Below, one piece after another: positions 1 through 64,000 of a stretch of 64,000 bases of DNA. Both the position numbers and the translations under genes were made by a program. A model generated the notes under the pieces. It was not told where the DNA came from and made no database searches. It was given only the letters and a program-made list of their open reading frames with translations. Source of the stretch: Opitutia bacterium (lineage in GTDB: Bacteria > Verrucomicrobiota > Verrucomicrobiia > Opitutales > Opitutaceae); assembly GCA_016187925.1 (NCBI GenBank), contig JACPIS010000029.1:1-64000 (forward strand), in the 5' to 3' direction. Position 1 is the stretch's first letter, and each line of letters opens with the position of its first letter.

Positions 1-252
1 CTTTGGTGCCCAAATCCAACCGCACCGTTTGGTTCGCCGTCATGTTGACGGCATCGTCGCTTGTAATGTTCACACCATCAACGACGCCAAACGGTGCGCC
101 TTTTGGCGATCACTGCTTCAGCTGCATGAGTCCGGCTTAGCCGTCGCATTCGCGATCGGCGAGCCCGGGGACATGGAAGTGAACGAAATTCTATTCCGTC
201 TAACTGAATAATCGTGCATCGCCGCACGGTGTCCACCGGCAGGGAATGGCTG
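1..252. other. Left-edge non-coding stretch with nested inverted repeats
   Basis: No convincing gene is seen here. A perfect 12-bp inverted repeat (CGCACCGTTTGG at 21-32, CCAAACGGTGCG at 87-98) encloses a 7-bp hairpin (36-42 with 46-52, loop TGT) and a second 8-bp stem with one bulge (55-63 with 79-86). Together they can fold as a three-way junction. A further small hairpin, TTTGG/CCAAA, lies at 2-14. The minus strand can be read as a short peptide from about 125 towards 1, but it has no clear start. The stretch may be the edge of a mobile or recombination element; its left part is outside the window. Confidence 0.4.
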
Positions 253-609
253 CTACGACTTCAGGATTTTGTCGACTTCGACCGGGACCAAGCCCTGCGA
301 CCGTGCGATCATCATGAGCGTGTCGATTTTTTTGACCGGCATCGCGATCTTCGATTCCAACGCCGAGTCGTTCACCATCTGAACGATTTCTGTATCGTCC
401 CTTACCACGGACTCAAACCAAGCGAGCTCTGAATCGTATTTGAGAGTGTCAAAAAATGCCTTCGATACCTTTTGCGATTTCGGTCCACCGCATCCGGTGG
501 TGAAGTTCACCAAGGCGATTTGCCCAGCCTTGGGATCGCACAGAACAATCCAATAGTGCTCATTGGTGCCACCATCGATGTCGCCCCAGAAACAGTCACC
601 TTTGTTCAT
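253..609 (-). CDS. Small protein, putative toxin of a Panacea-type toxin-antitoxin pair
   Basis: A 118-aa protein that I do not recognise by family. It lies 10 bp downstream of a Panacea-domain gene on the same strand, the position usually taken by the toxin in such pairs, so the toxin role is inferred from context. The N-terminus (MNKGDCFWGDIDGGTNEHYW, then strand-like IVLCD and IALVNF) resembles the opening of small SH3-like barrel toxins such as PemK/MazF, but I cannot confirm that fold. The remainder is helix-rich and acidic/basic mixed. No signal peptide or membrane segment is visible. It could also be an unrelated small hypothetical protein. Confidence 0.6.
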   Translation of the reverse strand: MNKGDCFWGDIDGGTNEHYWIVLCDPKAGQIALVNFTTGCGGPKSQKVSKAFFDTLKYDSELAWFESVVRDDTEIVQMVNDSALESKIAMPVKKIDTLMMIARSQGLVPVEVDKILKS

Positions 610-619
610 GGCGACCGCT

Positions 620-1279
620 TCATGTGCCCATAAGCAGTGGTCCCGAGGCTAGTTTGCTGCGCGCCCGTTGGCGAACGGCAGCGACGATGGTCTCAGTCAT
701 GGAAATCGCGTCCTTTTCTTCGACCCCCTTCGCGTAGCGAAGAATGCGCTTAAGCGGAAGCGGCTTGCTGGATCCTTCCTTCACATCTTCCCACTCCTTG
801 CAGTTCTTGTGCATCCAATCGGCCAGGTTTCCTGTTTCCATGATCCCTTGGATCATGCGCGCAGTTTCACGAAGCACCTTTTCTTCGACCGGTGCCAATG
901 AATCGGTGTTCACCTTTCCCTTCACGCTGATCCGGTTTCCCTTCAATGAAAATGCCTCGTTCCAGCGCGCCTGAAGCGTGGTGAGCTTCGACTTCCCTTT
1001 GATGAAATTGTAAGTCTCGCTCAAGATCGGCCCCTTGGGCATCGACGAATAATTGTCACCGGTGATCGGCCGCGCATAGTCGATCAACATTTGCCGATCG
1101 GACACATACAGGATTTTGATGAGCGGAAACATGTCCACGCCGCCGCCAAGCTCGTCGCAGACAACGGCGGAAGCAGCAGCGATTTTGCGCAGGATGGCGT
1201 GATTCATGGTGGGCAAGATTAGTAAGGCGCCTGCCGCCATTTCTGGCGAACACAAACGTGGGGTTCGGACGCATTTCAT
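620..1279 (-). CDS. Panacea-domain (DUF4065, SocA-like) putative antitoxin
   Basis: A 219-aa protein. Residues from about 50 onward match the Panacea/DUF4065 pattern: a helix with FPLIKILYVSDRQ, then the hallmark DYARPITGDNYSSMPKGP and LSETYNFIKG, followed by a helical C-terminal half. Panacea domains are known antitoxin modules that neutralise many unrelated toxins by direct binding, and SocA acts as a proteolysis adaptor. The start at 1279 is chosen because AAGGAGA lies about 7 nt upstream; internal starts at 1207 and near 1130 would also retain the domain. It forms a two-gene unit with the small protein downstream. Together they probably act as a growth-arrest or abortive-infection module in this island. 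Confidence 0.75.
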   Translation of the reverse strand: MKCVRTPRLCSPEMAAGALLILPTMNHAILRKIAAASAVVCDELGGGVDMFPLIKILYVSDRQMLIDYARPITGDNYSSMPKGPILSETYNFIKGKSKLTTLQARWNEAFSLKGNRISVKGKVNTDSLAPVEEKVLRETARMIQGIMETGNLADWMHKNCKEWEDVKEGSSKPLPLKRILRYAKGVEEKDAISMTETIVAAVRQRARSKLASGPLLMGT

Positions 1280-1522
1280 GACAATTCTCCTTGGTAGTCC
1301 GCGCCACCTCGTGGGTTCCGGATGGGATTATTGTAAAGGGAATTGGATGCAGCCACGATCTTCATCTGGGAACAGTTACGGCATCGAGAAATGGTCCACG
1401 GAATCATCATCTGTAGTCAGTGACAGACTATAGCACCAACGGATCCGGTCTGGTCGTCGGATAACTGGATTAGCACTGATCTTACAAGACCTCGACGCGA
1501 TCAGCCGCGCCGGATGACACAT

Positions 1523-2917
1523 CTAAGTCGTCCACATTTCTCGCGCCACCCGGCGGAGGATCGGATTTGAGCAAACCTCACACTTTGCGTGACGCTCTTG
1601 TAGCCGGCGCATGCGGAACACAGGGGACGACCACGGGCTCAATCGCCATTCGTTGAAGTTGCGCGTCGCGCCGTGCTTCCGAAGGACGAGCTCCAGGGCC
1701 ATGACCAGGCCGGCAAAGGATGAGACGAACGCAAAAGGAGTGAGGACCTGTTTGCCTGAATCCGATTTCAACTTGGCACTTCCGCAGAGCTGTTTGAACC
1801 AAGTGTCGTAGGCCGTTCCCGCGAGCTCGGCTTTGTTGAGCTGAGGATACTTTGTGGCGATGAGCTCGGCCGCCTCATCAGAAATCCGGCTTTCTTTGAC
1901 GAACGCGGCCGGCACGCCGAGTGCCTCCGCGACGTGTTCCTCATGCGCATTTTCATTAGGTGACTCGTAGTAGATGCAGGCGAGGCAGGCGTTTTCCGTG
2001 GGCTGTTTATGGTGATGGAAGACTGTCTCGATGGCGCCGCTGGTCGAGGCGTCGAACACCTCGCCCGGGATTTCCTTCTGGAGCTCTCGTCGGGCACGCC
2101 GGCTGTCCACCCCGGTGATGAGGGTTTTCAGCCACCGGCCACCTGGCGCGAGTTTCCTGTCGGGGTGCGATTGCAGGCGGTCTTTGAATGGAATCGATTG
2201 CAGAGAGGGATTGCTGAGTTTGAGTGCCTCGACCAACACGTCCGCTTTCGGAGAGTTGATGTCTTTTGCCTCAAAGATGTCGCAACGCTGCATGTTGCCT
2301 TCGGAAACATGGTCGTCGTCACAGACCACCAGCGTTCCGCGCAATTGAGGAAAGCAGGCAAGGCCGACTGCAAAGCCATTTCCTACGGCGCCGGCGCCGG
2401 CCAGGTAGGCGCGGCCGATGTCGATCGGCTCATCCAACCGGTGCAGTTCGTCATCGATCCATTCACTCAGGTCGAACTTGATTGCCCCCTTGAAGGCGGG
2501 AAGTGAGGGAATCGGCGGCAAGGCTGCCCGAAAAAGAGCGCCGGCGGCGTAACAGGCGCAGAGCTGAACTCCAATGGGGTGCAATGGGGCTGGCACTTCC
2601 TTCGCCAGGGGCTCCAGGCTGATGGCGGCCGACTGGTCGCCGCGGGTGAGATACACCGGCGTTGATGTGGTTCGTCGCGCGAAGTTGCCGATGACGAGTT
2701 CGGCCATCGCCTTTGGCGCCGGCGCGTTGATTAAGACCGCCGAAAGGCTTCGATTCAAAAGCCGCGCCACTTGGCGCGCCAATTTGCCGGCAGAAATGTC
2801 AGCGGGATCATGGCTGATCGCGACCTCGACGGCCAACTTCTCCGCGGCGGCACTTTCATCGAGCCCTAGCAGGCTTCCGAGCATGCGGGCGTTTTCTCTG
2901 CGGGCAGCTTCGTTCAT
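1523..2917 (-). CDS. E1-like (ThiF/MoeB fold) ubiquitin-like activating enzyme
   Basis: A 464-aa protein. The adenylation domain begins near residue 165 with the nucleotide loop AGAGAVGNG (173-181) and the following DDDHVSEGNMQR (200-211), the ThiF/MoeB/E1 signature. CLAC (311-314) and CEVC (446-449) look like the two CxxC pairs that hold zinc in MoeB/ThiF enzymes. The catalytic cysteine is therefore uncertain; the Cys in QLCGS is one candidate. The first 160 residues form an extra helical N-terminal domain with no motif I recognise. It is the last gene of a four-gene operon and its ATG overlaps the JAMM gene stop (ATGA). Inferred role: adenylate the Ubl C-terminus with ATP and pass it to the E2-like protein. 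Confidence 0.85.
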   Translation of the reverse strand: MNEAARRENARMLGSLLGLDESAAAEKLAVEVAISHDPADISAGKLARQVARLLNRSLSAVLINAPAPKAMAELVIGNFARRTTSTPVYLTRGDQSAAISLEPLAKEVPAPLHPIGVQLCACYAAGALFRAALPPIPSLPAFKGAIKFDLSEWIDDELHRLDEPIDIGRAYLAGAGAVGNGFAVGLACFPQLRGTLVVCDDDHVSEGNMQRCDIFEAKDINSPKADVLVEALKLSNPSLQSIPFKDRLQSHPDRKLAPGGRWLKTLITGVDSRRARRELQKEIPGEVFDASTSGAIETVFHHHKQPTENACLACIYYESPNENAHEEHVAEALGVPAAFVKESRISDEAAELIATKYPQLNKAELAGTAYDTWFKQLCGSAKLKSDSGKQVLTPFAFVSSFAGLVMALELVLRKHGATRNFNEWRLSPWSSPVFRMRRLQERHAKCEVCSNPILRRVAREMWTT

Positions 2918-3363
2918 CGGATCGCGATCTCCTGGTTGAAGGTAATTTCATCCCACTCATTGCTTTTGCTGAGAGAGAACACCTTGGTTTGCTCGACGAA
3001 GTTGGCCGCGGTGGTTTCCCGGGCGAAATACGGCAGCACAAGCGAGAGTGCGCCCGCGTGCTTGATGACGGCCATGGTGTCGTCGGCCCAAGAATGGAAG
3101 GCCTCCATCGGATGGGTGTGGACTTGGGCTGCGACCATGAGACGGTCCTTGCGCAGCTCTTCGAAAAGGAGCCGCATGCCTTTGGGCGGGATTCGAAAAA
3201 ACGCGCGGCCCGTCTCCTGCAGGGGCACGTAGACGCGTTGAACCACGGCATGTCCGGCCTCCTTTTTGGCGAGCCACAGCACGACGATTTCCTTGCGGCC
3301 CTTCCCGTAGATGGCGAGTTGGGCCAGAGTGTCGTCGATGATCGACGGCGAGATGGTGATCAT
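2914..3363 (-). CDS. JAB/JAMM-family metallopeptidase (deubiquitinase-like)
   Basis: A 149-aa single-domain protein. VHTHP (81-85) followed by S91 and D94 gives the zinc-binding H-x-H ... S-x2-D core of JAB1/MPN+ peptidases, although the spacing after the second His is one residue shorter than in AMSH. In bacterial ubiquitin-like operons this enzyme matures the Ubl tail and may remove Ubl from targets. The ATG at 3363 overlaps the E2 stop as ATGA, and the stop overlaps the E1 start the same way, so translation is coupled. Longer readings upstream would run inside the E2 gene. No signal peptide is present; the protein should be cytoplasmic. Confidence 0.85.
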   Translation of the reverse strand: MITISPSIIDDTLAQLAIYGKGRKEIVVLWLAKKEAGHAVVQRVYVPLQETGRAFFRIPPKGMRLLFEELRKDRLMVAAQVHTHPMEAFHSWADDTMAVIKHAGALSLVLPYFARETTAANFVEQTKVFSLSKSNEWDEITFNQEIAIR

Positions 3364-3800
3364 GTCGTCTTGGGCGCCTTGTCCCATCCATTCCAGATTT
3401 GGGTGATGAGGCCTGGCAGGTTGTTTTTGCTTTTCCCGCGATGATTGTCCCACGGGTCGTTCAAGTGATTCGGGTGGGTATGATATTCCTTGCTGCCGAT
3501 GGAGCAGACGAACGGTTTGCCCGTGACGTGGTGCGCACTCTGGTTGAACATCGGGTGTCGCGGCAGCTTGTCGGTGGGGCACGGTTCGCCGGAGGGCAGC
3601 AGCAGCGCGATGCTGGGCGGCGTATCGTTCCAGTCAGGCGCATGCATTTGCACCCGTAGTGGCATGCGCTCGGTCGACGCGAAGGTCACGTCCACCAATG
3701 GGTAGGCGGCCGCCTGCACCTCCCAGCCCCGCAGTTTGGCGAGGCTGAGGAGGGCGGGCATTTCGGCGTCGAAGAGGGCCTTGGCGGCGACTTCATTCAT
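3360..3800 (-). CDS. E2-like ubiquitin-conjugating (UBC-fold) protein
   Basis: A 146-aa protein. The order of features fits a minimal UBC fold: an N-terminal helix, strand segments around LVDVTF and LRVQMHAP, a Pro-rich segment (PPSIALLLPSGEPCP), then GKPFVCSIG with C99 as the likely active-site cysteine, followed by a His/Asn-rich YHTHPNHLNDPW and a C-terminal helix. The position between a Ubl gene and JAMM/E1 genes supports the call more strongly than sequence alone. The start at 3800 overlaps the end of the Ubl gene by 8 bp. Inferred role: accept activated Ubl from the E1 and conjugate it to targets, perhaps without an E3. Confidence 0.75.
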   Translation of the reverse strand: MNEVAAKALFDAEMPALLSLAKLRGWEVQAAAYPLVDVTFASTERMPLRVQMHAPDWNDTPPSIALLLPSGEPCPTDKLPRHPMFNQSAHHVTGKPFVCSIGSKEYHTHPNHLNDPWDNHRGKSKNNLPGLITQIWNGWDKAPKTT

Positions 3801-4107
3801 TGCCGCCGCCGGTCGCGTCGGGACCGTAGTCGATGGAAACCTCACCGTTGAGGCCCAGGTCCTGGTAGCTCTTGTTGGGGTCGAGGACCGTGTTGCCGAC
3901 CTTGGCGAGCCACCCGGCGGTGTCGCTGATGCCAAGGGCCTTGGCCGCCTTCTTGAGTTGCACGTCCAAGGGCTGGTTGATGGGAACTTCGTCGAAGTCT
4001 TGCTCCGGATAGGTTCCGCTGGTGGTGACGATGGCCACCCGAAGGTGGTTCGGCTTGGGCTTCTGGGAAGCGCCAGCCTGCTGGCCTGCTGAGGATTGAT
4101 TACTCAT
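3793..4107 (-). CDS. Ubiquitin-like beta-grasp protein
   Basis: A 104-aa protein. After a Ser/Gln/Ala-rich leader of about 20 residues there is one beta-grasp-like domain (strand LRVAIVTTSG, helix with VQLKKAAKALGI, strands near NTVLDPNKSYQDLGL and EVSIDYG). The C-terminus is TGGGNE: a glycine run followed by two extra residues, so a maturation cut, presumably by the JAMM enzyme, would be needed to expose a terminal Gly. It is the first gene of the Ubl-E2-JAMM-E1 operon, divergent from the LysR gene with 84 bp between. The domain is recognisable mostly from context plus its tail. Confidence 0.8.
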   Translation of the reverse strand: MSNQSSAGQQAGASQKPKPNHLRVAIVTTSGTYPEQDFDEVPINQPLDVQLKKAAKALGISDTAGWLAKVGNTVLDPNKSYQDLGLNGEVSIDYGPDATGGGNE

Positions 4108-4191
4108 AAAGATATTTAGGTCACCCGCACTTTAATCGAACCTCCGATCTTTTGCCATAGCCAAAAGGCATGGTTTCATTACTTTATCCTA
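4108..4191. promoter_or_regulatory. Divergent promoter region with CTTTTG/CAAAAG dyad
   Basis: This 84-bp AT-rich gap separates the Ubl operon (minus) from the LysR-type gene (plus). A dyad, CTTTTG (4149-4154) and CAAAAG (4162-4167), with a 7-bp centre has the size and symmetry expected of a LysR-type regulator site. The divergent layout also fits classical LysR regulation of the neighbouring operon. No clean -35/-10 pair was assigned. Confidence 0.4.
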
Positions 4192-5097
4192 ATGTTTGAA
4201 TCGTTGTTTTCCGACGGCGGCCTTTCTCTCGACCGACTTCGCGTTCTGGTCGAAGTGCATTATGCTGGTGGCATCGCCGCCGCTGCCCCGGACTCTCCGG
4301 TGAAGCAAAGCCAATACAGCACCCAGCTTCGTGAACTCTCGACGTTCTTCGGCACAGAATTAACGCAACGCGAGGGAAAGCGGCTGAAACTTACCGAGAC
4401 GGGGGTAAGGCTGGCCGAACTTGCGGCGAAGCAGCTTCAGGCGTTGAGCGACCTGCGCGCGGAATGCCTCGGTCGCATCGAGTATCGCGTTGGCACGGGA
4501 GACGGTTTGCTGCACTGGCTGGTCATCCCGCGGTTGACCGGCTTCACAGAGCGGCCGGCAAGGGTCGTTTTTTCGACACACAACCTTCGTAGCGGGGACA
4601 TCATCCGGCGGGTTCAGGAAACGCGCCTTGAATTTGGTATCGTCCGCTCAGATGCGGTGACTTCAGGTGTTCAGTCACTCTCGATCGGGCGGATGGAATT
4701 TTGCGGAGTGATCCCGCGGGCCCTGTGCAAGAAGAAGCCGCCGACCAGCATTGAGGACTTTTGCGAGCTGCCGTTGGCAGTCATGAGCACGGACGGTCAG
4801 TTCACTGATCGCATCAAGGAGGCGGCCAAGCGGCTCGGCGTAACGATGAACGTCACCCTCGCTTGTGAAAGCCACCCGCAAGCAATCGCGGCGGTTCAGA
4901 CCGGCAGATACGCGGCCATTGTCCCGTGCATCGCGATGAAGTCGCTCGGGCCCCAGTTTGTTGAGTTCCGGCACGCAGCCTTTAAGCCACTGGCTCGGGA
5001 TTTGTCGCTGATCTGGCATCCACGGATGTTGGAGATTCGGCCCTTGGGCCCCCAGGTGTGCGAGCACATGAAGGCGACATTTACCCAATCGATTTGA
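4192..5097 (+). CDS. LysR-type transcriptional regulator
   Basis: A 301-aa protein. An N-terminal winged helix-turn-helix spans about residues 10-65 (LSLDRLRVLVEV, then the recognition-helix region KQSQYSTQLRELSTFFG, then RLKLTETG), and a long linker helix follows (AELAAKQLQALSDL). The rest fits a periplasmic-binding-like effector domain. Unlike most LysR proteins, the first helix segment contains GGIAAAAPDSPVKQSQ, where AxxLxxSQPAxS is usual, so the HTH is divergent. It is divergent from the Ubl operon and only 24 bp before the zinc-ribbon/HEPN-like gene, so it probably controls one or both. Confidence 0.8.
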   Translation: MFESLFSDGGLSLDRLRVLVEVHYAGGIAAAAPDSPVKQSQYSTQLRELSTFFGTELTQREGKRLKLTETGVRLAELAAKQLQALSDLRAECLGRIEYRVGTGDGLLHWLVIPRLTGFTERPARVVFSTHNLRSGDIIRRVQETRLEFGIVRSDAVTSGVQSLSIGRMEFCGVIPRALCKKKPPTSIEDFCELPLAVMSTDGQFTDRIKEAAKRLGVTMNVTLACESHPQAIAAVQTGRYAAIVPCIAMKSLGPQFVEFRHAAFKPLARDLSLIWHPRMLEIRPLGPQVCEHMKATFTQSI

Positions 5098-5121
5098 ACC
5101 AAAGTTACCACTCCCACGCCT

Positions 5122-6345
5122 ATGACCTTCCGCCGAGTGCTTGAATGTAGTGAATGTAAGACGACGGTGCTCACCCGATCGGCTGCGGGACATGCCAACT
5201 ATCAGGAGTTCGCGTTTCCGTGTCCGAAGTGCGGCATCGAGTTGCGATTTGGCATGAATCTCGACCAGAAGAATGCCGGTGTGGCATACCCGCTGGTCAA
5301 AAACGGCGAATGGCGCGACGACCTGCATGAAGCAGAACACGAGCGGAAGCTGGATACTGAGACGCTCGTGGCCGTGGAGGACAACGACGAGATGATGCCA
5401 TTCCTGCGGGCGCCATTCCTGGCCAAGGATTTTGAAAAATCCATGGAGCTGCATGCTGGCCGGTATCAGGCGATGCACCATTTCTGGCCGGAGCTGGAGA
5501 AGATGACGGTTCATCAACAGAGTAGAAACCGCGCTCTCCTAATCAAAGTTGCAAAAGGGATTAGTTATGACGACCCGGTGAAGACTGACGCTGACGCGTT
5601 GGAGCTTCTGCTCCGGGCCTTTGACACTTATGGTCTCATGTTCACGTGCGATGGAGGCACCGCGCGTGAAAAGGTGGATCAACTGATCCGGTCCGTGAAT
5701 CTGGCCGCTGGAGGTCAACCCGCGTTGGTGGAGTTTTACGAGGCCGAACACCGCTGGGTGAATCTCTGGACTCAATTGATGAGCTTGCGAAAAAAGTGGG
5801 CTGAACTCGTCGGACCGATCGTCTGGCCGGTTTTTCGGTCCGTCGATTGGGATCCGGCGAAGGCGAAGCTGTCGAGTTTCACCCTTTGCCAGAAGCGTTT
5901 CAGCGAGCTCGGGCCGTTCTATGTAGACGCATTCGAAACCCTCGGTCGACTTTCGGTGTTGGCTTCCGGGATGGAAGGCGTGGTGAAGCACAACCAGCCG
6001 GTGATTGCGTTGAAGACTCGCGAGATGCCGCTTGGCGAATTCGAGGCGACGCGCAACGGCCAGAAACCCGGGATCCTTGCTCGACTCGACATCGGTCCGC
6101 TCTTCGTTCCTTTCCTCGACTCGAAGTTACGCAACGGCATCGGTCATCACTCGGCACACTATCGTGCGAAAACGGACGATATCTATTATCAGAACCAGAG
6201 CGGCACGACCATCGAGCGGTTTTCAATCAGCTACATTGATTTTTGCGACAAGCTGATGCGATTGTATGCCCAGGTGGAAGCATGCGCGCCTTTGGTCGGC
6301 GTTCTGCGATTGAAAGTGAAAAAGGACGTATTGCCGTCGCATTGA
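5122..6345 (+). CDS. Zinc-ribbon protein with C-terminal HEPN-like RNxxxH motif
   Basis: A 407-aa protein of unrecognised family. Cysteine pairs CSEC (9-12) and CPKC (34-37) form an N-terminal zinc ribbon. The middle is helical. Near the C-terminus, KLRNGIGHH contains R337-N-x3-H342, the R-x4-H pattern (with Asn after Arg) that forms the RNase site of HEPN domains, followed by Tyr-rich YYQN and a helix, also HEPN-like. The gene sits 24 bp after the LysR gene and shares its strand, so it is probably co-transcribed with it. A HEPN RNase in this setting would fit an infection-triggered toxin, but that is inference from one motif and context. Confidence 0.6.
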   Translation: MTFRRVLECSECKTTVLTRSAAGHANYQEFAFPCPKCGIELRFGMNLDQKNAGVAYPLVKNGEWRDDLHEAEHERKLDTETLVAVEDNDEMMPFLRAPFLAKDFEKSMELHAGRYQAMHHFWPELEKMTVHQQSRNRALLIKVAKGISYDDPVKTDADALELLLRAFDTYGLMFTCDGGTAREKVDQLIRSVNLAAGGQPALVEFYEAEHRWVNLWTQLMSLRKKWAELVGPIVWPVFRSVDWDPAKAKLSSFTLCQKRFSELGPFYVDAFETLGRLSVLASGMEGVVKHNQPVIALKTREMPLGEFEATRNGQKPGILARLDIGPLFVPFLDSKLRNGIGHHSAHYRAKTDDIYYQNQSGTTIERFSISYIDFCDKLMRLYAQVEACAPLVGVLRLKVKKDVLPSH

Positions 6346-7412
6346 GCTAACTGATGATGAGGGTGATTCTTCAAGAGGCTGGATTTGGAGCTCCACACGT
6401 TCGCTGGAATGAGTTGAACGAAACAACCTGTCTGATTGGCAACCTCAGGGCAGGAAATGTCTATATCGACAACGGAGCCGCTGTCGTAGGTATATGGCCT
6501 GTAGCTTCCTGAATGCGGCCAGATGGGAGATGAACAGCGGTGCGTGAGCTGGCCATTCGGCAGCGATCAAAAGGGTTATCCTTGCTCTGTTAAGCAGCAC
6601 CTCGCAGAACGGCTACAAAAATGAACAAGCTTCAGATCGATCTCAAGTGTTGCTATGGTATTAAAAGCCTGAAGCACAATTTTGATTTCACAGCCAGCAG
6701 CGCTTTCGCCATCTACGCGCCCAATGGCTCAATGAAGTCATCGCTAGCTCAAACCTTCAGGGACGAGGGAGAGTCGGTACAGTCGAAGGACAGAATTTTC
6801 CCAGCTCGCGTATGCACCAGAGCGATTTTGGACGAGGGTAATGTCCCGCTCCCGCCTCAATCCATATTGGTTGTCCGGCCGTACGACGAGGTTTTTGGAC
6901 ACAATGAAAAAACCTCCACGCTGTTGGTCGATCCAAAGCTGCGCAAAGAATATGAGCAGCTTCACGTCGAGATCGATAAAGCAAAAGCGTTTTTCCTAGA
7001 AGCGCTCAAGGAGCAATCGCGTTCAAAAAAGGATTTAGAGAAGGAAATTTCTTCCACGTTCACCAAGAGTACATCCGAATTCTATCGAGCATTGATTCGC
7101 ATCAGAGACGAAGTTACGGCCCAGAAGGACGCTCCTTTTGCAGATGTCCAATACGACAAGATCTTTGATGAAAAGGTTCTCGGGTTTCTAGGGACCAAAG
7201 ATTTCAAGACGGCCATCGAACAATACATCACAAAATACAATGAACTCTTGGCCGCTTCTACCTATTTCAAAAAAGGTACATTTAACTACTACAACGCGGC
7301 AACGATCGCCAAGAGCCTCGCAGATAATGGCTTTTTTGACGCCAAACATTCAGTCAATTTGAATGCCGGAAACGTCCTTGAAATTAGGAGTCAATCCGAG
7401 CTGGAAGAGCTA

Positions 7413-8274
7413 GGGCGTGTATTCAAACCGCGTGGAACCGGATAAAGTAAGCCGGGTCGGAGGCGCCACCATGATGTATCCGAGTCGATGGGAGCTGGCG
7501 CAGCCGCTGTGGAAGCGGCTAAAAAAATTAACCTGAGTCGGCGCAAAACCCGGCGAGGGCAGATTGGCACACCTGGGGGGCGTCCTCCGCACGATGATCG
7601 GGTCATGGTTACGGGGATATGGTTTGTGCTGCGCACCGGTTGCCCCTGGCGGGACCTGCCGCCGCACTACGGCTCGTGGAGCTCGATCTACACCCGCTGG
7701 CGGCGCTGGACGGCCAGTGGTCTGTGGCGTCGCTTGTTGGCGCGACTGGCCCGGGGCGCCAAAGGAGCGCTGCGACATCTGGACTGCTCGCATATCAAGT
7801 TGCATCAGGATGGGGCCAATCCCCCGGGTGGCCAGCTGGCGCAAGCCATCGGGCGGACCAAAGGCGGCCTGAACACCAAGCTCGCCGCCGTCGTCGACCA
7901 ACATGGCCGGGCGGTCGATGTCGTCTTGGCCCCCGGCCCGAAACACGACCTGCATGCCGTGGCCCCGCTGCGGCGGTGCCTGCGGCGGCACCGGGTCGTG
8001 GCCGACAAGGGCTTCGACGCCGATGGTTTCCGCGCCGATCTGCGCGCGCAGGGTTCCAGCTGTTGTATCCCGCCGAGACGGGGCCGCCGCCATCCGGCTC
8101 GATTCCATCGCGGTTACTACCGGCACCGCCACCACATCGAAAATTTCTTTGGCCGCATCAAAAAATTTCGGCGTATCTCCACCCGCTACGAGAAGCTCGC
8201 CATCACTTTCTTGGCCTTCGTGCAGTTCGCTGCCGCTCTGGATTGGCTCACTCATCGGGTTTGAATACACGCCC
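7413..8274 (+). mobile_element. IS5-family insertion sequence (IS427-like group)
   Basis: An 862-bp element with perfect 17-bp terminal inverted repeats (GGGCGTGTATTCAAACC at 7413-7429 and its complement at 8258-8274), flanked by a TA duplication (7411-7412 and 8275-8276; CTA if the terminal C is counted differently). Its size, GC-rich content and DDE transposase fit the IS5 family, most like the IS427 group. Removing it restores the host gene exactly, so this insertion appears recent and has not decayed. Confidence 0.93.
7471..8264 (+). CDS. IS5-family DDE transposase, probably made by -1 frameshifting
   Basis: The frame opened at ATG 7471 (MMYPSRWELAQPLWKRLKKLT) stops after 21 codons, but ends on a canonical slippery heptamer, A AAA AAA (7521-7527). 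The -1 frame then runs open to 8264 and holds the whole catalytic core: the RTGCPWRDLPPHYG helix-turn-helix/insertion motif, D in LDCSHIK, D in VADKGFDAD and E in HHIENFFGRIKKFRR. This suggests a frameshifted fusion of about 265 aa; alternatively translation starts within the second frame, where an ATG exists at 7488. The terminus lies inside the right inverted repeat, as usual for this group. Confidence 0.85.
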
Positions 8275-9834
8275 TAGTCCGGAAGGAGAAAGAGGGCATT
8301 TCAAACGATAAGGACCTTAGAAAGAAGTTTTCAGAAATTGAAAAACTAATCACCAAAAACGCCAACGTTCGCGATTTCGAAGCGTACCTAAGCGAGCATG
8401 GGGAAATACTGCCGAAGCTCGCGACTGTTGAGATTTTCAAGGAAGAGCTTTGGAAATCCTACATTAAAGCGAAGTTCTCTCTTTATGAGGATTTACTAAA
8501 GAAATATCAGGCAGCAGAAACTCGAAAAAAAGAAATCGAGGACGAGGCCGGCAAACAGCGCACTCAATGGGAAACCGTGATAGAGATTTTCAACGAGCGT
8601 TTTTTTGTCCCATTTAAACTGAACGCCCCAAATCGAGTTTCGGTGATCCTAGGTAGCGAACCCGTTCTCCGGCTTGGCTTCACCTTCGATGATGGGGCCG
8701 ACAAGATCGCGATTGAAAAAGATGCGTTGATGCTATCACTCAGCACCGGAGAGAAGAAGGCACTCTACATTCTGAATCTCCTGTTCGAAATCGAGGTGCG
8801 CATAAAGGCAGGGATTGAAACGCTGCTGATCGTCGATGACATCGCCGACTCTTTTGACTACAAAAACAAATACGCGATTATTCAGTATCTAAAAGACCTC
8901 TCTGAAGATCAGAAATTTAAGCAGGTAATTCTGACGCATAATTTCGATTTCTTCCGCACGATAAACAGCAGATTTGTCAGGTCGGACCACTGCTTGATGG
9001 CGACAAAGAACTCTTCAGGGGTGGCCCTGGAAGTCGCGCTAGGCGTGAAGAATGTGTTCATCAAGGATTGGAAACCGAATTTCTTTACGGATTCGCGCAA
9101 ACAGGTCGCTTCAATTCCTTTTATTCGAAATCTAATCGAGTATACAAAAGGGCACAACGATCCTGACTATTCCAAGCTGACTTCCCTGCTTCACTGGAAG
9201 GCTGACTCTCTCAATATTTCTGTCGGTGATCTTGACGGTATTTATCAAAGAACTTTCGGCGGCACCGGAACCTCAGTGGATCCAGCAGCCAAAGTTATCA
9301 CAGTCATCCATCACGAAGCCGGGTTGTGCCTGACGGCCGCGACGGGGATAAATTTTGAGAACAAAATCGTGCTCGCAATCGCTATTCGCCTCAAGGCTGA
9401 AGAATTCATGGTCAGTAAGATCGCTGATCCTGCTTGGGTTGCCGCGATCACCAGAAATCAAACGCCAAAATTGTTAGCGCGATACAAAATGCAATTTTCA
9501 GGCGGAACTGCTTCAATTGCCACGATCCAGCGAGTCGTTCTAATGACACCGGAAAACATCCATCTGAATTCGTTCATGTATGAACCCATTCTGGACATGT
9601 CGGACGAGCATTTGCGAAAACTCTACGCAGAAGTAGTCGCTTTGAAATAGTCCGCTTAACGCCGGACAGTTATTAACTGTGGTAACAAGGAAAGGAGCCG
9701 GCGTCGCGCCAGCTCGATCTGGAGCACGGCATATTCCAAGGCATCTCCCCTGTCCCTTTGAATTCGAAACGATGCAGGTAGGAATATTACACGCCTCCCG
9801 GCAGCAACGGCTGAGCTTCGCCGGTTGTGGTGAG

Positions 9835-11232
9835 TCAGGCGCGCTCTATCACCCCACGACACCGGGGGAACGTTGAGCATCCCCAGAAAGGCGGAACTAC
9901 CTTGTCGCGGAGGACCATTCGTGCGCCACACTTCGGACATGACTTATCGTCGGGATTCGTGAGTTCCGGAAATTTGTCGAGGCCAATGCCCTGAATCGCC
10001 TTTTCGATCATGCCTGCATTGTAGATAGTAATGTCGTTCTGCTTCGCCTCCGCCCGCGCCGCGACCGTGCATTCGCTGAGGGAAAAAAGCATGGCTTCGT
10101 CAGCCTTGAACTGTGCGCCGAACTTCGTGCCGATCAATTGCCGGACAATATTGGGCTGAACTTCAATCCTCTTCCAGTGTTTGCACTGCACCACCGCTTT
10201 GCGCCCATTGCGCGTCGCAATGAGATCTGCGCCGCCGTCAGCTTTCGCGCCACCATTTTTCTTCACAGACCAGCCCTCGGATTCCAATATCCGAGCCGCA
10301 ACAGCTTCAAACTGAAACCAGTCGATGCCTCGGAGCATTTCGGCCACTGTCTTCGGCTTATAGAAGACGCCCGCATCAACACTGGGAAGTCGATCCGCAA
10401 TCGCGCTCGTATCAGAAGTATCCATCCACTGCTTCCCAACGGCGACTGCGGCCGTGCCGCACAGGACAGCGGCGACCCCTATCGCGAGGATCCAGTATTT
10501 TTGTCCCCCTTCGGTTGCTCGCGGTTGGAAACTAAGTTGATCTCGGGCTACCGGATTGATCCAAACTGAGACCGAAGCCCCATGGACAAATTCTTCCGCG
10601 TGCGATCCCGTCGTGGATGCTGTTTTAGGAAACAACGGTGAGCCGAGGCGCAAAATCGCAGTTGCCTCTCCCGTCTTCCGGACCTGAACGGAGGTTGGGG
10701 TTGCGGCAGCGCGTCCCCAACCACTCGTTGCCTCGAACCTCACCTCCGAGAAATTGGACCGGTTGTAATAAACCGTAATCGGTGCCGGCTTGAATTTCTG
10801 TGCGTCGGCAAGTTTCGGCCATTCCTTTGTCTGTGTAACCGCCAGCGTCTGGCCGCTCTTCGATTTCCCAGGATGGAAGACGTAGGTTGTCTCCGTTACT
10901 GCAGTCGGCCCCTTCACGGACGTAACAACGGCCCGCTCCTCGCGCCACTGCTTCGGGGCCTTTGCCAAACTCCAAAACAGCGCCATCGCGCTCCCGATGA
11001 GTATCAACATCAGCCCGGTCTTCTTTCTCGCGACCAACTTGCTGTTCAAAATCAGGTAGCCAATGCCCGCCACAGCCAAAGCTCCAACCGCAAGTATCGC
11101 CAAAGCCGCGAAGGTCTGGGCGAATCCTGTTACTCCGCCTATGGCCAATGCGACGGCTGCGACTGCAAACACGGCCAGTTTTGCGCCCGCTTCGAAGCGG
11201 GCAATTTCACGGCGTTCAGCTCGAGAGGCCAT
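9835..11232 (-). CDS. Membrane-anchored Mrr-type restriction endonuclease with zinc finger
   Basis: A 465-aa protein from ATG 11232; a GTG at 11286 would add 18 residues. Two or three N-terminal membrane helices lie at about residues 15-35, 38-64 and 71-92, followed by a DUF3592-like extracytoplasmic domain and another helix (about 247-268). The cytoplasmic part has the Mrr catalytic fold: GGADLIA (D336) and VVQCKHWK (Q349, K351), the D...(Q)xK core of PD-(D/E)xK nucleases. A topoisomerase-type zinc ribbon ends it (CPKC at 432-435, C452, C458). Mrr nucleases cut modified DNA; membrane tethering suggests action at the site of DNA entry. It is divergent from the Shango cassette. Confidence 0.88.
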   Translation of the reverse strand: MASRAERREIARFEAGAKLAVFAVAAVALAIGGVTGFAQTFAALAILAVGALAVAGIGYLILNSKLVARKKTGLMLILIGSAMALFWSLAKAPKQWREERAVVTSVKGPTAVTETTYVFHPGKSKSGQTLAVTQTKEWPKLADAQKFKPAPITVYYNRSNFSEVRFEATSGWGRAAATPTSVQVRKTGEATAILRLGSPLFPKTASTTGSHAEEFVHGASVSVWINPVARDQLSFQPRATEGGQKYWILAIGVAAVLCGTAAVAVGKQWMDTSDTSAIADRLPSVDAGVFYKPKTVAEMLRGIDWFQFEAVAARILESEGWSVKKNGGAKADGGADLIATRNGRKAVVQCKHWKRIEVQPNIVRQLIGTKFGAQFKADEAMLFSLSECTVAARAEAKQNDITIYNAGMIEKAIQGIGLDKFPELTNPDDKSCPKCGARMVLRDKVVPPFWGCSTFPRCRGVIERA

Positions 11233-11486
11233 AAGGGATAATTGCAAGCTCCAGCAAAGTTGACGACGAGATTCTAATCTCGCCACGGTCCTAAGGTTTC
11301 TTCCACACGGTGAAACAACCGTTCGAGGCGGTCGATATTTCTGCTTCTCGCTTGAGATTAGGACAGAGCGCGATTGTGCTGAAGATATTGCCTCGGGCCA
11401 GAGGCGAAAAACTTACTCTTATGTCCCGGCAGCCTACGGCCGGCCTCAGGCCCGTTATCCATCCCTTCTTGTTTTCAAGGAGTAGC

Positions 11487-14400
11487 ATGGCTTTGAGGCG
11501 AACGATTTGGTCGGGCCTATTCGCAGGCATTATTCTACTGACTGGCGGCTGCAGCACAGAAACCGCACCTCCAGCGATAAATCCAAGCGCGGAGATCGCT
11601 GCGAATGCCACGAAGGATGTCTCGAAGGCAGAGCCGCCGCAACCTACCCCGCCACCCCTCTCTGTCCCAGCCACTCCACACGCGGACCCGTCACCCGTCG
11701 CCTCAACCTCGACAAAGGTCCTTCAAACTCCGGAGACCATTTTAACCAGAATTCAACCCCCGCCCCCTCAAGCGGCGCCTCCGTCTGAGGCGCCACCGCG
11801 TAACGTGACCTCACATCCGGAGAGCGCGGTTCAGACGCAGCCGACGCCCGCTTCGGTCGCCTTGTCGCGGCCAATCGCCACCCTGCCACCTAGTCCTCAG
11901 GAAGATTTTCCGGTTGGTGGGCTCGTCGTGCTTCTCGTGGGCGCCGCATTAGTTTGGGCCATTTTCATGGGTGTCTATGGCAATTCTGAAACGGTGCGAG
12001 TCCGACGCCAAGTTAGAGACACATTGGCCGCCTTCGAGGGCGCACTCAAATCCCAGAAAGACCTGATCGAAGAACTGCAAACAGCCTACAAAACGGCCGC
12101 ATTGGATTATCTCGCCAGTATAAGGCGGGGATACCTCCAACAAGTTACCGTCGATGAAATCCGCAAGGTCACCCCTGGTGTTCGCCTGCAACCGCTCAAG
12201 GATCACGGAGTGACCAACTTGTTGGCCTGCCAAGGCTGGACCACGGCCCGCCTTGAGCAATTGCGTGGAATTGGCCCCGAGTCGGCATCTCGCATTGCCC
12301 TGGCCATTGTTGCTTTGACCAAATCAGTCAATAGCCAGCCGATACCGCATCCGTTGCCAGGAGCACCGGGAGCTGATAAAATTTACCGTCCACTGTACCT
12401 TGTTCGCCACTTGCGGCTCAAGTTCTTCGACCAAATGCCTGTCCTACAAGCGATCTGTGAAGAACTGGAGCCACAATGTGCATCCGTCCAGAAACGGACC
12501 TCATTCATTAAATGGCTTTTCGGATCGCAAAAGAATGGTGACCTTCATGCGGCGTTAGACACTGGGCTGAAGCTCACAGGAAAAGCCAATCCAACGGAGC
12601 GGGAAGGGGCTGCCCTTGTCCTCGCAAAGGACCGCTATGCCGCGGCAAAGCTGCTGGTTGATGGCAAGGTGACCAGCGATCGTTTGATAATGGATGTCGC
12701 CGAGGCGAAGGATTACTACCGCGAAGGCTTGGAACAACTGCTCGGCAAAAATTCCATGCAGCGCATGGCAATGTCGCCGCCGCGTTCGGACGCAGTGCCG
12801 CCAAGAGAAATGAAAGAGTCGGTGACGGAATTGGAAACTTGGCGGGCTCGCACTGCACCGGCCGCAGAATCACGCAGGCTCGATTCCTGCTCAGAAGTCT
12901 CGCCAGCAACAGAACCGGTCCCGATGCGGCTAAGCGGAACCGACGGCGGGGTTGGGTTTCGTATCAGCGTCAAGATTGGCGACGTTGAGATCGATCCGGT
13001 TCCAACAAAGGCCGCGACACGCGCAGTCGATTGCTGGGTACCGGCCGGGCAATCGAAGTCGATAGGTAGTGTAACCCTCGAAGGCGGTCTGCTGTATGTC
13101 GGCAAGAATTTACCGGCAATCAACGGCCGCTCGGTCGATCCAGCTTTGATCGATCCGGCCTTGCCCGTCGCGACACGAGAAGCGAATTGCCGGATCCGCA
13201 TGTTGGACTACTGGTCGAGCTATACCTACGCCAGTCCGGGCGCGCGGGCTTCCTATTTACAGTGGCTGGCAACGGGCCGGAGTGACCCCGATGCTGATAT
13301 TGGATACGTCTTTTTGTATTTCTATGGGCTGGAACGACGCGTTTTGGCGGACGCCCGTACCGACCCGACCGCTAGATCAGAAATCCCTACCATTATTGCC
13401 GAAGTTCGCCGGCTGCGTGCTATCTATGCCCAACGTGCCAGCTTCGACCGCTATTCGGTGGAATTTACCGACTATTTGGAGGGTGCGCGTACCGTGGCAG
13501 TCACCGCACAGGAAACGGAAGAGCTGCCTCTGCTTCAACAATACCATCTGTCGTTTGCCCTGAGAAGGAAACTGGGACAATTCGCAGAAGACCGTAGGCC
13601 ATTACCCTCCGAATGGGCTTACGCGTGGTATCATAACGATCCGCGTACGCGACTTCCAGCCGTTGCCTCTCGCTGTCCCGTCCAACTTGCACTGCTCTTC
13701 CGTCAGGAATACCTTAAACAATTTGGCGACGGCTTGATTGTCGCCCCTGGCAAGACCCGGCTCCGATTGAGCTACCGTCCAGCGAGCGCTTCTTTTGGCA
13801 CTACGCTCGATCAATCTGTAGATCTGCCGGACGTTACAGTGATGAGCGCAAGCTACACCAAGCTGGAGTCGGTCGCTCTCGAATGTTACGCTCAACTCGA
13901 CGCCTACAGCCGTTTCATCGGCCGCAACAAGGACGCCAAAGACTCATTCGAGGGATCAATCCTGCTGCCGGTTAGCTTGTGGCCAATGGAAAAACGGGAT
14001 GCCCTCGAGGCTCTGCGTGCGAAGGCCTCGGCCTTCCCCACATGCACCCTGCGCGAACTACTTGCCCCTTGGGGCAAACAAGAGGAACTCTCTCGCGGTA
14101 CCTATCTCGGACTTTGCAGAACACTTGCCGGATCTGGATTGGGAATGGAACCAGATCCTCGTTTTGGCGCGGAGATCCCTGATCTTGACGATCTCGTGGC
14201 GCTTTTCCCTGGCGATACAGAAGGACAACCGTCGGCTGGATTCGGGCTGGCCGCATTGTTGTTGAGGCTGGCTTCCACCGTAGCCGCATCCGATGGTGAT
14301 TTCTCGGACGCAGAAGCGCAAAAGCTTCGGCAGGAGATCGAGGCAAATCGCGACCTGAACCAAGGCGAACGGCGGCGATTGCTGGCACGGATGGCAATCT

Positions 14401-15062
14401 ACAGGGCCAAGACGCCCGCACTCACTGGACTCAAGCCCGCTATTTCCGCCCTCTCAGAAGAAAAGCGTCAACGCGTTACCGATTTCCTGCTGACCATGGC
14501 CTTCGCTGATGGCACGGTAGCTCCCGGCGAGGTCAAGGTGATGGAAAAGGTTTATACGCTTTTCGGTCTCGACCCGGCCACACTCTACACCCGACTTCAT
14601 GAATTGTCTGCTGGAAGTTCACCTGCGGCCACCAAGCAGTCGGTGACAGGTCCGATCCGGCTTGATGCCTCTAAGGTGCGGCAATTGCGGGAGGCCTCGG
14701 AGCAGATCACCAAGAAACTGGCCATCATCTTTAATGCGGACCAGCCGCCCGAAGAATCGGTGCCAGAAGTCGAAAAGGATCCTGCCGGTGTTGATCCTAC
14801 GGCCACGGTATTGGTGTTGGATGAAGCTCATTCCGGATTGCTGATGCTCCTTACTGGACGGCCGCAATGGAGTCGGACTGAGTTTGAGGAAGTGTGCGCT
14901 GACCGAGGCCTCATGCCTGACGGGGCAATCGAGAGGATAAACGAGGCCGCTTTTTCCAAATTCGACCAACCGGTAATCGATGGCGATGATCCTCTCGAGA
15001 TCGCCATGCACCTACTGGAGGAACAACTTTATGCCGCCGACAATTCGACAAAAGGACCGTGA
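11487..15062 (+). CDS. sngA: TerB_N/TerB/TerB_C protein, Shango SngA-like, with lipoprotein-like signal
   Basis: A 1191-aa protein starting at ATG 11487, which has AAGGAG 6 nt upstream; a longer frame upstream lacks support. Residues 1-22 read as a lipoprotein signal ending LTGGC. A Pro-rich linker (45-135), a membrane helix (143-163), a coiled coil (170-205) and a helix-hairpin-helix (LRGIGPESASRIAL, 259-272) follow. Then come TerB_N (about 515-720; CWVPAGQS, GLLYVG, GYVFLYFYGLERR), TerB (about 950-1080; ASDGDFSDAE, FADGTVAPGEVKVMEKVY) and TerB_C (about 1095-1190; VLVLDEAHSGLL). The family is the first component of the three-gene Shango anti-phage system. The membrane anchor is unexpected and could place the complex at the envelope. 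Confidence 0.85.
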   Translation: MALRRTIWSGLFAGIILLTGGCSTETAPPAINPSAEIAANATKDVSKAEPPQPTPPPLSVPATPHADPSPVASTSTKVLQTPETILTRIQPPPPQAAPPSEAPPRNVTSHPESAVQTQPTPASVALSRPIATLPPSPQEDFPVGGLVVLLVGAALVWAIFMGVYGNSETVRVRRQVRDTLAAFEGALKSQKDLIEELQTAYKTAALDYLASIRRGYLQQVTVDEIRKVTPGVRLQPLKDHGVTNLLACQGWTTARLEQLRGIGPESASRIALAIVALTKSVNSQPIPHPLPGAPGADKIYRPLYLVRHLRLKFFDQMPVLQAICEELEPQCASVQKRTSFIKWLFGSQKNGDLHAALDTGLKLTGKANPTEREGAALVLAKDRYAAAKLLVDGKVTSDRLIMDVAEAKDYYREGLEQLLGKNSMQRMAMSPPRSDAVPPREMKESVTELETWRARTAPAAESRRLDSCSEVSPATEPVPMRLSGTDGGVGFRISVKIGDVEIDPVPTKAATRAVDCWVPAGQSKSIGSVTLEGGLLYVGKNLPAINGRSVDPALIDPALPVATREANCRIRMLDYWSSYTYASPGARASYLQWLATGRSDPDADIGYVFLYFYGLERRVLADARTDPTARSEIPTIIAEVRRLRAIYAQRASFDRYSVEFTDYLEGARTVAVTAQETEELPLLQQYHLSFALRRKLGQFAEDRRPLPSEWAYAWYHNDPRTRLPAVASRCPVQLALLFRQEYLKQFGDGLIVAPGKTRLRLSYRPASASFGTTLDQSVDLPDVTVMSASYTKLESVALECYAQLDAYSRFIGRNKDAKDSFEGSILLPVSLWPMEKRDALEALRAKASAFPTCTLRELLAPWGKQEELSRGTYLGLCRTLAGSGLGMEPDPRFGAEIPDLDDLVALFPGDTEGQPSAGFGLAALLLRLASTVAASDGDFSDAEAQKLRQEIEANRDLNQGERRRLLARMAIYRAKTPALTGLKPAISALSEEKRQRVTDFLLTMAFADGTVAPGEVKVMEKVYTLFGLDPATLYTRLHELSAGSSPAATKQSVTGPIRLDASKVRQLREASEQITKKLAIIFNADQPPEESVPEVEKDPAGVDPTATVLVLDEAHSGLLMLLTGRPQWSRTEFEEVCADRGLMPDGAIERINEAAFSKFDQPVIDGDDPLEIAMHLLEEQLYAADNSTKGP

Positions 15063-16356
15063 CACTGTCATCCAGGCTCTGCGCATGGGCGTAGTACCTC
15101 GCACCGGACAACACCTGATTCAGGTCGGCCGCGTGAAGGAAATCGACGCCCTGCTTAAGAACCTCGATACGATCGCGGACGGCGGTACGGCCTTTCGTCT
15201 GGTCATCGGAGAGTACGGATCGGGAAAAACTTTTTTTCTGAACCTTATTCGAGCCGTCGCCCTTGAGAAGAAACTCGTGGCCACGAGTGCAGATCTGAAT
15301 CCTGACCGTCGGTTGCAAGCGTCAGGCGGCCAAGCCCGGTCGCTCTATGCTGAGCTTGCTAAGAACCTATCGACCCGAACGAAAGCTGACGGCGGCGCCT
15401 TACCCGGAATCGTCGAAAAATTTATCTATACCGCCACCACCGAGGCCAAGCAGGAAGGCGCAGAAGTCGGCGTGGTGATTCATCGGAAGCTCGCGCGCTT
15501 GGCCGAAATGGTGAACGGCTACGACTTCGCCCGGGTGATCGAAGTCTATTGGAGCGCATCCCAAGCAGGAAACGAGCAGCAGAAGGCTGACTCGATCCGT
15601 TGGCTCCGCGGCGAATTTACCACCAAGACCGATGCCCGCAATGCGCTTGGGGTCCGCACCATCGTAGAAGACTCCAACATCTATGATCAACTAAAGCTTC
15701 TCAGCGTCTTTGTTCGGTTGTGTGGTTTCAGCGGGCTTCTCATCTGCCTCGATGAGATGGTCAACCTCTACAAGATTTCGAATGCCCAGTCGCGCAACGC
15801 CAACTATGAGCAAATTCTGCGCATTCTAAATGACGTGATCCAAGGCTCAGTTGAGGGTCTAGGCTTCATTCTGGGAGGTACACCCGAGTTCCTGCTCGAT
15901 ACCCGCCGCGGATTATTCAGCTATGCGGCGCTTCAATCTCGTTTAGCGGAAAACGCCTTCGCCAAGGACGGGTTGGTGGATTACCAACATCCGGTCGTCC
16001 GCCTCTCGAGTCTGACTCAGGAAGATTTTGTGGTTTTGCTGCACAAGATTCAGCATGTGTTTGCCGGTGGAGATGAGACCAAATACCCGCTCCCAGATGA
16101 AGCCCTCACTGCGTTCATGGCCCATTGCCAAGAGCGCATCGGGGAAACATACTTCCGTACGCCACGCACCACCATTACGGCGTTTGTGGGGCTACTTGCC
16201 GTTCTCAGCCAGAATCCGGGCACGGATTGGAAGCTGCTGATCAACGAGCTGCCCCTGGCCAAAGACGAGGGCGGGACCACTGACACGGCGCTCGAGCCGG
16301 AGACACCCATGACGCCTGCCTCCAGCGATGACGAATTTGCCAAGTTCAAGCTCTGA
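15031..16356 (+). CDS. sngB: P-loop ATPase (DUF2791/BrxD-like), Shango SngB-like
   Basis: A 441-aa ATPase. Walker A is GEYGSGKTF (60-68) and Walker B LLICLDEM (236-243). The opening pattern (a helix, then VGRVKEIDALLKNLD before the P-loop) is that of the DUF2791 ATP-binding proteins found in BREX (BrxD) and Shango. ATG 15031 has GGAGG about 10 nt upstream and lies 32 bp inside the end of sngA, so the genes are translationally coupled. The C-terminus is acidic and Thr/Ser-rich. Expected to act in the cytoplasm with the TerB protein and helicase; the exact mechanism of Shango is not known to me. Confidence 0.87.
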   Translation: MPPTIRQKDRDTVIQALRMGVVPRTGQHLIQVGRVKEIDALLKNLDTIADGGTAFRLVIGEYGSGKTFFLNLIRAVALEKKLVATSADLNPDRRLQASGGQARSLYAELAKNLSTRTKADGGALPGIVEKFIYTATTEAKQEGAEVGVVIHRKLARLAEMVNGYDFARVIEVYWSASQAGNEQQKADSIRWLRGEFTTKTDARNALGVRTIVEDSNIYDQLKLLSVFVRLCGFSGLLICLDEMVNLYKISNAQSRNANYEQILRILNDVIQGSVEGLGFILGGTPEFLLDTRRGLFSYAALQSRLAENAFAKDGLVDYQHPVVRLSSLTQEDFVVLLHKIQHVFAGGDETKYPLPDEALTAFMAHCQERIGETYFRTPRTTITAFVGLLAVLSQNPGTDWKLLINELPLAKDEGGTTDTALEPETPMTPASSDDEFAKFKL

Positions 16357-18562
16357 GCCGCAATCCCGGAACTTCGAGCTACTCGACCCGCGTATCCAGC
16401 GCTGGTTGTGGCAGGCCGGCTGGACCAGTCTCCGCGATGCACAAGAGTTAGCGATCGCTCCCTTGTTAGCCGGCGATCGGGACCTGATCATCGCCGCAGC
16501 CACCGCCTCGGGAAAAACGGAAGCTGCTTTTCTGCCAATTCTGACTCGGCTAGCCAAAAGCGACGAACCGAGGCTGGCAGTCTATGTTGGCCCGCTCAAG
16601 GCGTTGATCAACGATCAGTGGCAACGATTGGAAGGATTGTGCGACATACTGGAAATGCCAGTGACTCCTTGGCACGGGGATATTTCCGCATCGCACAAGG
16701 CGCGGTTTCTCAAGCGACCAGCCGGTTGCCTATTGATCACCCCCGAGTCGCTGGAAGCTTTGCTTATGCGTCAGGGCAATGCCGCCGCAGGTGCGCTGGC
16801 AGCCGCAGACTATTTTGTGATTGATGAACTCCACTCGTTCTTGGGTACAGAACGAGGCAAACAACTGCAGTCGCTGCTTAGCCGTTCGGAACGTCTGATC
16901 CAGCGCCGGGTCTGCCGCGTAGGGCTTTCCGCCACGCTGGGTGATATGAACGGCGCGCGTGAGTTTCTCCGTCCTGGCGGCGCCCAAGAAGTCGATCTGA
17001 TCGTGGCAAAGCAGGCCGCGCTCGATCTCCACATCATACTCAAGGGCGTCCTGGAGCCCGTTGTCGATGCGACCAAGACAGAAGAAGAGGACGAACCGAA
17101 CCTTGTGGCAAAGACAGGCATTGTTACCGACCTGTATCGAACTCTGCGTGGCTCAAACAATCTCGTGTTTCCTAATAGTCGCAGCGCAGTTGAATTCTTC
17201 GCTGATCGCCTCCGCAGCCGCTGCGAAACAGAGCGCGTTCCAAACGAGTTCTGGCCGCATCACGGCAATCTAGCCAAGGAGATCAGAGAGCAAGCTGAAG
17301 CCGCGTTGAAACAAAAGACGATGCCAGCTACAGGCATCTGCACGAGCACCCTTGAACTGGGCATCGACATCGGGGCCATTAAAAGCGTGGCTCAGATCGG
17401 GCCACCGCCGTCGGTGGCCAGCTTGCGTCAACGTCTGGGGCGTTCTGGCCGTCGAGAAGGTGAACCAGCGGTTCTACGCAGTTATGCAATCGAACGCCAA
17501 TTAACCCCGCAGTCCAGCCCTACTGACCTGCTTCGCGTTAATCTGCTGCAATCTATCGCGATGATTCGGCTGCTCCTGCAAGGCTGGTACGAACCAGTGT
17601 CGGTTGCAGGGTTGCACTCGTCCACCATGGTGCAACAGGTGCTTTCGGTTATTTCTCAACACGGCGCCGCTACAGCGGGACGCCTTTGGGAAATCCTCTG
17701 CGAACGGGGAGCATTTACCGGCATGCCCCGGGATCTTTTCGCCTCTCTCTTGCGCGGGCTCGGAGCCAAAGAAATTATCTTCCAAGACGCGACCGGGCTG
17801 CTTCTCCTGGCGCCCAAAGGGGAAAAAATATGCGGGCATTACAGCTTCTATGCGGCCTTCAGCTCTCAGGAGGAATTCCGACTTGTCGCTGGCGGTCAGA
17901 CCTTAGGTTCGATGCCTGTTTCCCGGCCCTTGTCGCCCGGAAGCTTCGTCATCTTCGGCGGTCGCCGCTGGCAGGTGGTATCAGTTTCCACCGACGATCT
18001 GGTGATCGAAGTGAAACCGGGAGCCGCCGGCGCCCTTCCGGCGTTTGAAGGTCAGTATGGCGCCACGATCCATGGCCGAGTCCGGGAGGAGATGCGCCAT
18101 ATCCTGCGGGGCAACGAGCCCGTTCCCTTCCTAGACAAGATCGGTACGCGATTACTGGAGGAGGCACGTAGCACCTATGGTCGTCTCGATTTGGACAAGG
18201 AGTGGGTGCGCGAGGCCGGTACCGAAGTTCACCTATATTGGTGGAAGGGGGACCGAATTAACGACACATTAGCCCTCATGCTGCAGGCCCGCGCACTGCC
18301 GACGATCAATCATGGAATCTATTTAGAGGTCCGAGGCGCGGATAAAGTCGGGGTGACGGAAACTTTGCACGATCTGTCTCAAATTGAGGACGCGGAGAGC
18401 TTGGCAGTTGCATCCACCGTACAAAACAAGATCCGTGAAAAATGGGACGGCTTGCTCGCGGAGGACGTTCTGGAGGCCTCTTTTGTGTCCAACAGCCTTG
18501 ATATTGCCGGGACGCTTGCAGCTCTACGAACTGCCTGTGTGCCAGACCCTAGGCGGCGATGA
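16328..18562 (+). CDS. sngC: DEAD/DEAH-box (Lhr/BrxHI-like) helicase, Shango SngC-like
   Basis: A 744-aa superfamily 2 helicase. Motif I is ATASGKTE (58-65), motif II DELH (166-169), motif III SAT (201-203), and motif VI lies in QRLGRSGRREGEPA (about 365-380). After the two RecA-like domains the C-terminal part resembles the winged-helix/DUF-type tail of Lhr and BREX helicases. The start at 16328 overlaps sngB by 29 bp with no clear Shine-Dalgarno site, so it likely depends on coupling to sngB. With TerB and DUF2791 genes before it, the order is that of Shango. Confidence 0.87.
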   Translation: MTNLPSSSSEPQSRNFELLDPRIQRWLWQAGWTSLRDAQELAIAPLLAGDRDLIIAAATASGKTEAAFLPILTRLAKSDEPRLAVYVGPLKALINDQWQRLEGLCDILEMPVTPWHGDISASHKARFLKRPAGCLLITPESLEALLMRQGNAAAGALAAADYFVIDELHSFLGTERGKQLQSLLSRSERLIQRRVCRVGLSATLGDMNGAREFLRPGGAQEVDLIVAKQAALDLHIILKGVLEPVVDATKTEEEDEPNLVAKTGIVTDLYRTLRGSNNLVFPNSRSAVEFFADRLRSRCETERVPNEFWPHHGNLAKEIREQAEAALKQKTMPATGICTSTLELGIDIGAIKSVAQIGPPPSVASLRQRLGRSGRREGEPAVLRSYAIERQLTPQSSPTDLLRVNLLQSIAMIRLLLQGWYEPVSVAGLHSSTMVQQVLSVISQHGAATAGRLWEILCERGAFTGMPRDLFASLLRGLGAKEIIFQDATGLLLLAPKGEKICGHYSFYAAFSSQEEFRLVAGGQTLGSMPVSRPLSPGSFVIFGGRRWQVVSVSTDDLVIEVKPGAAGALPAFEGQYGATIHGRVREEMRHILRGNEPVPFLDKIGTRLLEEARSTYGRLDLDKEWVREAGTEVHLYWWKGDRINDTLALMLQARALPTINHGIYLEVRGADKVGVTETLHDLSQIEDAESLAVASTVQNKIREKWDGLLAEDVLEASFVSNSLDIAGTLAALRTACVPDPRRR

Positions 18563-18734
18563 GGGCAATTACTTCGTTTCGGAAAGTACGTCATCTTGTG
18601 ATGATCACACTAGACCCCACAAGTTGTCGCATTTTCCTTTGAAAACTTGATCATCACAAGTTGTCACCCCTACTTGGTCACCACGAGATGTCGTTACGCG
18701 ACATTTTTAGGTGACTTTACCACCGCGCAACACT
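18563..18734. repeat. Inverted and iterated repeats between helicase and tRNA
   Basis: A 13-bp perfect inverted repeat, CTTGTGATGATCA (18595-18607) and TGATCATCACAAG (18648-18660), is overlaid by an 11-mer, CACAAGTTGTC, at 18618-18628 and 18655-18665, with a degenerate third copy CACGAGATGTC at 18682-18692. The stretch is AT-rich and lies next to a tRNA gene at the edge of the Shango cassette. It could be an integrase arm-site array, an operator or a remnant of an attachment region. Confidence 0.5.
18688..18709 (+). terminator. Rho-independent terminator after the Shango cassette
   Basis: A stem of ATGTCG (18688-18693) and CGACAT (18699-18704) around the loop TTACG is followed by a T run. 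Placed 126 bp after the helicase stop and before the tRNA, it would end transcription of the three-gene cassette. Confidence 0.5.
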
Positions 18735-18810
<76 letters not shown>

Positions 18811-18926
18811 AATGACTCGTTTGTGCGATTGATTTTCGCTCGCGTGAATATGGCGGCTATGCATCTATTCAGCCGGGCCAAATCTCGTTTCGACACGAGC
18901 CAAGGCCCATTTTCGTTTCTGAACCG

Positions 18927-19757
18927 ATGCCTCTCCGTCCGGATTCCAAATCTCCCGAACTGATCGATCCGGTCACATATCGCCGTCTCGAGCGTAAGGC
19001 GGGTTTCAGTGGCGTGCTCAAGAACCGGGTGCGATCCCTTTCGGAATACCTTGAGGTGTTCAATGCCCTTTTTGTCGATCCCGCCGACGTCTTTTGGTTT
19101 CGCGGACACGACAACGCGAAGTGGAAGCTGTGCCCGTCCGCGCTTCGCTACCGTAAGGTGCCAACTCGCCATAAGGCCATTCTGAGCCTCGCGGAGTTTC
19201 GGCGTATCCAAGAATATCGGCTCAACAAAGCGCCGGGGCCGAAGGAAACCTTCAAGTGGTTGCAGCTCGCGCAACACTACGGTCTGCCCACCCGTCTGCT
19301 TGACTGGACCCAGAGTCTCACCACCGCACTCTACTTCGCGTGCCAAGACCACCGCGTTGACGGCATGGTCTTCGCCATCAAACCTCGCGACCTCAACCGC
19401 ATGAGCCTTGAGCAGAACACTGTCGACGTGCTCGATCCGGAAGAACACGCGGAGACGATTCAAAAATACCTCGACCTTGGGCCAGACGAACGGGTAGGCG
19501 GCCTCCGCACAGTCGCCGTGAGACCCGCGTGGAATTCCGACCGGATCATCATGCAACAAGGCATGTTCACCTTGCATGGCGAACAGTTCGCGTTGGATAA
19601 GAAACAGGCCCGATCCCTTATAGGCTTACCCATCCTTAAGGAGTTCAAGCTACAGCTTCTGCACCAGCTGGAACGCGTCGGCACTGGTGAGATGTTTATC
19701 TTTCCTGAGCCCGAGCACGTCTGCAATCATCTCAAACGGAGAATCGAACTGCCATGA
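18927..19757 (+). CDS. FRG-domain protein
   Basis: A 276-aa protein. The domain-defining motif FWFRGHDN (56-63) is followed by KWKLCPSALR and by QHYGLPTRLLDWTQ (116-129), the two best-conserved blocks of the FRG domain (named for its Phe-Arg-Gly). FRG domains occur in prophage and defence loci; their activity is unproven, and a toxin/effector role is the usual inference. The gene begins 116 bp after the tRNA, and its stop overlaps the next start as ATGA, so the two proteins are probably made together. No signal peptide or membrane helix is seen. Confidence 0.88.
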   Translation: MPLRPDSKSPELIDPVTYRRLERKAGFSGVLKNRVRSLSEYLEVFNALFVDPADVFWFRGHDNAKWKLCPSALRYRKVPTRHKAILSLAEFRRIQEYRLNKAPGPKETFKWLQLAQHYGLPTRLLDWTQSLTTALYFACQDHRVDGMVFAIKPRDLNRMSLEQNTVDVLDPEEHAETIQKYLDLGPDERVGGLRTVAVRPAWNSDRIIMQQGMFTLHGEQFALDKKQARSLIGLPILKEFKLQLLHQLERVGTGEMFIFPEPEHVCNHLKRRIELP

Positions 19758-20932
19758 CGATGCCCACTTTCGTTCCCTTCTTACGATCCAATTCCGACGA
19801 GACGAACTTTCAGTCGTTCTACGCAGACGCTCCGTTTGTGCGCGTGAATCTCGATAAGAAAACGCTGCTCGGGAAGTTGCCATCGAAGCAAAAACTCTGG
19901 CTCGATATCGGACTCGACGGCATCGCTAACGCCTGTCGCGTTGATGCGGACCCAGCTTGGTCGGCATATATGCACCGACACGGCAACCTTTCATGTTTGG
20001 TTGATCCTGAGTTCTTAGCGAAGCCTGCGCGGGCTAAAATTGAAGGACCTATCACGGCGTTTTTTCAGGATGCCGCAAGGTACAGCCCGACTTACCTGAC
20101 GGTGCCGCAACTCCCGCACGAAGACGGGGTGAAATATAACAAGGTCAACAAACTGCTCGCGGAAATCGCGGCCGACTGGCGAAAGAAGCAGAGCGCTACA
20201 CGGCTGATTCTGCCAGTTATCCTCACGCACCAAACTCAACTTAATACGAAGTCTCCGCGCACGAAGACGATCAAGTTTATCCATTCCCTGATGGTGAAAC
20301 ACGGCATTGATGCTGTATGGTCTGTCGACTCGACTTTGGAGGATCAGCTCGGCACGCAAAACTTCGAACGTGTTAGGTTCGCAGGCATTGTAGATTTTTG
20401 GAACGAACTTCACGCGCTTGCTTCTCCTGAACTGACTATCTGTGGTCCTTACTGGGGGCTAGGGTTGGTCCTATGGGCGCGTGGCTTGGTGAGCCACTTC
20501 GGTATAGGTCTCGGTTCGACCTATCGATACTACACGCCAGGCGCCGGCATCCCCAATAGGGCGAGGTCCCGCATCTATGTTGAATCTCTTCGGCGCTGGA
20601 TTAGCGCAACGCCGGGTCTTGCCGGCTGGCTCCAAAATGCACAAACCAAACTCCCGCCAGACGCCTCGGCACAGCTGGAGTTCCAGGCATTAGCCAAAGC
20701 GCTGCCCAACTACTTCGACTCCGAGGTGTCTAAACGACAAATAACGCAAGGCTACCGAAAGTGGATCGACAAGATCATGTCTAGTCCGGCTAACGGTCGT
20801 AGCGTCGCTCTGTATCAGGACCTTTCCGCAGCTTTCGTAACAGGCAGGATGCTTCCAGATTTGCCCGATGAAGTCGGATACGCTCGCCGCCCGGAGCGGG
20901 TAGCCGAGCAGTTAATGCTGAACTGCCTTTAA
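19754..20932 (+). CDS. Unknown protein coupled to the FRG gene
   Basis: A 392-aa protein that I do not recognise. It alternates hydrophobic strands with helices (LWLDIG, YLTVPQLP, RLILPVILTH, AVWSVDSTL, RFAGIVDF, ELTICGPYWGLGLVLWARGL), a layout that would fit a TIM-barrel-type enzyme, though no catalytic motif is evident. The C-terminal 100 residues are helical. The ATGA overlap with the FRG gene implies one functional unit. The tail overlaps the convergent downstream gene by 21 bp. Base composition is lower in GC than the chromosome to the right. Confidence 0.75.
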   Translation: MTMPTFVPFLRSNSDETNFQSFYADAPFVRVNLDKKTLLGKLPSKQKLWLDIGLDGIANACRVDADPAWSAYMHRHGNLSCLVDPEFLAKPARAKIEGPITAFFQDAARYSPTYLTVPQLPHEDGVKYNKVNKLLAEIAADWRKKQSATRLILPVILTHQTQLNTKSPRTKTIKFIHSLMVKHGIDAVWSVDSTLEDQLGTQNFERVRFAGIVDFWNELHALASPELTICGPYWGLGLVLWARGLVSHFGIGLGSTYRYYTPGAGIPNRARSRIYVESLRRWISATPGLAGWLQNAQTKLPPDASAQLEFQALAKALPNYFDSEVSKRQITQGYRKWIDKIMSSPANGRSVALYQDLSAAFVTGRMLPDLPDEVGYARRPERVAEQLMLNCL

Positions 20933-21610
20933 GACCCTGCGCCAGCACGCCTCTGCGGCGCAAAGCTCCTGCGCTTCGATCACGGTCTTCGTCGAGAGAT
21001 TCGGGGGAATCAAAACCTTGCAGATGTCGTCCTGCACCGAAAGCAATCCGACGCCAGCGGCTTCGAAGTCCGCCCGGCGTTCCGTAAATGCGACCCTCTC
21101 GGCGATGACTGCCGGCATGCCTACATAGGATTCCGCGGTGATCGCCTTGTGGCGACGCGCTTGCGCCAAGGCCTCGTCGACGCGGCGCAACTTGAGCTCT
21201 ACCGCAACCAACTGTTCGTGATACGGCATCCAGTCTGTGCAGCGCACAAGAGAGGCCCCCTCCTGCACGACGAACCGCTTGCGAATGAGATTCTTCACCG
21301 CGCGCTCGAATAAAGCCGCACCCAAGAGGGGTTCGAATTTGCGTGCTACGTCCGAAATCCGCTTAGGTTTGCCCCCCGTCGGCAGTGAAAGCAGTAACTG
21401 CATCGCGTGTGCGTCGCCCACAGGGTCCAGATGTCCGGCGGCAATCCGCGCCTGCACTCGGTCGATGTTGAAGCGGATGCCCAGCACGTCCGCTACTCCC
21501 CATGGAGTGACGAACTCCTCCATTTGCTCCATTCCTTGCCCGCCCAACCAGCACAACACCGTGCCAGCCAAGTGGGCTTCGAGATCGGCGGCTTTTATCG
21601 CAGGCGGCAT
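20912..21610 (-). CDS. Unknown protein, possible PD-(D/E)xK-like domain
   Basis: A 232-aa protein from ATG 21610; a longer frame starts at 21691. The middle has a winged-helix-like stretch (AIRVARKFEPLLGAALF region, KNLIRKRFVV). The C-terminal part reads VAVELKLRRVDEALAQARRH, where a strand ending E-x-K then a helix is how PD-(D/E)xK nucleases and VRR-NUC domains look; a following YVGMPAVIAER and GVGLLSV fit the rest of that fold. The nuclease idea rests on this single segment. An 8-bp dyad, GGGCAACT/AGTTGCCC (21663-21670, 21682-21689), lies upstream and may be an operator or part of the promoter. Confidence 0.65.
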   Translation of the reverse strand: MPPAIKAADLEAHLAGTVLCWLGGQGMEQMEEFVTPWGVADVLGIRFNIDRVQARIAAGHLDPVGDAHAMQLLLSLPTGGKPKRISDVARKFEPLLGAALFERAVKNLIRKRFVVQEGASLVRCTDWMPYHEQLVAVELKLRRVDEALAQARRHKAITAESYVGMPAVIAERVAFTERRADFEAAGVGLLSVQDDICKVLIPPNLSTKTVIEAQELCAAEACWRRVLKAVQH

Positions 21611-21868
21611 GGGGTATATTCCATTCAACGAAGGAGAATCCACAAGGCGCAATTCAGGGCATGGGCAACTACCGCGGTGACAGTTGCCCACTCAAACACA
21701 TCGGCCGGTGGGCGATGGCTGGAGGACGGGTGGCGAGTGGAGTTTCTCTTTTGGGGCGGGGCAAAAAATTTCACCGAAATGTCGGAATAGGCCTCGCTGG
21801 CCCGTCATTGGGGTGAAGCGGCGGAAATCTCCGCGCGTTCATCAGCCACCCCAAGACCCAGACCAACC

Positions 21869-22105
21869 ATGACTGACGCCACCCAACGTTCGGTGCTTCG
21901 CTGGATTCACCTCGTCTTCAGCATTCCGATCATCGGCTATATCTACAGCCCGTTCCAGGAACTCCCCAACTACGCCCCCGTTGTCCGGTATGTCGCCTTT
22001 CCTGTGATTGCCTTGGCGGGATTTTGGATGTGGAAAGGTCATCGCGCGCGGCGGCCTTGTTCGAAAGAACCGGCCTGCCCCGACCCAACCACAAAACCCC
22101 TATGA
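21869..22105 (+). CDS. Small two-helix membrane protein
   Basis: A 78-aa protein with two hydrophobic segments (about residues 10-28 and 38-55) and a positively charged C-terminal tail that includes HRARRPCSK. The family is not recognised, though short proteins beginning with a TxxQRxVLRWIHL-type segment are common as membrane hypotheticals. Its stop overlaps the start of the DUF4256 gene as ATGA. Confidence 0.7.
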   Translation: MTDATQRSVLRWIHLVFSIPIIGYIYSPFQELPNYAPVVRYVAFPVIALAGFWMWKGHRARRPCSKEPACPDPTTKPL

Positions 22106-22674
22106 AAAGCGCCAAGACGAAGAAGACGTTGTCACCCGAACAACGCGCAGAACTGCTCGGGGCCTTGACAGCCCGTTTCGAGAAAAACATGAACCGCCAT
22201 GCCGGCCTCGAATGGGCCAAGGTGAAAGCAAGGCTGGAAGCCAAGCCCGAAAGCCTGTGGTCGCTCGGTGAAATGGAAAGCACCGGCGGCGAACCCGATG
22301 TCGTCGGCCATGATTCCAAGACGGGCGAATACCTCTTTTTCGACTGTTCCGCGCAGAGCCCCAAGGGCCGCACGAGTCTGTGCTACGACCGTGAGGCGCT
22401 GGATGCCCGGAAGGAATTTAAGCCGAAAAACAGCGCGCTGGATCTGGCTGCGGCCATGGGCATCGAGCCCTTGACGGAAGAGCAGTACCGCGAGCTGCAA
22501 CAACTGGGCGAGTTCGACACGAAGTCGTCGAGCTGGCTGAAAACACCCGCCGAAATCAGGAAACTCGGCGGCGCCATTTTCGGCGACCGCCGCTTCGGTC
22601 GCGTCTTCGTGTATCACAACGGCGCGGAGTCCTACTACAGCGGCCGGGGTTTCCGCGGCTCACTCCGGGTCTGA
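22102..22674 (+). CDS. DUF4256 domain protein
   Basis: A 190-aa cytoplasmic protein matching the DUF4256 pattern (helix with ARFEKNMNRH, LEAKPESLWSLGEMESTGGE, FDCSAQSPKGR, YHNGAESYYSGRGFRG). The molecular function is unknown. The ATG at 22102 overlaps the stop of the membrane protein gene. It is followed by YCII and sigma-factor genes on the same strand, a grouping typical of small stress-related clusters. Confidence 0.85.
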   Translation: MKSAKTKKTLSPEQRAELLGALTARFEKNMNRHAGLEWAKVKARLEAKPESLWSLGEMESTGGEPDVVGHDSKTGEYLFFDCSAQSPKGRTSLCYDREALDARKEFKPKNSALDLAAAMGIEPLTEEQYRELQQLGEFDTKSSSWLKTPAEIRKLGGAIFGDRRFGRVFVYHNGAESYYSGRGFRGSLRV

Positions 22675-22710
22675 CTCCAGCCCCGACTCCAAAACCATCC
22701 CCCCTTCTCT

Positions 22711-23073
22711 ATGAAATACATCCTCCTCGTCCATGTTCCCAAAGAGGCCTACGATGCGCCGCAAGATCCGGCCGAAGTCGCCGCAGGCCGGGCCTACGGC
22801 GCCGCTCTGCACGCAGCGGGCGTCTTCGTCGCCGGTGCCGGACTCGAATCGCCGCAAAACTCCACGACTGTCTCCGTGCGCGACGGCCAGCGACAGGTCC
22901 AGGACGGCCCCTACGCCGAGACCAAGGAATATCTCGCCGGCTTCGTGATCATCGACGTGCCGAACCTCGACGCCGCGATCGAGTGGGCCGCGCGCAATCC
23001 GTCGGCGGCCCAGCGGCCGGTCGAGGTGCGTCCGCTCGGCGGGAACTATTTCGCCACCGCCACCGGCAAGTAG
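22711..23073 (+). CDS. YCII-related (DGPF-type) protein
   Basis: A 120-aa protein with the YciI/DGPF fold: N-terminal strand MKYILLVHV, then DGPYAETKEYLAGFVIIDVP (the family hallmark), and a C-terminal VEVRPLGGNYF. Such proteins are routinely encoded next to DUF6596-type ECF sigma factors, as here (6 bp before the next start), and are thought to act with them. The reaction is unknown. Confidence 0.92.
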   Translation: MKYILLVHVPKEAYDAPQDPAEVAAGRAYGAALHAAGVFVAGAGLESPQNSTTVSVRDGQRQVQDGPYAETKEYLAGFVIIDVPNLDAAIEWAARNPSAAQRPVEVRPLGGNYFATATGK

Positions 23074-23079
23074 CGCGGG

Positions 23080-24315
23080 ATGAGCGAATCCGCCACGCAT
23101 GCCGCCATCGAGGCCGTCGCGCGCAACTCCTACGGACGGCTCGTGGCCTACCTCGCGGCGCGGTCGGGCGACGTTGCGGGCGCGGAAGACGCGCTCAGTG
23201 ACGCGCTGGGCGCCGCACTGCAACGCTGGCCGGCGGACGGCGTGCCGCAAAAGCCGGAAGCCTGGCTGCTCCACGCCGCGCGCAACCGCCAGATCGACGC
23301 CGCCCGCCACGCGCAGGTGCGAAAGAAAAGCGAGCCGCTCCTCCAGCTCGCCGGTGAAGCGGAGGAAGTCGCGACCATGCACCCGACTTTTCCCGACGAA
23401 CGACTGAAACTTCTCTTTGTGTGCGCGCACCCGGCGATCGACCTCGCCGCACGCACGCCGCTCATGCTGCAGACCGTGCTTGGGCTCGATGCGGCGCGCA
23501 TTGCGTCGGCCTTTCTCGTGTCGCCGGCGGCCATGGACCAGCGGCTCGTGCGCGCGAAGGCCAAGATCCGCGCGGCCGGCATCCCTTTTAGTGTGCCCGA
23601 ACCACCGGAGTGGGACGAGCGGGCGGCCTTCGTGCGCGATGCGATTTACTCCGCCTACACCGCGGGATGGGAGGGCGCGGGCGCCGATGGCTCGACGCAC
23701 CATGCGCTCGCCCGCGAAGCGGTCGAGCTCGGGCGTACGCTCGTCCAGCTCCGGCCGGACGAACCCGAAGCCCATGGCCTGCTCGCGCTCCTGCTGCACT
23801 GCGAAGCCCGCCGCCCCGCGCGCCGCCAACCCGGCGAAGGCGAGGGCAAATTCGTGCCGCTCGACCGGCAGGACACGGCTCTCTGGTCGCGGCCGATGAT
23901 CGACGAGGCGGAAAAGCATCTGCGCGTGGCGGCCGCGTTCAAGCGCCCGGGCCGTTATCAACTCGAGGCCGCGATCCAATCGATCCATGCGCACCGCGCT
24001 GTGAGCGGCGTGATCGACTGGCCGGAAATCGCACTGCTCTACGAGGGGCTCGTGCGCCTCGCGCCGACCATCGGCGCGCAGGTCGGCCGGGCCGTGGCGC
24101 TCGCGGAAGCCGGCGAGGTCGCGGCGGGCCTGGCCGCCCTCGAGGCGATGGCCGTGAGCCGCACGGCGAATTATCAGCCGTGGTGGGCGGCGCGCGCGCA
24201 TCTGTTGCGCCGGCTCGGCCGCCAGGCGGAGGCGCGCGACGCCTTCGAGCGTGCGGCGAGTCTCACCGATGATGCCGCGCTGCGGACCTATCTGCTCGCG
24301 CAAGCCGCCCGGTAA
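23080..24315 (+). CDS. ECF-type RNA polymerase sigma factor with C-terminal DUF6596 domain
   Basis: A 411-aa protein. The N-terminal 170 residues are a sigma70 region 2 (GRLVAYLAARSGDVAGAEDALSDA) and region 4 (ARIASAFLVSPAAMDQRLVRAK). The remainder is the helical TPR-like DUF6596 tail (FVRDAIYSAYTAGWEG, then LARLAPTIG-type repeats). This large ECF type is normally paired with YCII proteins, as here; the tail probably replaces an anti-sigma factor in control. Confidence 0.93.
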   Translation: MSESATHAAIEAVARNSYGRLVAYLAARSGDVAGAEDALSDALGAALQRWPADGVPQKPEAWLLHAARNRQIDAARHAQVRKKSEPLLQLAGEAEEVATMHPTFPDERLKLLFVCAHPAIDLAARTPLMLQTVLGLDAARIASAFLVSPAAMDQRLVRAKAKIRAAGIPFSVPEPPEWDERAAFVRDAIYSAYTAGWEGAGADGSTHHALAREAVELGRTLVQLRPDEPEAHGLLALLLHCEARRPARRQPGEGEGKFVPLDRQDTALWSRPMIDEAEKHLRVAAAFKRPGRYQLEAAIQSIHAHRAVSGVIDWPEIALLYEGLVRLAPTIGAQVGRAVALAEAGEVAAGLAALEAMAVSRTANYQPWWAARAHLLRRLGRQAEARDAFERAASLTDDAALRTYLLAQAAR

Positions 24316-24328
24316 CGGCCGGGAATGT

Positions 24329-25645
24329 TCAGTCGGCCCCGGTGGTTTGGTCTTCGGTTGGAGCGTCGGCGACGGGTTTCGCCGGCTTCAGCCGGCGGGC
24401 GCGGGCGCGGTCGATCTCCTCGAGCTCGGGCTTGGGAATACGGGTGAAGGCGATGCGCATCGGGGCGTACTTCGTGGCGCCGTGCGCGCCACCGAAGTAG
24501 ACGGAGTTTTTGCCGAAAGTCTTGTTCAGCAGATCGACGGCGGAGAACAGCCGGTCGCGCGTCTTCTCGCGCGGGAGCTCGAAGAGGTCGGGCGTGTGCG
24601 CCTCGCCGCGGAGCAGGTTGGTGAGCATGATGCCGACCTGCAGCGGAGCGCGCCGGGCGTGGCTCTTCGGCCGGCGGGCCCAGAGCTGGTTGAGCGCGTG
24701 CGTGAGCGCGAGGGTGTCCTGCGTCTCGGTGAGGCGGAGTTCGTCGCCCCAATGCGTGTCGTCGCGGTAGCGCACGGAGACATGGAGCGCGCCGGCGTAG
24801 AGCCCGGAGTCGCGCAGGCGCATGGCGGCCTTTTGCAGGAGGCGGTGGAGCACGGCGAGGGCGTCGGTCTCGTTGCGCAGCTGCGGCGGCAGCACATGGC
24901 CGTGGCCGATGGTCTTGTCCTTCTCCTGCTCGAAGGGCGGCAGGTTCTCGCCGTGGAGCAGGCGCCACATCTGCTCGCCGCGGATGCCGCGCCAGAGGCC
25001 GCGGAACTCGGCCTGGGTGGCGGCATAGAGCTGGGCCATGGTGGCGATGCCGTGCTCGGCGAGCCGGCGCTGCATGTTGGGGCCGATGCCGGCGATGTCC
25101 TCGGGCGCGAGGTGGAGCAGCTTGCCGGGCAGGTCGGCGTCGTCGAGGACAACGAGGCCGTCGGGCTTCTGCATGTCGGAGGCGACCTTGGCGAGGAGCC
25201 AGTTGGGCGCGATGCCGATGGAGCTGCGCAGGCACGGGCCGGCCTCGCGCTGGATTTTTTCCTTCATCTGCCGGGCCAGGACGACGGCGCGCGCGGGTTC
25301 GGCCCAGCGGCCCTTCAGCTCGCAGGTGACCTCGTCGATGGACTGCACCTGCGTGACATGGACGCAGGACTCGATGAGCTCGACGAGGCGGCGGTGGTAA
25401 TGGATGTAGGTCTCGGGACGCGCCTCGACGAGCCTGAGGTCCGGGCAAATCTTGCGCGCGTCGGCGATGCGCATGTTGCGCTTCAGGCCGAGTTGCTTGG
25501 CCTCGATGCTGATGGCGATGCAACCGGTGGTCTCGGCCAGCACGGGCACGATGCCCACGGGCCGGCCGCGCAGCTCCGGGCGCTCCTGCTGCTCCACGGA
25601 GGCGAAGAAGGAATTGAAGTCGATGGCGAGCGCCCGCAGCGGCAT
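24329..25645 (-). CDS. Y-family DNA polymerase (UmuC/DinB-like)
   Basis: A 438-aa protein. The catalytic palm opens with ALAIDFNSFFASVEQQ, where D and the steric-gate region are visible, and has the SIDEV motif in VTQVQSIDEVTCEL, the two acidic metal-binding sites of Y-family polymerases. A helix-hairpin-helix (EDIAGIGPNMQRRL) and a little-finger domain follow. The C-terminal 40 residues are basic/Pro-rich. It would carry out lesion bypass. It stands alone without umuD or imuA nearby, so it could be a DinB-like or an ImuB-like enzyme. Confidence 0.9.
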   Translation of the reverse strand: MPLRALAIDFNSFFASVEQQERPELRGRPVGIVPVLAETTGCIAISIEAKQLGLKRNMRIADARKICPDLRLVEARPETYIHYHRRLVELIESCVHVTQVQSIDEVTCELKGRWAEPARAVVLARQMKEKIQREAGPCLRSSIGIAPNWLLAKVASDMQKPDGLVVLDDADLPGKLLHLAPEDIAGIGPNMQRRLAEHGIATMAQLYAATQAEFRGLWRGIRGEQMWRLLHGENLPPFEQEKDKTIGHGHVLPPQLRNETDALAVLHRLLQKAAMRLRDSGLYAGALHVSVRYRDDTHWGDELRLTETQDTLALTHALNQLWARRPKSHARRAPLQVGIMLTNLLRGEAHTPDLFELPREKTRDRLFSAVDLLNKTFGKNSVYFGGAHGATKYAPMRIAFTRIPKPELEEIDRARARRLKPAKPVADAPTEDQTTGAD

Positions 25646-25733
25646 GGCGGCAGTCTGGCTTCGCGCGGGGCGCTGTCAAAGCACCGGACGAATCCGGACT
25701 GGCACCCGGCGGAAAAATCCCTGCACTCCTGCC

Positions 25734-26174
25734 GTGCGCATCGCCGTCATCGCCGACACCCACGATCGGTATCCGCCGGGGCTGCCGGCGCGGCTGGCGA
25801 CGGCGGACGAGATCTGGCACCTCGGCGATGTCTGCGCGCCGGAGGTGCTGGGGGAATTCGAGCAGCTGGGGAAACCGTTGCACGTCGTGCTGGGCAACAA
25901 CGAGGCGCATAATCTCTGGCCGCTGGCGCTCTCGCTGGAGCGCGAGGGCTGGCGGTTTTACCTCACGCACATCCCGCCGCGCTCGGTGCCGCGCGGCACG
26001 CACGCCGTGCTGCACGGGCACACCCACGTGCCGCGCGACGAGGTCGATCCCGCGGGCGTGCGCTGGCTGAATCCCGGCTGCATCTCCCGCCCCAGCCGCG
26101 GCGCACCGGCGAGCTTTGCGTGGCTGACCGTGGAGCGGGGCCGCCCGCTCGGCTGGAAATTGATGCGGCTCTGA
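25734..26174 (+). CDS. YfcE-like metallophosphoesterase
   Basis: A 146-aa protein from GTG 25734. The calcineurin-like metal motifs are complete: D and H in IADTHD, D in LGDVC, N in LGNNEAHN, H in LTHIPP and GHTH near the end (LHGHTHVPRDE). Proteins of this size act as phosphodiesterases on small substrates. It is divergent from the polymerase gene with 88 bp between them. Confidence 0.9.
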   Translation: MRIAVIADTHDRYPPGLPARLATADEIWHLGDVCAPEVLGEFEQLGKPLHVVLGNNEAHNLWPLALSLEREGWRFYLTHIPPRSVPRGTHAVLHGHTHVPRDEVDPAGVRWLNPGCISRPSRGAPASFAWLTVERGRPLGWKLMRL

Positions 26175-26212
26175 CCGACCGGGCTGGCGTGGTTTTTGCA
26201 TCGAGTAAAGTC

Positions 26213-26787
26213 ATGCAGATTACCCTTCTGACCAAAAACGAAACCCGGCGCCGGCTCGACGAACTGGCGTCCCTGCTGACCGATGCCGTGCGGCACGGGG
26301 CCTCGATCGGCTACACGCGGCCGTTGGCTGCGGCCGAGGTGGGCGCCTATTGGCGCGGTGTCGCAGGCGAGGTGGCCGCGGGCCGCAAGATCCTGCTCGC
26401 CGCGCTCGACGAACGCGGCCGCCTCGTCGGCAGCGCGCAACTGGCGATCGAGACGCGCTCCAACGGCCGGCACCGGGCCGAAGTGCAAAAACTGATGGTG
26501 CGGCACCGCGCGCGCGGACGCGGCATCGGCGCTGCGCTCATGGCGCGGCTCGAGGAAGCGGCGCGCGCGGACGGGCGCACGCTGCTGTTCCTGGACACGA
26601 GCATCGGAGCCGCGGGGCGGCGGCCTTCTACCGCAAGCTCGGTTACAAGTATGCCGGCGGCATCCCGCAATACGCGGCGAATCCCGATGGCCGCCGCGTG
26701 GCGAACGCGATTTTCTACAAACTACTGCCGGCGGCCCCGCACGCGAGGCGAGGTGAAGTCGAGCCGGCCGGGAAGCGCCGGGCTTAG
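26213..26787 (+). pseudogene. GNAT-family acetyltransferase, frameshifted
   Basis: The first part (26213 to about 26620) is a normal GNAT N-terminus and acetyl-CoA loop (VQKLMVRHRARGRGIGAALM, then LLFLDTS). The C-terminal motif AAFYRKLGYKYAGGIPQYA lies in the -1 frame and continues to a stop at 26787. The two parts fit if one base is missing near 26613-26630, inside a GC-rich run. As written the first frame ends later as unrelated Arg/Ser-rich sequence. Either a real inactivating indel or a sequencing error in a homopolymer-rich stretch. Confidence 0.8.
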
Positions 26788-27572
26788 TTGACCGCCAGGC
26801 GCCGCCACCGCAGGTTGCCGATCGCGACGGCATCGTTGCCGGGATCGATCACGCCGAAAGTGGTCACGACGCAGACCTCTTCCTTGCGGCGGCCGGCCTG
26901 CGCCTTCTCGTTGATGTGCGGCGGGAGGATCGGTTTGCCGTCCTTGCCGATGGAGCCAAGCGTGACCTGGCCGTCGGGCGCGATGATGAGGACGCTGTCG
27001 CCGGCTTTCTTGCCGGTAGAGTAGGTGCCGGCGAACGTCGCGAAGATTTTCTGCCGTTCGTCGGACGAGGAGATGACGCTGATGTCCTCCGGCACATCGC
27101 CGAGCTTGCGGTGCGGCAGGCCGAACCACAGGCCCACGGCCATGAGGGCGAGACCGACGATGATCAAGCCGCCGACTTCCGCTGCGGTGCGGATCCAACC
27201 AAAGCCCGTGGCGGCGGGGAGGGTGGAAGCCGTCTCAAGCTCGGCGTCGCGACCGTGCTGATAGAATGGCGCGAACTGCCGCAGCTCCTGCGGGGTGTTA
27301 ACGGTATCGAAATTATCGAACACCGAGGTGCTCTCGTAGAGCCGGAGGCGGCGGTCCTGCATCATGATGCGCCAGCCTTTTTCGCCGCGGTGGATGATGA
27401 TGGCCGGCTCGGCCTTGGTTTGGCCCGAGAGGTCCAGCTTCTGCAGGTTGCCGGCCAGCACGAGAATCTCGTCCGCAGTCTGCTGCTTGAGTTCGATTTT
27501 CTGTCCGGGGCCCGTGTAAGCGGTGGCGTCGCCGTTCAGCTGGAGCAAGTTGACTGTGAAGGGGCCGCTCAT
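26784..27572 (-). CDS. Unknown single-pass membrane protein
   Basis: A 262-aa protein with one clear membrane helix (about residues 130-151, GGLIIVGLALMAVGLWFGL). The N-terminal part is rich in short strands (VNLLQLNGD, IELKQQT), and the C-terminal part is another strand-rich domain ending GNLRWRRLAVN. I do not recognise it. Its start overlaps the stop of the pilin-like gene as ATGA, and its end overlaps the convergent acetyltransferase, so it probably works with the pilin-like protein at the membrane. Confidence 0.75.
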   Translation of the reverse strand: MSGPFTVNLLQLNGDATAYTGPGQKIELKQQTADEILVLAGNLQKLDLSGQTKAEPAIIIHRGEKGWRIMMQDRRLRLYESTSVFDNFDTVNTPQELRQFAPFYQHGRDAELETASTLPAATGFGWIRTAAEVGGLIIVGLALMAVGLWFGLPHRKLGDVPEDISVISSSDERQKIFATFAGTYSTGKKAGDSVLIIAPDGQVTLGSIGKDGKPILPPHINEKAQAGRRKEEVCVVTTFGVIDPGNDAVAIGNLRWRRLAVN

Positions 27573-28108
27573 TGCTCGATGATGTAAACCAGATTGCCGG
27601 CCACGAGTTGCACGCTGCCCGAGGAGAGAGAGCCATCGTCCATCAGGCGGTCGATCATCTCCACCAGCTCAGCATCATCGGACATGTGCGAGTTCGAGGT
27701 GGTGACGATCCGGATGGCCGCCTTGTAGGTGCTGTTGGAGACCCATTCGTAGTTCCCGCCGATGGGCGTCGGGCGGGTGAAGGCTGGGGGCAGATTGCTG
27801 GTCATCTCCACCGGGATCTCCGCCGGGACGCCGGTGCCGGCGGGCCACTTCGCCTGCTGGAGATTGTAGGTGACGAGCGCACCGGAGAAGGTGCGAAAAT
27901 CATTCATCACGGCCGTCGCCTTGGACTTCAGGCCGACCTGCCGGTAGCTGGGCAGCGCCACAGCGGCCAGCAATCCAATCAGAGTTACCACCACGGAGAT
28001 CTCGACTAGGGTGAAGGCTCCAAGTCGCCTGGGGAAACGGGAGGTTGTGTACGGAGAAGCCACTACTGAAGCCATTAGTAATAAGTGGCGGAACAACAGC
28101 AAGCGCAT
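27569..28108 (-). CDS. Type IV pilin-like (type II secretion pseudopilin-like) protein
   Basis: A 179-aa protein with a prepilin leader ending G before FTLVEISVVVTLIGLLAAVA, the N-methylation and hydrophobic segment of type IV pilins and pseudopilins. The leader is unusually long (about 30 residues), as is common in Planctomycetes/Verrucomicrobia prepilins. The rest has the usual variable strand-rich body. ATG 28108 is used; ATG 28075 is possible. Verrucomicrobial genomes carry many such proteins scattered, so a pilus role is not implied. It is coupled to the membrane protein downstream. Confidence 0.88.
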   Translation of the reverse strand: MRLLLFRHLLLMASVVASPYTTSRFPRRLGAFTLVEISVVVTLIGLLAAVALPSYRQVGLKSKATAVMNDFRTFSGALVTYNLQQAKWPAGTGVPAEIPVEMTSNLPPAFTRPTPIGGNYEWVSNSTYKAAIRIVTTSNSHMSDDAELVEMIDRLMDDGSLSSGSVQLVAGNLVYIIEQ

Positions 28109-28250
28109 CGTGAGCGGCGGGCTTTTTTTCACTAAAAAATGCGGCCATTCGGACTTAGTAAGTTTTTGCCCGCCGTGGTTTGCTCGCGCAAATGAGTGTC
28201 GACATTGGCCAACACGGATGGATGCCACGCGCCTCCTCGGGCTGCTCGTT

Positions 28251-29069
28251 ATGTCCTCCCGTTTAGGGCGCCGCGAGCGGCGTGGTTTTCGGTGGTATTT
28301 CCCGGCCCCGGCGCTTAGCTCGCCGGGCGTGAACAGCGGGCAGCAGGAATTCCTCGGAATCGCTCCACCGGTCGCGGCCAAGCCGGAGGTGGTGTTCGTG
28401 CGCAGTGCGCAGGCGCGGCGCTACCGGCTGACGCTGCGGCGGGACGGGACGGCGGTCGCGACAATTCCGCTGCGCGGCAGCGAGCGCGAGGCGTTGCGTT
28501 TCGTCGAGCAGCAGCGCGACTGGCTGGAGCGCGCGCGTGAGCGCCAGGCACAGAAACCCCGCGCCGCGGAGGTCTGGACCGTCGGCACGCATGTGCTCTG
28601 GCGCGGCGAGCTGCATCCCATCCGCATCGCCACGATGGGCGAGTCGGCCGATCCGTTCGTGGCCAGCCGTCCGCAAGTCTGCGTGGCGGCGGATGTGTTC
28701 CGGGTGCGGGCGATCGAGGGCGATTTGCGGCCGACGCTGGAGGCGCACTTCGCCCGGCGCGCGCGCATCGAGCTGCCGGGGCGCACGTGGGAGCTGGCGG
28801 CGGAGACCGGCGTGGACGTGAAGCACGTGACGGTGCGCAACCAGCGCTCGCGCTGGGGCTCGTGCTCGGCGGGTGGCACCATCTCGCTCAACTGGCGGCT
28901 CGTGCAGACGCCGGACAAAGTGCGCGACTACATCGTCTATCACGAGCTGATGCACCTCCGGGAGATGAACCACAGCGAGCGTTTCTGGGCGCGGGTGGAG
29001 GAGGTCTGCCCGTGGTGGCGCGACGCCGAACGCTGGCTCAAGCGCAACGGCTCGCTGCTCGGCTTGTGA
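28251..29069 (+). CDS. YgjP-like (DUF45) zinc metallopeptidase domain protein
   Basis: A 272-aa protein from ATG 28251; ATG 28218 would add 11 residues. The DUF45/YgjP block is clear: RNQRSRWGSCSAGGTISLNW, then YHELMHLREMNHSERFW, where HELMH binds zinc and the second H in NHSERF completes the site. The N-terminal 150 residues fit the usual domain (RYRLTLRRDG, ATIPLRGS). Function is proteolytic by family, target unknown. Confidence 0.9.
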   Translation: MSSRLGRRERRGFRWYFPAPALSSPGVNSGQQEFLGIAPPVAAKPEVVFVRSAQARRYRLTLRRDGTAVATIPLRGSEREALRFVEQQRDWLERARERQAQKPRAAEVWTVGTHVLWRGELHPIRIATMGESADPFVASRPQVCVAADVFRVRAIEGDLRPTLEAHFARRARIELPGRTWELAAETGVDVKHVTVRNQRSRWGSCSAGGTISLNWRLVQTPDKVRDYIVYHELMHLREMNHSERFWARVEEVCPWWRDAERWLKRNGSLLGL

Positions 29070-29202
29070 GGAGCGGTCGCGTTGTGCGGCGCCGATTGGC
29101 GGGGCCCGGCCGGTGCATAAGTGGTGAACAAGTTTTGGGGAAAACAGTTTCGGTCTGGGGGCAGGCATGCTACCTTGCAGGCCGTTCGGGCCGTTGTTCA
29201 TC

Positions 29203-29475
29203 ATGTCGCTTACCCACTCCAATTCTCGGAAGGGGGCCAAGGCCGCCCCGGCGTCGCCGGGGACGGACCAGCGGTTGGTCCAGCGCAAGGGACGGGCACT
29301 GCTGAACCACGCCAGGGCGGGCACCGTGCGAGTGGCGCGGGTCACGCATGCGGCGTGGCGGAGGATGGGTGCGTCGGCGACTAGTTTGTTTGCTCCGAAA
29401 CCGGCCGAGCGGTTGTTCAAAGCCGGATTGCTCGACCAACTGCACACACCGCTGACGTGGCGGCGCGAGTGCTGA
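29203..29475 (+). CDS. Possible small basic protein
   Basis: A 90-aa open frame from ATG 29203, rich in Arg/Ala and without a known motif or a clear ribosome binding site. Its segment SLFAPKPAERLFKAGLL looks protein-like, but the surrounding 774 bp hold no other gene and contain repeat sequence, so it may be chance in GC-rich DNA. Confidence 0.25.
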   Translation: MSLTHSNSRKGAKAAPASPGTDQRLVQRKGRALLNHARAGTVRVARVTHAAWRRMGASATSLFAPKPAERLFKAGLLDQLHTPLTWRREC

Positions 29476-29842
29476 GGCCAGCGGCGCCTCGCTTTGGGGC
29501 TGTCATCGCGAGGAGCGCAGCGACGGAGCCATCCCGTTGGAGTGCGTCAAGTGCGGCAGCCTTGGCGGCCACGGCGTGTTATACCAAACGCCCGTAGGAA
29601 ATAGACTATTGGGCCAAGTCCGACGAGGCAGGGCGCGACCGCCGAGGCTCAAGCACTCGTCGCCGCTGGGCGCGCCGTAAGGATTCTGCTGGCCAGCAGA
29701 ACGGACGGCCCGGCGGTCCGTCCCTATCGGCTGCTGCCGCGCCAAAGTCCAAATGCTACGGGCGATTGGTATTACGTGCACCGCCCAATGACACCGGTCA
29801 AAAAACCAGAAGTGATTGGCATGAGACCCGGGTGGGGCCGTA
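29476..29842. repeat. Intergenic stretch with a dispersed-repeat-like motif
   Basis: No gene is seen in this gap. At 29503-29536 there is a segment, TGTCATCGCGAGGAGCGCAG continuing CGACGGAGCCATCC, of a type found as widely dispersed bacterial intergenic repeats. The rest is GC-rich without recognisable promoters or RNA motifs. Confidence 0.45.
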
Positions 29843-32800
29843 TCAGGTGGCGGCCGGGCGTTCGAGCACGCGGCGCATTTCAGCGGCCAGCGTGTCGACC
29901 TCGAAGGGCTTTTGCACGAAGCCGGCGAGACCCTTGCCCGTAAAACGGTTGATGGCGTCGACCTTGTTGAAACCGCTCATCAGGATCACCCGGATGTCCG
30001 GGCGCAGCTGCCGCAATTGCCGGAAGGTCTCCTCGCCATCCATGCGTGGCATCGTGAGGTCGAGGAGCACCAAGGTGAAGAGATCGGGCGTGGCGCGGAA
30101 AAGCTCGAGCGCGGCGTGGCCGTCGACGGCGGTGTCGACCATGAAGCCGAGGACCTTGAGCACACTGGCGGCGACGGCGCTGACGGCCTCCTCGTCGTCG
30201 ACGATGAGCACGCGACCGCTGCTGCGCCAGCCGAGGGCGTCGGCGGGGCGCGGCTTGATTTCCTGCGGCGCGCCGGCGCTGGCGGGGAAGAGCAGCTTGA
30301 AGGTGGTGCCGCGCCCGGGCTCGCTGTAGACCTTGATGGCGCCCTTGTGGCCGCGGACGATGCCGAGCACGGCGGCGAGGCCGAGCCCGCGCCCGGTGAA
30401 CTTGGTGGTGAAGAACGGATCGAAGATGCGGGCGAGCGTCTCGCGCGTCATGCCGATGCCGTCGTCGCCGACCTCGAGAAAGACGTAATGTCCGGGGGTG
30501 ATCTCGCCGGCGTACTGGGTGCTGGCGAGGTAGGCGGCGTCGGCCTGGAGATGGCCGGTGGTGAGGGAGATGGTGCCGGTGCGCTCGGCCAGCGCCTCGG
30601 AGGCGTTGATCACGAGGTTCATCACGATCTGCCGGAGCTGCGTGGCGTCGGCCTGGATGGAGGGCAGGTCGCGCGCGAGGTTGAAGCGCAGGGAGGCACG
30701 CTTGCTGATGGAGACCTGGAGGAGCTGGGTGGTGTCCTCGAGCAGATCGTTGAAATCGAGGTGCTGGATGACGAAGCGGCCCTTGCCGGAGTAGGCGAGC
30801 ATCTGCTTGCACAGATCGGCGGCGCGCAGGGAGGCCTTCTCGATCTGGTCGATGTACTCGCCGCCGCGCCAGCCGGGCGGCAGGTCGAGCCGGGCGAGGC
30901 CGGCGTTGCCGAGGATGCCGGTGAGGAGGTTGTTGAAATCGTGCGCGATGCCGCCGGCGAGCACGCCGAGGCTCTCGAGTTTCTGGGCGCCGAGGAGCTT
31001 GACCTCGATCTGGCGGCGCTCGTCCTGGGCGCGCCGGAGCTCCGTGATGTCCACCGCCACGCCGAGGAGGGCGGGGATCTCGCCCTGTGGCCCGGGAAAG
31101 TTGAAGGGGATCTTGATCGTGGAGACGATGCGCTGCGTGCCGTTGACGCCCGTGTGCATTTCCTCGGGCACGAATTTGCGCTGCTGGCCGTCAATCACGG
31201 CGAGGTCGACCGCGCGATAGGCCTCGATCTCGGCGGGGTTGGGATGGAACTCGGCGTCGGTGCGGCCGATCAGCTCGTTTGGGGAAAGGCCGTGGGCCCG
31301 GGCCAGGCTCTCATTGGCCAGGAGGAAGCGGCCGTCGCGATCCTTCGCGAAGATGAAGTGCGGCACCAGATCGATGATGTCGCGCAGCAGGCGCTGCCGG
31401 GTGGTGATCTCCTGGAGGATTTTGGCCCGCTCCGTGACATCGGTCATGCGGCCGAGCAGGCGGCGGGGTTTGCCGCCGGCATCCACCAGGAACACGCCGT
31501 GATCCTCGACGAGGCGGTAGGAGCCGTCCTTGCGGCGGAAGCGGTATTCAGCGTTGTAGGGCGAGGCAGTGGTGAGGGCCCGGTCGAACAGCGCCATGGC
31601 CCTGGGCCGGTCGTCGGGATGGATCATCTGCTCCCAGCGGGCGCGATCGATCGGCTGAAACTCCAGCACGGTGTAGCCCGTGATGGCCGGGATGGCGGTC
31701 GAGCCGAACCAGCAGTTGCCTTGCGTGAGAAGATCGAGGTCGTAGATCATCTGGCCGGTCTGGTCGATGACCGTGCGGTAGCGCATTTCGCTTTCGGTGA
31801 GCGCCTCCGCGGCGCGCCGGCTTTCGGTGATGTCGTGCGCGAGGAGCAGCCGCGTGGGCCGCCCGGCGTGGTTGAGCGGATGCGAGGTGGTCTCGACGAT
31901 GATGACCTCGCCGTTCTTTTTGCGGTGGCGGGCGACGACCGTTATGGATTCCGCGGCGCCGTGGGGAACCCGCAGGGTCTGGATAACCGCCATGAGCCCG
32001 GGGATGTCCTCCGGCGGGCGGATGTCCTGGAGCGTGAAACCGAGAAACTCAGCGCGGGTGTAGCCGTAGTGGCGGAGCGTGGCGTCGTTGACGTCGAGGA
32101 TGCGCAGGGTGTCGAGGTCGTAGACCCACATGGGGTGGGGGTTGCTCAGGAAGAGCTCGCGGTAGCGGCGTTCGCTTTCGAGCAGCGCCTGTTCGTCGGC
32201 GCGGTGCCGGACGATCATGTCGTTGAAGGCGCGGGCGGTGTCGGCGATCTCGCGCGGACCGGTCACCGGGGCGGTGACGTCGGACTGGCCGGCATCCTGG
32301 GCGCGCGCCGCCTTGGCCAGTGCGGCGATGGGCCGGGCGATCTGGCGGGCGAAGGCGCTCGCGAGGATGCCGGTCACGATCAGGCCGGCGGCGAGGGCGG
32401 TGAGGGCGCGCCAGAGGTTGCGCTTGGCTTCGGCGAGAATGCCCGCGGTGGGCACCGAGGTGTAGCTGATCCACGACGTGCCGGCCAGCGTCCGGGCGGA
32501 GACGGTGCGGGGCCGGCCGTCCAGCCCGGGGCTTTCGATCTGTTCAAACTGTCCGTTGGCCACGGCGAGATGGAGCGCGGCGAAGCCCGGAAGCTTTTGC
32601 CCGATGTATTTTTCGGGATCGGGGAAATGGAGCAGCACTAGGCCGGTTTCGTCCACGACGCCCGTCGCGAGGCCGACGCGGTTGGTCGGCAGGTTGAGGC
32701 TGGTGGAGAGGGTGGGCAGATCGAGCGGGATGATCAGGGTGCCGAGACGGCGTCCGTCGGGGTCGCGCACGGGCCAGCTGAACACGCAGCTCCAGATCCG

Positions 32801-33244
32801 GGTGACGGTGCCTTGAAACACGCCGCCGACGTGAAAATCCGGCGCATCCATCGCGGCGCGATAATGCGGCTGGTCGGCCACGTAGCGGTTGGCCGGATAG
32901 CGGGGCGAGGCGATCACCTGCCCGGCGGTATCGACGAAGCCGACGTTGGCGTACTCCGGCCGGGTGGCGAGGAACTCGCGCAGCAGGGCGTCGATTTTCT
33001 CCGGGTTGCCCTCGCGCAGCAGCGGGTTCGACCCGAGGGCCGCGAGGTGCGTGCGGGCGAGGCGGACATAGTTGGCCAGTTGCCGCTCGTTGATCTCGCG
33101 CAGATAAAGCAGGTCGTGCAACCCGCGGTCGCGATCATTTTGGAACTGCAGGTAGAGCCCGTAGCCGATCATCGCCGAGAACGGCAGCGCGACGGCGCAG
33201 ACCAGGATCAGCAGGCGGTTGAAGATGCTCGGCGAAACGGACAT
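29843..33244 (-). CDS. Hybrid sensor histidine kinase with dCACHE, HAMP, PAS and receiver domains
   Basis: A 1133-aa membrane kinase. From the N-terminus: a membrane helix (about 8-30), an extracytoplasmic double-CACHE-like sensor (to about 270), a second membrane helix, HAMP (RPIAALAKAARAQ), three PAS domains (for example HPMWVYDLDTLRILDVNDAT; VLEFQPIDRARWEQMIHPDD; HFIFAKDRDGRFLLANESLA), HisKA with the phosphorylated His in GGIAHDFNNLL, HATPase (NLVINASEAL, GDDGIGM, GRGLGLA) and a receiver domain with D in LLDLTMPRMDG and the K in FVQKPF. The start 33244 puts the first membrane helix near the N-terminus. No separate regulator is encoded beside it. The signal is unknown. Confidence 0.92.
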   Translation of the reverse strand: MSVSPSIFNRLLILVCAVALPFSAMIGYGLYLQFQNDRDRGLHDLLYLREINERQLANYVRLARTHLAALGSNPLLREGNPEKIDALLREFLATRPEYANVGFVDTAGQVIASPRYPANRYVADQPHYRAAMDAPDFHVGGVFQGTVTRIWSCVFSWPVRDPDGRRLGTLIIPLDLPTLSTSLNLPTNRVGLATGVVDETGLVLLHFPDPEKYIGQKLPGFAALHLAVANGQFEQIESPGLDGRPRTVSARTLAGTSWISYTSVPTAGILAEAKRNLWRALTALAAGLIVTGILASAFARQIARPIAALAKAARAQDAGQSDVTAPVTGPREIADTARAFNDMIVRHRADEQALLESERRYRELFLSNPHPMWVYDLDTLRILDVNDATLRHYGYTRAEFLGFTLQDIRPPEDIPGLMAVIQTLRVPHGAAESITVVARHRKKNGEVIIVETTSHPLNHAGRPTRLLLAHDITESRRAAEALTESEMRYRTVIDQTGQMIYDLDLLTQGNCWFGSTAIPAITGYTVLEFQPIDRARWEQMIHPDDRPRAMALFDRALTTASPYNAEYRFRRKDGSYRLVEDHGVFLVDAGGKPRRLLGRMTDVTERAKILQEITTRQRLLRDIIDLVPHFIFAKDRDGRFLLANESLARAHGLSPNELIGRTDAEFHPNPAEIEAYRAVDLAVIDGQQRKFVPEEMHTGVNGTQRIVSTIKIPFNFPGPQGEIPALLGVAVDITELRRAQDERRQIEVKLLGAQKLESLGVLAGGIAHDFNNLLTGILGNAGLARLDLPPGWRGGEYIDQIEKASLRAADLCKQMLAYSGKGRFVIQHLDFNDLLEDTTQLLQVSISKRASLRFNLARDLPSIQADATQLRQIVMNLVINASEALAERTGTISLTTGHLQADAAYLASTQYAGEITPGHYVFLEVGDDGIGMTRETLARIFDPFFTTKFTGRGLGLAAVLGIVRGHKGAIKVYSEPGRGTTFKLLFPASAGAPQEIKPRPADALGWRSSGRVLIVDDEEAVSAVAASVLKVLGFMVDTAVDGHAALELFRATPDLFTLVLLDLTMPRMDGEETFRQLRQLRPDIRVILMSGFNKVDAINRFTGKGLAGFVQKPFEVDTLAAEMRRVLERPAAT

Positions 33245-33329
33245 GCTGCCCTGAATGTTCGGCCGTCCCGGACCCGACCTTGAGGCCATGTCACGGAAAA
33301 GAGCCGGAAACAAGCGGCGGGCCGAGCTT

Positions 33330-33854
33330 CTAGTGTATTTCCACTAGCTCAACCTCGAAAACCAGCGTCGCGCGAGGGGGGATCGGACCCCGGCCTTGGA
33401 TGCCGTAGGCCAGCCACCACGGGATGATGAGGGTGCGTTTCTCGCCCTGGCGCATGTGCGCGAAGGCCTCATCCCAGCCCTTGATGACGGCGCCGGTGCC
33501 GACGCGGAACGCAAAGGGTTCGTGCCGATCGTAGCTGCTGTCGAACTTCTGGCCGTTGGCGAGCAAGCGGCCCTCGTAGTGCGCCACCACCTCGGCGCCG
33601 AACGACGGGGGTTGGCCCGTGCCCGGGGCGCGCACGATGTAGCGCAGGCCGGAGGGCGTGACCACCGCGTCGGCGTAGCGCTGTTTCACGAGGGCGACGT
33701 CCTCCTCGAGCATCTGTTGCCCCTCCATTTGTTCCCGCGTGTATTTGTTGGCCGGGGCGCCGGGATTGGCGCGGCGGAAGATGCCGGTGCGGGCTTGGAA
33801 CGCGATGAACGCGAGCAACAGCCCGAGGACGAGGAGAATACCGTAAGTGCGCAT
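33330..33854 (-). CDS. FKBP-type peptidyl-prolyl isomerase, membrane-anchored
   Basis: A 174-aa protein with an N-terminal membrane/signal helix (residues 4-20) and an FKBP domain at the C-terminus (VVAHYEGRL, GQKFDSSYDR, FRVGTGAVIKGWDEAF, MRQGEKRTLIIPWWLAYG, ATLVFEVELVEI). The expected periplasmic or membrane-bound role is protein folding. The start ATG 33854 gives a normal signal; upstream extension is Pro-rich. It is 86 bp before the kinase gene on the same strand. Confidence 0.93.
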   Translation of the reverse strand: MRTYGILLVLGLLLAFIAFQARTGIFRRANPGAPANKYTREQMEGQQMLEEDVALVKQRYADAVVTPSGLRYIVRAPGTGQPPSFGAEVVAHYEGRLLANGQKFDSSYDRHEPFAFRVGTGAVIKGWDEAFAHMRQGEKRTLIIPWWLAYGIQGRGPIPPRATLVFEVELVEIH

Positions 33855-34023
33855 GCGCGGCGGAAGAGGAGGGTGAGGCGCAACCTCTCCCATTCTTCCC
33901 GCAAAGAAAAGGCCTTTCGCCGGTTATTCGGGTGAATAATCACCGCCAAACTCCGGCTCATGGCGTGCGCTGCGGACGGCTTTTGCCTTGGAGAGTTTAT
34001 GACACCGCGACCTACTCCAGCCC

Positions 34024-35322
34024 ATGCAGAACTACCCCCTTCCCCGTCGCTTCCAAGCCGACGTGGCCACAGGCGCCGACATCGAGCGGCGCTACAAGAT
34101 CAAGGCCAACGAATTCGGACCGGAGCGCATCTATCGCATCTTCGACCCCGCCGACGACCGCACCTGGGGCTACGTCGCCGTGGACAATCTCGTCCGTGGC
34201 CGCGGCCTCGGCGGCGTCCGCATGGCGCCCGACATCACGGTCGACGAGGTCTACGGCCTCGCCGCCGCCATGACCATGAAGAGTGCCGCGGCCATGCTCC
34301 CGCTCGGCGGCGCCAAGAGCGGCCTCCTGGCCGACCCCCGCTACTTCGCCGACAAACCGGCCGAGAAAAAGGCGCTCATCAGCCTGTTCGCCGAGGCGCT
34401 CCATGGCATCCCGGAATACATCCCGGGCCCCGACATGGGCACCAACGAGACCGACATGCAGACGATCTACGAGACGTTCGCCCGGCTCGGCGGCAAGGCC
34501 AACCACGGCCGCGGCGGCGTCGGCCGCCCGCCCGCGCAGGGCGGCTTCCCGCTCGACGAGTGGGCCATCACCGCGCACGGCCTCTTCGCCGCCGCCATCG
34601 CCACGGAGAAGCACATGCCGGACTTCCGCATCAAGGATTCCAGCGTCGTCATCCAGGGCTTCGGCAACGTCGGCGCGCCCATCGCCGAAAAACTCGCCTC
34701 GCTCGGCGCCCGCATCGTCGGCGCTTCCGATATCAATGCCGGCCTCTACAACCCGAACGGCCTCGATGTCGCCGAGCTCTGCGCCATCCGTCGCGGCAAG
34801 GACGGCCTCGCCGCCTACACCGGCCCGGTCCGCCAGCGTTTCGACGGCGAGCACATCGACCGCATGATGGAGATGCCTTGCACCATCCTCGTGCCCGCCG
34901 CGCGCCCGCACGCCATCCACCCGGACAACGCGCTGCAGATCCACACCCGCATCGTCCTGCAGGGCGCCAACAACCCGGCCGACCTCGTCAGCGAGTATTT
35001 CCTCCAGCACCGCCGCGGCATCGTGAACCTCACGGACTTCATCGCCAACTCCGGCGGCGTCATCGCGGCCTACGTCGAGGCCAAGGCCGACGTCGACGCC
35101 GCCTTCCGCGAACGCGTGAAGGCCGGGGACGGCACCGGCCGCGCCTACCTCGAGAAGCTCGTCACGCGCATCATCACGGAGAACATCGACGAGATGTTCA
35201 CCCGCCGCGCCGCGCACCGCGTGAAGGACATCACGTGGCGCGAGATCGCCAACGAGATCGCGCGCGACCGCCTGCGCCCCGGTGCCGACGGCCTGCTCAA
35301 GATCATCCCCGAGCTGATGTAA
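34024..35322 (+). CDS. Glu/Leu/Phe/Val dehydrogenase (glutamate dehydrogenase family)
   Basis: A 432-aa protein. The substrate-binding lysine region is PLGGAKSGLLADP, followed by GPDMGTNETDMQTIYETF; the Rossmann segment is VVIQGFGNVGAPIAEKLAS and a further block LQGANNPAD. These match NAD(P)-dependent glutamate dehydrogenases, which interconvert glutamate and 2-oxoglutarate plus ammonium. It stands alone, so the real substrate among Glu/Leu/Phe/Val is not fixed by sequence. Confidence 0.92.
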   Translation: MQNYPLPRRFQADVATGADIERRYKIKANEFGPERIYRIFDPADDRTWGYVAVDNLVRGRGLGGVRMAPDITVDEVYGLAAAMTMKSAAAMLPLGGAKSGLLADPRYFADKPAEKKALISLFAEALHGIPEYIPGPDMGTNETDMQTIYETFARLGGKANHGRGGVGRPPAQGGFPLDEWAITAHGLFAAAIATEKHMPDFRIKDSSVVIQGFGNVGAPIAEKLASLGARIVGASDINAGLYNPNGLDVAELCAIRRGKDGLAAYTGPVRQRFDGEHIDRMMEMPCTILVPAARPHAIHPDNALQIHTRIVLQGANNPADLVSEYFLQHRRGIVNLTDFIANSGGVIAAYVEAKADVDAAFRERVKAGDGTGRAYLEKLVTRIITENIDEMFTRRAAHRVKDITWREIANEIARDRLRPGADGLLKIIPELM

Positions 35323-35340
35323 GCGCGCCGGTTTCGCGGT

Positions 35341-35408
35341 GAGGGAGGGGCTTTATGCCCCGACTTCACTCCGGCTGCATCCCGGCGCGGCGTAAAGCCG
35401 CTCCCACA
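35341..35408. repeat. Imperfect inverted-repeat element (MITE-like)
   Basis: Two arms of about 20 bp match in inverted orientation at about 16 of 20 positions: GGGAGGGGCTTTATGCCCCG on the left, and on the right CGCGGCGTAAAGCCGCTCCC. The pair encloses a GC-rich centre. It sits between glutamate dehydrogenase and the cytochrome operon and resembles dispersed palindromic repeats. Confidence 0.5.
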
Positions 35409-35477
35409 TCCCGACCTTCGGCCCGCGTCCTGCACGGCACGGGCCGTTTGTTTTTCGGCGCGAGAACGCCGGACTCC

Positions 35478-35511
35478 GACCGGCACATTACGAAAATGTA
35501 ATGCGCCGGTC
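35478..35511. promoter_or_regulatory. Palindromic operator-like site before the cytochrome operon
   Basis: GACCGGC-A-CATTAC, then GAAAAT, then GTAATG-C-GCCGGTC: a near-perfect 14-bp dyad with core CATTAC-N6-GTAATG, 37 bp upstream of the first cytochrome start. Sites of this symmetry bind OmpR/CusR-type response regulators, and such a regulator is encoded downstream at 37260. Alternatively it could act as an RNA hairpin. Confidence 0.55.
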
Positions 35512-35547
35512 ATGCTTCTGTTTCCGGTCCGGGAGCATACTCCCGCC

Positions 35548-35814
35548 ATGAGACCGCGAATCCATCTTCTGCTCGGAGCAGCTGTCGCTCTCCTTTGCGC
35601 CGGATCCGCCCAGGCCAAACTCGGCTGGGTTAAGAAAGCCAAGCCCTACGACGAGGCGGTCACCAGCTGCCTGTCCTGCCACACCAAGGAAAAGCCCAAG
35701 AAGGGCGACCCGCCCAACGAGCGCGGCCAATGGCTCCGCGACCAGAAAGAAGCCCGCAAGGCCAAGGACATAGATTTCTCCTGGCTCAAGGACTACCCGG
35801 GCAACGGCAAGTAA
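35548..35814 (+). CDS. Small monoheme c-type cytochrome
   Basis: An 88-aa secreted protein. A signal peptide (residues 1-23, ending SAQA) precedes a single heme site SCLSCH (about 40-45). The rest is Lys-rich and helical, without a clear distal ligand motif. As the first gene of a two-gene unit with the cytochrome-porin gene 23 bp downstream, it may pass electrons to or from it in the periplasm. The start at 35548 is chosen for its signal peptide. Confidence 0.85.
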   Translation: MRPRIHLLLGAAVALLCAGSAQAKLGWVKKAKPYDEAVTSCLSCHTKEKPKKGDPPNERGQWLRDQKEARKAKDIDFSWLKDYPGNGK

Positions 35815-35837
35815 TCCCCTCCTCAACCGCCACCACC

Positions 35838-37118
35838 ATGAAAAACCAGAAATACCTCACTCTGCTTGCGCTGGCCCTGCTGGCGCCGGCATCGACTTAC
35901 GCCGTCCCCGCGTGGTCCCGCCTGACGGGCAGCTCCTGCATGAGCTGCCACGCTACCCCCACCTGGCAGCTCAATCGCACCGGCTTGGATTTCCTCAAGA
36001 ACGGCCACCGCACCGAGGCTCTCAAGGTCGAGGCCAAGGACCAGACTTGGGATCACTATTTCAGTCTCGTCTGGAAGGGCCGCTTTTTCAACGACCAGCT
36101 CGACGGCGCCCGCACCGGCAATGCCAACGTGCAGAAGCCCTCGACCAACTTCGAGCAGCACTCGTTCTCGATCTACACGGGTGGCGCCCTGGCCGACCGC
36201 TTCTCCTACTTCACCGAGCTCTACCTGAGTGAGAACACCGGCGCTACGTCCGGCTCGAACGTCGTGCAAGGCGACGCCTCCCGCAAGAAACTCGCCGAGG
36301 CATTCATCCAGTATAATCACCCGATCGGCGAAGATGGCGACATGTTCGTGGCCGTCCGCGCCGGTGAGATTCTGCCCGAGATCCTTCACGTCTTCGGTGT
36401 GGGCGCCCGCAGCGCCGAGCAGCGCGCGCTCGTCCTCAACGATGCGCTCGCCGGCAACAGCAACACCTACCGGCCCTTCAGCCGCCAGCAGGGCGTGGAC
36501 GTCAAGCTGAACGCCAAGCGTTTCGAGCTCGCCGCCGGCATCCTCAACGGCTCCGACACGTCGACCACGAACTCCATCGACGCCGACAACCACAAGGACA
36601 TCTACGGTTCTGCGCTCATGATGCTCGATGAGTTCGAGTCCGCGGTCGGCCTGTTCCACTACAACGGCCAGTTCACCAACTACACGACGAAGCAGGATTT
36701 CACGACGGCCAAGCTCTACGACAATAAATTCTACCGCACGGGCATCCTCGGGCGCTTCATGCGCGACAACTGGCGCGTGGTGGGCACCTACTTCCTCGGC
36801 GAGGAGACGGTCAACGCCACCGGGACCAAGGCCAAGAACGCCGGCTACTACGGCCTCGTCGACTACAACTTCAGCGACAGCCAGGGTGTCTTCGCCCGCT
36901 ACGACCGCCTCGATCCCAACACCGACATCAGCAAAAACGAAACGTCGATGTGGCTGGTGGGCTACAACACGACGCTCTTTCAGTCCGAGAAGAGCGGCGC
37001 CCGGCTGCAGGTCGAATACTCCCAGAAGCAGTCCTACCTGGGCGGCAACATCATCACCGCCGGCACGACCAAGTTCAACGACAAGCGCCTCTTCGTCCAG
37101 GTCACCTGGGGTTACTGA
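35838..37118 (+). CDS. Outer-membrane cytochrome-porin fusion, Cyc2-like
   Basis: A 426-aa protein. After a signal peptide (1-22, ending TYA) comes VPAWSRLTGSSCMSCHATPT, then WQLNRTGLDFLKNGH, the pattern (AxPxFxRxTGxxCxxCH ... P.LNxxGRxFKxxGY) seen at the N-terminus of Cyc2 iron-oxidase fusions. About 370 residues follow with alternating aromatic/polar strands, ending in VQVTWGY, an outer-membrane-barrel terminus. A single heme within or at a barrel would move electrons across the outer membrane. Cyc2 oxidises Fe(II); whether this relative does is unknown. It is also comparable to other monoheme porin families of unknown role. Confidence 0.75.
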   Translation: MKNQKYLTLLALALLAPASTYAVPAWSRLTGSSCMSCHATPTWQLNRTGLDFLKNGHRTEALKVEAKDQTWDHYFSLVWKGRFFNDQLDGARTGNANVQKPSTNFEQHSFSIYTGGALADRFSYFTELYLSENTGATSGSNVVQGDASRKKLAEAFIQYNHPIGEDGDMFVAVRAGEILPEILHVFGVGARSAEQRALVLNDALAGNSNTYRPFSRQQGVDVKLNAKRFELAAGILNGSDTSTTNSIDADNHKDIYGSALMMLDEFESAVGLFHYNGQFTNYTTKQDFTTAKLYDNKFYRTGILGRFMRDNWRVVGTYFLGEETVNATGTKAKNAGYYGLVDYNFSDSQGVFARYDRLDPNTDISKNETSMWLVGYNTTLFQSEKSGARLQVEYSQKQSYLGGNIITAGTTKFNDKRLFVQVTWGY

Positions 37119-37152
37119 GTGGATTTTCAGTTCAGGTTGTTAATTGGGATAC

Positions 37153-37189
37153 GGCCGGTGCGGGATTTTCGATCCGCACCGGCCTTTTT
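37153..37189 (+). terminator. Rho-independent terminator
   Basis: A perfect 11-bp stem, GGCCGGTGCGG (37153-37163) and CCGCACCGGCC (37174-37184), with a 10-nt loop is followed by TTTTT. It ends the cytochrome operon 34 bp after the porin stop. Confidence 0.9.
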
Positions 37190-37259
37190 CTCGGCTCGCA
37201 CTCTTGCCATGGACGAAACGCTCTCGCCTCCCTCCTCTCCGACTACCACGATCGCCTTC

Positions 37260-37931
37260 ATGCGCATCCTGGTCGTCGAAGACGAACGCAAGACCGCCGA
37301 CTATCTCCACAAGGGCCTCACGGAAAACGGCTATGTGGTGGATGTCGCTCTGCAGGGTGACGACGGTCTTCATCTCGCGCTGGAGGAGCTTTACGATCTC
37401 GTCATTCTCGACGTGAACCTGCCGGGCCGGGACGGCTGGTCCGTCCTCCAATCGCTCCGGCGCGCCGGTCGGCAGACCCCCGTGCTCTTCCTCACCGCCA
37501 GCGACGGGGTCGAGTCCCGCGTCAAGGGCCTCGATCTCGGCGCGGACGATTATCTCGTCAAACCCTTCGCGTTTTCCGAACTGCTCGCCCGGGTGCGCTC
37601 CATCCTCCGCCGTGGCCCGGCCCGCCAGCCGGAGCTGCTGGTTGTGGCCGATCTCGAGCTCGACCTGCCCCGCCACAAGGCCGCCCGCGCCGGGCGGCGC
37701 CTCGACCTCACGCCCAAGGAATTCGCCCTGCTCGCGCTGCTTGCCCGCCGGAAGGGCGAGGTGCTCTCCCGCACGCTGATTGCCGAGCTCGTCTGGGAAA
37801 TGCATTTCGACAGCGACACCAACGTCGTCGACGTCGCCGTCCGCCGCCTGCGCGGCAAGGTCGACGACGATTTTGAATTCAAGCTCATCCGCACCGTGCG
37901 CGGCGTTGGTTATGTCCTCGAAGACCGTTGA
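37260..37931 (+). CDS. OmpR-family response regulator (CusR-like)
   Basis: A 223-aa regulator. The receiver domain has the acidic pair in VVEDERKT and the phospho-Asp in [14 protein letters not shown]; the output winged helix ends with [13 protein letters not shown] and [13 protein letters not shown]. The start at 37260 gives the standard opening MRILVVEDE; a longer frame from 37119 runs through the terminator. The family resembles CusR/PcoR/QseB heavy-metal and related regulators. Its end overlaps the sensor gene by 20 bp. The CATTAC palindrome before the cytochrome operon is a candidate target. Confidence 0.93.
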
Positions 37932-39363
37932 CCCAGATCCGCGTTTGCCGCTGCCGGCTTTTCTGCGGCGCCCCACGTCCCTGACCGGACGGCTCGCGCT
38001 GCTTTATGTCGGGTCGACCGCCGTGCTGCTGCTGCTCGCCGCGGGCTACCTCTACTGGAGCCTGGAGGACAGCCTCGCGCGCGAGGATCAGGCGCTCCTG
38101 CGGGGCAAGCTGCGGGTGCTGCGCCTGCTGCTGCGCGAGCACAACAACCGGCCGGCCATGCTCGAAAGCGAAATCGAGCACGAGGCCGCCGCCAACGAGC
38201 TTCTCAAGTATTATCTCCGGGTGCTCGACTCCCGCGGGCGCGTCCTCATGGAGACCACCGGCATGGCTGGGTTTCTCCCCGTGCTGGAGTTTCCGCCGCC
38301 TGCGTCGGCGGCCAGCGGGTCGCCGCCCATCCTCAAGCGCGACTTTGGTCCGGACCGCAGTTATTTGCTGCTCACCGCCGAGGCCGGTGATGAAGGGCAC
38401 CACCTCCTTCAAGTTGCGCTGGATGTCGCGCACAACGACATCCTGCTGGCCGACTATCGCTGGAAACTTTTCGCCGTGCTCAGCGCCGGGCTGGTCTTCG
38501 CCGCCCTCGCCGGTGCGATCGTGGCGCGTACGGGCCTCAAGCCGCTCGGCCGCATCACGCGCACCGTCACGCGCATCACGGCCAGCCGGCTCGACGAGCG
38601 GGTGACGGACGAGAACTGGCCCCGCGAGCTTGCCGCCCTCGCCACGGCCTTCGACGCCATGCTCGACCGCCTGCACGATTCCTTCAACCGCCTGCGCGAT
38701 TGCACCGGGGACATGGCGCACGCGCTGCGCAACCCGATCAACAACCTGCGCGGCGAGGCCGAGGTGGCGCTGGCCCGCGTCCGCACGCCCGAGGAATACC
38801 AGCAGATAATCGCATCCAGTCTCGAGGAGCATTCCCGCCTCGCCCACATGATCGACGCCATGCTGTTCATCGCCCGCACCGACGATCCCGCCGCCACCAT
38901 CGAACACACGACATTCCACGTCCGGCCGGAACTGGATGCGATCACCGACTTCTACGAGGCCTGGGCGGCGGAGCGCCAGGTCAGCGTGCGCTGTGAGGGC
39001 GACGCGATGGTGCACGGCGACAGCATCCTTTTCCGCCGCGCCGTCAGCAACCTTCTCAGCAACGCCCTGAAGCATACCCCTCCGGGGCAGCATATCGGCT
39101 TATCGGCCGGTCCCGGGCCGGACGGAGGCACCGAGGTCGTCGTCCAGGATTCAGGCATCGGTATTTCCGTCGAGGATTTGCCCCGGGTGCTCGACCGTTT
39201 TTATCAAGTCCACAAGTCACGCGACCAGACCGCCGAAGGCGCCGGCCTCGGCCTGGCCATCGTGCAATCGATCATGCGGCTGCATGGAGGCAGCGTGCAG
39301 ATCGAAAGCGAAGCCGGACGCGGCACGATTGTGCGGCTGCGGTTTCCGGCGCCTCGCGTGTAG
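37912..39363 (+). CDS. Sensor histidine kinase (CusS-like)
   Basis: A 483-aa kinase. Two membrane helices (about 25-50 and 180-202) flank a periplasmic domain of about 130 residues. HAMP follows ([16 protein letters not shown]), then HisKA, with the His in [21 protein letters not shown], and HATPase ([44 protein letters not shown]). This is the CusS/PcoS layout. It overlaps the response regulator gene and should form a pair with it; the position behind the cytochrome-porin operon suggests sensing of a metal or redox signal. Confidence 0.93.
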
Positions 39364-39445
39364 CGGTGAGTGGATGTTTTCCAACCCGGCGGACCGATGC
39401 CGCATGGAGCGAAACAGCGGGAGCGAGCCAGCTCGCTCCGGAGGT

Positions 39446-39898
39446 TCACTTCTCCGCGCTGGAGGTGTGGTCGGCGGTGATGACCCAGGTGCCGTCGATC
39501 TTGCGTAGCACGAGCGTGAAGAGGCCCCACGGATGGTCCTGCGCGCGCGCCAGCTCCCACTTGCCGAAGACCACGGCGGCGTCGCGCGAGACTACGTTCA
39601 CATCGATGAGGGTGAAGGTGAGCGTGCCCATCGCGGCCTTGTCGGGATAGCGCGCGAGGTAGCGCTCGAGTGTCGTGCGCCAACCGTATGTGACGGTGCC
39701 GCCCGAGGCGAAGCGCAGCGAGTCGGACTTCCAGTAGGCCTGCATGAAGGCCCGGATGTCGCCGCGATTCCAGTCGGCCGCCTGGGCCAGGAGCACGGAG
39801 CGGATCGTCTCCGCCTCGTCGTTGGCGCGCAGCGCGCCCGGCGCCAGCAGCGCAAGGGTGAGGAAAGTGGCGAACAGGTTTCGTTTCACAGCGGTCAT
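39446..39898 (-). CDS. SnoaL/DUF4440-like secreted protein
   Basis: A 150-aa protein with a signal peptide (1-24) and a NTF2-like cone fold: RSVLLAQAADWNRGDIRAFM, then DSLRFASGGTVTYGWRTTLE, and a C-terminal GTWVITADHTS. Members of this fold are small-molecule binders, enzymes or immunity proteins. It is the last gene of a three-gene operon; its ATG overlaps the M20 peptidase stop as ATGA. Confidence 0.88.
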   Translation of the reverse strand: MTAVKRNLFATFLTLALLAPGALRANDEAETIRSVLLAQAADWNRGDIRAFMQAYWKSDSLRFASGGTVTYGWRTTLERYLARYPDKAAMGTLTFTLIDVNVVSRDAAVVFGKWELARAQDHPWGLFTLVLRKIDGTWVITADHTSSAEK

Positions 39899-41232
39899 TT
39901 TTTCGCCAGCAGGTCCAGCACGGCGGCGCTCATGGCCTTGACGGCGGTCTTGATCGTCGGCTCGGGCAGCGGCGCCCAGAACGCGCTGTGGTTCGACGGC
40001 GAGAGCTGGCCGGTGCGCTTGGCCTCGGCGAGCACCTTGGGATCCGTGCCGCCGATCCAGAAGATGCTGATCGGCACGCGCGGGCTGGTGCGGCCGTATT
40101 CGGAGAAATCCTCGCCGTAGGTCGCGGGCTCGCCGGGCTTCACGTCCTCGGCGGGGAACCACTCGCGGAACACGCCGGCGAGGCGGCGCGTGAGCGCGGG
40201 GTCGTTGTAGGTGAGCGGCGTGCGGTTTTCCGTGACGGTGACGACGGGCAGGAGATTCTCCGGCACCCCGGCGGCACGGGCGGTATGGTCGCAGATGCGG
40301 CGGATGGAGGCGAGCATGTGGTTGGCGACATCGTCATCGTAGCAGCGGAGCGTGAGCTCGAGCTTCACCTCGGCCGGGATGATGTTGCGCTTGGTGCCGC
40401 CGTGGATGGCGCCGACCGTGATGACGGCGGGCGTGCCGGGCTTGAGCTCGCGGCTGACGATGGTCTGCAGCGCGAGCACGATCTCGGAGGCGAGCACCAC
40501 CGGATCGCGCGTGGAGTGCGGGCGCGCGCCGTGGCCGCCGACGCCGCGCACGAGAATGTCGATCGAGTCGACGTTGGCGTAGCTGGCGCCCTCGACGTAA
40601 CTCACCTCGCCGGCCGGGCTGTCGCCGCCGACATGATAGGCGAGCACGTAGTCGGGGCGCGGGAAGCGCGTGTAGAGGCCGTCCATCAGCATGGCACGGG
40701 CGCCACCGCCGGTTTCCTCGGCGGGCTGGCCGATGAGCACGGCGGTGCCGGACCATTTATCCTTCAACGCGGCGAGCACGCGGGCGGTGCCGATGAGGGT
40801 GGTGACGTGGGCATCGTGCCCGCAGGCGTGCATGGCGGGCTGCTCCTTGCCGGTGAAATCCGGCATCACGACGCTGCTCGCGTAGGGCAGGCCGGTCAGC
40901 TCCTTGATGGGCAGCGCATCCATGTCGGTGCGCACGAGCACGGTCGGGCCGGCGCCGTTTTGCAGGACGGCGACCACGCCGTGCCGGCCGACTTTCTCGG
41001 TGACCGCGAAGCCGAGGGCGCGCAACTCCTTCGCGACGATGCCGGCAGTGCGCTCTTCCATGAAGGAAAGCTCGGGGTGGATGTGCAGATCCTGGTAGAT
41101 GGCCGCGAGCGACGGATACTCGGCGGCGATTTTTTGCGTGACGGCGTCTTGGAGCGCGGAGTCGGCGGCGAGGCCCAGCGGGGTTGCGGCCAGGGGCAAA
41201 GCGAGAGCGAGGAGGAGCGGGCGGGTTTTCAT
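39895..41232 (-). CDS. M20D-family amidohydrolase/peptidase, secreted
   Basis: A 445-aa protein. Signal peptide (1-22), then the M20 metal ligands: VLVRTDMDALP, HACGHDAH, GQPAEETGGG and a distal LAYHVGG; the lid domain is VRGVGGHGARPHSTRDP. This matches N-acyl-amino-acid/hippurate-type amidohydrolases exported to the periplasm. It overlaps both neighbours by 4 bp, so the three genes are coupled. Confidence 0.93.
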   Translation of the reverse strand: MKTRPLLLALALPLAATPLGLAADSALQDAVTQKIAAEYPSLAAIYQDLHIHPELSFMEERTAGIVAKELRALGFAVTEKVGRHGVVAVLQNGAGPTVLVRTDMDALPIKELTGLPYASSVVMPDFTGKEQPAMHACGHDAHVTTLIGTARVLAALKDKWSGTAVLIGQPAEETGGGARAMLMDGLYTRFPRPDYVLAYHVGGDSPAGEVSYVEGASYANVDSIDILVRGVGGHGARPHSTRDPVVLASEIVLALQTIVSRELKPGTPAVITVGAIHGGTKRNIIPAEVKLELTLRCYDDDVANHMLASIRRICDHTARAAGVPENLLPVVTVTENRTPLTYNDPALTRRLAGVFREWFPAEDVKPGEPATYGEDFSEYGRTSPRVPISIFWIGGTDPKVLAEAKRTGQLSPSNHSAFWAPLPEPTIKTAVKAMSAAVLDLLAKK

Positions 41233-42398
41233 GAGTGAGGATTGCCTTCGGAGAGGAAGATGAACGCGTCGAGCACCTCGTCGACGGTGAGTTTGAGTCG
41301 CTGGGCGTCGCTGACCTCGCGGCCCTCGGCCTTGGCGCGGTCGGCGACTTCGTTGCCGCGCTGTTTGGCCACGGCGATGAACGACTCCTTGCGCTTCATC
41401 AGCAGGCCGCTCTCGACCAGCTCGGCGTGCGTGCCCGCGCGGCCGACGAACGCGGGCAGCAGATCCTCGCCGATCCAGATCATCCAGGTGTCGCGATCGG
41501 CGAAGTAGCTGACCAGCACGCCGCGCTCCTTAACCCCCAGGCGCTCGGCCAGCGCGCTGTGAAATGCGCCCAGCTTCTGGCCTTCGTGCTCGGGCCGGAA
41601 TGCCTTGAAGACGCGGGCGTAGATTTTTTTGCCGGTGAAGCGCTCGAAGTTCGCGAGCTTGAAGTTGAAATTCTTCGCGCGCGGCACGTCCTGCGGCAGG
41701 AGCTTGTCCGGATCGTCGAAATGCGCCGCGGGGCCGGGCTCGGTCGCGAGGGCGTATTTCTTCGCGGCGGCCACGAGCGCGGCGAAGGCCGCCTCGTCGG
41801 CTCGGAACGCCCGGGCAGCGGCACCGACGCGCAGGATCTGGATGGAGAAAGCGTCGTCGGGCTGGATCTGCGGCAGCACCTCGAGCCCGCGCACGACGCG
41901 GCCGAAGACGCTGTGCAGGTAGTTCAGGCGGTTGGTCTCGCGCAAGGTGACGAAGAACTCGCTGCTGTTCGTGTCGGGGCCGCCGTTGGCCATCGAGAGC
42001 ACGCCGGCGTCGGCGTGGTGCAGGCCGGGTACGATCTCGTCGGGGAAGGGCAGGGCGTGCCCGGCGGCCTCGTCCGCGGGCGATTGCGGCGGTCGGTCCT
42101 GGATGCCGCCGCCGGGATTGGTCGGGTCGCCGCTCTGGAGGACGAAGTTTGGCACGACGCGATACCATTTCAGTCCGGTGAAGAACGGTTTCCCGCTGCG
42201 CGGGGCGAGCGAGCCCTCGGCGCGGCCGACGAAGGAGGCGACGGTCATCGGCGCCTGCTCGAAAAACAGCTGCGCGGTGAACGTGCCGCGCGATGTCGTG
42301 AATTCGGCGTAGAGTCCGTCGGGCAGCGGAGCGGCGGACGGTTCGGCGGCGAAAAGCGGTGCCGCGAGGAGAGCCAGCAGGAGCAGGAGTCGGCGCAT
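41229..42398 (-). CDS. Cyclophilin-type peptidyl-prolyl isomerase, secreted
   Basis: A 389-aa protein with a signal peptide (1-18), a cyclophilin domain (FTTSRGTFTAQLFFEQAPMT, VPNFVLQSGDP, SMANGGPDTNSSEFFVTL, VFGRVVRGLEV) and a C-terminal 190-residue extension without a motif I recognise. Cyclophilins speed prolyl cis-trans isomerisation; periplasmic. It is the first gene of the coupled operon with the M20 peptidase and SnoaL-like gene. Confidence 0.92.
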   Translation of the reverse strand: MRRLLLLLALLAAPLFAAEPSAAPLPDGLYAEFTTSRGTFTAQLFFEQAPMTVASFVGRAEGSLAPRSGKPFFTGLKWYRVVPNFVLQSGDPTNPGGGIQDRPPQSPADEAAGHALPFPDEIVPGLHHADAGVLSMANGGPDTNSSEFFVTLRETNRLNYLHSVFGRVVRGLEVLPQIQPDDAFSIQILRVGAAARAFRADEAAFAALVAAAKKYALATEPGPAAHFDDPDKLLPQDVPRAKNFNFKLANFERFTGKKIYARVFKAFRPEHEGQKLGAFHSALAERLGVKERGVLVSYFADRDTWMIWIGEDLLPAFVGRAGTHAELVESGLLMKRKESFIAVAKQRGNEVADRAKAEGREVSDAQRLKLTVDEVLDAFIFLSEGNPHS

Positions 42399-42518
42399 GG
42401 GCGGGGGGAGGGGGAGCCCGACTTGTAGCGGGGAATCGCGTGAAGGCCAGCGCGCAGTCGGCCGGTGCGGTTTGCGATTGTCGCAACCCGCCCAGCGGTG
42501 TCATGCTGACCGCCCTCA

Positions 42519-43601
42519 ATGAAGACGCGCATCGGCATCCTCACCGGCGGCGGCGACTGCCCCGGACTCAATGCGGTGATCTACGCGGTCGTGAAAGCCG
42601 CGGCCAAGCGCGGGTGGGAGACCATCGGCGTCCTCGGCGGTTTCGACGGGTTGCTCTCGCCGGTGCAGATACGTCCGCTCGACTACCGCGAGATGGACGG
42701 CCTGCTCTATCTCGGCGGCACCGTGCTCGGCACGGCCAACCGCGGCCGGTTCACCGCCAAGGTCGGCCACGGGGAAAAGCGCGCGATCGATCCCGCGATC
42801 CTGGCCGAGGCCAAAAAGAACTTCGATGCGCTCGGCCTGCGGGCGCTGGTGGTGGTCGGCGGCGACGGCTCGCTTTCCATCGGCCTGCAATGTTACGGAG
42901 CCGGCATCCCGATCGTCGGCGTGCCCAAGACCATCGACAACGACATCGAGGGCACGGTGGTGACGTTCGGTTTCGACACCGCGGTGTCCTTCGCCACCGA
43001 GGCGATCGACCGCCTGCGGCCGCACGCCCAGAGCCACAACCGCGTGCTCGTGGTCGAGATGATGGGCCGCTACGCCGGCTGGATCGCGGCGCACTCGGGC
43101 ATCGCCGGCGGCGCCAGCGTCGTGCTGATCCCGGAGATTCCGTTCTCCTACGAGAGCATCTGCCAGAAGATCGCCGAGCGCGAGGCGGAGGGGAAACACT
43201 TCACCATGGTCGTGGTGGCCGAGGGCGCCTGCGAGAAGGGCGGCGGCTACGTGACCCAGGGCGGCACGGGAGCGCCGGGCGAGGCCCGCCTCGGCGGCAT
43301 CGCGGCGGTCGTCGCCGCGGAGATCGCGAAACGCACGGGCAAGGAGTCGCGGCCCTGCGTGCTCGGCTATTTGCAACGCGGCGGCGTGCCCACGACCTTC
43401 GACCGGTTGCTGTGCACGCGTTTCGGCGCGAGCGCCATCCGGCTGATCGCCGACGAGAAATACGGCCGCATGGTCGCGTTGCAGCCGCCGGACATCGCCG
43501 ATGTCCCGATCGAGCTGGCGGTCGGCAAGCTCCGCACCGTGCCACCGGAAGGCGACATCATCCGTACCGGCCGCGCCATGGGCGTGTGCTTTGGCGATTG
43601 A
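42519..43601 (+). CDS. pfkA: 6-phosphofructokinase (group III-like)
   Basis: A 360-aa enzyme of glycolysis. GGGDCPGLN is the nucleotide loop, GGDGS in VVVGGDGSLSIG and the catalytic PKTIDNDIEGT follow. GGDGS (Gly rather than Asp) points to ATP use, while Lys in PKTIDND, where bacterial ATP-PFKs have Gly, is the mix seen in group III enzymes. A later block is FGASAIRLI. No other glycolysis genes are adjacent. Confidence 0.92.
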   Translation: MKTRIGILTGGGDCPGLNAVIYAVVKAAAKRGWETIGVLGGFDGLLSPVQIRPLDYREMDGLLYLGGTVLGTANRGRFTAKVGHGEKRAIDPAILAEAKKNFDALGLRALVVVGGDGSLSIGLQCYGAGIPIVGVPKTIDNDIEGTVVTFGFDTAVSFATEAIDRLRPHAQSHNRVLVVEMMGRYAGWIAAHSGIAGGASVVLIPEIPFSYESICQKIAEREAEGKHFTMVVVAEGACEKGGGYVTQGGTGAPGEARLGGIAAVVAAEIAKRTGKESRPCVLGYLQRGGVPTTFDRLLCTRFGASAIRLIADEKYGRMVALQPPDIADVPIELAVGKLRTVPPEGDIIRTGRAMGVCFGD

Positions 43602-43763
43602 GCCGCGAAACGCCCGTGAGGCGAAATATCGATGAACGATGCATTAGGCAGGACGAAACGTGCCTTTCGACGCATTCGTGCCGCGTTTACAGCGATGTAA
43701 CGACTCGTCGTATCAGGTCGCGCGCTTGCCTTTTTTTCCCGCCGTCCGATTAAACGAGTTCCC

Positions 43764-44858
43764 ATGCCCGATCACCGTCGGCTCAACTGGCGCATCGTCC
43801 TCGGTCTCTGGACCGGGGTGGGTGTGCTGTTGATTTTTCAAACCTATGTGGCGACGGCGGACGAACGGGCCTGGACGTTCCGGCAGCACCTGACCACTTG
43901 GACGGCGCAGATGTATCGGGCGTGGCTCTGGGCGGCGCTCACGCCGTTTGTGTTCTGGCTGCGCCGCGAATGGGGACGGCGTCATCAGAGCCCTGTGGTT
44001 TTGGGGCTCCTGCACTTTCTCACCGCGGTGGCGATTTACGCCTTTGGCAACGTGATTCGCATTTGGATCATCGAACTCACACTCGGATACTGGCAGGCCA
44101 AATATTTCACGCTGCATGCCGTCTACGGGCAGCTGGGGGCATTCACCCTGATCGATTTCTACACGTATTGGATCGTCATTGGCGCGGCTTACGTTTCGGA
44201 CCTCAGCTGGCAGAAACGCCAGACCGAGCTGCGCGAGGAGCAGCTGCGCACCCAGCTCGTCCAGGCCGAGCTGGCGGCGTTGAAACAGCAGGTGCAGCCC
44301 CATTTTCTTTTCAACTCCCTCAATGCCGTCGCCGCCCTCATGCGCGAGGGCGAGGCGGCCAAGGCCGTCGAGGCGCTCGCGCTGCTTTCCACGCTCCTGC
44401 GCCAGCTGATGAACTACGCCGGCCAGCCGGAGATCGAGCTCCTGCGGGAGCTCGACTACGCACAGTGCTATCTCTCCATCGAGAAGGTGCGGTTCGAGGA
44501 GCGGCTCACCACGCTCTTCGAGGCCGATGACGATTGCCTGAACGCGATCGTCCCCACGCTGATCCTGCAGCCGATCGTCGAGAATGCCGTGAAGCACGGC
44601 ATCGCGCAGCGCCGCTCGCCGGGGCGGGTGATGGTCACGGCCCGGCGCGTGGGCGACCGTCTGCAGCTGCGGGTGGCCAACGATCCGGCCGAGGGCGGCC
44701 GCCGCGCGGGTGACAGCCACGGCATCGGCCTGAGCGCCACCCGGATCCGGCTCGAGCGCATTTTCGGCGACCGGCAGAAACTCGAATGCGTCCTCAACGG
44801 CCCCGACGGCACGATCATCACCGTGGAGATCCCGTTCCGCACCGCCGGCAACAATTGA
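43764..44858 (+). CDS. LytS-like sensor histidine kinase
   Basis: A 364-aa protein with four membrane helices in the first 150 residues, then a His_kinase domain of the LytS type: LKQQVQPHFLFNSLNAVAAL (phospho-His in QPHFLFN), LILQPIVENAVKHGIA and GIGLSATRIRLERIFG. It forms a pair with the LytTR regulator 14 bp downstream. The ligand is unknown. Confidence 0.94.
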   Translation: MPDHRRLNWRIVLGLWTGVGVLLIFQTYVATADERAWTFRQHLTTWTAQMYRAWLWAALTPFVFWLRREWGRRHQSPVVLGLLHFLTAVAIYAFGNVIRIWIIELTLGYWQAKYFTLHAVYGQLGAFTLIDFYTYWIVIGAAYVSDLSWQKRQTELREEQLRTQLVQAELAALKQQVQPHFLFNSLNAVAALMREGEAAKAVEALALLSTLLRQLMNYAGQPEIELLRELDYAQCYLSIEKVRFEERLTTLFEADDDCLNAIVPTLILQPIVENAVKHGIAQRRSPGRVMVTARRVGDRLQLRVANDPAEGGRRAGDSHGIGLSATRIRLERIFGDRQKLECVLNGPDGTIITVEIPFRTAGNN

Positions 44859-44872
44859 TCCCCGCTCCCCCT

Positions 44873-45664
44873 ATGAACCGCATCAAGACCCTTATTGTCG
44901 ACGACGAGAAACCCGCGCGCCGCGCCCTGCGCGGCCTGTTGGGAAAAGACCGGGAAATCGAGGTGGTGGGCGAGGCCATGGATGGGGAGCGCGCGCTCGA
45001 GCTCATCCGCGAACTGCATCCCCAGATCGTCTTCCTCGATGTGCAGATGCCCATGATGACCGGCGTGGAGATGCTGATGCAGCTGCCGGTCGGCGACCGC
45101 CCGGAGATAGTCTTCGTCACCGCTTACGACCACTACGCGCTCAACGCCTTCGATCTGCACGCCGTCGACTACCTCGTGAAGCCGTTCAGCGACTCGCGTT
45201 TCGCCGCCGCGCTCGTCCGTGCCAAGAAGCGCGTCACCAGTGGCTCCCTCGCCTCCACCGAGCAGGCGCTGCGGGCGCTGCTGGCGCATTTCCAGCAGGC
45301 CGGTGCGCCCAACGGCGCGACCTCCGCGTCGGCGCCCAACGAGCACGCCCGGCTCGTCGTCAAGGCCGACGGCCAGCTGCACTTCCTCAATCAGCGCGAC
45401 ATCCGCTGGGTGGAGGGGCAGGGCGATTTCGTGAAGATCCACCTCAAGGAGCGCGGCCTGCTCGTGCGCATGACGATGAACCGGGTTGAGGAGGCGCTCG
45501 ATCCCGCGCAGTTCGTCCGCATCCACAAGTCGACCATCATCAACATGGCCAACGTCCGGCGCGTCATCCCGATGCTGGCGCGCAGCCATGGCATGGAGCT
45601 GGACGACGGCACCGCGCTGCCCATCGGGCCGAGTTACCGGGCGGTGCTCGACCGGCTGCGGTGA
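44873..45664 (+). CDS. LytTR-family response regulator
   Basis: A 263-aa regulator. Receiver domain: LIVDDEKPARRALR, phospho-Asp in IVFLDVQMPMMTG, K in YLVKPF. The C-terminal LytTR DNA-binding domain has DIRWVEGQGDFVKIHL, VRIHKSTIINMANV and the terminal LPIGPSYRAVL. Start at 44873. Paired with the LytS-like kinase just upstream. Confidence 0.95.
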   Translation: MNRIKTLIVDDEKPARRALRGLLGKDREIEVVGEAMDGERALELIRELHPQIVFLDVQMPMMTGVEMLMQLPVGDRPEIVFVTAYDHYALNAFDLHAVDYLVKPFSDSRFAAALVRAKKRVTSGSLASTEQALRALLAHFQQAGAPNGATSASAPNEHARLVVKADGQLHFLNQRDIRWVEGQGDFVKIHLKERGLLVRMTMNRVEEALDPAQFVRIHKSTIINMANVRRVIPMLARSHGMELDDGTALPIGPSYRAVLDRLR

Positions 45665-45814
45665 GTCGGGCGCAGTCGGATTTTAGCCGGAGCCTGTGGC
45701 ACTATCCGCTCCGGTGGTCTTGGCCGGAGCATGGCTGAACGACAGGGCATTGCACCGGGAGACGGCGGCTGATTGCGTGTGGCCCGTCAAACCGGTCACC
45801 CCCCTTCCACCCTC

Positions 45815-46336
45815 ATGAATATCGCCACCGCCACCGTCACGTCAGCCACGAGCCTGTCTCCGCAAGCCAGTGCGTACCGCGCCATCCTCTGGGGCGGCCT
45901 GCTGTGCGGCGTGCTGGATATTTCCGCGGCCTGCATCCAGGCCGGGCTCATGTCGGGGGCGAGTCCCGGGCGGGTGCTGCAGGGCGTGGCCAGCGGATTG
46001 CTGGGGCGGAGTTCGTTTGAAGGCGGAGCGGCCACGGCGGCCCTCGGCCTCTTGATGCATTTCTGTGTGGCGTTCAGTTGGACGGTGGTCTTCCACCTGC
46101 TGAGCCGGCGACTCCCGGCCCTGCCGTCGCAGGTCCTTCTGGTGGGACCGCTTTACGGTCTGGTCGTCTTCTGCGGCATGAACTACCTCACGCTGCCCTT
46201 CCTGTCGTGGTTCAGGAGTCTTTACCTGCACACGCCGATCGTTTGGGTTGGCCCGATGGGTTGGATTCAGGCGGTGATCCATATGTTCTGCGTCGGCCTG
46301 CCCATCGTGTTCGCGGCGCGGCGCTGGGGGGCCTGA
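45815..46336 (+). CDS. Unknown integral membrane protein
   Basis: A 173-aa protein with four likely membrane helices (about 22-42, 68-90, 100-120, 148-168). It lies 150 bp after the LytTR regulator on the same strand and may be one of its targets. The FEGG and PMGWIQ features resemble small DUF1440-type membrane proteins, but I cannot name it. Confidence 0.82.
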   Translation: MNIATATVTSATSLSPQASAYRAILWGGLLCGVLDISAACIQAGLMSGASPGRVLQGVASGLLGRSSFEGGAATAALGLLMHFCVAFSWTVVFHLLSRRLPALPSQVLLVGPLYGLVVFCGMNYLTLPFLSWFRSLYLHTPIVWVGPMGWIQAVIHMFCVGLPIVFAARRWGA

Positions 46337-46564
46337 GCCGCGTGCCGTGCCGAGACGGCGACCAGCTGGCGGAGGGGGCGTCGACGGCTGCGACGCGACG
46401 AACGCGTTGATGGGATAAGACGTAGCGTTGGACGTAAAGTGTGCGGCCTAGACCTACGATGGATTGTGCCGGGGGTGCCTTCACTGGGAAAACGAGGCAG
46501 GCAAACGCAAGCCGCAGGAAGTCCCGCGGCCTTGGACCTCGTTAACCCCTAGCACCTAGCATAA

Positions 46565-49522
46565 ATGACCACATCCAACGGTTCCTTGCGGAAAGGCTGG
46601 ACGCACGCCCTCGTGCTCCTCGCCCTTCCCTGTCTGGCGGTCGCCCAAGCGGCCTCCGATACGTCCGGCAACTCCGACGAAAACAAAGTCGTCAAGTTGG
46701 AGAAATTCACCGTCACCGGCTCCAACATTCCGACCACCGAGACGGCCGCCGAGGCCCGTACCTTCCCCGTGCAGACCATCGACCGCCGCCTGATCGAGCA
46801 GAGCGGTATTTTCAACACCACCGAGCTGCTGCAGAAGATGACCCTCGCCAACGGTGGCAGCGTGCCCTTCACGAACAACGCCACGGGATTCACCCCCGGC
46901 GCCACCTCCACTTCGCTCCGTGGCCTCGGGCCGGAGGCGACGCTCGTGCTGATCAACGGCCGTCGCGTGGCACCGTTCCCCGTCGGCACCGGCGGCACCA
47001 CGGCGTTCGTCGACCTGAACACCATTCCGCTCAACGCCATCGACCGCATCGAGGTGCTGAAGGACGGCGCCTCCGCCACCTACGGCGCCGATGCCGTCGC
47101 CGGCGTGGTCAACATCATCCTCCGCCGCGACTACAACGGCGCAGCCGCGAGCCTCATGTACGGCAACACCACGAACAAGGACTCCTCCGAGTTCAACGCC
47201 AGCGTGGTCATGGGCGTCACGAGCGACAAGGGCAGCCTCACGATTGGGGCCAATTTCCAGAAGCGGAACGCCATTTTCAACCGCGATCGCGAATACTCGG
47301 CAGTGGCTCCTTTTCTGAGCACCAACTCCTCGCCACCGAACTTCCAGTTGTCGCGCGCGACGGTGAACGAAGCCTTGGGCCATGCGGCCGGGGCTTCGGT
47401 GGCTGGCGTGCCCGATGTGGATGACGACGGGAACCCCATCGATGTATTCTTTGGCTCCACCTTTGCGGTGCGCACCACCAACAACGGCAACCTGCCGGCC
47501 TCCGCCTATACCTTCTCGACCAGCCGCGAGTCGAAGTTTAACTTCAACGAATTCTCCGGCTCGTTCCCCGAAATCACCCGCCGCGGTGTCTTCGGCTCAT
47601 GGGAGCGACAGTTCTACAGCGAGAATGCGCACTTCTACGGCGATTTCTTCCTGCAGCAGATCCATACTTTGGATGAACTGGCACCGTTTGCGACGGGCAA
47701 TTTCGCCACACCCGGCCAGATAACCATCGTCATCCCCGCGCGTACGGCGAATCCGATCCTGACCCCGGCGGAAATCGCCGCGGGCAATGGCCGTACTGCT
47801 GCCGCCGGGGCCTACAATCCGTTCAATCCCTTCAATCAGGATATCTCGGGCTCGTCCCGCATCCGTCTCGCTGAGTTTGGCAACCGCTGGATCAACAACC
47901 GGAATGTCGCCTTTGCTTTCACCAGCGGCCTGCGCATCGACAACATCGCCGACAAGTGGACCCTCGATGCCAAAGCGCGCTACAGCGAGATCAGCAACAC
48001 CACGAACAACCGGTTGATCTCGACCTCGCGCCTGCTCCGGGCGCTCAATGCGGCCGATCCGATCTTCAATCCGGCTAGCTCAAGCTATATTGGCACCACC
48101 ACGCCCTACAACCCCTTCGGTTATTACCACAACCCGATCCCGTCGAATTCGGCGGTGGTCAAATACGCTACGCTCTTCCAGCGCGACATGAACTCCTCTA
48201 CCGTTCTTGATGGTGGCATTTCGCTGACTACCGGCGAACTGATGGACATGCTGGCGGGCAACGTCGGTTTTGCCATTGGTGCCGATTACCGTCGCGAGGC
48301 CATTATTCAGGAGCCGGACTCTTCCATTCAATCAGGAGATATTCTCGGCACCCCCCCGGAGTCCCCCATCGATCGCCAGCGGAAGATCGCTTCGTATTTC
48401 ACCGAGTTCGAAATCCCGGTCTTCAGCGACAAGCATTCGGCCGACTGGGCCCGTCGCCTGTCCGTGAATCTGGCCGCGCGCTACGAGAGCTTCCTCACCA
48501 GCAGCCGCCACGCTTTCGTACCGAAGGTCGGCCTGAGGTGGTCGCCCAAGGATGAGACGCTCGTCTTCCGCGCCAGCTGGGGCAAGGGCTTCCGTGAGCC
48601 CTCGCTCTTTGAGCTCTATTCGCCTCCGGTCGCCGCCCTTACTCCGATTACCGACCCGATCTCCGGCGTTTTCGAGTCGGAGCAGTCAGTCACAGTGGCC
48701 GGCAATCCCAAGCTCGCCGCCGAGAACACCAAGTCCTACAACTTCGGCGTGGTCTGGTCTCCTAAAGGCCGGCTCGACGGTTTCACCATGGCGGTGGATG
48801 TCTGGCAGATCGAGCGCGACGGCACGGTTGCGTCCGATTTGCAGAATGTAGTGGATCGCGCCACGGGTCAGATTCCCGGGGGCTTGCAACCCGGCGAGAG
48901 CATCATCCGCGACTTCGCGGGCAATCTCGTCCAGGTCAACGGCCTCTTCCGCAACCTTGGCATGTCCAAGGTCAATGGCCTCGACATCGGCAGCAGTTAC
49001 GTGTGGACCCACGCCGAGTGGGGTCGCTTCGACGTCGGCGTGAATGCCGTGTATACCCACAGCTACAAGGAAGCCTCCAATCCCGGCCAGCCGCTGGTGG
49101 AGACCATCAACGGCGAGGTGCCCGGCAGCAGCTCGGATGACGGCCGCCTGCGCTGGAAGGGCCAGGCGTTCCTGGGTTGGAACTGGAAGGGGCTCAACAC
49201 GCGCCTCACCGCCAACTACACGGACGGCTTCAACGAGCTCGATGCCAGTGGTGGCGCGCCCAACGGCATCGATGGTCTGCCCCGCCACGTCGAGTCCACG
49301 GTGTTCTATGACCTGCAGGTCAGCTACAAGCTCTTCCCCTCAAAGGGCAAGAAGGACGTGAGCTGGTGGTCCGATCTCTCGCTCACCGCGGGTTGCAACA
49401 ACCTGTTCGACAAGGATCCGCCCCACGCCGAGGGCAACGGTGGCAACTCGAACGGTTATCCCGGCTTCCTTTACACCGCCGTGGGTCGCTTCGTCTACTT
49501 CGGTATCGACAAGAAACTCTAA
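46565..49522 (+). CDS. TonB-dependent receptor
   Basis: A 985-aa outer-membrane receptor. Signal peptide (1-28), then VVKLEKFTVTGSNIPTTE (the TonB-box-like start usual in Opitutaceae), plug domain (LRGLGPEATLVLINGRRV, RIEVLKDGASATYGADAVAGVVNII) and a long beta-barrel ending VYFGIDKKL. A GCCGC/GCGGC hairpin lies 35 bp before the ATG. Barrel sequence does not show the substrate. No SusD-like or transporter gene is adjacent. Confidence 0.94.
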   Translation: MTTSNGSLRKGWTHALVLLALPCLAVAQAASDTSGNSDENKVVKLEKFTVTGSNIPTTETAAEARTFPVQTIDRRLIEQSGIFNTTELLQKMTLANGGSVPFTNNATGFTPGATSTSLRGLGPEATLVLINGRRVAPFPVGTGGTTAFVDLNTIPLNAIDRIEVLKDGASATYGADAVAGVVNIILRRDYNGAAASLMYGNTTNKDSSEFNASVVMGVTSDKGSLTIGANFQKRNAIFNRDREYSAVAPFLSTNSSPPNFQLSRATVNEALGHAAGASVAGVPDVDDDGNPIDVFFGSTFAVRTTNNGNLPASAYTFSTSRESKFNFNEFSGSFPEITRRGVFGSWERQFYSENAHFYGDFFLQQIHTLDELAPFATGNFATPGQITIVIPARTANPILTPAEIAAGNGRTAAAGAYNPFNPFNQDISGSSRIRLAEFGNRWINNRNVAFAFTSGLRIDNIADKWTLDAKARYSEISNTTNNRLISTSRLLRALNAADPIFNPASSSYIGTTTPYNPFGYYHNPIPSNSAVVKYATLFQRDMNSSTVLDGGISLTTGELMDMLAGNVGFAIGADYRREAIIQEPDSSIQSGDILGTPPESPIDRQRKIASYFTEFEIPVFSDKHSADWARRLSVNLAARYESFLTSSRHAFVPKVGLRWSPKDETLVFRASWGKGFREPSLFELYSPPVAALTPITDPISGVFESEQSVTVAGNPKLAAENTKSYNFGVVWSPKGRLDGFTMAVDVWQIERDGTVASDLQNVVDRATGQIPGGLQPGESIIRDFAGNLVQVNGLFRNLGMSKVNGLDIGSSYVWTHAEWGRFDVGVNAVYTHSYKEASNPGQPLVETINGEVPGSSSDDGRLRWKGQAFLGWNWKGLNTRLTANYTDGFNELDASGGAPNGIDGLPRHVESTVFYDLQVSYKLFPSKGKKDVSWWSDLSLTAGCNNLFDKDPPHAEGNGGNSNGYPGFLYTAVGRFVYFGIDKKL

Positions 49523-49796
49523 CTCACAGTTCACCGGCCTCCGTTCGCCCTGCGGGCGGAGGCCGATCCGGGCGGCTCGAATCATTCGGGCGCCCGCTCG
49601 CCAAAACTCCTGCTCCTCCTCTGAGGCGCGGGAGTTTTGTGCTTTGTCCATCAAAACGCGTCAATGCTGGGCGGATGGGCGGTCTCGGGCGCATCCGGTG
49701 TCGCGGGAGACGACAGGAAGAAGTCTTCCTGAAGGGCCGGTCGCGGAGCACAGACATCCCACAGCGCACCCGACTTCCGGCGCCAACTTCGTATCC

Positions 49797-49884
49797 TGTC
49801 ATTCTGAGCGCAGCGAAGAATCCACGCGTACGAATCCTGCATCGCGCCCGAGCACGTGGATCCTTCGCTTCGCTCAGGATGACA
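49797..49884. repeat. Dispersed inverted repeat
   Basis: Left arm TGTCATTCTGAGCGCAGCGA (with AGAATCCACG after it) and right arm in inverse orientation match in about 27 of 30 positions around a 28-bp centre. Elements of this sequence class (TGTCATTCTGAGCGNAGCGAAG) are scattered through many bacterial genomes; here it lies between the two receptors. Confidence 0.65.
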
Positions 49885-50288
49885 TGCAAAAGAGGACCGA
49901 AACGAGTTCTTGTGGGACGGCTGTGGTCGCGGAGCGTTGGTTCGAACAACATCTTCGAGCAGCTGGCGCCGTTCGCGGCGAGCGCATTCAACGACAACTA
50001 CGACACACGTCCACACAACAACAGCGGACGCTTCATCTGCACGAGCATTCGCAAGGAGTTCCAAGCAGGGTTTCGTTAGGGTTCCATTCGAGCGCGTTCC
50101 CGGAAGGAGGCGCGCCTTTTTGCGCCCACGGGCGGAACAGCCTTCGCGCCTGCTGAAAATGTGCTCTCGGGCGCACGCGGCAAACCGCCGACATGTCTTA
50201 GTAATTTGCATAGTTGGTCGTATTCAATGCCGTGGCAGACGACGGCCCGTTGCGTTGCCCTGCCGGCCTGCGAGAAATACGCACCCCT

Positions 50289-50307
50289 GCCGCCGAGTCT
50301 CGGCGGC
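50289..50307 (+). promoter_or_regulatory. Hairpin in the leader of the second receptor
   Basis: GCCGCCGA and TCGGCGGC form an 8-bp stem with a 3-nt loop, ending 28 bp before the start codon. The first receptor has a similar GC-rich hairpin in the same place, so the two leaders may share translation control. Confidence 0.35.
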
Positions 50308-50335
50308 TGCACACACCCAACCCTAGGCAGAAATA

Positions 50336-53137
50336 ATGAACTCGCACATTGCTGCATTGTGGAAGGGCCTTTGGCGCACACTCGCGCTATCGGCCGTTCC
50401 CGCCCTCGCGGTGGCTCAAAGCGCCCCCGCTTCCGATAAGATAGAAGAATCCGTTAAACTGGAGAAATTCACCATCACCGGCTCGCGGCTAGCGCCACCT
50501 GACTTCGAGGGGGCATTGCCAGTGACCAGTTACAGTGCTGCGGAAATTGCCAAAGACTCGACTGCGCAGACGATTAATAATTTTCTGCGTTTCAATCCAA
50601 CCAGCTTCGGTGGTGGCAATATCGACGAAGGCACGGTCAATGGTGGCAATGGTACAGCAGTCATTGGTTTGCGCGGCCTACCGACACTGACCCTCGTCAA
50701 CGGCCGCCGCGTGACGGTTCCGGATACCAATCAGATTCCGCTGAGCGCGATTGATCGTGTCGAGGTGCTGAAGGATGGTAACGGCGCTGTTTACGGCGCC
50801 GATGCCGTTGGTGGCGTCATCAATATCATCACAAAACACAATTTTGTTGGCGCGCAATTTGACATCGGCTATCAAAATACCACGCGCAACGACATTAGTT
50901 CTCGTCGCTTTGAGGCTGTGTTTGGCGGAACCTTTGGAGACCGAGGCAATTTCACGATGGGCGTGGCCTTCTTCAAACAGAACGATCTTTTTTCCAAGGA
51001 CCGCGACGAACTCACCAACACGTCGGATCGCTCTTTTGGAGCGACTAGTTCTACGCCAAATCCCGGGAAATTCAATTTGAGCCCGGCGCAGGCCTTGGCT
51101 ATGTTTGGCGTGGTTAACTCTGGAACAGTTTCTTACAGAGTTAAAAACAGCGTGCGCCAGGCATCTTCCCCGACCGACTTTCGGGTTGGCCTATATGGTA
51201 ACGTGCCGGCGGATCAGTCAGACAGGTTTACCTTTTCAATCTACACTCCCACGGTACGCCCCGCGCAGCGCTACAATTATTGGAGTAGCGCCGACTACAA
51301 ACTGTTCAAAAACAGTGAAGCAGCTTCTTTCTACACGGATTTAAATTATTTATATTCCGTCTCGCATGCTGGTCTTGCACCTTCGCCGGCTCCTTTTCGG
51401 AGCAACAGCTCTGATGGTAATTTTACCATCAAGAAAAATTACTATTGGAATCAGCAGGTGTTTGGAGTCAACGCGACTGACATCACAAGCTGGGACTACC
51501 GTTTCGTAGATTTCGGGCCACGTGATGACAAGACGACATTCCGAAACTTTGCCGGCACTTTTGGGCTCAAAGGCGACGTCACCGACCGGATCAGCTACGA
51601 TGTATCATATTTTTGGAATCGCAGTGAGCAGCTCGACGAGGAGCAGAACGGTGTAAATCGTGCTCGTTTACTGGAGATACTGGAAGGTCGTAATCCGACG
51701 TTTGTCGGCCCGCGCAGCTTCAATCCGTTCACGAATCCATTCGACTCCGGTGTCGTCTCCAACGACCCGGAAATGCTTAGATATATCAATTTCACGCCGC
51801 GCACTCAGCGTGATTCTACGACTCGCGTGCTTAACGCGATTGCTACTTTCAAACCCATTGACTTGGCAGCTGGCCAGATACAAGCTGTAGCCGGTTGGGA
51901 GGAGCGCTGGGAGGATTTTGAACGCATTCCGGATTTGCAAAAAGAAAATGCGGCTGGCTCAGGCTGGAATTCGACGACCTACCAGAGCACCCACTTCAAG
52001 ATCAAGTCGACCTTCGGTGAAGTGGTCATTCCTCTGCTCAAGGACATCCCCTTCGCCAAGTCCATGCAGCTGGGTGCCGCGATTCGTCACGAAACCTTCA
52101 GTCATTTCGACAAGACGCCCACTATTCTGCGATTTTATGTGCGCGATCAGATTAACAAGGAATTGACCGCGCGCATTTCTTACTCGGAAGGCTTTACCAT
52201 TCCGACGCCGGGCCAATTAGATCCAACCGTCGCCCAGAGTTTTCCAAACGTCTTCATGCCATGGCTTGGAGTTTCCGATCAGGCCAACCAAGGCGTACTT
52301 CTCGCGGGCAATCCTGCTCTGAAGCCCACTACTTCCAAAAGTTACAATCTTGGCATTATCTGGGCTCCACATCAGGTGAAAAACTTCTCGCTGGCACTTG
52401 ATTACTACAAGATTGAGCAGGACGATATCATCGTCCAAGATCCTCAACTTTACATTGATGCCTTTGCCCGTGGTGGTGGTGTCACGGCAGGTTCGAATGG
52501 CACATTCATCAAGAACAACAACGCGCCATATGCTGATCGTATCATCGTCGATACAGATGGCAGTGCTACCGGTATACCAGGCTATATCGTTCAGGTATTG
52601 GACGTGCGTAACGAGAACTTGGCGCAGCTCAAGCTCGCTGCCCTCGATATCAACGCCAGTTATTTCTACAATATCGGAGCGTGGGGGCGCCTGAACTGGC
52701 ACTTGTTGCTCACACGTTCTTTCAAATACGATATCGACAAAATTCCCGGCGCCCTACCCACCACGCACTATGCTGGTTATTTCAGTCCGAATGACGGCAT
52801 TGGGCCGGGTACGGTGCCCAAATGGAAGGGCAATCTGACGATGGCGTGGGACTTCCGGAACTTCTCCACCGCTGTAAAGTACAACTACACTGGCGCATTC
52901 AAAGAAGATCCCAACGGTGGCAGCGATTTCACAAGCACCGTTCCGGCTTGGCCCACGATTGACGCACAGGTTTCCTACACTTATCCGAAGACTAAGACGA
53001 CCGTTCGGGTTGGTGTGACAAACGCTTTCAACAAGATGCCTCCTAAGGCTGAGTCCGCATTCCAAGACAAATATGATCGGTCCAGCCATAATATTCTCGG
53101 GGCGCAGTATAACGTAAGCATCTCCCAGCGTTTCTAA
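50336..53137 (+). CDS. TonB-dependent receptor
   Basis: A 933-aa receptor with the same plan as the one upstream: signal peptide (1-26), SVKLEKFTITGSRLAPPDFE, plug with LRGLPTLTLVNGRRV and RVEVLKDGNGAVYGADAVGGVINII, then a barrel ending NVSISQRF, with the C-terminal Phe expected of outer-membrane barrels. It is lower in GC and uses more A/T-ending codons than its neighbour, so it may have been acquired separately. The ligand is unknown. Confidence 0.94.
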   Translation: MNSHIAALWKGLWRTLALSAVPALAVAQSAPASDKIEESVKLEKFTITGSRLAPPDFEGALPVTSYSAAEIAKDSTAQTINNFLRFNPTSFGGGNIDEGTVNGGNGTAVIGLRGLPTLTLVNGRRVTVPDTNQIPLSAIDRVEVLKDGNGAVYGADAVGGVINIITKHNFVGAQFDIGYQNTTRNDISSRRFEAVFGGTFGDRGNFTMGVAFFKQNDLFSKDRDELTNTSDRSFGATSSTPNPGKFNLSPAQALAMFGVVNSGTVSYRVKNSVRQASSPTDFRVGLYGNVPADQSDRFTFSIYTPTVRPAQRYNYWSSADYKLFKNSEAASFYTDLNYLYSVSHAGLAPSPAPFRSNSSDGNFTIKKNYYWNQQVFGVNATDITSWDYRFVDFGPRDDKTTFRNFAGTFGLKGDVTDRISYDVSYFWNRSEQLDEEQNGVNRARLLEILEGRNPTFVGPRSFNPFTNPFDSGVVSNDPEMLRYINFTPRTQRDSTTRVLNAIATFKPIDLAAGQIQAVAGWEERWEDFERIPDLQKENAAGSGWNSTTYQSTHFKIKSTFGEVVIPLLKDIPFAKSMQLGAAIRHETFSHFDKTPTILRFYVRDQINKELTARISYSEGFTIPTPGQLDPTVAQSFPNVFMPWLGVSDQANQGVLLAGNPALKPTTSKSYNLGIIWAPHQVKNFSLALDYYKIEQDDIIVQDPQLYIDAFARGGGVTAGSNGTFIKNNNAPYADRIIVDTDGSATGIPGYIVQVLDVRNENLAQLKLAALDINASYFYNIGAWGRLNWHLLLTRSFKYDIDKIPGALPTTHYAGYFSPNDGIGPGTVPKWKGNLTMAWDFRNFSTAVKYNYTGAFKEDPNGGSDFTSTVPAWPTIDAQVSYTYPKTKTTVRVGVTNAFNKMPPKAESAFQDKYDRSSHNILGAQYNVSISQRF

Positions 53138-53168
53138 ATACGAGAAACCAGCTCACCCGGTCTCGCTC

Positions 53169-53200
53169 AAGCGCGCCTACTCAGTAGGCGCGCTTTTTTT
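53169..53200 (+). terminator. Rho-independent terminator after second receptor
   Basis: A perfect 12-bp stem, AAGCGCGCCTAC (53169-53180) and GTAGGCGCGCTT (53184-53195), loop TCA, ends in a T run. Located 31 bp after the receptor stop. Confidence 0.93.
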
Positions 53201-53228
53201 GCCGCATTTCCAGTCTCGCTGTACAGCG

Positions 53229-53801
53229 ATGGAAAATTATATTTACTCCATGCTCGCGATTATCTTCACCCTGCTCGGGCTTGTGGTGTTGCTCGTGATC
53301 GTCGGCCTGTGCCTGCCCTCACGCGTCACCGTCGAGCGCTCCCTCACCATCGACCGGCCGGCGGAGAAAATCTTCCCGTGGGCCGCGGACCTGAAACTCT
53401 GGCCGCAGTGGACCGTCTGGAACGCCACCGAAGACCCCTCGCTGGCCTACACCTATCCCGGTCCGACCACCGGCCCCGGCGGATCGATGGTCTGGACGGC
53501 GAAGAAGATGGGCGCCGGCTCGCTGAAGTTCGTGCACTTCGAGGCCGGCAGGGCGCTGCACTACGAACTCGTGATGCCGGCCCACGGCACGAAGGTCTAT
53601 GGCGAGATCGAGTTCGAGTCGGCTGGCGGCGGCGCCACGCGCGTGACCTGGCTCGATGAGGTCGACCTGGGCGGCAACCCGTTCAAGAAGCTCTTCGGCC
53701 CGATGCTGAAAAAGACGCTCGGCCGCTGCTTCGAGCGCAACCTGCAGGGCCTGAAGACCGCAGCACTGTCCGGCCAGGCCGCCGGGCCCGGCCCGAAATG
53801 A
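53229..53801 (+). CDS. SRPBCC-family protein with membrane anchor
   Basis: A 190-aa protein: one N-terminal membrane helix (3-28), then a START/Bet v1-like domain (VTVERSLTIDRPAEKIFPWA, LKLWPQWTVWNATEDPSLAY, GARVTWLDEVDLGGNPFKKL). Such domains bind lipophilic ligands. Start at 53229 places the helix at the N-terminus. The AraC-type gene follows after 15 to 75 bp. Confidence 0.88.
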   Translation: MENYIYSMLAIIFTLLGLVVLLVIVGLCLPSRVTVERSLTIDRPAEKIFPWAADLKLWPQWTVWNATEDPSLAYTYPGPTTGPGGSMVWTAKKMGAGSLKFVHFEAGRALHYELVMPAHGTKVYGEIEFESAGGGATRVTWLDEVDLGGNPFKKLFGPMLKKTLGRCFERNLQGLKTAALSGQAAGPGPK

Positions 53802-53876
53802 CGCCCTCCATCCCGGATGGAATCCGCCGGATGGTTTGAGCTTCCCGCGTTCACGCCCCGTTCCAAGGTTTGCACC

Positions 53877-54722
53877 ATGGCCGCCGTACTCCAATCGCGC
53901 ACGATTCTCTGCGGGAGCGGTCGGCAGTACCATTACTCGGGCGCGATGCCGCTGGGCATCCGGACATTTCGCGGAGGTTTGGCGCACTATCAGACAGCCG
54001 GAGGCCGCTATGCGGTCGACGACGGTTGCTGGCTGATCCTCAACGAGGGCGAGCGGTACACCCTCGACATCCAGTCGCCGGCGCCCGTCCGTTCCACGGT
54101 CGTGTTTTTCCCCGCCGGGTGGGCGGACTTGGTCGCGCGACTCTACCGTGAGCGCCCCGAATTACTGCTGGATGAACCCGGGGCTCCCGGGGCCCCCGTC
54201 CGGTTTCTTGAGGCCACGGTGCCGCACGACGAAACGATTTCACCCCGCCTGCAGGCCCTCGACGCGGCGTGTCGCGGGCAATCCGTGGAAAATGGCTGGC
54301 TGGAGGAACGGCTGCGCGACCTGCTGGCGGCGATGCTGCTCAGCCAGCGCGATCATCAGCGTCGGGCCGCCCGTCTGCCGGCGGCCCGGGCCGGCACGCG
54401 CAAGGAGCTTTACCGCCGGCTCTGCCGCGGGCGCGATTTCATGCGTGCGGAGGCATTGGGCGCGCCCGCGCTGGTGGAGGCGGCGGCGCATGCCTGTCTC
54501 TCGCCCTATCATTTTCAGCGCGCCTACACGGCGTGCTTTGGTGAAAGTCCCCACGCCACCGCGCGGCGGGTGCGGCTCGATCAGGCCGAGCGCCTGCTGC
54601 GGCAAACGCGTCAGCCGGCCACCGAGATCGCGGCGGCGGTCGGCTATGAGAGCTACGGGGCCTTCTCCACGGCGTTCGTCCGCCGCCGGAAGATGACCCC
54701 GACGGCGTTTCGCAAGAATTAG
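53877..54722 (+). CDS. AraC-family transcriptional regulator
   Basis: A 281-aa protein from ATG 53877; an ATG at 53817 would add 20 residues. An N-terminal sensing domain (YAVDDGCWLILNEGERYTLD, cupin-like) is followed by two helix-turn-helix motifs at the C-terminus (LVEAAAHACLSPYHFQRAY and EIAAAVGYESYGAFSTAF). Targets may be the adjacent SRPBCC or VOC genes. Confidence 0.9.
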   Translation: MAAVLQSRTILCGSGRQYHYSGAMPLGIRTFRGGLAHYQTAGGRYAVDDGCWLILNEGERYTLDIQSPAPVRSTVVFFPAGWADLVARLYRERPELLLDEPGAPGAPVRFLEATVPHDETISPRLQALDAACRGQSVENGWLEERLRDLLAAMLLSQRDHQRRAARLPAARAGTRKELYRRLCRGRDFMRAEALGAPALVEAAAHACLSPYHFQRAYTACFGESPHATARRVRLDQAERLLRQTRQPATEIAAAVGYESYGAFSTAFVRRRKMTPTAFRKN

Positions 54723-54776
54723 GAGGCGCCGGGCCGGCAGGTTCTGGTAGAGTCCGCCGCCGGTCAAATCCACCCC

Positions 54777-55160
54777 ATGAGCCCTCCCAACCACGCGCTC
54801 GGCGGCCTGATGCAGGTCGCCATCACCACCAAGAACGTCCCCGCGCTCGCCGCCTATTACCGCGATGTGGTCGGCCTGAAACATCTCTTCGATGCCGGTC
54901 CGAATCTCTCCTTCTTCGATCTCGGCGGCGTGCGGCTGATGATCAGCGTGCCGTCGTCCCCGGAGTTGGATCACCCGGCCTCGGTCTTCTACTATCGCGT
55001 GGCGGATATCGAGGCAGCCCACGCCGCGCTCAAGGCGCGCGGAGCACGCGAGGAGCGCCCGCCCGGTCTGACGGCCCGCATGCCCGACCACGAACTGTGG
55101 ACCTCGTTCTTCCGTGATCCCGACGACAACCTGTTCGCACTGATGTGCGAGAAGCGCTGA
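54777..55160 (+). CDS. VOC-family (glyoxalase-like) protein
   Basis: A 127-aa protein with two beta-alpha-beta-beta-beta units (VAITTKNVPALAAYYRDVVG; SVFYYRVADIEAAHAALKAR) and the ending SFFRDPDDNLFALM typical of metal-binding VOC enzymes. It may be a glyoxalase, dioxygenase or resistance protein. Confidence 0.93.
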   Translation: MSPPNHALGGLMQVAITTKNVPALAAYYRDVVGLKHLFDAGPNLSFFDLGGVRLMISVPSSPELDHPASVFYYRVADIEAAHAALKARGAREERPPGLTARMPDHELWTSFFRDPDDNLFALMCEKR

Positions 55161-55188
55161 TCTCCCGCTTGCGCCCGGAGATTGTCCG

Positions 55189-55722
55189 ATGAATCCACGC
55201 CGCCAGTTTCTGAAAGCCTCCACGTTGCTGGGCGCAGCGCTCTTTGCCGGGTCGGGTTTTGCGCAATTATCCCCCGCGGCGGCCGCGACTCCGCCGAGCG
55301 CGAATCCCAAGACACCAGTCCGTCTGCCCGCGCTCGGCCCGGAATTAGTGCGGACCTTTGTCGTGGCGGCGCATGGCGACCTCGCCAAGACCCAGGCGAT
55401 GCTCGCCGAGGAGCCGCATCTTCTCAACGCCACCTGGGACTGGGGCGGGGGCGACTTTGAAACCGCGCTGGGCGGCGCCTCGCACATGGGTCGGCGCGAC
55501 ATCGCCCTGTTTCTGCTCGGCCAAGGTGCGCGCCTCGACATTTTTGCGGCCACGATGCTTGGGTATCTCAACGTCGTGGAGGCCGTGCTCACGGTGCGCC
55601 CCGACGCGCTCAAGTGCCCCGGTCCCCACGGCATTCCGCTCGTTGTGCACGCGCAGAAGGGCGGCGCCGAGGCCGCCACCGTGCTCGCCTACCTGCAGAA
55701 GCTCACGGCGCGCCCGGCTTGA
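55189..55722 (+). CDS. Ankyrin-repeat protein with Tat-type signal
   Basis: A 177-aa protein. RRQFLKASTLLGAALFAG is a twin-arginine export signal. Two or three ankyrin-like repeats follow (GDLAKTQAMLAEEPHLLNAT; GRRDIALFLLGQGARLD; GYLNVVEAVLTVRPDALKC). A protein-binding role in the periplasm is likely. It converges with the next gene, overlapping by 20 bp. Confidence 0.88.
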   Translation: MNPRRQFLKASTLLGAALFAGSGFAQLSPAAAATPPSANPKTPVRLPALGPELVRTFVVAAHGDLAKTQAMLAEEPHLLNATWDWGGGDFETALGGASHMGRRDIALFLLGQGARLDIFAATMLGYLNVVEAVLTVRPDALKCPGPHGIPLVVHAQKGGAEAATVLAYLQKLTARPA

Positions 55723-56587
55723 GTTGCCCGCTGTAGAGCCGGAAAAGCGCCTGCGTGCCGCAGTCGTCCCAGCCGCGCCGCGCGACCTCGTCGTAGAGCT
55801 TCTTCGCCTGCGCCGTGCCGGGCAGGTCGAGCTTCATCTCCTCGGCGGCCGCGAGCGCGAGGCGCAGGTCCTTGAGGAAATGCTTCACGTAGAAACCGGG
55901 CGCGAAATCCCCGCGCAGCGCGCGCGGCGCCAGCACGGTCATGCCGACGCTCCCCGCCGCGCCGCCGCTGATGCTCTCGAGCACACGCACGGGGTCGAGC
56001 CCGGCGCGCTGGGCGAACGCCAGCGCCTCGCACCACGAAACCATCACCGAGGCGATGCCGATCTGGTTCGCCAGCTTGCAGAGCTGGCCCGCACCGGGGC
56101 CGCCGTGCAACAGGATGTTCTTGCCCATGACCTCGAAGAGCGGGCGGGTGCGGGCGAACGCGGCCTCGTCGCCGCCGACCATGATGACGAGCCGCGCTTC
56201 CCGCGCGCCGACATCACCGCCGGTGACGGGCGCGTCGAGCGCCTGCAGGCCCTTGCCCGCCGCGGCCTCGGCGATGCGCCGCGCCAGGACCGGGCTCGAA
56301 GTCGTCATGTCCACGACCACGGTGCCGCGCTTGGCGTGCGCGAGGATGCCGCGCGGGCCGAAATACGTTTCTTCCACGTCCGTCGGGAATCCGACGATCG
56401 TGAACACAAAGTCCGCCTGCGCCGCGGCGGCGCCGGGCGTCCCGTGCCAGTGCGCCCCGGCGTCGAGCAGGCCTTGGGCCTTTTCCTTGGTGCGGTTGTG
56501 GACGTGCAGCGTGTGGCCGGCCTTGAGCAGGTGGCCAGCCATGCTGCGGCCCATCACGCCCGTACCGATAAATGCGACGGAAGACAT
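55703..56587 (-). CDS. NAD(P)-dependent beta-hydroxyacid dehydrogenase
   Basis: A 294-aa enzyme. The Rossmann motif IGTGVMGRSMAGHLLKAGH is at the N-terminus and the substrate motif LDAPVTGGDVGA, with catalytic-region KLANQIG, follows. These are the marks of 3-hydroxyisobutyrate/tartronate semialdehyde reductases; which substrate is used is unknown. Confidence 0.93.
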   Translation of the reverse strand: MSSVAFIGTGVMGRSMAGHLLKAGHTLHVHNRTKEKAQGLLDAGAHWHGTPGAAAAQADFVFTIVGFPTDVEETYFGPRGILAHAKRGTVVVDMTTSSPVLARRIAEAAAGKGLQALDAPVTGGDVGAREARLVIMVGGDEAAFARTRPLFEVMGKNILLHGGPGAGQLCKLANQIGIASVMVSWCEALAFAQRAGLDPVRVLESISGGAAGSVGMTVLAPRALRGDFAPGFYVKHFLKDLRLALAAAEEMKLDLPGTAQAKKLYDEVARRGWDDCGTQALFRLYSGQLKPGAP

Positions 56588-56753
56588 GCCGCGAAAGCAT
56601 CACGTCATCACCGATGAGGCGAAACAAAATCCACCGCCCGCCGGCTGTTCCAGTACCCGGCGCCGGCTGTTGTGCCGTGCCCCGGGAATGAAAGCGTCAT
56701 CGGCGGGATGACGCTTTCACGAGGGAAACGCCCGGCAGGCGCGCCCTGCAGGC

Positions 56754-59700
56754 TTACGGGATGCGCAGGGTCGAGCCGACGCGGAGCACGCCTTCGGCGC
56801 TGATCACATCGCGGTTGGCGTTGTAGATGTCGGGCCAGCGGCCGGCATTGCCGTAGTAGCGCTGGCTGATTTTCGAGAGCGAGTCGCCCGCGACGACGGT
56901 GTGGGTGCGCGCGGCCGGGAGCGCGGAGGCGCTGGCGGGCGCGCCGGCGAGGCGCGACTTCAGCTGGTAATTTTCCTGCGCGAGGACGGTGTTGGCGCCG
57001 CGCATCTGCTCGAGCAGCGCGTGGGTGGAGGCGAGGTCGCGCTCGACCGGGGTGGAAGCCCGTTGCAACGCGCCGACCTGCTCGGTGAGCCGGGCGACAT
57101 CGGCCTGGGCGGCGGCGGCCTTGGCCTCGGTGTCGGCCAGGCGGGCCGCGAGCGCATTGCGGTCGGCGCCCAGGTCCGCGCTCGCCTTCTCGGTCTTGGC
57201 AGCGAGTTCGTCGCGATCTTTTTCCAACAACGCATAACCGCGCAGCGACGTGGCGAGTTTGTCCTCGGCCTCGGCAAGGCGTTGCTGCAGGTCGGAGGTG
57301 CTGACATCGGCGACCTTGGTCGCGCTCTGCTGCGCGGTGGCCAGCTGCATTTCGAGTTCGCCCACGCGACCACGGAGATCGGGGTACGCCGGGGCCGCGT
57401 TGCGGAGAGCGGCGGTCTGCGCCTCGAGTTCGCCGACGCGCTCGCGCAAGTCGGGATAAGCCGGAGCGGCGGCCGGCGTCGGAGTTTTCGCGGCGGCGGC
57501 GAGTTGCTGCTCCAGCTCGCTCACGCGGCTGCGGAGATCCGGGAAAGCGGGCGGAGCATCGCGCAGGGCGGCGACTTGGGCCTCAAGGTCCCCGACGCGC
57601 GAGCGCAAATCGGGATAGGCCGGGGCAGCGGGCGTGCTGGCTGCTTGATTTTTCAACACGGCGAGTTGCGCCCGCAGCTGGGCGGCCTCGGTGTCGGACG
57701 TGTCGACTTGGCGGCGGAGGGAAACCTTGTCGGATTCCAGCATCTGCACTTGCGACTGCAGGCTCACGCGCTCGCGCTGGGCGGCGAGGGTCGAGCTCTT
57801 GTAGTCATCGAATTGCTTGGCGAGTTCGCTGCGCGCCTGATCCGCGGCGGAGGCCTTGGCGGTGGTCGCGGCCACGGTAGTTTCCAATTCCTGCACCCGG
57901 CCGGAGAGATCGGGGTAGGCGGGCGCGGCCGGCTTCGTCTGGGCGTTTTGCTGGAGAGCAGACTGCGCACTGGCGAGTTGGGTTTCGAGTTCACCCACTT
58001 TGGCGCGCAGGTCGGGGTAGGTGGGGGCCGCCGGCGTGTCGGCGAGGCGCTGGTTCGCGGACGCGAGCTGGGCCTCGAGCTCGCTGACGCGACCGCTCAG
58101 GTCCGGGTAAGCAGGCGCGGCCGTTTTGGGCGCCTCGTCGAGCTTGGCCTGCAAGGCACGGTTGACGGTCTGGAGCTTGTCCGTCGCGGTGACTGCGTCG
58201 GCGGTCTCCTGCTGGGCGCGACCGAGCTGCTGGCGCAGAGTTTGAAGTTCGGTGTCGACGCCGGCTTTGGCCGTGGTGACGGCGACCAGTTTGGTCTCCA
58301 TGTTGCCGGCGCGGCCGGCCATGTCGTTCAACTGCGTCTCGAGCTCGCGCACGCGGCCGGAGAGGTCGGGATAGGCGGGCGCCGCGGGTTTGGCTTGGGC
58401 CGCCTGTTGCGCGCTGGCGAGCTGGGCCTCCAGATCGCCGACGCGACCGCGCAGATCGGGGTAAGCCGGCGCGGCGTTCTGCTGGGCAGCAGAACGGGCG
58501 GCGGCAGCCTCCTGCTTCGCCTGTTCGGTGCCGGCGGTGGCGGCCGTCAGCTGCAATTCAAGTTCGCCCACGCGCTCGCGGAGGTCGGGATAAGCGGGGG
58601 CGGCGGGCCGTGCGACGAGCTTGTCGTGGGTTTTCCTCAGCTCCTCCTGCAAGTCGGAAACGAGCCGGGAGTGCTCGTTGGCGACGGCATTCAGCTCCGC
58701 CACACGGGCCGTGGCGGCTCCGAGCGAAGCTTCCAGTTCGCGCACGCGACCGGAAAGGTCGGGATAGGTCGGGGCCGCGGGTTTGGCGTCGAGCGCCTGC
58801 CGCGCGGCCACGGCTTCCTGTTTCGCCTGCTCGGCCCCGGTCATGGCGGCGGCCAGTTGGGTTTCAAGTTCGCCGACGCGATTGCGCAGGTCCGGGAAAG
58901 CGGGCGCTGCCGGTTTTTCCGCGAGCTGGCCCTTGAGCGTGGCGACCTGCGTGCGCAACTGCGCGAGCTCGGCCGACGTCGTGTCGACCTGGCGGCGGAG
59001 GGAAACCTTGTCCGATTCCAGCATCTTGTTCTGCGCTTCGAGTGTGGCGCGGTCGCGCTCGGCGGCGTGGAACGCGTCGCTGTGCTTGTCGAGCTCGGCC
59101 TGCGCCTGCGCACGCGTCTTGTCGGCGGCTTGGAGCTGGGCGGCGAACTTGGTGGCGGCCGCCTCGAGTTCCTGCACGCGGCCGGAGAGATCGGGATACG
59201 CCGGGGCGGCGGGCTTGGCTTGGGTGGCGGTTGCCAGCTGGGTTTCGAGCGAGGCGACGCGCGCGCGCAAATCCGGGTAAGCCGGCGCGACCGGCTTTTC
59301 GGCGAGCGCTTGCAGCCGGGTGTTTTCCGCATTGACGGCGGCGAACGACTCGCCGGCCTGCTGGAGGGCGACATCGGAGTTCTGCACCTTGCGCCCCATG
59401 GCCTGCAGGTCGGTCTGGGCGGTCTTCAACAAAGCATCCCGCTCGGCCAACTGGGCGGTCAGATCGCTGACGCGGCCGGAAAGATCGGGGTAAGCCGGCG
59501 CCGACGGCTTCTGCGCCGCGGCGAGCTGGGTTTCCAGCGTGGCGATGCGACCCTGCAACGTGCTGCGCGCGGCCGTGATCTCGTCCAGCTGCTTCTTGAC
59601 GAAAGACGTCTCGGCTTGGGCTTCGGCGACCATCTTGCGCGAACGCTCATCCACCTGGCCGGCCAGGTGGGCGTTATCCTGCTCGAGCGAACGCACCCGC

Positions 59701-60989
59701 GCGGCGAGACCGGCCAACTGCTCGCCGGCGGCCGCGGCTTGCTGCGTCGCGCTGCCGAGCAGGCCTTCGAGTTCCGCGACCTTGGCGCGCAGGTCGGGAT
59801 ACGCGGGGTTCTTCGGCTGCCGCGCGTCGGCGAGTTGCGATTCCAACGCGGTGACTTGCGCGCGCAGGTCCGGGTAGGCGGGAGCGGCCGGTTGGGCGGC
59901 GAGGGACTTCTGCGCGGCGGCGAGGCCGGCCTCGAGTTCGGCGACGCGGCCGGAGAGATCGGGATAAGCCGGGGCGGCGGGTTTGGCGGCGAGCGCCTGC
60001 CGGGCCGCTTCGGTTTCCTGCTTCGCCTGACTGGCCGCGGCCGTGGCGGAGGCGAGCTGCGCCTTGAGCCCGTCGGCGAGCCGGTTCGTTTCGAGCGCGG
60101 CGGACTGCGCGCTGTGCAGTTGTTGCTCCAGCCCGGCGCGATCTTCGCCGGCCTTGGCGAGGGAGGCCGTGAGTTGTGCACTGGACTGGCGAAGGTTTTC
60201 CAGTTCGGCGCGCGCGACCTGTAGTTCGCGGGCCTTCTGGTCGAGCGCAGCGGTGTCGACCACCGGCTTGGCGTTCTCGGCGGCGGCGAGGCGCGCCTTG
60301 AGGGCATCGACTTCCTTCCAGGCGGAGGCAACCTCGGCGCCGAGCTGTTGCTTGTCGGTCGCGGCGGCGGAGGCGTCCTGCTTGATGCGCTCGGCTTCGG
60401 CGGTGAGCGTGGCGACCCGGGCTTTGAGCGCATCGACTTCCTTCCACGCGGAAGCGACTTCGGCGCTCAGGGCGCGTTTGTCGGACAAGGCTTCGTTGAG
60501 TTGGCGCTGCAAGGCCGCCGAGGCGTCCGCCGCGGCGGTGACAGCGGCGGCCGGCGCACCGGGAATGTTGCCGGGTGCGCCCGGAGGCGTGAGCGGGGCG
60601 GCGGCCTCGGTCTCCGCGGCCGGAGCCGCGGGAGTGTTGACCGCCGCACTGCTCGCCGGGGCGCGCAAGCCCAGGGAGGCGCGCCGCTCGCTGAGGCGCT
60701 GCCGGGCGGTTTCAAGTGTCGGGTTGTCGAGAGAGGCGATGAGGCTGTCGAGCGCGCGGCCGCGGGCGCCGCTCTCGCGGGCGAGGGACAGCCAGACGTA
60801 GGCCTCGACGGGATCGGCGGCGATGCCGCGGCCCTCGAGATAGGCGAGGCCCAGGTTGTATTGGGCGATGGCGTTGCCGCGTTGGGCCTTGGTGCGAAGG
60901 GAGCCGAGCTCGGCTTCGGATTGTGCAAAGGCGGTGGCGACGAGCGTGGCGCCCACGAGGGCGGCCTGGAACGAACGGGAAAATTTCAT
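56754..60989 (-). CDS. Large Sel1/coiled-coil/LysM protein with PAYPDL repeats
   Basis: A 1411-aa exported protein. Signal peptide (1-21), then Sel1-type repeat (AIAQYNLGLAYLEGRGIAAD, residues about 30-65), a Pro/Ala-rich linker, and about 1,150 residues of coiled coil broken at intervals by about 18 copies of PA(Y/F)PDL(S/R)xxVxxLExQL. The last 50 residues are LysM (HTVVAGDSLSKISQRYYGNA ... VGSTLRIP), which would bind peptidoglycan. It probably forms a long rod or scaffold in the periplasm linked to the wall. The gene is strongly repetitive, so copy number may vary between strains. Confidence 0.88.
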   Translation of the reverse strand: MKFSRSFQAALVGATLVATAFAQSEAELGSLRTKAQRGNAIAQYNLGLAYLEGRGIAADPVEAYVWLSLARESGARGRALDSLIASLDNPTLETARQRLSERRASLGLRAPASSAAVNTPAAPAAETEAAAPLTPPGAPGNIPGAPAAAVTAAADASAALQRQLNEALSDKRALSAEVASAWKEVDALKARVATLTAEAERIKQDASAAATDKQQLGAEVASAWKEVDALKARLAAAENAKPVVDTAALDQKARELQVARAELENLRQSSAQLTASLAKAGEDRAGLEQQLHSAQSAALETNRLADGLKAQLASATAAASQAKQETEAARQALAAKPAAPAYPDLSGRVAELEAGLAAAQKSLAAQPAAPAYPDLRAQVTALESQLADARQPKNPAYPDLRAKVAELEGLLGSATQQAAAAGEQLAGLAARVRSLEQDNAHLAGQVDERSRKMVAEAQAETSFVKKQLDEITAARSTLQGRIATLETQLAAAQKPSAPAYPDLSGRVSDLTAQLAERDALLKTAQTDLQAMGRKVQNSDVALQQAGESFAAVNAENTRLQALAEKPVAPAYPDLRARVASLETQLATATQAKPAAPAYPDLSGRVQELEAAATKFAAQLQAADKTRAQAQAELDKHSDAFHAAERDRATLEAQNKMLESDKVSLRRQVDTTSAELAQLRTQVATLKGQLAEKPAAPAFPDLRNRVGELETQLAAAMTGAEQAKQEAVAARQALDAKPAAPTYPDLSGRVRELEASLGAATARVAELNAVANEHSRLVSDLQEELRKTHDKLVARPAAPAYPDLRERVGELELQLTAATAGTEQAKQEAAAARSAAQQNAAPAYPDLRGRVGDLEAQLASAQQAAQAKPAAPAYPDLSGRVRELETQLNDMAGRAGNMETKLVAVTTAKAGVDTELQTLRQQLGRAQQETADAVTATDKLQTVNRALQAKLDEAPKTAAPAYPDLSGRVSELEAQLASANQRLADTPAAPTYPDLRAKVGELETQLASAQSALQQNAQTKPAAPAYPDLSGRVQELETTVAATTAKASAADQARSELAKQFDDYKSSTLAAQRERVSLQSQVQMLESDKVSLRRQVDTSDTEAAQLRAQLAVLKNQAASTPAAPAYPDLRSRVGDLEAQVAALRDAPPAFPDLRSRVSELEQQLAAAAKTPTPAAAPAYPDLRERVGELEAQTAALRNAAPAYPDLRGRVGELEMQLATAQQSATKVADVSTSDLQQRLAEAEDKLATSLRGYALLEKDRDELAAKTEKASADLGADRNALAARLADTEAKAAAAQADVARLTEQVGALQRASTPVERDLASTHALLEQMRGANTVLAQENYQLKSRLAGAPASASALPAARTHTVVAGDSLSKISQRYYGNAGRWPDIYNANRDVISAEGVLRVGSTLRIP

Positions 60990-61115
60990 GGCGCGAGGCG
61001 GGGGGAACGGCACTTTTGCCCGGTTCCGCTCCCGGCTGCAAGCCGCCCGTTTACCCGAAAAACAACCGGGCCGAATCCACTATTGAGGATTACCCAAAGA
61101 TGAGACGAAAAGGCG

Positions 61116-61180
61116 GGTAGGGCGAATCCTCCGGATGAGCCGCGTCCCAGAGCGGCTCGTCGGGGACGACCCGCCCTACC
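61116..61180. repeat. Palindromic dispersed-type repeat
   Basis: GGTAGGGCG (61116-61124) and CGCCCTACC (61172-61180) enclose a GAGCCGC/GCGGCTC hairpin (61137-61143, 61152-61158). It lies between the LysM protein gene and the thioredoxin-like gene, and looks like a REP-type mobile or regulatory repeat. Confidence 0.55.
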
Positions 61181-61298
61181 GCAGGATCGACCGTTGTAAC
61201 TTCAAAGGGTAATATACAATAGGCCGAACGCGCAATGGCCGGGGCCTTGCGGCACCCGGCCAGGACACACACTAACAAAGAGCTTGCGCGGCGGCGCG

Positions 61299-61925
61299 TC
61301 AGTTCGCCGGGTTCTGCTGCGCGGCGGCGAGCAGGGCGTCGGCGGAGGCGCGGACCTTGTAGTCGGCGTTGCTGTAGACGTAGCGGATGACGCCGTCGCG
61401 GCCGATGAGGAAGGCGGCGGGCACCGGCAGCCAGCGGGCGGTGGGCTCGCCGGGGACCGGGGGCAGGTCGATCTTGTACTCGCGGTATTTCGTCACGGTC
61501 GCGCTGTCCACGCGGAAGGCGACGCCAAAGGCCTCGGAGGCGGCCATGCCGCGGTCCGACAGCAGCTGGTAGTTGAGATGATTCTTCTCGGACATGACGC
61601 GGAGGTTGGCCGGCTCGTCGGGACTGATCGCGAGGATCTGGTAACCGAGCGCGAGCAGCTTGGGCTCGATGTCGACGAGCGCCGCGAGGTGCTTGTTGCA
61701 ATACGGGCACCAGCTGCCGCGATAGAAGATGACCAGCGTCGGCTTGGCGGCCAGGGCGACGGAGAGGTCGAGGTCGGCGCCATCGGCGGTCTTCAGGGTG
61801 GCAAACGGCACATGGGCGCCGACGGCGAGCGGCCGGGCATCGGTGGGGGAGGGCGCCAGCTCGGCGCGGGCGGCCAGAGACAGAGCGAGGGAAACGAGAG
61901 CGGCAGACAGAGTGCGCGTGATCAT
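61299..61925 (-). CDS. Thioredoxin-like AhpC/TSA-family protein, secreted
   Basis: A 208-aa protein with a signal peptide (1-21) and a peroxiredoxin/ResA-like fold: FYRGSWCPYCNKHLAAL has the CxxC redox site, followed by LGYQILAISPDEP and a conserved AAFLIGRDGVIRYVY. Likely a periplasmic thiol reductant or peroxiredoxin. Confidence 0.92.
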   Translation of the reverse strand: MITRTLSAALVSLALSLAARAELAPSPTDARPLAVGAHVPFATLKTADGADLDLSVALAAKPTLVIFYRGSWCPYCNKHLAALVDIEPKLLALGYQILAISPDEPANLRVMSEKNHLNYQLLSDRGMAASEAFGVAFRVDSATVTKYREYKIDLPPVPGEPTARWLPVPAAFLIGRDGVIRYVYSNADYKVRASADALLAAAQQNPAN

Positions 61926-61954
61926 GCGCTTACTGGAGCGCGCGGGCCGGGCGT

Positions 61955-62746
61955 TTATTCCCGGGACGACTTGCGCGTCCGGAACGGCGCCGCGAGTTGC
62001 GCGACGTAACCGGCGGGCATCGGGTCATCGACGCCGTATTTGGCGGGGAAACGTCCGGGCAGATAAAACGTGCCGAACACCCAATCCACCCACGGCAGCA
62101 GGCCGGAGAAATTCTTGTTGGCGGACTCGGGGCCGTCGTTGGCGTGGTGCCAATGGTGGAAGGCCGGCGTCGCGATCAGCCACTCCAGCCAGCCGAAGCG
62201 CCACCGGACGTTCGCGTGGATGAAGATCGCCAGCAGCGCCTCGAAGCCCACGAGCGCGCCGAAGGTCTCCTTCGTGAAACCCAGCAGGTAGACAGGCAGG
62301 ATGCCGCACACGCGGATGAACGTCTGGTCCAGCGGATGCACGCGGCTGGCCGCCAGCCAGTCCAGGTGTTCGCTCGAGTGGTGCACCGCGTGCAGCCGCC
62401 ACAGCCACGGCACCGTGTGCGTCCAGCGATGGCCCCAATAGGCGCCGACATCGAACACCACGTTGGCGATCGCGAACTGCAGCCACCACGGCAGCGCGGT
62501 CATCGTCCGCTGCAACGGCGGGTAGACGAGAAAACCCAGTCCGTAGACCAGCCCCACGAGGGCGAAAAACACGAGCAGCTTGCGCACCGCGCTGCTGATG
62601 AAGAAATGCACGATGTCCGTCCCCACGCCCGGCCGCCGCCAGAAATCCCGGCGCGCGAGCGGAAACAGCCGCTCCAGCGGCACGAAGATCGCGCAGAGCA
62701 CCACGAAGCCGAGGGCGAGCCGCGCGGGATTGAAAAGCTGGTCCAT
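61955..62746 (-). CDS. Fatty acid hydroxylase / sterol desaturase family membrane protein
   Basis: A 263-aa membrane protein with helices near residues 8-25, 40-65 and 80-100 and the di-iron histidine clusters HRWTH, HAVHHSSEH and HHWHHAND. These match sterol desaturase/fatty acid hydroxylase enzymes, which hydroxylate lipids using O2. The lipid substrate is not shown. Confidence 0.93.
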   Translation of the reverse strand: MDQLFNPARLALGFVVLCAIFVPLERLFPLARRDFWRRPGVGTDIVHFFISSAVRKLLVFFALVGLVYGLGFLVYPPLQRTMTALPWWLQFAIANVVFDVGAYWGHRWTHTVPWLWRLHAVHHSSEHLDWLAASRVHPLDQTFIRVCGILPVYLLGFTKETFGALVGFEALLAIFIHANVRWRFGWLEWLIATPAFHHWHHANDGPESANKNFSGLLPWVDWVFGTFYLPGRFPAKYGVDDPMPAGYVAQLAAPFRTRKSSRE

Positions 62747-62776
62747 GCGCGAGAAGACGCTGCCAGCCGGCGTGAG

Positions 62777-64000
62777 TTACCTGCCGGCGCCAGAGCGCGC
62801 CCGGGCGACGGCGCGCTGCCACTCGGTTTGCATGTGGTGCATGGCGGCGGAAGAAGCCTTCGGCTTGAACGTGCGGTCGGCGGACCAGAGGAGCGCGATC
62901 TCGTCGCGGGTTTTCCAAACGCCGGCGGCGAGGCCGGCGAGATACGCGGCGCCGAGCGCGGTTGTCTCCGTCGTGTGCGGGCGGACGACCGGCACGCGTA
63001 GCAGGTCGGACTGGAATTGCATGAGCGCGTCGTTGGTCGAGGCGCCGCCGTCGACGCGCAGCTCGCGCAGCCGCAGGCCGGCGTCGGCGTGCATGGCCTC
63101 GAGCAGGTCGGCCGATTGGTAGGCGATGCTTTCCAGCGCGGCGCGGGCGAGATGGCCGGCGTTGCTGCCGCGGGTGAGGCCGGTGATGAGGCCGCGCGCG
63201 TCCGCGTCCCAGTGCGGTGCGCCGAGGCCGGTGAAGGCGGGCACGAGGTACACGCCGCCGTTGTCGGGCACGCGGGAGGCGAGTTTTTCGACGTCGACGC
63301 TGCGCGCGATGAGGCCGAGCCCGTCGCGCAGCCATTGGACGACCGCGCCGCCGATGAAGACCGAGCCTTCGAGGGCGTATTCGGTTTTTCCGCCGATGCG
63401 CCAGGCGATGGTCGTGAGCAGATTGTTTTTCGAAACAACCGGCTTCACCCCGGTGTGCAGGAGCAGGAAACAACCCGTGCCGTAAGTGTTCTTGGCCATG
63501 CCGGGGCGGAAGCACGCCTGGCCGAACAGCGCCGCCTGCTGGTCGCCGGCAATGCCGGTGATGGGCACGCCGCGCAAGGCGGGCACGCTGGTCACCTCGC
63601 CGAAGTGGCCGCTGCTGTCGCGCACCTCGGGCAGCACCTCGCGCGGGATGCGGAGGAGTTTCAACAACTCGGCGTCCCAGTCGCCGGTGCGCAGGTTGAG
63701 CAACAGGGTGCGCGAGGCGTTTGACACGTCGGTGGCGTGGATGCGCCCGTCCGTCAGCTGCCAGAGCAGCCAGGTGTCGACCGTGCCGAAGGCCAGCTCG
63801 CCCCGCTCGGCGCGGCGGCGGGCGCCGGGCACGTGGTCGAGCAGCCACGCCAGCTTTGTGCCGGAGAAATACGGATCGAGCAGCAGGCCGGTCTTCCGGC
63901 GGAAGAGCAGTTCGAGCCCGCGGCGCTTGAGCTGCGCGCACGCGTCCGCCGTGCGCCGGTCCTGCCAGACGATGGCGCGGTGCAGCGGCCGGCCCGTGCG
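62777..64000 (-). CDS. glpK: Glycerol kinase, N-terminus outside the window
   Basis: The C-terminal 407 residues are present; the frame remains open to the right edge. Diagnostic segments include [76 protein letters not shown] and [20 protein letters not shown]. It would phosphorylate glycerol to glycerol 3-phosphate. Partner genes are not visible. Confidence 0.95.

What the first reader, a model, noticed from the sequence alone, without database searches (positions are those of the whole stretch)
1523..4107. Complete ubiquitin-like conjugation operon: Ubl, E2, JAMM and E1
Four overlapping genes encode a beta-grasp protein with a glycine tail, a UBC-like protein with Cys99, a JAMM peptidase (HTHP...S..D) and a ThiF-fold E1. 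This is the component set of the bacterial Bil/Bub anti-phage systems, but in the order Ubl-E2-JAMM-E1, whereas bilABCD runs Ubl-E2-E1-JAMM as I recall it.
Basis: partly seen in the sequence, partly recalled or inferred. Interest (0 to 1): 0.85.

Follow-up and report, generated by a model that had tools for sequence, protein, structure and literature searches.

The report
Divergent Bil-type ubiquitin-like conjugation operon
A bacterium carries an intact four-gene kit resembling our ubiquitin system, in the usual Bil gene order and beside other anti-virus genes, so it is a distant cousin of a known bacterial immune system rather than a rearranged new one.

Summary
On the minus strand, 4107 to 1523, four intact overlapping genes encode a ubiquitin-like protein (104 aa), an E2 (146 aa), a JAMM peptidase (149 aa) and an E1 (464 aa). 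Models of Ubl and E2 have beta-grasp and UBC folds. The best solved relatives of E2, JAMM and E1 by sequence are BilB, BilC and BilD, and key catalytic residues are conserved (C99, E25, C378).

The claimed novelty does not hold. In the published naming BilC is the JAMM and BilD the E1, so bilABCD already runs Ubl-E2-JAMM-E1. E2-JAMM-E1 follow in this order in 24 of 26 close-relative records (the other two are cut or interrupted) and in all 11 Bil loci fetched.

The operon belongs to a diverged clade (E1 tree support 100/100; seven phyla by record labels), provisionally sister to the crystallised Bil lineage, with an E1-N domain, a short E2 with HTHxxH and a GPxxGGGG-type Ubl tail. It lies near Shango, with a tRNA gene beyond. 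Many relatives have HTH plus ImmA/IrrE-type genes upstream; here a LysR gene takes that place. Anti-phage activity and target were not testable.

The parts
3793..4107 (-). Ubl (BilA-like), 104 aa, one beta-grasp domain, tail YGPDATGGG-NE
   Evidence: 31-46% identity to 17 relatives; G100-G101-G102 invariant in 18 rows; AlphaFold2 pLDDT 78.7; Z 11.0 to BilA 8tyz_B, tied with SUMO
3360..3800 (-). E2 (BilB-like), 146 aa, catalytic Cys99, CEHH motif C99/E105/H107/H112
   Evidence: Metal_CEHH 1.5e-9; BilB 8.9e-7; C99, H107, H112 in 24 of 24; pLDDT 93.6; Z 16.2 to BilB
2914..3363 (-). JAMM isopeptidase (BilC-like), 149 aa, E25, H82, H84, S91, D94
   Evidence: PADLOC BilC 3.6e-14; 8tyx_B BilC 3.2e-12; conserved; the script's numbering is +2
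1523..2917 (-). E1 (BilD-like), 464 aa: E1-N domain, ThiF adenylation domain, Cys378, CxxC pairs 311/314 and 446/449
   Evidence: PADLOC BilD 2.5e-6; 8tyz_A BilD 3.6e-17; C378 aligns with BilD C417; trees
4192..5097 (+). LysR-family regulator, divergent, in the place of the HTH/ImmA or WYL regulators of relatives; link to the operon is inferred from position
   Evidence: LysR_substrate 2.8e-23, HTH_1 3.7e-11
11310..18562 (+). Shango SngA-SngB-SngC in the same stretch (context, not part of the operon)
   Evidence: SngA 2e-88, SngB 1.1e-173, SngC 7.8e-256
18735..18810 (+). tRNA-Met just beyond the defence-gene stretch (context)

Best explanation
A complete, probably functional Bil-type ubiquitin-like conjugation operon of a diverged lineage, encoded in a defence island. 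Inferred mechanism: the JAMM peptidase trims the two residues after the glycine run of the Ubl; the E1 adenylates the exposed glycine and holds it on Cys378; it passes to Cys99 of the E2; the E2 conjugates it to a target, by analogy a phage structural protein, and the JAMM can remove it. Component identity, gene order, folds of Ubl and E2 and conservation of catalytic residues are shown here. The order of chemical steps is inferred from the Bil literature. Anti-phage function is inferred from homology and neighbourhood. The target and the role of the LysR gene are unknown.
For: Best solved relatives BilD, BilB, BilC; PADLOC BilC and BilD models. L010's E1 is near-identical to the crystallised BilD and its numbering gives C417, E2 C138 and JAMM E33, which align with window C378, C99 and E25; C417 and C138 are named as catalytic in PMC11354881 and E33A is in a PDB molecule name. 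E2 model Z 16.2 to BilB against 9.7 for the next family. Same order in relatives and in both Bil groups. The closest relative's Ubl (L012) matches PADLOC BilA at 1.8e-32. Neighbours include Shango, a PDC-S46-like ATPase and an Mrr-type nuclease. 15 of 22 related loci have an HExxH protein upstream and 11 of 55 upstream proteins match Peptidase_M78, the kind of regulator that controls immune operons after DNA damage (PMC13373217, passages).
Against: Identity to the crystallised Bil lineage (L010) is only 26-31%. PADLOC's BilA and BilB models do not hit the window proteins. Its BilD hit (2.5e-6) is slightly weaker than its best E1-E2 hit (7.3e-7). By Foldseek the Ubl model ranks SUMO first and BilA 11th and 14th. 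The clade is separate from published Bil E1s, and its join to one of them comes with a long-branch warning. The window lacks the regulators common in relatives. No close relative was found to measure selection: 1 of 387 genomes in the phylum sample has a match, which is this one. No experiment on this lineage was read.
Confidence: 0.87

Rival explanations
1. A Bub-type (bacterial ubiquitination-like) operon.
For: Same kind of component set and partly similar regulators: 219 of 544 Bub operons are associated with CapW or CapH+CapP (PMC13373217, passages).
Against: As recalled from the abstract of Ye et al. 2026 (not held), Bub works through serine oxyesters, sometimes with a serine protease. 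Here E2 C99 and E1 C378 are cysteine in 24 of 24 and 25 of 25 sequences and the protease is a JAMM. Best solved matches are Bil proteins. No Bub sequence was compared directly.
Confidence: 0.04
2. A stand-alone cousin of the Cap2/Cap3 (type II CBASS) conjugation machinery.
For: A PADLOC E1-E2 model matches the E1 slightly better (7.3e-7) than BilD (2.5e-6).
Against: E1 and E2 are separate genes, a Ubl is encoded, and none of the ten neighbouring genes scanned is a CD-NTase. Structures point to BilB.
Confidence: 0.03
3. A housekeeping or stress protein-modification operon rather than phage defence.
For: No phage data; a LysR regulator; the authors of PMC13373217 note that related Bub operons have not been shown to protect against phage and may serve global stress responses.
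Against: Patchy, cross-phylum distribution, plasmid carriage, defence genes nearby, immune-type regulators in relatives.
Confidence: 0.2
4. A decayed, inactive remnant.
For: The neighbouring PDC-S46-like ATPase is interrupted by a transposase gene.
Against: Four intact overlapping frames with the catalytic residues kept.
Confidence: 0.05

Closest known systems
Bil (bilABCD) of the crystallised lineage (PDB 8tyx, 8tyz, 8tz0; L010 of Mesorhizobium loti is near-identical in E1)
   Same: Four genes in the same order; catalytic E2 Cys/His/His, JAMM E/HxH/SxxD, E1 Cys and CxxC pairs aligned and conserved; E2 fold Z 16.2
   Different: 26-31% identity; E1 464 against 519 aa with E1-N instead of Prok-E2_C at the N-terminus; E2 146 against 205 aa; HTHxxH in E2; Ubl not DUF2604
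Bil of the PADLOC BilA-positive lineage (L055-L057; presumed, not checked, to be the kind of the Collimonas system that modifies the phage central tail fibre)
   Same: Same four components in the same order; BilC model hits the window JAMM 3.6e-14; the Ubl of the window's nearest relative L012 hits BilA 1.8e-32
   Different: E1 on a very long separate branch; window Ubl and E2 not hit by BilA and BilB models
Iyer, Burroughs and Aravind 2006 operon type 6c (Rhizobium NGR234 megaplasmid)
   Same: An early description of E1 + JAB + predicted 'metal-binding' protein operons (PMC1779556, section 14 read); an NGR234 replicon holds a relative of the window's JAMM and Pfam's Metal_CEHH covers the window's E2
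   Different: What I take to be the predicted metal-binding protein is the E2, by the later BilB structure and by the model here (the equation with type 6c is my inference)
Bub operons
   Same: Ubl, E1, E2 and protease set, immune-type regulators
   Different: Serine oxyester chemistry (recalled) against cysteine here

Membership tests
Bil (bacterial ISG15-like, bilABCD) | Four adjacent genes Ubl-E2-JAMM-E1 in that order | tested here: met
Bil (bacterial ISG15-like, bilABCD) | E2 with UBC fold and the BilB C-E-H-H active site | tested here: met
   C99/E105/H107/H112 at the spacing of BilB C138/E144/H146/H151; Z 16.2 to BilB
Bil (bacterial ISG15-like, bilABCD) | JAMM peptidase related to BilC with catalytic Glu and HxH...SxxD | tested here: met
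Bil (bacterial ISG15-like, bilABCD) | E1 related to BilD with a catalytic Cys aligned to C417 | tested here: met
Bil (bacterial ISG15-like, bilABCD) | Beta-grasp Ubl with a C-terminal glycine | tested here: met
   (fold match tied with SUMO; the two BilA chains have the highest identity, 24%, in the 50 rows)
Bil (bacterial ISG15-like, bilABCD) | Two consecutive Ubl domains in BilA, as the review states | tested here: not met
   One domain in the window Ubl. Not treated as defining, since the first gene of the crystallised lineage in L010 is also a short protein (98 aa, DUF2604)
Bil (bacterial ISG15-like, bilABCD) | E1 inside the clade of published Bil E1s | tested here: inconclusive
   Separate clade, 100/100; grouped with the crystallised lineage apart from PADLOC-type Bil at 95/90, with a warning that long branches meet
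Bil (bacterial ISG15-like, bilABCD) | Ubl conjugation and phage protection | not testable with these tools
   needs experiment
Bub | Serine instead of cysteine at the E1 and E2 active sites (recalled) | tested here: not met
   C99 in 24 of 24 and C378 in 25 of 25
Type II CBASS | E1-E2 fusion beside a CD-NTase (recalled) | tested here: not met
   Separate E1 and E2 genes; no CD-NTase among the ten neighbours scanned

The most novel reading that the evidence does not exclude
A third Bil lineage, not known to me to have been tested, spread over seven phyla by record labels, with its own E1 N-terminal domain, a compact E2 with an added invariant histidine (H109) and a GPxxGGGG Ubl tail, in which DNA-damage regulators can be swapped for a LysR-type sensor, so that conjugation answers a different cue or hits different targets from published Bil.
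Probability: 0.4. Interest if true: 0.55.

Novelty: new member of a known kind. Interest (0 to 1): 0.36.

Why it matters
It suggests that Bil-like conjugation is more diverse than the two Bil groups sampled here: one conserved gene order across seven phyla (by record labels, many of them metagenome bins), with three deep E1 branches. The clade is a compact test set for which parts of a bacterial E1-E2-Ubl relay are essential and which are replaceable. PADLOC's BilA and BilB models miss the window's Ubl and E2, so surveys that require them may undercount such operons. The specific reason the finding was flagged, a different gene order, does not stand, because the order is the standard one.

Tried and rejected
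Rearranged order: rejected. Bub or CBASS membership: rejected on active-site residues and gene layout. Phage or viral carriage: no match to the E1 in 50,697 phage records, and in viral contigs 209 stretches matched a pattern but none was confirmed. A single-protein scan of genome contigs found nothing; the profile scan gave 38 loci. The Ubl gave no meaningful match in Pfam, PADLOC, NCBIfam or the PDB by sequence, alone or, for the PDB, as a profile. No NCBIfam model reached its cut-off for any of the four. Promoter and terminator scans were at or below shuffled expectation. The tRNA-Met boundary was looked for in three related genomes; only the tRNA and a few bases matched, so the island's empty site was not shown. 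The organism was not identified. First tree: the eight crystallised-lineage rows needed two changes and two rows were very long; the second tree has fuller E1 ends, three more Bil E1s, is drawn with the fourth E1 group as outgroup by my choice, and leaves out L006, L023, L028, L029, L030, L043, L045, L048 and the MoeB-like rows. Of 16 plasmid records with an E1 match six were fetched; L037 (E1 tail only, contig ends there) was left out of every count and tree. Key Bil and Bub papers (Millman 2022, Chambers 2024, Hor 2024, Gong 2025, Ye 2026) were not readable: the last four were asked for by id and are not held, and Millman was not asked for. Whether they already cover this clade is unknown; no claim of being unpublished is made (searches).
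Full report
What is there. The minus strand of 4107-1523 holds four intact frames: Ubl 4107..3793, E2 3800..3360, JAMM 3363..2914, E1 2917..1523, overlapping by 8, 4 and 4 bases.

Identity of the parts. Pfam gives ThiF (3.9e-16) plus E1-N (4e-11) for the E1, Metal_CEHH (1.5e-9) for the E2, Prok-JAB (2.1e-5, just under cut-off) for the JAMM and nothing meaningful for the Ubl. PADLOC gives BilC 3.6e-14 for the JAMM and BilD 2.5e-6 for the E1, the latter slightly behind an E1-E2 model (7.3e-7), and nothing for E2 or Ubl. Against solved structures by sequence, the best hits are BilD for the E1 (8tyz_A, 3.6e-17), BilB for the E2 (8tyz_C, 8.9e-7, the only hit) and BilC for the JAMM (8tyx_B, 3.2e-12); the Ubl has no meaningful hit.

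Folds. The E2 model (20 sequences, mean pLDDT 93.6) matches BilB 8tz0_C at Z 16.2, rmsd 2.1 over 133 residues; the next rows are eukaryotic UBC enzymes at Z 9.7 and below (Foldseek). The Ubl model (18 sequences, mean pLDDT 78.7, about 90 across the domain) has the order strand-strand-helix-strand-strand-strand. Foldseek ranks SUMO chains first and BilA chains 11th and 14th; in the second look BilA 8tyz_B has Z 11.0 with 24% identity, tied with SUMO.

Catalytic residues. L010, on a Mesorhizobium loti plasmid, has an E1 near-identical to the crystallised BilD. In its numbering the aligned residues are E1 C417, E2 C138 and JAMM E33. A review names C417 and C138 as the active cysteines and lists the BilB motif C138/E144/H146/H151 (PMC11354881, passages read); a PDB molecule name carries BilC E33A. 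The window has C378, E2 C99/E105/H107/H112 with identical spacing, and JAMM E25. On sets that leave out L006, L015, L021 and L031 (broken, duplicate or near-duplicate), E2 C99, H107 and H112 are kept in 24 of 24 window-clade sequences and 8 of 8 crystallised-lineage sequences; JAMM E25, H82 and H84 in 25 of 25 and 8 of 8; S91 and D94 in 24 of 25 (one gap) and 8 of 8; E1 C378 in 25 of 25 and 8 of 8 (whose JAMM numbers are +2). E105 is not invariant: L008 has Q and L034 has D there. E2 H109 is invariant in the window clade (24 of 24) but not in the Bil set (3 of 8). Window identity to the L010 proteins is 31% (JAMM), 28% (E1) and 26% (E2).

Gene order. The review and the PDB labels say BilC is the JAMM and BilD the E1. 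In my scan, E2-JAMM-E1 appear in that order on one strand in 24 of 26 close-relative records (L005-L009 and L012-L034 without L015 and L031, which repeat L005 and L007; L021 and L022 are near-duplicates, both counted; the JAMM of L023 is spread over two frames). The two exceptions are L006 (E2 missing, JAMM shortened, an IS110 gene upstream) and L033 (contig starts there). L037, an E1 tail at a contig end, is not counted. The order is the same in 8 of 8 loci that I assigned to the crystallised lineage and in the three fetched loci outside the window clade that match PADLOC's BilA model (the E2 of L056 and L057 was placed by reading frames, not by HMM). So the order here is the ordinary one.

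Placement. A profile scan of genome contigs gave 38 loci, 23 of them aligning over most of the E1. The window E1 falls in a clade with 99/100 support in a tree of 44 rows and 100/100 in a tree of 36 rows; nearest is a Limisphaerales MAG (L012, 49% identity). Members carry NCBI labels from Verrucomicrobiota, Acidobacteriota, Pseudomonadota, Myxococcota, Bacteroidota, Campylobacterota and Fidelibacterota; several phyla rest on a single metagenome bin. In the second tree the window clade joins the crystallised Bil lineage, apart from the PADLOC-type Bil and a fourth E1 group, at 95/90; the program warns that long branches meet, so this join is provisional. Two bridges support a Bil reading: the Ubl of L012 matches PADLOC BilA at 1.8e-32 over residues 11-172 of 258, and L036 (Pseudoneobacillus) has a DUF2604 Ubl like the crystallised lineage but ending GGGGNE like the window clade. 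PADLOC's BilB model hits 11 of 20 E2s of the clade (best 1.5e-5), not the window's.

Ubl tail. In an alignment of 18 rows (the window and 17 of the loci) three glycines are invariant; 11 of 18 have one or two residues after the run (the window has NE) and 7 of 18 end on it; L009, not in that alignment, has five. Inference: trimming is needed in some members only, yet a JAMM gene is found beside the E1 throughout, so it probably also removes conjugates.

Setting. Upstream on the other strand is a LysR gene (4192-5097), then an unassigned gene and a PDC-S46-like ATPase split by an IS4/5-type transposase; next come an Mrr-type nuclease (minus strand), Shango SngA-B-C and a tRNA-Met at 18735. Downstream on the same strand as the operon is a SocA_Panacea gene. 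For relatives I scanned 55 upstream proteins from 22 loci (54 of 122 frames listed, chosen as the nearest divergent ones, plus one annotated gene of L005): 11 match Peptidase_M78, 14 HTH_31, 5 RES and 1 WYL; 15 of the 22 loci have an HExxH protein there. I take M78 plus HTH pairs as CapP/CapH-like and the WYL gene as CapW-like by recalled domain make-up. Such regulators are described as DNA-damage controllers of immune operons (PMC13373217, passages). The window has LysR. In the phylum sample of 387 genomes only this genome has the E1, while one same-genus genome carries a PADLOC-type Bil with an HTH/M78 pair.

Mechanism and limits. The most likely mechanism is the Bil relay. A Bil-type system from Collimonas is reported to attach Ubl to the phage central tail fibre (PMC11364771, passage citing Hor et al.). 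Nothing here tests conjugation, phage protection, target or the LysR link.

Verdict. A real, complete and interesting operon, but a divergent member of a known kind, in the standard order. I could not read the primary Bil and Bub papers, so I cannot say whether this clade has already been surveyed.

Noticed in passing
window 6621-9650 (+): A PDC-S46-like ATPase gene is split: 6621-7445 matches model positions 1-260 (2.9e-85) and 8577-9650 positions 362-718 (3.4e-153), with an IS4/5-family transposase gene at 7488-8264 between them.
   Followed up: partly
window 11310-18562 (+): A full Shango set: SngA-like C-terminal part of a 1250-aa protein, SngB, SngC. The SngA-like protein has about 530 N-terminal residues outside the model match.
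   Followed up: no
window 253-1279 (-): SocA_Panacea antitoxin-like gene (620-1279, 5.1e-14) followed by a 118-aa gene without a family, a possible toxin-antitoxin pair downstream of the operon.
   Followed up: no
window 5122-6345 (+): 407-aa protein without a Pfam or PADLOC match at E 0.01, between the LysR gene and the split ATPase.
   Followed up: no
L012:4328-5101: The nearest relative's Ubl is 258 aa and matches PADLOC BilA over residues 11-172, with the window clade's own beta-grasp and GGGGNE tail after it: a possible link between Ubl types.
   Followed up: partly
L057 (G181, same genus): A same-genus genome carries a PADLOC-type Bil operon with a divergent HTH plus Peptidase_M78 pair, so two distant Bil kinds occur in one genus.
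   Followed up: partly
L042, L043, L044, L046, L048, L049 (and L045, E1 only): A further E1 group next to a JAMM-like gene (no JAMM hit in L045), with no E2 recognised by my profiles; long branches, identity not settled.
   Followed up: partly
L006 (Bradyrhizobium septentrionale plasmid): A member of the clade whose E2 is missing and JAMM shortened, with an IS110 transposase gene upstream; the E1 frame is open.
   Followed up: no
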